Shown here: piece after piece, positions 1 to 31,193 of the stretch
Position numbering within the stretch: the first letter of the stretch is position 1
Layout: every line of letters starts with the position of its first letter
From: Ectocarpus siliculosus
Lineage: Eukaryota > Sar > Phaeophyceae > Ectocarpales > Ectocarpaceae
Direction: 5' to 3'
NCBI GenBank assembly: GCA_000310025.1
Contig: FN649751.1
Coordinates: forward strand, 1,521,142 to 1,552,334
DNA length: 31,193 bases
Notes under the pieces: generated by a model
Told to the model about the DNA's origin: nothing
Seen by the model: the letters and a program-made list of their open reading frames with translations, nothing else
The model's database searches: none
Translations under genes and position numbers: made by a program

Positions 1-560
1 CCCCCCCCCCCCCCCCCCTTTTTTGGTTTCCTTTCCTTGCGGTTTTTTTTTTCCCCTTGACCCGCCAAGAAACTCGCTGGGGCCAGGGTTTGGGGGTTTT
101 TTCCCTTAAAACCCCCCGGTTTTCCTTTCCGTGGGGCCCCCGGGGGACTTAAAACCCTTCAGTTCCCCCCTAAACCTTTTCCCGCCCGTCGGGTTTGGAA
201 AAGTGTCCCAAAGGGTTTCCAGGGCACCTTGTGTAAACCTTTCCCGGGCACCCCTCCTTCCCAGGGGGTTTTTTTTTTTTTTCAGTTCCCCTTAACCCCC
301 CCCCCCCCCGACGGGGGGTCAATGGTTTAACCGTTAAGCCATCCAAAACAAAAGAGTCCCCCCCCCCCCCCCACTTACGCTTTTGTTCCCTTGCAAGGCT
401 GTTTCCCTCCTGGAAGAAGACTACCCCACCCTTGAGTTCTGCAAGGATTATTTCCAAAAGTGAGACAGCACCCGGGCTTGCTTCTTTGGGGTTTTTTTTC
501 CAGGAGGGGGGGGGGGGGGGGGGGGCGTGTTGTCCTCTGGTGCTGCGTTTTTTTTGCGTT
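1..560. other. Homopolymer-rich, probably low-quality sequence at contig edge
   Basis: The stretch is dominated by runs of C, G and T, including a 20-base G run at 506-525 and C runs at 1-18, about 297-309 and 358-372. Neighbouring bases are stuttered (ttttt, cccc, ggg), as in the tail of a chromatogram read. Open frames here encode only Pro, Gly and Lys runs and are not credible genes. Part of it (317-372) carries the core of a repeat also seen near 16.5 kb, so poly-C repeats may have caused the poor quality. A real low-complexity region cannot be excluded. Confidence 0.6.
317..372 (+). repeat. Copy of poly-C-tailed dispersed repeat
   Basis: The core GGTCAATGGTTTAA at 317-330 is followed by an AAGCCATCC-like segment and then a C run. 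The same order (GGTCAATGGTTTAA, GATTACGGCA, GTACCCCC) occurs twice in tandem at 16435-16690. The base quality around this copy is doubtful. Confidence 0.5.
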
Positions 561-920
561 TCGCGGTTTGACATGAGGGTTTCTGAGATTGGGAGACGTC
601 ATAATGGGGATGTATGCTGCAAGCTATCGGCGTGTGCGGTACAAGGTTGTAGACTGCTGTCCTTTAATCTCGGCAGAGCTGTGGACGCATAGATTTGTGC
701 GTTGGTCGAGCATTGCGCAGCACAATGTTTGTCGGGAAGACGTGGTCACTGTACATTGCACGGCTTCAGCAGTAGTACCGTAGATTGGAGGTGGTGACAA
801 AACTCATCACGAAATCAGCCTCACGGCAACGCGAAGACGTCGTGTTGCTGGGTACACCGGCTCTCTAAGATGAGAGATCGATTTCCTCTCCCCCCCTGGT
901 TCATCCTGGTGAAGCGTAGC

Positions 921-982
921 CTGGGCCGGCGAAAACCGGCGTATCACTCCGTCCCGGCATGTGAGGTCAAATGACTAAGGCA
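921..982 (+). repeat. Degenerate copy of the same dispersed repeat, just upstream of an LMBR1 exon
   Basis: This segment reads GGGCCGGCGAAAACCGGCG, then CTCCGTCCCGGC, then AGGTCAAATGACTAAGGCA. It aligns with the 16.4 kb units (GGTCCGGGGAAACCCCGGCG, CTCCGTCCCGGC, GGTCAATGGTTTAATGATTACGGCA). It sits within 30 bases of a splice acceptor, inside the intron upstream of the first visible LMBR1 exon. Confidence 0.55.
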
Positions 983-1008
983 CGCCCCCCCTGCCCCCCC
1001 CTGGCCAG

Positions 1009-1521
1009 GTTCAACCCGGTGAAGCCGTTCGCGTGGCTCCTGTTCGGCATCCTTGCCTCAATCATCGCGTTGGTCTGGATCATCCACATGGTAATCTTCA
1101 TGATCATCCAGCCGTCGATCACACCCTTCCTGAACGACTACTTCCTTTGGTTCGACAAGTGGTTCCCGCTGTTCGGAGTGCTCTCCGTGGCTGTATTCTC
1201 CTTCTACCTGCTGGCGGCGTGCGTGAAAGGGTGCTTCAAGTTCGGGCTCCGGCTGGTGTGGTTCACCCTGCACCCCATGAAGCCGAACGGGACGTACATG
1301 AACTCGTTCCTCTTCAATTGCGGGTGAGAGAGAGGGAGGCCTACGAACAGACTGACAGGGAGGCAGACACAGAGAGAAAGAGAGAGAGAGGGAGAGCTAA
1401 GAGAGGATAGAAGGGAAGGGCGGGGTTGCGCACTGCGGTTGGTTGCCGATAGGATGTGCTTCGTGCCTTCCGCCGTCCCAAAAGGTTGCCTTTGGAACGG
1501 GGAGGCTGTTTTGTGGATCTG

Positions 1522-1589
<68 letters not shown>

Positions 1590-3003
1590 GTCTCCGGCCT
1601 CAAAATATTTTTGGTTTGTTGGCGGCAGGATGCTAGCTCTTGCAGCGTGTTCCGAGGTTGACGCATGACAAGTGCTGCCGTCGCCTTCCCCGTCACCAGG
1701 CTCAGTCTCCTGTCGCCCCTCAAACCAATTATGCTTGGGATGCGACTTCCCTCTCACTTTTTGCTGCTTGTTTCCTTCCGCCCATTTGATTGGCCCATCG
1801 CGTCGGCAGGATCATCTTCATGTGCGGGACGCCGGTGATCCAGTTCACGGTTCAGGCTTTTTCCGCTTACTTGCGCAACACGGACGTGACCAATTTTTTC
1901 AACGTTCAGGTGTGGCCTTTCTCGAAGAACGTACGAGTTTGGATCTTGATTTCCTGACTTGGAACGAAACATCCCGGGCCGACTTAATCCTTTTCAATGC
2001 TCCCAAATATCAAGTATTGGGGGGGGGGGCGGTGTGTTCAATTTTATTGCGTTTTTTTATTTTTGGTTGTGGGGAAAACATGTGAGACGCTCTGTGTTGG
2101 TGTTGTGTGTGTGTTTTTTGTCAAGTCCGACCGCATGCAGTTCACACATGTCCAGGCGTTTTTTCCCTTGTCTTGCTCTGGAGGACTCAGGTCGACCTTG
2201 CGCCCACGCCACACGTTATTATTGTCGTCCACCTCTGTTTTACTTCGTTGACTTTATACACTAGTCTCACATCGTACACTCTCCCTGTGCCATCCCTCGC
2301 CAATTTGCCCTCATCATGCTCGTGTGGTTTGTTGCCTCTCGGGGGGACCCGCGCGTGCTTTATGGGTGTGTCTTGCAACCACCGGCGTGAATAAAATGGC
2401 AACCACTGTGCAGGTTCGCTACGTGCGGTTCTTCCGATACTTTTTCGAGAACAACGTGTTCATCATCGCCCTCCTCATCCTCACGGTCTTTTCGGGCATT
2501 TACCTGGTGAGTCTAGTGTCTAGCGTGAGACCGAAAATAGTAACGCATGACAGAGAAAAAACAAAGATGTTAGCAGTGTTCTTTCTAGTCGTAGTGGCGT
2601 AAGGCCGAAAATTATACTGTACAATTGAGGGAGAAAGCAAGTACTTTTACGTAGTGGTCTTGCCTTCCCTCCTTTCCTGCCTCTTTTTTTTTTTTTTGTC
2701 TCGCTCTTGCGATTCTCTGTCGCGTTCGTGTACATCGTCTCCGGTGCCGGCATTGCTCCCCTTCCCCCGCACCCCACCCCTTACACCGATTCCTCTGCTC
2801 CCCCCTTTTTATTTTACTTGTTGGAACCGAAACGGTAATAACATATGTAACAGTCCTGCAGGCCAGTGGACAGCCCGGTGAGCGCGCAAAACATCCAGGA
2901 GACCCTGAGGAAGTCGGCCGAGTACCAGTCGGCCCACTCGACGAACGGAGGAGGAGGAGCCGCGGTGTCGGACGAGAACGGCAACCCGGTTGGCTCGCAA
3001 TGA
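1009..3003 (+). CDS. LMBR1/LIMR-family multi-pass membrane protein, C-terminal part (4 exons)
   Basis: Exons are 1009-1323, 1810-1909, 2414-2506 and 2854-3003 (stop TGA at 3001-3003). All junctions are GT/AG and the reading phases agree, giving 218 residues. The first exon has hydrophobic segments (WLLFGILASIIALVWIIHMV, LFGVLSVAVFSFYLLAACV) and the family-typical stretch HPMKPNGTYMNSFLFN. It continues across the junction into IIFMCGTPVIQF. Exon 3 has RYVRFFRYFFENNVF and a last membrane span. Exon 4 is a hydrophilic Ser/Gly-rich tail that would face the cytosol. Plant LIMR proteins end in the same order of elements and are about 500 residues long, so the N-terminal half lies upstream or is lost in the poor sequence. 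LMBR1/LMBD1 relatives act as lipocalin-receptor-like or lysosomal cobalamin-export-associated proteins; the role of this member is unknown. The ATG at 971 lies before the acceptor and within a repeat, so I do not take it as the start. Confidence 0.88.
1525..1587 (+). repeat. (CT)n microsatellite in LMBR1 intron
   Basis: About 63 bases of CT dinucleotide repeat with one interruption near 1553. It lies in the first visible intron of the LMBR1-family gene (1324-1809). The 5' part of the same intron (1325-1407) is rich in GA tracts, so the two could pair in the transcript. Long Leu/Ser frames predicted across it are artefacts of the repeat. Confidence 0.9.
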
Positions 3004-4777
3004 CGCGTGGGTGTATTATTTTGATCTCGAGAATCGTGTTCGTGTTCTATTCTGTCTCGGAAGATGGGCGCGAGAGGCGTTACGGGCGCGTCGTATCCGG
3101 CCGGGCGGGGAGGCCGCAGACAGGATGGTGAGCGTGTGCCTCGCCTCCGCCGGAGTGTCTGCTGTGACCCCTTTCCTCTCTTGGGGCTCGTCTTTTATTC
3201 CTCGTGAGGGAGAGGGAGGAGGGCGGGGGAAGCAGGCTAGACCGGGAGCAGCGCGTTTGTGCGACGGCGGTAGGAGTTGTACCGCATGCCTCGCCGCAGA
3301 ACGTTCTTCTTGGTGGTGTAGGATTGTTGTTCTTCGTGCTCTCTTTCTTGGGAGAGGAATGGCAGAAGAGCATGCCATGGGTGCGTGGTGTTCGTCTCCG
3401 TCTCGGCGGGGGGTTCACACCCTGGCCAATCAAACCATTTTGTTGTACTTTTTTGTTTTTAGAATTGTGGGCGATTTCGTTGAAGGCCTGCTGTACTGGG
3501 TGTTGAGGAGCGGGTAGGCCGACTGGGCACCCACCGTTCGTAGCTTGGCTGTGCTTGAAAGGGGGACTCGGGGGTTCTTCGCTGCCAATACAAGGACTTG
3601 GTGCATGCTTACATTTTCGAAACAAAGCCCCTTCGGTATTTTTATTTCGATCCTATTTCTTTTTTTTTCGTGTTGAGGGGGTGTTCGCTTTTTTCGTGCA
3701 GTTTCTGTACAGAACGGAGTCGAAATTCTGTCGGCGTTACCTGCTGGCCGGCTCGTGGTGTGTGGGCCATCTAGTCCGCAGCGTAAGGCCGGACCGTCCA
3801 TCTTGGTGTCTTCCGTGTCGATGGATCTAACGATACGCGTCATGATGTTGGAACCATTGACAGGATAGCGGGTACGTACATGACTGGTTGATTGGAGGAC
3901 GATATACTCTCTTTGTTTCAGATGTGTCACTCTCTCTCTCTCTCTCCCGGTGTAGTGTGTGTGTGTCGTAAGTGTTAACGATTGTTGTTGGCTCTCTGTA
4001 GGCGGGATTGGGTCATGCCAACATCACAATGGGGATGGGCTGTACTCTTGGTACCAGGCTTGGCGCGGCGGCGGCGGCGGAGTGAGTGCTTGCTCTTTGG
4101 CGGTGCTCTCTCTGCCTAGAAAAATCGTCCGGTGGTCCGCTCTTGTTTTCTGGCCTTGCCTGCGAGTGGCGTGTAGACGATGTTGAGGCATTTTTTCTCT
4201 TTCGTTCGTGCTGTTTCTATTCGATGATGACAACGCTCTATCTATGATGATGGTTGCATACCTCCCCACCACCACCTGACGTGTCCCGTGCTGTACGTGC
4301 TCAATTAGTTTGTATCATACTTGTAGCCAGCCTGCGTGTGGTTCGTTGTTGTCGTTGTTGTTGTTGACGTTCGTGTGTGCATGTCGTTCGTGCGGGAGGG
4401 AGGGCGGCGGGAGAGTTGGCGGGCTGTTCGTTACGAACGGGCTGGTCGTTGCGACCAACAACATTGTGAGCTTGTTCAACGCGCCGCTTTTTTTCTGTCA
4501 CACGTTGCGGACAGTGCAGGTATAGCGCCCGCATTTAGAGAACCTCTAGTTTCGGCCGGGGCTGAGGTTCTTAGTTCCTCTTATGGGCTGGAATTGGCCG
4601 CTATGTAGGTTTTAGTGTAGGGGCTCTTTACTGGGGTAACAAATGGTGCTCAATTTCTTTATGTTTTGATGTAAGGCTGAGCACCAAGTTCTTAGATGCC
4701 AAGTTCTTACGCTTTCTGTGCAGGAAAAAAAAAAAAAATCCGAAGAGCCCACGTGTGCATGTTGCGTATTTCGGCCA

Positions 4778-4849
4778 CGTGTTGCCTTGACCACCAACAC
4801 GGCGGACGCTCGTCGTGTTGCCTTGATACTACCAACACGGACGCTCGTC
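4778..4849 (+). repeat. 36-bp tandem duplication
   Basis: Two adjacent 36-base units (4778-4813 and 4814-4849) both start CGTGTTGCCTTGA and end with CCAACACGG...GACGCTCGT. They differ by a few substitutions and small balancing indels. No function is apparent. Confidence 0.8.
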
Positions 4850-5995
4850 TGGGTCGCCGAACGTATGCATATGACGGTCGCGATATGCTTCCAGAGTCAG
4901 AGCGCTTATTGTGCTTGCTCTGCTTGAGCGCGGGCGGCGATACGAGCAGAGGTCCACGGCCTGCATGCAGCGTATGCCTTTCGTTATGGTGCTGATGGCC
5001 AAGTAGCGCGTGCCCGTCAAACCAATCACCATGCAGCTACAAGTATGATACCTAAAATCTTTATTAATAGTTGCTTGCCACATCCAGGCTGCGAGAAAAA
5101 TTCGACGAAGTTATTTCAGATAAAAAGAACGCGGTTCCCGTATCGCCTCGTTGTGGAAACAACGGGCCTCCAATTTTTGGGAGGAACGTGGCTGGCCGAA
5201 GCACACACCTCGCCAATACTGCTGAAACAGCATCCAGACAGGTGCTTGATTTGGGGCCGCCAACAAACCGCGAGCCTCGCCCAAAAAAACAAGAGGTTCT
5301 TCGCTGTAAGTCCTGATGGAGAACGTATTTTGTGCGTTATATTTTTCTTTCCAAGGTCTTCGGTGTGTAGCCATCGTGTCGGGTCCTTCAACTCTTCCCT
5401 TCACGACGTACCACAACCAACCACGTTTGCCGCATCTCAACCGTAGTCTATTGGTTGGTTCGGCATGTACCATGCATACGTGTATAGTATGTTGTTCAGT
5501 TGTGCTTGTGGGGGGTGGCGTATTGTTCGCCTACACCGACCGTTGATTTGATGTGCCCCAAAATAGACCAACGTTTTCAGACGACAAACACACCTTGCCT
5601 GAGCGAGGGCGCTCCAGCCAACTTATCATCTCAATCGAATTGTTTGCTCGACTTGGTACGATCGGTCCTAAAAAAAACAACAAGAAAAACAATGTCCTCT
5701 CAAAAATACACGAACAATTTTCGCATCCTTTCGCCTATTGTAGACACAATGCAGCACCACCAACCAGGCGTAGGCGACCATGTCCTAGGTCAATTACTCA
5801 ACACAAGAACGATGGTGGGACGGCACAGATTCTCATCCCTACCTACGGTGACCGCGCAACAGCATCCATGTACGTATCTCCCGCACTCGTTAACAATTAA
5901 TAATGCCTTCGTAGACAACGCGACACTCACTTCTACCGTGCCATTAACTAACTACGTGGTCTTTTGTTCTTTATCACGACCGCCCCCTCCCAAAG

Positions 5996-6396
5996 TGCTC
6001 CTCGCTATTTTACACGACCGACGGCATGGTTTCAACCACATGGTACAGAGCTCTTCCAAGCGCCAAGACAGGTGCATCGTATGTCCGCACTAACGCACGG
6101 TTTCCGAGCACACTGCTGTGAGCTTGACGCGAGAAAGAGACTAAATACCGTTCTTTGTGGAGATCAAACCAAGTTGATTCCCGTGTATTCTGCCCCCACC
6201 CCCACAGAAAAACAATTGCTCCTCGCCCAGTGGGTGGCAGAGTCTCCTATGGTGTGTATTCAACCACATTGTACAGAGATTGCTAGCGCCAAGACGGGTG
6301 CTTCGTAGTTCCGCACGAATGAACGTACGGGTTCCGAGCACACCGTGACTCTTGACGCGAGAAGAGACCACAACATGGAGATTCAACCAAGGAGCA
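5996..6396 (+). repeat. Degenerate direct repeat, about 221-228 bp apart
   Basis: Copy 1 (about 5996-6170) and copy 2 (about 6217-6396) share TGCTCCTCGC, CAACCACAT.GTACAGAG, AGCGCCAAGAC.GGTGC, TTCCGAGCACAC and CTTGACGCGAGAA in the same order. By eye they are about 70-75% identical, with short indels. The unit has no coding sign and may be an old local duplication or a decayed mobile element. Confidence 0.65.
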
Positions 6397-7202
6397 ACCT
6401 GAGCAAATTGTTCTACACAACCAACGGTCAGTCCGCATGCACTTCCAAAATCTCCCTGCTCCTCTAGATCGACACCACCAAAAATAACTACCCCATACCG
6501 CAGGCGGTTTTTCCTCGGACAACTCACACGAATCCACGCCTAGGCGTTACGATGGGAGGCTCAAACGAAGCAAAATCCGCAGCAGTTGTTGCTAGGCACA
6601 GGCAAACAGCCGTAGCCATCGCCATCAACACTACGCATGTCACACAAGCATCACCCCACAAACACATCCTGTATGAAAGCAGCAACAGGAACAACACCGA
6701 CTAGCCACAAGCACACGCGTTCAGAGAAAATTCGTATGTAGTTACGGTGTCCAAGCACTGTTGTGTACTTGTGTCGTCCTTAGCGGGAGGACCTCGTCCG
6801 CTTGGTCCTCCTGCGACCCGCACTCTTGCTCTGCTGTAGCAGAAATGTAGTTGGGGGGGGGGGCGGGCAAGGAGAAGCAGCCTGGTAAATAACATTGAAT
6901 AGTAACATGTATGACAGAGCGAACGAGTTCAGCCTCACGTTAGGTGATATGAGCGAAGGTGCGATGCTGGAGAGAAGTGCATGAGGGGGTACGGCATGCA
7001 CAAGAAGAACACGACAGACTCTGTTGCAGCGGCGACCCAAAGCGACCAGCACCAAAGTGTGGGACGAAGAGTAGCAGACCGCACGGCTTGCCAAACGCGC
7101 TGTACCATTTTCTATGGCATGGTTCTCGCAAACTAAAACAAGACTCACGTTGGTTCTACAGGGGTACAACAAACGAAACTTGACCATGAAGACAAGAAAG
7201 GC

Positions 7203-8924
7203 CTATCTATCTATGTACACGAATAGTTGTTTAATGCGTAAGAAGACAAGAGGTACAGTAGCGACTACACACAGAAGGCCAAGCACCAGCACGCGAAGAA
7301 CAATCACCTGCGGGGAGGGCCCGTCCACCAGCTCGTCGATCACATCGCAGACGGCCCAGAGGGTGTTGAACCGCGAAGAGTCGCAGGGAGTGTCGGCGTA
7401 GGCTTGCTTAAATTCCAGCAGGGAGTCAAACGCGTCCACCTCGGCCTGCTTCATTCTTTTTCTGAGGGACTCTAGCGCTGCTGATGCCGCTGTCTCCGCC
7501 TTGTCGTGCTCGCGGGCGAGCTGGTCCCGCTCCGCCTTCTTCGTGAGGAGGGTCTTCTGTTCTGCTTCGAAGTTTTTCCTGGCCTCCTGCAGGTGCGACT
7601 GCCTCTGGAGCCAAATCAACTCATAGATATCATCCTCCGAGGCCTGCTGTAAGTCGCTGAAGGGCATCGGCTTCCGCTCCTGCCTGGCCCGCTTCTTGCA
7701 CTGCTCCCGGCAGGGCTCGTCATAAAGCTGGGACCCCTCATAAATGGCGGACGCACCGACGTACTGCATGGCGCGGTAATGTCTGTTGGCACGCGCCTTG
7801 TCCGCGATGGCCTCCTGCTCGCGGGCCTCGGCGATCGCCTTCTGAAGATCCTCCGATGCGGCGGCGACTTGCTGCGCGTATATTTTGGCCCTGGCGGCGA
7901 GGGCGGCGGTAGAGGCTTCATGTTCCTTCATGGCCGCGTAGAGGGCCTCGTCTTTGGGTGTGGTGTGTTGGTGCTGCTGCTCCGCCTGAGGGCACGGGCT
8001 GTCCTTCACCGCGCTCTCGTATCCCTGAACGAGAATCGACACCAACAGGTCCTCTTCCGCCTGCAGATCGAGCGTGAACAGTGACACACATCCGGGAGGA
8101 GTACATTGTATGGGGTCAGTTTGAGGTTGAAGATGGAGGTTATGTGCAGGGCAGATCGGTCACACGGTGGTATGTGCGTGGCATGTGCGTTGGTTGAGAG
8201 GCTGTGCGAGGTTGTGGCTCAATTTCATGGACATAAAAATGAAATCTCGATTGCTCCAACTGATTCATTCGTGCCAGGAGGTTGGTGTGTTTCGGATTCA
8301 GTCGTGCGCGTGTGGACTGCTTGGAGGATTGCGGGAAAAGGGGAGAGCCCGGATATGAACGACAGCAATTGGATGGTCCCGGGGGAAATGGTGTTTTCAT
8401 GTGGGCACCAATGATGGACACGCGGCAATCACAAGCGAGGGACAGCAGTGGGCCAGCGCGAGTGTGAGGTTTGCTCGGTAGCCGTGTGGTACGACAGGAG
8501 CCTATGGTCAGTGGTTTCCTCCGCGCTGCGTGTGACCTCAACAGCTGCTGGTCGCTCCCCGTAGCCAACCCTTCAACCCCTGACGAATCCTTGCTTTTAA
8601 TGGATCTCTCCAAGAGTGCCAGCCATCCGTCCCCAAAAGCAACCACTTGGGCCAGCAGCCAACCCAAGTCTCTCAGCGAGGGGGAAAGATAAATGATAAC
8701 CTACAGCGGCAGTGGAATCTCACCTCGGTATAGTACTGGATCCGGTGCCTCTTACACGGCCGGTTGGCCTCGAGGTCGAAGGCGAGGTCATCCCCATCCA
8801 GCTCGTTCCTCATCCGCTTGTTGGGGATGGTGCGGCCGTTGTTGACAGAGGCCAGGCGCATGGCCAAGGTAGCGCTTGTGGTGATCTTGAAGGTGGAGGT
8901 GAAAGTGGCAGTAGTAGCAGGCAT
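7203..8924 (-). CDS. Hypothetical coiled-coil protein with possible C-terminal membrane anchor (2 exons)
   Basis: Exon 1 is 8924-8724 (67 residues from the ATG at 8924) and ends at donor GAG|GTGAGA. Exon 2 starts at 8060 after acceptor CTGCAG and runs to a stop at 7203. Both are phase 0, giving 352 residues. Exon 1 is Thr-rich at the N-terminus, then basic and acidic (IPNKRMRNELDGDD). Exon 2 is mostly long charged helix rich in Ala, Glu, Gln and Lys with heptad-like spacing, typical of a coiled coil, with a short Cys-containing insert (EPCREQCKKRARQE). The last 35 residues contain about 22 hydrophobic ones (VIVLRVLVLGLLCVVATVPL) and a short polar tail, which would suit a tail-anchored protein. 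A donor-like CAG|GTGATT lies just before this segment, so the anchor could instead be intronic. An in-frame TAG upstream of the ATG at 8924 supports that start unless an acceptor near 8989 adds an upstream exon. I do not recognise the family. Confidence 0.6.
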
Positions 8925-9365
8925 GATGACTCGAAGAGTATCCCGGTGGTGAGGAGGCTCGAAGTCGGCGATGTACAGCAGTCCAGTCTAGCGTCTGCTG
9001 AGAGGAGAGCGCGAGAGAGGAATGAGTGTGTGGGCCGGGAGCACCCACCGCCACGAGAGGGAGAAGGGGGTTCGTGCAATGCGTGTTGGATACCAGCCCC
9101 CCTACCCCCCCGTCTCTCTGCATCGCTCTCTTGGGACGCTCGATCGGCGGTCATGTGTGTGTGAGGGAAACAGCATGTACGATTGTTTACGGTACACATC
9201 CCCGTAGTCGAGACGCTGTGTGGATGGACTGGACGTGCTGGGCGTGGCGGCTGAGCTCTTGCCGGCATTGGAGGAGATAGATGCTGGTACGTGGTGCAAC
9301 GCATCGAACAGACATCCTCGTTTCGGTGAGGAGAGGTTCGGAGTAAAGGTGAGAATGAGAGTCAA

Positions 9366-9393
9366 CTGCTGCTGCTGCTGCTGCTGCTGCTGC
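9366..9393 (+). repeat. (CTG)9 triplet microsatellite
   Basis: Nine CTG units plus one base. More CTGCTG words follow at about 9423-9433. On the other strand this reads as a poly-Gln run in an otherwise unconvincing frame. Confidence 0.9.
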
Positions 9394-11117
9394 GATCCGT
9401 CATTCATGACACATTGTGTGCAACTGCTGCTGCATGCTGCCGTGCTGCCGCTTGGTCTGCACAGTACAGCAGTCCACCTATGTAGTCTATAGTGTGCGGG
9501 TTCAGTCGAGAAGGAAGAGTTTGCATCATCAACACCAACCGATATTGGCCAACATGGCACGAACTCGATTCGAAGCAAACGCACAGATTTTGAATTTCTG
9601 GGTCTGGGCGGCAAAAGCAAAACGGTGTTCATGGGATGATATCGTCCGTCCGTCCAGACAGAGCGGATGAATGCCCACGCCGCGGTGCAAGGCACAACGG
9701 TTCTGGTGCTACCTACCCATCCATGTGGTATTGTCGCCTTGTGCACGATATTCCCCAGCTTTCGGGGTGACTCCGGTTGCTGTATTGCTGTGCATCTCCG
9801 ATCAAGTACACCTGCACGTCCGCTTGTCTCAGCGTGTCCGTTCCTGTCATGTTCATCCTGTCTCATCAAAAAGATTACAGAGACATTACAGATCACGAGA
9901 GAGCGGGAGGCGACGAGGTCAAGCAAGCGAGATGAACACACAGCACGGGGCCAAACCGGATGGATCGGTTGGAGTGCAAGGGTCTACCATACTCGTCGAA
10001 CTCTCAGATGATGGCCACAGAAGCTCAGGTGCTTGCCGTGCAGGCGTCCTATCCGAACAGATCAGCAACTCGAGCAACACTGACGACCTGCGGCGAGTCT
10101 ATTCGAGGATCCTGGAAATCAATTTGAATTTTTGCAGCGATTTTTTTAGAGAATGTAGGTTGTGCTTGACCGCCCTCTGAAGGCGCAGCCACGAGAACAA
10201 AGAGGCGCAATTCACCACACGGTCTGCATAGCGACATATCGAAAGTGTAGCAGCTGGTTTGGGCGGAATCAGCCATGACTCCGGGCCGTGAGCCTGACCC
10301 ACAAATTCACGTGTAGCTCTCCCGCTCACCCCCTCTCCCATCTCCTGGTCCTGGTCTGTTCGGTGAGGTATGCAGGGTACACTGGTTCCCGTGCCGGTTC
10401 GCGACCGGAACCGTCAGCGAATGTAAGTAGTTATTGACTGCAGCTGCATGCTGCATGTGCTAATGTGCTTGAGTGTGCTCGGTGCCAGCGTGCCAGCTGC
10501 TCTATGTACATTGGCCGTTGTTGTTGAGCTTCTGATCTCCGAACTCCGAACTCCGGTGGTGTGATGGGTGAGGACGGGCTGGGTGATGTGATGTGCCTCT
10601 CTGCCGGTCGTGCTTTCCGTCCGGCGTGCTCCACAGCCTTCCGCACCAACTTGTCCACTTACTTGTGCACTTGGGTCGGCCTTCTGCCGTCTGCTGTGTC
10701 GTGCTCCTGCTCGTGCCTACTTCTGTACGGACAAGGCTTGCTGCAAACCCTGCCCGGCGACTTCACACCCCATGAAAAGGAGGCAAGCCTGTGGAGTGGA
10801 CCATCAAGCATGTTACCTGTACAGCAGGTGAGGCACGGGGTGGAACTCCGCTGTCTTGCTGTCTTTTTGTGTCCTGTTGACGGAGCATTTTCACCATCAC
10901 CCGCCCTGTTGGACTTCCTGCACCAGCCCACCTAGAGCCTTGAGTCTCTTGTACAGCTGTATTGCATTGTTGTGCCTGGTGCTGGTATGCGGCAGAGCTT
11001 CTTGTCCTGAAGACATATGAACCAACTGTGGTTACACCACAGAGGAAATCCTCGGCAGTGCATCTACAATAGCGTGCCCTTACGCTGGTTTTTAAGGGGG
11101 GGCAGAATAGGGGTGTT

Positions 11118-11244
11118 GACGCTGGCTCTTTTTCTCATACTTTAATCCAACATAAAGAAAGAAAGCAACCTTCCCGCCTGAACCTGGTAATTAGTACTGG
11201 TATCAGTAGAGGACACCATCAAGAGGCGTCGTGCGTGCTGGCAA
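11118..11244 (+). repeat. Dispersed repeat, copy 1
   Basis: It begins GACGCTGGCTCTT and ends AGTAGAGGACAC.AT.AAGAGGCGTCGTG.GTGCTGGCA. The same landmarks occur in order and at the same spacing at 20895-21019, about 9.8 kb away in the same orientation. Flanking sequence is not similar, so this looks like a transposed element of about 125 bases rather than a segmental duplication. Confidence 0.75.
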
Positions 11245-13277
11245 AGTACACGGTTGGCGTTGGCTGTAACCTGGTAGTACAGTAGTAGAAGGCAAAAATT
11301 TCGGCATCTGCTCCTTCGGGCACGTCACACGCTAACCTCTCCGTTCACCACTTCTCTGTCTCTTCCGCTGTACACCCGCCCCCCGGTCAGGTCAAACCAC
11401 GTAGGTCTCCTACGTTCAGATGTGCGAGGTTGAAGGAGTTCGGGTAGATGGGGTGGGCTGCACATCCTTTGCCGCTTTCAAGCCAGCCTTGGACGTTGGC
11501 AGCTTCTCCATCCCCGAAGACTGGTGCAAGGTGTGAGGCTCGAAACTGTCTAGTGGTTGCGTGGTTCTTGTGGCCCAGCCCAGTCCCGTCTTGGGCGCAT
11601 GTGGTTGGTGTCGTGGTGGCTTCCCTATCATACAGAAGGCGCGTCTTTTTCTTGTTGCCTTACTGTCGTTGCCGTTTCGGTTTGAATCGTCTGTCGTTCC
11701 TCTTGGGTAGGCTAACGCAAAACTGTGTAGGGTTCCAGCCTGCATGACACATGAAAGACAGTAGCCATAATACGTTCGCGCTAAGACCTTTCTCTCTCTC
11801 TGCGGGTGACCCAAGGCAGAAGATAACGCCCTTTGTCCAATTAATTACAGGAATATCCGCTGCTAATGCTGTTGTTGTTGGTTGTTGTTGTGTTTACTGT
11901 GTAAGTGTTCCTGGTGGTGGATGCGAGGGAGGCAGACAAGAGCACGACAAACCAGCAGCGTCGTCATGATGATGGCGTAGTGCTGCTTTTCTAGTCCCTC
12001 TACTACTGCTGCATCCCCCTGTGATGTGTGTAGCATCATATCTAAGCTGCACAAACCATCAGCAGCGAACACACAGAGATCAAGTGGACTAGAACTCCAC
12101 GGCGCGATAGAAAGTCCGCCGAGCATGACGTGCTTTCAGAGTTCGAGGGTCACATGGAAAATAAAGCTGCTGCAACGGCTGTGCCTGCTCTGGGTTTCGC
12201 TCGTACCTGCCCTTTTTCAAAGCAGTTTGGACAGATGCGCTAACACACCCGCCTTCGCCCGCCCACACCCGCCCGGGTAAGCTGCGTGCCCGTTTCTCGG
12301 GCGGCGGAATATCTCGATGGCCTAACCTATCAAAAGCCACAGCAATGGCAGTGCGGCCCAGGAATAAAAGAAATGCTCAAACCTACGTTCGAAAGCACTC
12401 ATGATCAGTGATCACAAGACACCAACACTACAGAGATGCCCCCCCAGCCCTTTCCCTCATGTGCCTGTAAAGTAGTGGTCCCGGTATGCCGGTGCGGTCC
12501 AGCCGATGTCACCGGCATGATAGCAGGCCACCGGCATCGTATAAATTCGGCCTATTCAAGGTCTGAGAAGTCGGCGATGATGCCGGTACCGGCACTACTC
12601 AGGAAATCATCGAGTATTTCAGGACGAAAACATGAGCACACACCAGCATATTGTACGCTAAGCATCACGTTGTAGGGAAGAAAGTGGATGCCGTGGCAGG
12701 AGGGTTGGTAACCTGCCGCGCTCGAAAATCAGGCACCTTTTTGTGTGCTGTACACTGCAGCGTCTGTGCACAAACTCCTCTTGTTACTTTGTTATTTTGA
12801 CCCGATGCCTCCATACGACAGTACAGACTATGTCGTAGCGGAAAACATCGGAAGAAAAACAAAGCAAAAAACCAACAACTCTCTGAACACACTGACTTAT
12901 ACTTTTTTTTGCAGCAACATCCGGAATACGAACATCTGAATGCACCCATTTTTTCCTAACTGGTCCCGCCTACGTTGCATGCCCCCTCCAACCAGAATAT
13001 TGACACGGTAATTTACTGTACCACACAATACCCGACGAACAAACAATGTCCGACTGCTGGTGCTGTCGCTCCATGCAAGGTTTGGTGCAAGACACAAAGC
13101 TTTGTGCGGCGTGGGTTCGCGCCAATGACCAAGCCTTGTACAGACCGGCCCTCGGCTCTCGGGACACTCGCTTCTCGAGACAGCACCGCTTGGGCGATTG
13201 CTCCTTCCCCGGCGGGTGTTGCGAACAGAGCACCGGCCGCATTTAGGCACCCGTGCGCCCAACACAGAAAGTCTTGT

Positions 13278-13280
<3 letters not shown>

Positions 13281-13320
<40 letters not shown>
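13281..13320 (+). repeat. (CT)20 microsatellite upstream of candidate exon
   Basis: Forty uninterrupted bases of CT. The tract merges into the polypyrimidine stretch leading to the acceptor TTTGCCCAG at 13370-13378. Confidence 0.95.
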
Positions 13321-13326
<6 letters not shown>

Positions 13327-13378
13327 TGCTCTACCCCTCTTCTTGGTCTCGCTTGCTACCTCATATCCATTTGCCCAG

Positions 13379-13737
13379 TCCCCTGGGTCGGATGAGACGG
13401 ACCCACCCGGGGACGCCGACGGCACCGCCGGTTCGGATGACTCGGGGTCGGCGGCAACGCACACCGGTGCGAGGAAGTTGCCAACTTCGTACCGAGTATT
13501 AGTATCCGTCCACGGGCACGGCATGAAGAGGATCAGAGTGTGTCCGACACGTGCCCAAACATTTTTGGCACGCAGCAACTTGTTTAGGCCCGCTTACAGG
13601 CACAGAAAACCGGTATTTTAACAGATGCGCAGACGAATGCTGGGCGCCCTTGAGCCTTTGGCACGCTGAACTCGTAGCGGAAGAGCGGGTCAGTCACGAT
13701 ACAGAAAACGAAAAGAGAGAAGAAGGAGAGCGAGGGA

Positions 13738-13796
<59 letters not shown>

Positions 13797-14063
13797 TCCA
13801 TAGACAGAACTCCTAACAAGTGTTCCTCGTGTTTCGCGCTGTTTTGTGCGAGTGTGACCTAGCTCTCTCTCTCTGTCTGTCTCTTCTCTCTCTCTCCCGT
13901 GTTCTGCCAGGCGCAAACGACGGCTCGGCGTCGAGCAATCCCCCCCTATGGACGACGATGACGACGACGAATACGCGTACACCTACCCGGAGACGGGGAC
14001 GACGAAGCCTGCTCGGATGATGAGCGAGCCGACGATCGGACCAAGGGCCGAGCTGCGGAAGAG
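13379..14063 (+). CDS. Candidate exons of an acidic Ser/Gly-rich protein (partial, unidentified)
   Basis: Exon a (13379 to about 13466) follows a strong pyrimidine-rich acceptor and encodes an acidic, Gly/Ser/Asp-rich segment (SPGSDETDPPGDADG). A donor CCG|GTGCGAG at 13466/13467 gives phase 1. Exon b (13911-14063) follows TTCTGCCAG and ends at AAGAG|GTATGGG. In the phase set by exon a it reads ANDGSASSNPP and then becomes Thr/Arg-rich. One extra C in the seven-C run at 13940-13946 would switch it to a more protein-like frame with an Asp run and YAYTYPETGTTKP. I therefore suspect a one-base homopolymer error or a frameshift. A further possible exon of similar composition lies at about 14610-14731 but its phase does not match. 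I do not recognise the family; the start and end of the gene are not found. Confidence 0.35.
13742..13794 (+). repeat. (GA)n microsatellite
   Basis: Fifty-three bases of uninterrupted GA lie in the putative intron between candidate exons a and b. The tract is exactly complementary to the CT tract at 13281-13320. Confidence 0.95.
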
Positions 14064-14734
14064 GTATGGGTACTTACTGGCAGTTCGAATTGAACCAGGG
14101 AATACGCTGTCATGTATATGCCGCGACACCCGAGTGCATCTAACTGTTGCGCTTGTGCGCGCGCCGTCATGGTTACTATGGCCAAGACACAGACAACATT
14201 CGTAGGCGAGTCTCCGTACCGTTCAGGACCTACCGTATACGACACAAGATAGCACACACCCTGGACCGATTTTCAAAGCTCGATTTCTCATCAGCAGAAA
14301 GAGTCGCAGCGCCGAAAGTGGGGGTGTTGAAGCCGTCTCGTCGAGAGCTTTCCGAAAACGTTTCGTTTCGTTTATGCATCCTCTTCGTCGTGGCGTAGTC
14401 GAGCTTTGAAAATCAGTCTAGGGGGTGTGTTATCTTGTGTCGTATACGGTATCTGTGTAGTTGCAAAAGAAACTAGGGTGGACCGTCGGTGACATGACCT
14501 GCCTAGCCTTTGAAGGCTCGTTCCGCAACACTTTTTGCTCTTGCACCCAACTAGCTTCGCCCAATTTATCACACCCTGTGGTTCGACTTGTCCCGCAGGC
14601 TGCACGTCGGGAAGAGTTGGAGGTGGTCAGGTGGTCACGGCGGAGAGGCGAAAGGATGTGCCACTCGGCGAAGGGGACGGTTCGACAAGCAAGGGCTCGT
14701 TGTCCGCCGGGGGCACAAGCAGTGAAGGTGTGAG

Positions 14735-14863
14735 CTACACATTTTTCGATAAGTAGATCTCTGACATAATAAAACAGGACACAACAGACAGATACACCAA
14801 CTTGATGAGCGTCTCGCCCATGGTTGTGCCGGGGACCGCAAAGACCTGAACGAAGACCTTCAT
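14735..14863 (-). pseudogene. Short hydrophobic ORF remnant within a foldback arm
   Basis: This is a 42-codon frame from ATG at 14863 to a stop at 14735. It contains FVQVFAVPGTTMGETLIKLV and a hydrophobic C-terminal part. The segment encoding PGTTMGETLIKLVYLSVV is repeated in inverted orientation at 14912-14965, where a one-base difference (CATGGGCGAG versus CATCGCGAG) breaks the frame. I infer a fragment of a once-coding sequence that was duplicated in inverted orientation. The family is not recognised. Confidence 0.35.
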
Positions 14864-14965
14864 GTTGCAGGTAAAGCACCCGTTGCTTAGCCCCTGTCTG
14901 CACCGCGGTGTCGGCACAACCATCGCGAGACGCTCATCAAGTTGGTGTATCTGTCTGTTGTGCCC
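14777..14965. repeat. Foldback: 54-55 bp near-perfect inverted repeat, 80-bp loop
   Basis: The left arm 14777-14831 (starting GGACACAACAGACAGATACA) is the near-exact reverse complement of the right arm 14912-14965 (ending GTATCTGTCTGTTGTGCCC). I count about three differences. Weaker A/T-rich complementarity continues outward for some 15 bases on both sides. The loop is 14832-14911. A transcript across it would form a stable hairpin. Confidence 0.9.
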
Positions 14966-15599
14966 TTTTTTATTTTTATGAGGTCCAAAAAATGTACAAC
15001 GATTTCCCGGGGATCCCCTAGCATCCACAACCGTTTTAGTTCGGCGGCGCGTCGATTCCAAACAGACGCAGGAACGTTCAATGCAATGTATGGGGCTCGA
15101 TGTGATGCGAGATTTGCGAGGTTGTCCTCCTCTTGACAAGGGTTGATATCGCAACGGATACGCACACAGTAGGTACACCCATCTACCCATCTGACTGGGT
15201 GGGCGTCTGACTGACCCAGATGCTTTCGGCAACCTCGACCTCGCTGCTGCCCATCTGTCCTCACGTGCCCTGCTCTATGACAGCCCCAGTTCCTCGAGAA
15301 CGAGAGGAGAGAGAGCTGTCATGCGCCCTTTACGCTGGCCGACGCGGCTCAGAAGGTGCAGCTACATTTCGGAAACGCGGGCAGCTTGTGTGAAAAAGCC
15401 ATCAGTTTGCTCCACTGCCCACCACCGCTCGCTACCTTTTTTTGTGCGGGGTTGCGAATAAAATTCATGTGTGCTCCATGTACGCCGGGTCGGAAATGAT
15501 GGTGCGGGCGAGTGCTTTCCCGTGGTGTGTCCATCTACAAAGATTTATCCGTTGCGCCCGTGACTGGCTAGCGCTAAACGACACGAACCTCGCCTGCAG

Positions 15600-15698
15600 G
15601 TAGACTCTCTTCCTCTGGCGTCAGCGGGGCTGGGCATCCACGACGACTTCGTTGGGAGCGGCGGAGTCCTGGGAGTGGGGTTCGATCTTGGGCTGCAG
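15600..15698 (+). CDS. Candidate 33-codon exon, unidentified
   Basis: The segment lies between acceptor GCCTGCAG and a GC-type donor CTGCAG|GCAAGT. It is open in phase 0 and encodes a Gly-rich protein-like stretch (LASAGLGIHDDF, GVLGVGFDLGLQ). The donor context is perfect apart from GC in place of GT, and the same CAG|GCAAG context is used in the GH2 gene near 29.2 kb. A foldback begins only nine bases after the donor. I cannot connect it in phase with neighbouring candidate exons. Confidence 0.35.
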
Positions 15699-15707
15699 GC
15701 AAGTAAT

Positions 15708-15990
15708 AGGTGTCAATCGACATGTATTTTCCGCTAGAGCTTACGGTTCACCGTGGCGAGTACCTGTGGAACTTACGGTACCTCGCGTCGCAAACTCGGA
15801 TCAGGGTCGTCGTTCACAGTGGAACCCGTGCCGGCAGCGGACACTACATCGCTTTTGTGCGTGCGCGAGGGCGGTGGCTGTGTTTGCACCAGTGACGCAG
15901 GCGTGACGCAGGTGGGTCTCACAGCGTTGTCAATCAATCGCCACGGTGAACCGTAAGCTCTAGAGACACATACAGCTCGATTGGCACCTA
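15708..15990. repeat. Foldback enclosing a deubiquitinase fragment
   Basis: The left arm 15708-15759 and right arm 15938-15990 are inverted copies. The 24 bases AGAGCTTACGGTTCACC plus GTGGCGA match exactly, and the outer part (GTAGGTGYCAATCGA type) matches with several changes. The 178 bases between them carry a USP-like coding fragment. The outer motif recurs at 17629-17655 and 18256-18280 beside the larger foldback, linking the two structures. Confidence 0.85.
15758..15915 (+). pseudogene. USP-type deubiquitinase C-terminal fragment, copy 1 (decayed)
   Basis: The frame beginning upstream at 15710 reads through LWNLRYLASQTRIRVVV and then HSGTRAGSGHYIAFVR, followed by GRWLCLHQ and a stop. 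The H-x-G-x(5)-G-H-Y pattern matches the second USP/UCH signature that carries the catalytic His. In intact family members W.C.DD.RV follows; here DAGVTQVG occurs in another frame just after the stop, so a frameshift has broken the fragment. Only this end of the catalytic domain is present, without the N-terminal Cys box. It lies between the two arms of a foldback. Family assignment is from the motif by eye. Confidence 0.6.
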
Positions 15991-16434
15991 CATACAGGGC
16001 CTCCCCGTTGTCATCTGCGTGTGTAAACGTCGGTGTCAATCTTCCGCGCCGAGCGCCAGTACCGCTGCTGTGCTTGAGTGAAATCATGATGCCTGGCACC
16101 GGTGCTCCGTCGGGTCTGACTCGCTCTCCTCCTTGCACCACTCGCTTCTCCCGGGATTTCGATATCGATATATGCACAGCATTGCCCCTAGGAGGCGTTC
16201 GACCGCCTCTTCGGTCGGATTGGCGACGAGGTGACTGCTGCCGGATTTTCGCCCCCCCCCCCCTCCTCTCTGGAAGTAATAACACCAGAAAATAAATTAA
16301 GTCATACGTAGCTGTCATCCGTACGCAAGGAAGTAAGGGACAAGATCCCGAACACCCTTACCAGGATGCAGCTCCCCCTTCATGGGACTCCCCAAATCCC
16401 TCACGGTGCTTCGCGCTTGGTGATGTGAGACCCT

Positions 16435-16690
16435 GGTCCGGGGAAACCCCGGCGTGCTCCGTCCCGGCTTTGTAGGGATGGGGGGTCAATGGTTTAATGA
16501 TTACGGCATCCCCGACTATGGGTACCCCCCCCCCCCCCCTCCTTTGGCAGAACCCAGATTTTGGTCCGGGGAGAACCCGGCGTGTTCCGTCCCGGCTTTG
16601 TAGGGGTGGGAGGTCAATGGTTTAAGGATTACGGCAGCCAAGATTTTGAGTACCCCCCCCCCCCCCCCGCTTTGGCAGCCGCCACTCTGA
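16435..16690 (+). repeat. 128-bp tandem repeat (2 units) with poly-C tails
   Basis: Unit 1 (16435-16562) and unit 2 (from 16563) both run GGTCCGGGGA...CCGGCGTG, TCCGTCCCGGCTTTGTAGGG, GGTCAATGGTTTAA, GATTACGGCA, GTAC plus a long C run, then CTTTGGCAG. Degenerate single copies occur at 921-982 and 317-372. The structure suggests a short interspersed element family in which the C run acts as an unstable tail. Confidence 0.85.
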
Positions 16691-16994
16691 CGGCGACCAC
16701 CAAGGTGAGCGTCGGGAAACAAGCATCCGATCGTGCAGAGAGAGAGAGGGAGGGAGTCGGACTTGGAGGGCAGGGTAGCGTTTTCGGTGGCCTCTGGAAT
16801 AGAGTCGATTCTTTTTGGACCTCCCCAGATTACTTGTTTTTTGCTCCTGGCTCTAACGAAGCAAGCAGCAGCGCACGCATGCACTATCCCGCGCCACTTT
16901 ACGCGAGTCACGATCATTTACAACCATCACAACCACACGACGAACAGGTAGGGACCCGCACCGGCAGTGCTGAAGTTGACCCTCAAATGCACAG

Positions 16995-17270
16995 GCGAAG
17001 TGCACCTACGGCCTGGAGCGCGACCCCGGCAGCAGGACCAGAGACACCAGCGTCCGGGTGTCGTTCCCCAGTAACGACGCCACCACGAAAACCCACCGAT
17101 TGCCCCTGGACGACACTACCAAACCGGAGACGGCGGACAACTCAGGCTGTGTTGAATTTGTGGTGGCGTCATTTTTGGGTAACGCTGGTGTCTCTGGTCC
17201 TGCTGCCGAGGTCGCACAGTCACAGCAGTGCTCAAGCGACACCGCTGTACTCAGCTCAGCTTACCACCAG
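16995..17270 (+). CDS. Candidate 92-codon exon, unidentified
   Basis: It is bounded by acceptor GCACAG and donor CACCAG|GTGCGAG, is open in phase 0, and has an in-frame TGA shortly upstream of the acceptor. It encodes a mixed hydrophilic sequence (AKCTYGLERDPGSRTRD, VRVSFPSNDATTKTHRLPLD, CVEFVVASFLGNAGVSG). An inverted repeat of about 56-67 bases lies wholly inside it, so its two ends are encoded by complementary DNA. That argues for a duplicated fragment rather than a normal exon. No family recognised. Confidence 0.35.
17020..17215. repeat. Foldback: inverted repeat inside a candidate exon
   Basis: The left arm is 17020-17086 and the right arm 17160-17215. The outer 33 bases (GCGACC.CGGCAGCAGGACC and on to AGACACCAGCG) match with one change, and the inner 11 (GACGCCACCAC) match exactly. 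The left arm has an extra 11 bases between these blocks. The loop is about 73 bases. Confidence 0.9.
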
Positions 17271-17628
17271 GTGCGAGAAAGCCCGTCGGTAGTCACAAGA
17301 CAGTCGCCCGCCACTAGGAGCCATCGACGACGTTGGCCGTACCCGCGTACGTGGTGGCTCATGAAGAAAATACGCGAAAAATAAGAGAGGGAAAATTGTA
17401 AAACGACGTGTGCACAGTGTGTGTGAGACATGCGATCCATAACCTTGCAAGAGAACATAGGTTCGCCCCAAGAAGTGGAGATTTTTCGTCGGTGCTGCGC
17501 CCGTGCTGAGGTCGGCTTGCGCGCGGCTCATGCGGCGAACAAGGCGTACCCAGACGAAAAAATAACAGGGGAGAGTGACGCATGCCGACGAAAAGAGCCC
17601 CCAGCGAGGCAACGTATTTTCGTGGTTC

Positions 17629-18279
17629 ACTCGATTGACACCTACATAGGAGAACAATATGTTGTCGACCGGGCGGGGGCTTGCTTCCCGGTACAATCGC
17701 AACAGGGGCGGGGGGGGTTCGGTTAAACGAACGAGCCCCTCTCCTCCTTCCCATTTTCCCGACCCGTTTCCTCTTGAGAGTGCGCCCGCTAAGTCCGTGA
17801 ACACCCCGCCTCACCCCCGTACGTCGTATCCTTGTTTTTGGAGGAGTGTTCATCCCAGGTGAAACCCCATTCGCCTGGCGTTCTTCGTCCCATCCGGCAT
17901 CGCCCGTCTAACGGCTAGCCATAGATCGGTTGCAGGTAGCTGGCGTTGCAGGTGTCTGTGGATCACAGCTGCCTGCAACGCTCGTGGTAGCCGTTAGACG
18001 GGCGATGCCGGACGGGACGAAGAACGCCCGGCGGATGGGGTTTGACCGGACGGCCACGCTCCGCCAGAACCAGGGATCCGACGTCCGGGGGTGACTGCGG
18101 GGTGGCCAACGAGTTGGCTGGCGCACTCTCAAGAGGAAACGGGTCGGGAAAATGGGAAGGAGGAGAGGGGTTCGTTCGTTCGACCGACCACCCCCCGTCC
18201 CTGTTATGATTGTACCGGGTAGCAAGCCCCCGCCCGGTCGATACCGTTGAACTCCTCTCTAGGTTTAAATCGATATGTG
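17629..18279. repeat. Large palindromic foldback, arms about 290 bp
   Basis: The left arm (about 17629-17920) and right arm (about 17990-18279) are reverse complements, by eye about 80-85% over their length. There are near-identical blocks such as CGACCGGGCGGGGGCTTGCT, CCCATTTTCCCGACCCGTTT and CATCGCCCGTCTAACGG. The apex (about 17935-17985) is itself partly self-complementary (GCGTTGCAGG...CCTGCAACGC), leaving almost no loop. The outer ends carry the ATGTAGGTGTCAATCGA-type motif shared with the 15.7 kb foldback. No transposase frame is present inside, so if mobile it would be non-autonomous. Confidence 0.9.
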
Positions 18280-18282
18280 GTT

Positions 18283-18455
18283 GCCTCTGGAGCTTACGGT
18301 ACCTCGTGTCGCAAACTCGGACCAGGGTCGTCGTTCCACAATGCAATGGAACGCGCGCAGACAGCGGGCACTACATCGCTTTTGTGCGTGAACGAGGAGG
18401 CGGCGACGGGGATTGCACCGACGACACAAGAGTGACGCAGGCGGGCACAAAACCA
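18283..18455 (+). pseudogene. USP-type deubiquitinase C-terminal fragment, copy 2 (decayed)
   Basis: This is a direct repeat of the fragment at 15758-15915, about 2.5 kb downstream and in the same orientation. Its frame reads SLRYLVSQTRTRVVV, then NGTRADSGHYIAFVRERG, then CTDDTRVTQAG. It keeps the GHY triplet and, unlike copy 1, the in-frame DD.RV motif that follows the His box in USP enzymes. The His and Gly before it (HSG in copy 1) are disrupted by an insertion. It abuts the outer end of the large foldback. Taken together the two copies support the family assignment better than either alone. Confidence 0.6.
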
Positions 18456-18745
18456 AACCCTCTGTAGGAGGACAAAGGCGGAAGGTGTTTGTAGGTAACG
18501 GGCTCGCCGTTGGAAGCCACCCCGGTCAATGCGTCTCCTTGCCGTCCGCCGCACAGAGCGGGCAGTGCGTTCTGACGTCATTCTTGTCGGACGCCTCCCT
18601 TAAAACGACAAGCCAGTGAAGTCAAGTCGCCACGACTGTTTTTTTTGTTTGTGGTCTTTGTTGAGGTTGGTATCATTGCTTACAATCGATCTTGCATGGC
18701 TCCTTCGATAGGACTCTCTTGTTTTGGAAGTTCTGTTAATTCTTC

Positions 18746-18842
18746 GCCAATCCAGCCACATAGGCCCCCCCCCCCCCCCCGCGCGCGCCCCATTGTTAAT
18801 TGTTGGCCGTGGTTGGTCGCGGATGTTGTCAAGCGGTACCGG
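18746..18842 (+). repeat. Direct repeat, copy 1 (about 485 bp spacing)
   Basis: A C/GC-rich block followed by CCCATTGTTAATTGTTGGCCG and TTGGTCGCGGATGTTGTCAAG. The last 21 bases are identical in copy 2. The candidate first exon at 18917 lies between the two copies. Confidence 0.8.
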
Positions 18843-18916
18843 CGTTCGATATAATTTGTTTTGCCGGGCTGACACCTCCGCCCCTCGCTCGCTCGCTCGC
18901 CCCCCATCCCCACGCA

Positions 18917-19025
18917 ATGGCCTCATCTAATGCAGCGAACGTCTCGTGGGTGAAGTACGGCGGGGTAGTGCCAATTGGAACCCCGGGTGCCACCAAGATC
19001 GCCGAGGGAGGTGCCGCGCTCAAGG
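18917..19025 (+). CDS. Candidate first exon (36 codons plus 1 base), unidentified
   Basis: The ATG at 18917 follows a C-rich stretch and encodes MASSNAANVSWVKYGGVVPI and then GTPGATKIAEGGAALK, ending at donor AAGG|GTGAGAG. The composition looks like real protein. The next plausible acceptor (TTTACAG at 19356-19362) is in phase but reaches a stop after about 23 codons, just before the inverted repeat at 19550. The gene may therefore be interrupted or use another exon. Family not recognised. Confidence 0.4.
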
Positions 19026-19105
19026 GTGAGAGAGAACCTCCGTGTGTCTGTCTGCTGGTTGTCACACTTGTTGCTTGACGTCGCCGCTACTGTTGTGGTT
19101 GTGGA

Positions 19106-19152
19106 TGTTGTTGTTGTTGTTGTTGTTGTTGTTGTCGTTGTTGTTGTTGTTG
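19106..19152 (+). repeat. (GTT)n triplet microsatellite
   Basis: About 15 GTT/TTG units with one GTC interruption, in the putative intron after the 18917 exon. Frames across it give artefactual Val, Leu or Gln runs. Confidence 0.9.
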
Positions 19153-19228
19153 CTGCTTCCTTTTATGGTGGTGATGGTTGCCTTTTCTGTTTGCGATTTG
19201 CCTTCGAGCACCTCGGTGCCAGTCGTTA

Positions 19229-19325
19229 CTCCCTCGCCCACGTAGCCTCCCAGGCCCCGCCCGCCCCTGCGCCCTATTGTAAAGTGCTGGCCGCCGATTG
19301 GTCGCGGATGTTGTCAAGTGATACG
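19229..19325 (+). repeat. Direct repeat, copy 2
   Basis: It matches 18746-18842 (GCCC.ATTGT...TGGCCG..., then TTGGTCGCGGATGTTGTCAAG exactly). The copies are about 485 bases apart, with substitutions mostly in the C-rich half. Confidence 0.8.
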
Positions 19326-19549
19326 AGTGTGTTGTCGATGCCCGTCTTCGACGCATTTACAGGGTTTGATGCTTCGGGGTGTGCTGGCCCCTCACAGAAC
19401 AATCTATGGAGTACCAACGTTACACGCACGGCATGATGGTCAGGTCATCGGGGCTCGTAGCGACACGATCGACCGTTTCAACTCGTTGGCCCGCAGCGAC
19501 CAACCAAGACCCCAAGAAGAAGGCGGAGGGGGCCAGATCTGGCCCGGGG

Positions 19550-20075
19550 ACCTTCACACCCTCGCCGGTTTTGCACCTCTTGTTTCCCCGCGCCGCCAAG
19601 TGCCTCTCTTGCTTCATCACCACCACCTCCCTCGCCTTGTCCACGATCCCTTGCGGGATGCCATTGCTCCTTGGGAGCTTTCTGCAGTCGCTCCCGGAGC
19701 TGTCTCTCAAGAGGGCCACGCCGGAGACGTTGATCACGGGCCCCGTTTCCTGTGCGGNNNNNNNNNNNNNNNNNNNNNNNNNNNNNNNNNNNNNNNNNNN
19801 NNNNNNNNNNNNNNNNNNNNNNNNNNNNNNNNNNNNNNNNNNNNNNNNNNNNNNNNNGCCGGAGACGTTGATCACGGAGCCGTTTCCTGGCCAACATCTC
19901 CGACGTGGCCCTCTTGTGCGACAGCTCCGGGAGCGACTGCAGAAAGCTCCCAAGGAGCAAATGGCATCCCGCAAGGGATCGTGGACAAGGCGAGGAAGGT
20001 GGCGATGGTAAGGCCGGAGAGGTACTGGGCGGCATGTGGCAACAAGAGGTGCAAACCCGGCGGGGTGTGAAGGTC
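19550..20075. repeat. Inverted duplication with an assembly gap at its centre
   Basis: The left arm 19550-19757 is the reverse complement of the right arm (about 19875-20075). Long near-identical blocks include CTTGTCCACGATCCCTTGCG and GGGAGCTTTCTGCAGTCGCT. The words GCCGGAGACGTTGATCACGG occur in direct orientation at both gap edges, so the apex has both inverted and direct repetition. Each arm, read on its own strand, keeps a similar protein frame (GIPQGIVDKAR then NKRCK), suggesting duplication of a coding fragment. That protein is not recognised. Confidence 0.9.
19758..19857. other. Assembly gap (100 N)
   Basis: Exactly 100 N, the usual placeholder for a gap of unknown length. It sits at the apex of an inverted duplication, where assembly or cloning commonly fails. 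Confidence 0.99.
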
Positions 20076-21496
20076 GTAAGTGAGGGTGTGGACAACGAGG
20101 TGGAGTCGGGCCAGGACAGCGTATTCCGGCAGCGGTTCGTTAGGTGATGGGGCATCCCCTGACCGAGTTCGCTCATGGTTGATTGTGCTGGAGGGGTGTT
20201 ATGCCATGGAATGGGAGGGACACGTTGAAGTCAGGGGGGGGGCGATCGAGACTTGGGGGTGTGTATAGTTTCCCGCAGGAGAGAGGATTCGCAGATTTCG
20301 ATTAACACTTTGTTTGTGTTCCAGAGGCCCGTGATGCCGCGCAAGCCACACGATGATGAGGAGAGAGTGTGCAGTAGACACGAGGCAAGCGGCGAACCTC
20401 CAACACGTTGATCGGTCGGCGTCAAGCGTTTGGTGTATACTGGGTGGCTCACAACTGCTTCGCAAGCGCGAGGCCCCTTTTTTGCCGCCCTGCGGGTCTG
20501 TCAAGCATGTGTTCTTCCCTTGATTTGAGTGACTTTTCATTCTAAAGATAGGTTTGTTCAGCGGAAGTTGATTTGTAGGGAAATCTCCTCGTGGTCCCTG
20601 AGCGTCTTCCGTAGGCTAGCTATACGGATGGTGCTTGTACACATGCGAAAAAACAGGTACTTTTGCGCACGTGGACTACGTGTAGGTGGGGGCCCTGACA
20701 GGTCTGGTAGAGCCATCTGCGGCGCCGATCGCGTTCATCATCGGCATAGTCACACTCCTGCTGTAGGCCGTATCGGGCATGGCTTCCTTCCCGCTCTTTG
20801 ACAGATATATCGATCTTGGAACAGGTTCCAATTTTGCAGTCAAACGGCGCAATTATCGTCGTGATGCCTGAAGGATTGAAGAACAAGCCATTTTGACGCT
20901 GGCTCTTATGTTAATCCTTAAATCCAATAATATAAGGAAAGCAACCCGTTGTTCAGGTTCTATGAACTCTACAGTCACCAGTAGAGGACACAATGAAGAG
21001 GCGTCGTGTGTGCTGGCACATTCAGGTTTGCTACTGGAGCTGAAATATCGAAGGTCGCAGCAGCCTCTGAAAGCAGTCCGAAATCTGCGCCTCAACCTGC
21101 CGGAACGACACACTTTTCACAACCGTGCTCACCGCCACAGACCGCAAAATCCTAAACAGAGGGTCCTCAGCAGTAGATAGTGGCATCAGCTACTGCAGTC
21201 AACCCGCAGTTCAGGAGATTGGGGTCAGTGGCGGCGAGCACCAGCCGTACAAGACACAGGATGTCGGTCATATTTGCGGAGATCTGCCGATATTGAACGA
21301 CCCGCGATCTCACCACCCAATCAGCAGATTTGAGCGATTTCCAAGAGCCAAAAATACGTTTGTAGCTGCCAGCAAAGTTTCCATGAACGCTTTCCCGTTC
21401 CTTCTTGCGTTTTTACCTTGCCGCCGGAGTGTAAAAACTATCCTGCTTCCTCTGCACTCTAAATTCGATGCCAAAATTGTACACAGCTTTCTCTCT
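20076..21496. other. Gene-poor stretch with one dispersed repeat
   Basis: Apart from the repeat copy at 20895-21019 I see no frame with protein-like sequence and splice support. Any 3' UTR of the minus-strand gene ending near 21.5 kb would lie at its right end. Confidence 0.45.
20895..21019 (+). repeat. Dispersed repeat, copy 2
   Basis: Same element as 11118-11244. Both contain GACGCTGGCTCTT, then an A-rich GGAAAGCAACC or GAAAGCAACC segment, then AGTAGAGGACAC and GAAGAGGCGTCGTG.GTGCTGG. Identity is about 75% by eye. Confidence 0.75.
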
Positions 21497-24400
21497 TTAT
21501 CGTTTCAAGCCAAGGAGAACCCACAGACAGCATGGTTTTCTGTTGGCGTTGCGCTTCTGTCTCACAAGGTAGTTGTCTAATCTATTGTTTATCCGCCCCC
21601 AAGCGCGCAGTCCGAGCGTTCTCCGCTGAACCAGCTCCTGCAGCATCAACGAGGGGAATTTTCGGTGTGGGAAGAACTTGGCGCGAGGGAAAGAAAAAGG
21701 GCAATGCATAGTGACGCAGGCGCAAACGAAACGGTCCGGGCTGGCCTAGGAGGTTGCACCGCCCCCCCCCCCATGTACCCCCCGGATCTGCGTCCACATT
21801 CCGCCGCATTCTGGACGTGATCGAACGCTATCGACCGTCGGAAGCACTCTTTCACCCGCGAATAAATAAATCTGGGAGGATTTTGCTCCGCCGACAACGA
21901 AACGAGTTCTTGGGTGGAAAACGGACGTGAAAAATGGCGCTTGTACGAGCTTTGTACGCTCTGACGGCACCAAAAGCGTGGGCACCAACAATTTCGTAGT
22001 CAACGCCAAACCCGCCCAAAAGAACGCCTTGAAGCGTGGGTGCTTTTGAATTTGCTTGTACTGACGACACGCATGCCTGTCCAAATTGATAGTTGGGGAT
22101 GTCATGCAGGCTATAGGGTGCGCACATTTTTTCACCCGGCGACCAGCGCCCAACCTCTGATAAAACAAAAAAGGGGGACTCTTGAGCTACCCCAACTTCG
22201 CTTAGTGTGTGCTTCAGGGAAAATCTGTCGCGAAAGCAAAGGATCGGCCCCCCTCCTACCAACGGCGCTCGTTTCGCGACGATCAGTTTTGGGAGTGCCT
22301 CCTCGGTACGAAGAAAATATCTGTGGCCCGTTCTTTACCGGTACCAGTATGTACGCGTGTGTTCATTGAACACTATTATTAGGCAAGCAACAAACGAGCA
22401 CTAACGGCACCTGTTTCGTACGTCTCCGTCTGCTTCCATCACATGCGCAACAATTCTGGTATATGCCCAGCAGGTGGCCTTTGGAACGACTCGCACCTAC
22501 GACACCCTTCCTGACAATGTTGCACTGCTCACCTGGACGCGCAACGCAGGGTAAAGGATCATGGGATACTTGTGGTGCATGTCTTGGAAGAAGTCGAGGG
22601 TCATGATGAGGTCCCCGTTCTGGTGAGACTTGTTTATGTCCTCCAGCTGCTGGGAGAACGCCGGCCAGAAGGCGTCGTTCGAGAGGTGGAGGCTCTTCGC
22701 GAGCCGGTCCAGCTCACCCACCTCGAGCTCTCCCGCTTCCGTCACCTTGCAGGTGTTGAAGATGAAATCCACCACTTCTCTCTGTCGTTGAGTGGCGGGG
22801 GAAGGGGTCATGCAGGTTGTGCGGGGGGGAGATGTTTCGTTCAGAACAAGGGGGAGGGGGGGGGGGCGGGGACGAGGCTGACGGCCCATGGGATGAGGTA
22901 TGTGCTTCTTTGTCCACAGGCGGGGATCTTATCGTAGCTGACACTATACTTCCCTTTGTCGAAGTAAGCGACGTGGGGTTTGGTAGTCGGTTATCATTTT
23001 TTTCATAACTGTCCCGGAGAAAGCGAGTGGTTTTCCATGGCCGGACAGCGTTTACATTCTAAGCAGAGTTGTCGTTGACCCTGCTCTCACCTCTGACATG
23101 AGACAGAGGCCAATACACCCAAACACCCACGTGGCGCGGTTCATCTCACCGGCGACAGCGTGGGCGTACAATCGGTTGCTCGCCCAAAGAACCTGCGAAC
23201 ACCGAGGGTCACAGAGCGTTGGAAAGATGGTAGTAGTGTGCTTGTGTCTCGTTTCCGGTTTCGAGAAACAAGCGTGCAGGTTGTCAAACCCTCGCGTCGA
23301 CGTTCACCTCTCGTGTTACCCTCCCAATTCACCACCACTACTTTGTCGATGATAGACGGGGATCCAACCTGGATCACCACACGGCGTAAAGTTTAGCGAG
23401 AGTCGGAACGGGCACAACCCCGGTCGGCGTATATACGCCAAAGCTGGCGAGATTCTTGTACTCGCCAGTTCAACAATTCTTGGGTTGTAGTTGGAGGTAG
23501 ACACGAAACTTCAGGCACAGCGGGTTTCCAGCCCTAAGGCTACACCACGGCGCTAGGCCTCGCTAGGTCCAACCCACCCCTAAACCCTAACCCTAACCCT
23601 AACCCTAACCCTCACCCTAACCCTAACCCTAACCCTAACCCTAACCCTAACCCCAAGCTAGGTTGTTGTGCAGTGGGTAGGCCCAGGTCGCTGTGCCGAG
23701 CCACTGGAGGGTGCAAGAATCTCGCCAGCTCTGGCGTATACACGCGCGGCGGGCACAACCCTAAATAGCTGTCTTCCTCGTTGGTAAGCTGTTCAACAAT
23801 ACTTCCAACCGCGCGCATATCTCTTCCAGAGCACTTCCATCGATCAAGGTCCCAACGCTGTCTACGACTCACCTCTCTCATGAAGAGATACGGCGATATG
23901 CCGAGCGCGGCCGTGAACAAGGACACCCGTACCCCCTTGCCGTCGGCCTTCTTCGCCCCAACGAGGGGGCCGGCGTCTCCCGCTTCGTCCTCTTCCATGC
24001 GGGCAAGCGCGTTGAACATCACGTCTCGGTACACGTCCACGATGCTCGCTAGGTGAGACTCCTTGATCCCGGCTTTCCTCATCCTCTTGTTTCGCGGCAT
24101 GTTGAGGATGCCGAGGAGCTCTTGCCTAGGCGCCCGGTTCCAGGCAACGAATGTTGTATGCAGGTGGGCGACCACAACGTAGCAAGATTACTAACAGGCG
24201 TGCCCGCTCGTCTGGAGGACACTGCGAGGTAGATCGCGATGGATACCTTCACCAGTCTTTTTGGCGCCACAATATTCACGAGCAACCCACAACACACGCT
24301 AATTTTTTCACGCAGGAACAAGGCATTGGCTGCTACCACATACCCTTTGTTATTCTTAAAGAACGGCAGCGAGAGTCTTCGTGCGCGCTCGATGAAAAAC

Positions 24401-25414
24401 ACATCTGAAATCTGACGTATGTTAATCTCACCACCCAGTGGACATTCGATGCACGGGTACCGATACATCCCCGTTGCCAGAACCCGTTTTCATAGCTTCA
24501 CAGATTCCCACCCACCCCCCAAGCGCTCGTGTCGTTAGTGACCATACCCGTGGGCCTACCTGTCCTCTATAAGCTTTCTCCTGAAGGGGTTGGGACACCT
24601 CCAGAAGCCGGTCTTGACGAAATTTCTCTGGGCCGAAAGATGGTTGAGGTCATCGTTTTCCAAGTTTTCGACCGAGTTCGTGCGCAATCCTCGCATCTTC
24701 TTGGCTTTTACGCGAGCCACTCTAGTCTCGGGCTGCAACCAGGCCGTCTCCGCTGTTGGGTCAATTCCGTCTTCGCTCTCCTCGTCGTCCTCATCGGGCC
24801 CCTTCATCTCCTTTTCTCTCTGCTTGAGCTTTCGCTCACTCTCCTCTGCTTTCTCCCTCGCGATGATTTTTTTTCTAGTCTCCTTGACGATGTGCTTGCT
24901 AAGTTTGCGGGTGATTACCACCTGGTTCAGCCCGTTTTGTTTCCGTCGAGTAGCGCCAGATCTGCATCAAACAAAAGGAGAACAGGAAGTACAGCAAGTC
25001 CATAGGTGTGGCCGGTCGTTAGACACGGGAGTACACCACGCTGGGCATCGAACAGGTGATGCTTTATGCCGATTTGCCTTGCATTGCTGGCCCAAGGTCC
25101 GAGGAACCAAATTGTTTCAAGTGATACAATAACTCGTTTGCGTGGGTCTGTCGACGATATATCTTCACAAGATATATCATGCTTACCTGTTCTGCTCCTG
25201 GACTCACCACATTGACAGTCGGGATAATGTTTCCTTTTCAAAATCACTAATGAATGGTGCAACTTTTAAAGAGCCACATGCCGTGGAGGTCAGGACACAC
25301 TTTGTCAAATCTTCGTGCTTTCTCGACTCATGGTCAGAACCGCCACCGCTTCGGATCGCATCGTCGCCTTCTGCTGACGCCCCTGACCCAGCCGCTAGCG
25401 CCGATTCTCCCCCC
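21497..25414 (-). CDS. Charged protein with two degenerate EF-hand-like loops (at least 5 exons, 5' end not found)
   Basis: In transcript order the exons are 25414-25301 (weak donor AAA|GTGTGT), 24961-24560, 24125-23873, 22781-22533 and 21637-21566. All have AG acceptors and GT donors and all phases agree, giving about 363 residues. The first is a Gly/Ser/Asp-rich linker. The second is a Lys/Glu-rich helical segment (RKLSKHIVKETRKKI), then an acidic run and GFWRCPNPFRRKLIED. The third contains MPRNKRMRKAGIKESHL and a predicted helix. The fourth has FNTCKVTEAGELEVGELDRL and INKSHQNGDLIMTLDFFQDM, which resemble paired EF-hand loops lacking some acidic ligands. The fifth has ELVQRRTLGLRAWGR, the type of Leu-Gly-x-x-x-Trp segment I associate with such calcium-sensor-like proteins. 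The last exon may instead read through its donor to a stop at 21497. Calcium binding is doubtful; the role is unknown. The intron 23872-22782 holds an interstitial telomeric array. Confidence 0.7.
23422..23750. repeat. Inverted repeat enclosing a telomeric array
   Basis: The left arm at about 23424-23461 (GGCGTATATACGCCAAAGCTGGCGAGATTCTTGTAC in two overlapping parts) is the reverse complement, with about four changes, of the right arm at about 23711-23747 (GTGCAAGAATCTCGCC then AGCTCTGGCGTATACACGC). About 250 bases lie between them, including the hexamer array. GGGCACAACCC occurs in direct orientation just outside both arms, as a target-site duplication might, though it is longer than usual. 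Confidence 0.75.
23577..23655 (+). repeat. Interstitial telomeric repeat array, (CCCTAA)n
   Basis: About 12 units of CCCTAA (TTAGGG on the other strand), with one CCCTCA variant unit, a CCCTAAA start and a CCCTAACCCC end. It is internal and flanked by unique sequence, so it is not a chromosome end. It lies in an intron of the minus-strand EF-hand-like gene. Confidence 0.95.
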
Positions 25415-26271
25415 CTGCCAAACAAACACGGCAAGAGAGCAAGGTTAGGGAACATGATTCACGTGTGCGCTTATTGTTTCTTGTAACTCTTTCTGATGAT
25501 AAGGGCATGGTCTGAATAGAAGAGGCTTCGCAAACCGTTTCTGGACTACATACCTGTTCTCTGTGTTGCCTGTGATCTGATGTTCCATCAATCCTTTCGA
25601 CGGCGGTAAAGGTCGTGATTTCAAATCTGGAGATGAACACCAGACTACACGCGTAAGCCGTTCTTCCACAACGCACGCAAATTTCCATTTCGTTGCCCAT
25701 GAGAGGAAATATGATTGCATAACCCTTCTCACGATAACATGCACCGCAAACAAACTTCTGTATGCACATGACGGATAGCTCGTGGCGATGTAGGTACTGT
25801 ATCACAAGGCGAAGGAAATTAGAGTCTACACGGGATTATTTCATAAACAAGTTGTCCTCATGGGAGAAAAGACAGGTCAACACACATAAACGATCGCATT
25901 ACAGTAGAGCAAGGGGCGAGACACGTGCGTGCCACCATTCTAATGGAGGTTCAGGACATACATGTACGAGTACGACCTTTGGAGAGTGAGGTACGCCAAG
26001 GTCTCTTCACCCTGTCCGCCGAGGGATTGTACCTGCGACCAGATACGTCCTGCCGTGGCATGTAGTCTATACAACACGAGGGCGTTGGAAAACAAGTTCG
26101 TATGCATACTACCGTCAACAACACCAGAATGGCGTACGAGCCACGCATTACAGGGCCGACTGGTGTCTGGACTCGACTACAGCAGCAGGGGACAACTACC
26201 TGACTACAGGACTGCTGGTATATGCTGTTTCGGCTGTACTTCGTATTTCATTGAATACACATGAGTTTTCC

Positions 26272-26466
26272 TCACCCTGCCACCACCACGGCGGTCGTTC
26301 TGGTGCTCTTGAGGTTGCGAGAGGGTAACGCTGGCGCGGCTATTTTCGCTTTGTGCTTCTTGTTGTGCTTCTTCTTGTCTGTCCTGCTGATGCCATGCCC
26401 ATCGTCGTCGTCGTCTTGAGGCATTCGCCATCCCGACTGCGGTGCATTGGCATGCTCAACTGGCAT
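26272..26466 (-). CDS. Possible C-terminal exon of a basic, Lys/His-rich protein
   Basis: A 64-codon frame with ATG at 26466; the open frame extends about 20 codons further upstream (PKTPRSSSSNFTR). It contains a poly-Asp run (QDDDDDGHG) followed by TDKKKHNKKHKAK, which resembles a nuclear localisation signal or the basic tails of some nuclear factors. Part of the composition comes from triplet repeats (GAC, AGC). No family recognised and no acceptor identified with confidence. Confidence 0.3.
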   Translation of the reverse strand: MPVEHANAPQSGWRMPQDDDDDGHGISRTDKKKHNKKHKAKIAAPALPSRNLKSTRTTAVVVAG

Positions 26467-26831
26467 TCGGGTAAAGTTGCTGCTGCTGCTGCGTGGCGTT
26501 TTAGGCCCTCCTCGAGCCCTACAAGTTCATGCCTGTATGGATCCCTTCTTTGTTGTCCCTGTCGTCTCTGGGTTGTTCGTTTCAGAAACAGAGAGACGGT
26601 TAGAACACCCAGCAATCGTGATTGTCGAGCGCGGAGCAGAGCAGCAGCAGCGCAGCAGCGCGCCGACCGCCGACCGCGGCGGCGAACCTGGTCCACCCGA
26701 AAAGGCACCGATCTCGCCGCATTCGCGCGCAGATCTCCTCCACAGCGACGCCGCGTCCTGCTGTGCTGAACAACACTTGACCCCTGCTACCGTGCTTCCA
26801 AAACCGCGAGTGGGGGGGTGCTCACAGGTAC

Positions 26832-26873
26832 CCGGGAGGACGCAAAGGGCGTCCGGGAGGACGCAAAGGGCGT
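26832..26873 (+). repeat. 21-bp perfect tandem duplication upstream of the GH2 gene
   Basis: The unit CCGGGAGGACGCAAAGGGCGT occurs twice without a gap (26832-26852 and 26853-26873), about 147 bases before the GH2 start codon. It may lie in the promoter or 5' UTR. Confidence 0.9.
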
Positions 26874-27019
26874 CAACCGGGCAAAGTGTATCGTTTCGTC
26901 CAAACCAAGCCAAGGTTTCTGGTTTGCTACAATAACAACGAACGTGTTGCAAATCCTTTTGCAAGGGCAGCAGGCGAGTCCTGAATCCACCCGCCCCCAC
27001 CCAAAGGGATTGATTACCC

Positions 27020-31193
<4,174 letters not shown>

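Follow-up and report, generated by a model that had tools for sequence, protein, structure and literature searches.

Clustered foldbacks in a probable protease-gene duplicate of Ectocarpus siliculosus and their likely origin by local template switching

Template-switch events as usually described are short, below ~0.3 kb. Mutations of this type both create and homogenise hairpins, and arm homogenisation and spacer inversion figure among the outcomes described (PMC8794818, PMC8604942). A narrow literature search, judged by title, returned nothing on topic for template switching in brown algae. In the inverted-duplication model, new plant miRNA genes start as inverted copies of pieces of protein-coding genes. 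PMC3237417 addresses this model. In brown algae, miRNAs are thought to come from genomic hairpins, a source of hairpin genes named there by deduction, and the mean miRNA foldback measures 170 nt (PMC4513859). In Ectocarpus, adding a palindrome-based step to earlier methods yielded 295 putative miRNAs (PMC12867755). Inverted arms are also a feature of MITEs and other palindromic elements.

Foldbacks within a gene duplicate

The stretch analysed here, termed the window, comprises 31,193 nucleotides from the genome of E. siliculosus, a brown alga. A first-pass annotation had reported five foldbacks within 5.34 kb, and their presence is confirmed: self-BLAST of the window recovered all five, while ten first-order Markov simulations of it produced no foldback of at least 50 bits. 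Three further foldbacks emerged from the same self-comparison (Table 1). Over aligned columns, the arms of foldbacks 1 to 5 are 86, 87, 97, 85 and 90% identical. A tRNA search found no tRNAs, and a Rubisco search likewise came back empty.

Table 1. Features of the window
Feature	Coordinates	Strand	Remarks
Diverged, decayed-looking paralogue, with apparent introns, of a ubiquitin-specific-protease-like gene	13070..18467	+	colinear with C457:68961-64803, minus strand
High-copy palindromic element, ~221 bases, MITE-like	14231..14451		full-length copies 88-92% among those listed
Foldback 1	14768..14974		Cys-box-like exon antisense (14899-14772); exon end also sense, as right arm
Foldback 2	15705..15998	+	294-base insertion relative to C457, between C457rc 3020 and 3029
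Foldback 3	17020..17215		34-base arms in finger-like exon
Foldback 4	17631..18273		both arms match one C457 stretch, ~C457rc 4294-4633
His-box-like exon, in place	18284..18445	+	self-match within window; colinear with C457
Foldback 5	19549..20075		arms 19549-19732 and 19892-20075
Small diverged palindrome, 74%	21125..21241		self-BLAST
Foldback with 43-base arms, 88%	23427..23745		self-BLAST

Foldbacks 1 to 4 lie within a block of 13.07-18.47 kb that forms a colinear match chain of 60-77% identity with 69.0-64.8 kb of contig C457; past window position 18467 no match was found in C457rc 4799-6057. The C457 copy carries Cys-box-like, finger-like and His-box exons in the order seen in ubiquitin-specific proteases (Pfam UCH, PF00443). 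Unlike those of established family members, its profile matches stay under the Pfam cut-off, by about 2 bits for the His-box exon (UCH, E=1.9e-4) and at E=0.013 for the finger exon (UCH_1). Against the PDB, 10 of the 11 weak matches of the His-box exon (E 0.25-0.98) are ubiquitin hydrolases. For the Cys-box-like exon, named by its motif, neither Pfam nor PDB gave a protease, and a six-frame Pfam scan of the C457 copy gave only a TFIIA match under the cut-off (E=0.017). The corresponding scan of window positions 8001-22999 (six frames, stops as X) found no Pfam family at E 0.1; such scans are insensitive, since this one missed a UCH piece that matched when searched alone. The window block is probably an old and, we infer, inactive duplicate of a ubiquitin-specific-protease-like gene, differing from the proteases in its inverted Cys-box-like exon. 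How far decay has gone is uncertain, since an open frame persists in its His-box exon.

The 6057 bases compared on C457 yielded no self-match in inverted orientation at E 0.01, and the C457 copy can serve as a reference for the arms, each arm alignment being scored against 200 mononucleotide shuffles. Foldback 4 gives the clearest picture. Its left arm matches C457 in antisense (133; best of 200 shuffles 63) and its right arm in sense (156; best shuffle 67), whereas the left arm in sense scores 40 against 58 in shuffles. By this comparison the right arm is in place and the left arm is an inverted copy of ~0.3 kb of the gene's own sequence. As the two arms are 85% alike but only ~60% like C457, the copying appears later than the split of the paralogues.

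The Cys-box-like exon of foldback 1 (BLASTP E=4e-11, 19/43 identical) matches C457 in antisense (80, with none of 200 shuffles above 51) and does not rise above shuffles in sense (45 vs 48). This is as expected of a spacer inversion, and the exon seems to be mainly inverted relative to C457.

Foldback 2 (15707-15990 by self-BLAST) interrupts two blocks that nearly abut in the paralogue, C457rc 2536-3020 (window 15216-15704) and 3029-3300 (window 15999-16276). The insert consists of a direct copy of ~18260-18445 joined to an inverted copy of ~18311-18260. Positions 15707-15747 match 18260-18300 and 15763-15916 match 18284-18445, so foldback 2 is partly tied to foldback 4. The middle of foldback 2 matches C457 (85 vs 47 in shuffles), and its two edges do not exceed shuffles. 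Its His-box copy has a UCH match at E=1.4e-4, 1.9 bits under the Pfam cut-off; the in-place exon, the likely source of that copy, has no Pfam match at E 0.1.

For foldback 3, window positions 17019-17269 are 54 bases longer than their C457 counterpart and the exon comparison reaches E=0.008; the right arm alone does not score above shuffles against C457, and the case for an inverted-duplication origin is weak. Foldback 5, which includes 75 consecutive aligned columns without a mismatch between its arms, lies outside the C457-homologous block and probably arose like the others.

Reverse-complement copies thus lie near their sources, as in local inverted duplication. The proposal that nearby or coding pieces had been duplicated in inverted orientation gains support, from the C457 comparison, for foldbacks 2 and 4 and mostly for foldback 1, and only weakly for foldback 3. 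Independence of the five, as first described, holds in part, given that foldbacks 2 and 4 have an edge and a piece of the gene in common.

Template switching and competing origins

The foldbacks may best be read as the product of local template switching that recurred in a gene duplicate under no constraint, a reading to which we assign a probability of roughly 70%. A duplicate freed from constraint would gather copying errors of local origin. While DNA is being replicated or repaired, the growing strand would jump to a template nearby or to the opposite strand, run backwards along it for tens to hundreds of bases and then switch back. Depending on the event, this would leave a copy inverted next to its source (foldback 4 and probably 3), a copy of this kind with the spacer inverted as well (foldback 1), or an insertion that chains a direct piece to an inverted one (foldback 2). 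The arms might afterwards be re-matched in patches, by further switches or by conversion between them. The locus resembles described template-switch hairpins in having reverse-complement copies beside their sources, and differs in that its copies reach ~0.3 kb and several occur in one gene duplicate. Both the direction of change and the molecular step are what we infer from these comparisons. Polarity is taken from a single paralogue that has diverged; C457 may instead have lost arms, though its exon order fits a protease.

Patchy arm identity was detected by a run test in foldbacks 1, 4 and 5 (p 0.0098, 0.0054 and 0/5000). Overall, p fell below 0.05 in 5 of 15 foldbacks, namely 1, 2, 4, 5 and the high-copy control foldback L023:3910-4140 (p 0.0084); because the latter is patchy too, the pattern is not specific to template switching, and it could also reflect selection on pairing. 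Palindromes were split at the centre for this test, loop columns thereby counting as arm columns. The run test and the G-U bias test described below covered 15 of 22 foldbacks (8 from the window and 7 of 14 from the controls), one of them free of mismatches, leaving out L016, both L027, both L035, L019:3668 and L025.

False joins or chimeric reads could also generate inverted copies in an assembly. A 100-N gap (19758-19857) does sit in the loop of foldback 5, whose true length is therefore not given by its coordinates, and a direct repeat flanks this gap (19720-19752 and 19858-19889, 91%). None of the other four touches a gap, however, and the arms (one mismatch in foldback 3, 7 to 46 in each of the others) differ more than false copies of a single sequence would, making an artefact highly improbable.

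Another origin would be that decayed MITEs of different families landed near each other. Multicopy palindromic elements do occur in this genome, among them 14231-14451 and L016:8111-9602, as does a dispersed poly-C repeat (16267-16541). MITE copies could also escape detection if they had diverged to the extent of the C457 gene: the genome searches score the best candidates only and skip very common words, and a protein search with the His-box piece (E 0.01) found both window copies and missed the C457 copy, so equally diverged relatives can be overlooked. Nevertheless, no dispersed copies of the five foldbacks were found genome-wide at this sensitivity, at which strongly diverged copies could be missed and foldback 5 was represented by its left part. 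Their matches comprise their own places, a related window piece for foldback 2 and a partial C457 match for foldback 4. The same approach gave 123 matches for the positive control L016:8111-9602 and at least 85 for 14231-14451 (from the 40 places scored; 2323 first-look candidates), L023:3915-4135 being one copy of the latter. In addition, foldbacks 1 and 4 have arms made of local gene sequence, which occurs once in the paralogue. The copy search, at the sensitivity stated, gives no support to a transposon family for the five and a MITE origin is improbable, while the earlier statement that they are not copies of one element survives at genome-search sensitivity.

Potential for hairpin RNA

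The foldbacks might instead be miRNA or siRNA hairpin-RNA loci held under selection, with inverted pieces possibly silencing relatives of the gene. The brown-algal precedents introduced above favour this reading, and foldback 1, at 207 bases, is close to the mean size of a miRNA foldback. A Piwi-domain gene is present in the genome, so a small-RNA pathway may be available. Predicted folds are strong, e.g. -535 kcal/mol for foldback 4 (a raw value, without a shuffle baseline); the prediction omits foldback 5 because of its gap. As in the plant model, the window holds inverted copies of protein-coding gene pieces.

Against this reading, none of the five shares more than 16 identical consecutive bases with the C457 sequence compared. 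A run this short speaks against perfect siRNA targeting of the C457 relative and sets the locus apart from the plant model. Rfam gave no match to the window at gathering score. Strand-specific selection on RNA pairing was at most marginally indicated by the G-U bias of arm mismatches (simulated p=0.052 over 14 foldbacks), with 0/21 singly significant. Compared with Ectocarpus miRNA hairpins, the spacers of foldbacks 2, 3 and 5 are long, as are the arms of foldback 4. Selected hairpin-RNA loci are an unlikely explanation.

The comparison of a duplicate with a relative in which no foldbacks were detected, within one genome, suggests that hairpins can come from backward copying of local gene sequence. 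A bolder and rather unlikely extension would be that unusually active template switching in brown algae writes long single-locus hairpins into unconstrained duplicates and so seeds young miRNA or siRNA loci; if so, the window duplicate would be a hairpin nursery caught in the act. Comparison of paralogue pairs could be carried genome-wide for hairpin frequency and overlap with small-RNA loci.

Foldback density elsewhere in the genome

The controls were 23 stretches of 10 kb at hand-chosen round coordinates on larger contigs, neither a random nor a large sample; five are on contig C26, including three within ~50 kb of the window. The 23 stretches contain 14 foldbacks, from which 0.33 would be expected in the 5.34-kb region; its five amount to ~15 times the mean of the sample. 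Foldback counts in the controls are overdispersed: at least one occurs in 8 of 23, L019 has four within 6 kb, and L027, one of the three within ~50 kb, has two. Genome-wide, windows this dense would number ~0.4-0.8 by a Poisson estimate and ~45 by a negative binomial whose fit rests on only 23 stretches. The first-pass idea that such density marks a process peculiar to this region is not established, as foldbacks, both single and clustered, occur elsewhere too.

All 14 control foldbacks were compared with the fetched sequences, a weak test, and three of them (L016:8111-9602, L023:6895-7224 and L023:3910-4140) were checked for copies genome-wide; for L023:6895-7224 only its own place was found. 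The poly-C repeat of the window shares 81-89% with stretches in L022-L025.

Foldbacks of the window and their lack of detected relatives

The first-pass annotation had placed five foldbacks within 14777-20075 (5.4 kb), and self-BLAST of the window recovered all of them, together with three further foldbacks. Noting protein-like frames in some, it had proposed that a process acting locally produces such inverted duplications, and that the region may give rise to small RNAs. No foldback of at least 50 bits arose when the window was simulated ten times under a first-order Markov model. Genome searches (189.5 Mb, 492 contigs) with each of the five, the query for foldback 5 being its left part (19500-19757), returned its own place through both arms. 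Foldback 2 also found a related piece within the window, and foldback 4 matched contig C457 partially, over a short length. No family members of the five were found in these searches, which diverged copies may escape, in keeping with the earlier claim that they are not copies of one element. The sensitivity of this family test is limited, since the His-box piece discussed below, used as a protein query, found both window copies and missed the one on C457. The inverted duplications of the cluster are real, and no family members were detected for them.

Features of the window. Runs are the longest mismatch-free runs between arms, in columns, compared with random scatter; those of foldbacks 1 and 4 include loop columns.
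Feature	Position	Aligned arm columns	Arm identity	Longest run	Run test
Foldback 1	14768-14974	93	86%	38	p 0.0098
Foldback 2	15707-15990	53	87%		p 0.046
Foldback 3	17020-17215	34	97%		p 0.41
Foldback 4	17631-18273	314	85%	51	p 0.0054
Foldback 5	19549-20075	183	90%	75 aligned (one-base gap uncounted)	0/5000 random
Assembly gap (100 N) inside foldback 5	19758-19857
Further foldback, MITE-like	14231-14451
Further foldback	21125-21241
Further foldback	23427-23745
Dispersed repeat with poly-C run	16267-16678
Tandemly doubled 128-base unit	16434-16678
Interstitial telomere-like array	23578-23653
Glycoside hydrolase family 2 N-terminal domain piece	29924-30400

A direct repeat of about 33 bases (91%) borders the gap in foldback 5 on both sides and points to a tandem repeat that was collapsed or to contig ends left unmerged; the loop length of this foldback is therefore not readable from the assembly. 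The MITE-like foldback belongs to a high-copy palindromic element about 221 bases long, with at least 85 matches (40 scored among 2323 first-look candidates). Among foldbacks of the control stretches, L016:8111-9602 gave 123 matches in the genome; this element is about 1.5 kb long, its inverted arms measure about 540 bases, and it is present in dozens of copies. L023:6895-7224 returned itself alone, so foldbacks without a family are not restricted to the window. Parts of the dispersed repeat are 81-89% like control stretches L022-L025.

A paralogue without detected inverted repeats

C457:63544-66621 (stretch L003), reached through the partial match of foldback 4, was extended to 69600 by stretch L039. 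In reverse complement (C457rc, position 1 being C457 69600), this sequence is colinear with window 13070-18467 through a chain of matches of about 60-77% identity, apparently non-coding parts included; flanking and apparent intron sequence of the C457 copy (C457:63544-69600) is diverged yet alignable. Window 14293-14512 has no match in the chain, hence the MITE-like element is apparently absent from C457. Aligned with itself, C457rc shows no inverted match at E 0.01.

The exon order of C457rc looks like that of a ubiquitin-specific protease: Cys-box-like, finger, His-box. The first exon carries GL-N-G--TC, taken here as a Cys-box-like motif; neither Pfam nor PDB gave it a protease match. The finger exon has two CxxC pairs (UCH_1, E=0.013) and the His-box exon matches UCH (E=1.9e-4), both under the Pfam curated cut-off; ubiquitin hydrolases make up 10 of the 11 PDB matches of the His-box exon, all weak (E 0.25-0.98). 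Four of the five foldbacks lie inside an apparently decayed protease paralogue. The C457 copy may be an ordinary duplicate or of another origin, for instance a sex-linked counterpart.

C457 served as comparison sequence for foldbacks 1-4; foldback 5 lies outside the colinear block. Both arms of foldback 4 match C457rc at about 4294-4633, the left in antisense (score 133; shuffle maximum 63) and the right in sense (156; 67), the left arm in sense scoring 40 (58). One stretch has thus probably become two, inverted, with the left arm as the added copy; to the left of the foldback, the alignment reaches window 17639, equivalent to C457rc 4243 (75 vs 48). At foldback 2, near-adjacent C457rc positions 3020 and 3029 correspond to window 15704 and 15999, with 294 bases between. 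This insert holds a direct copy of the His-box-exon region (15763-15916 vs 18284-18445 and 15707-15747 vs 18260-18300, each 80%), then an inverted copy of the start of that region (15939-15990 vs 18311-18260, 73%). Its middle matches C457 (85 vs 47 for shuffles) and its two edges have no match there.

In foldback 1 the Cys-box-like exon lies antisense relative to C457 (BLASTP E=4e-11, 19/43 residues identical; DNA score 80, best shuffle 51), the sense alignment not exceeding shuffles (45 vs 48), and the right arm repeats the exon end in sense. Such an order would result if the exon end was copied in inverted form and the spacer was inverted afterwards. The stretch at foldback 3 is 54 bases longer than its counterpart (250 vs 196), a difference that an added right arm would explain; support is weak, both from the right arm alone against C457 and from the exon comparison (E=0.008).

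Density, arm identity and origin

A small, non-random sample of 23 control stretches, 10 kb each, contains fourteen foldbacks of at least 50 bits; 8 stretches hold at least one, and L019 has four within 6 kb. The expectation from these controls is 0.33 per 5.34 kb, the observed five being about 15 times the mean. For the genome as a whole, a Poisson model predicts 0.4-0.8 clusters of at least five; fitting a negative binomial to the few overdispersed controls gives about 45. The cluster is dense, yet not demonstrably beyond the genome's usual behaviour.

Mismatch-free runs exceed random scatter in foldbacks 1, 4 and 5, borderline in 2, and show no excess in 3. One of the seven controls tested, the high-copy element L023:3910-4140, was positive too (p 0.0084), so patchy arm identity is not specific. 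Template switching or conversion between arms can re-match them, according to PMC8604942 and PMC8794818. Selection for RNA pairing is an alternative; when 14 foldbacks are taken together, the strand-specific excess of G-U is marginal (p 0.052).

Repeated local template switching in unconstrained DNA is probably the best explanation of the cluster. The proposed local process agrees with foldbacks 2 and 4 and mostly with 1, weakly with 3; that the density is peculiar to this place does not follow from the controls. Events of this kind are already known, and the present brown-alga set, resolved by means of a paralogue, exemplifies them clearly. The cluster would gain importance if it could be tied to the birth of hairpin genes, through small-RNA data or a genome-wide scan. 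A Piwi-domain gene lies on C2, another contig of the genome. The longest exact match of the foldbacks to the fetched C457 relative is 16 bases, which speaks against perfect 21-nt targeting of that gene.

Elsewhere in the window, the telomere-like array comprises about 12.5 CCCTAA units distant from contig ends, and the glycoside hydrolase piece has a Pfam E of 4e-12. The host is a brown alga, judging from its light-harvesting gene pieces, which are numerous in the genome (87 matches): one is identical at 151/156 residues to FCP17 of PDB 9YGV, assigned in PMC13219633 to the giant kelp Macrocystis pyrifera.
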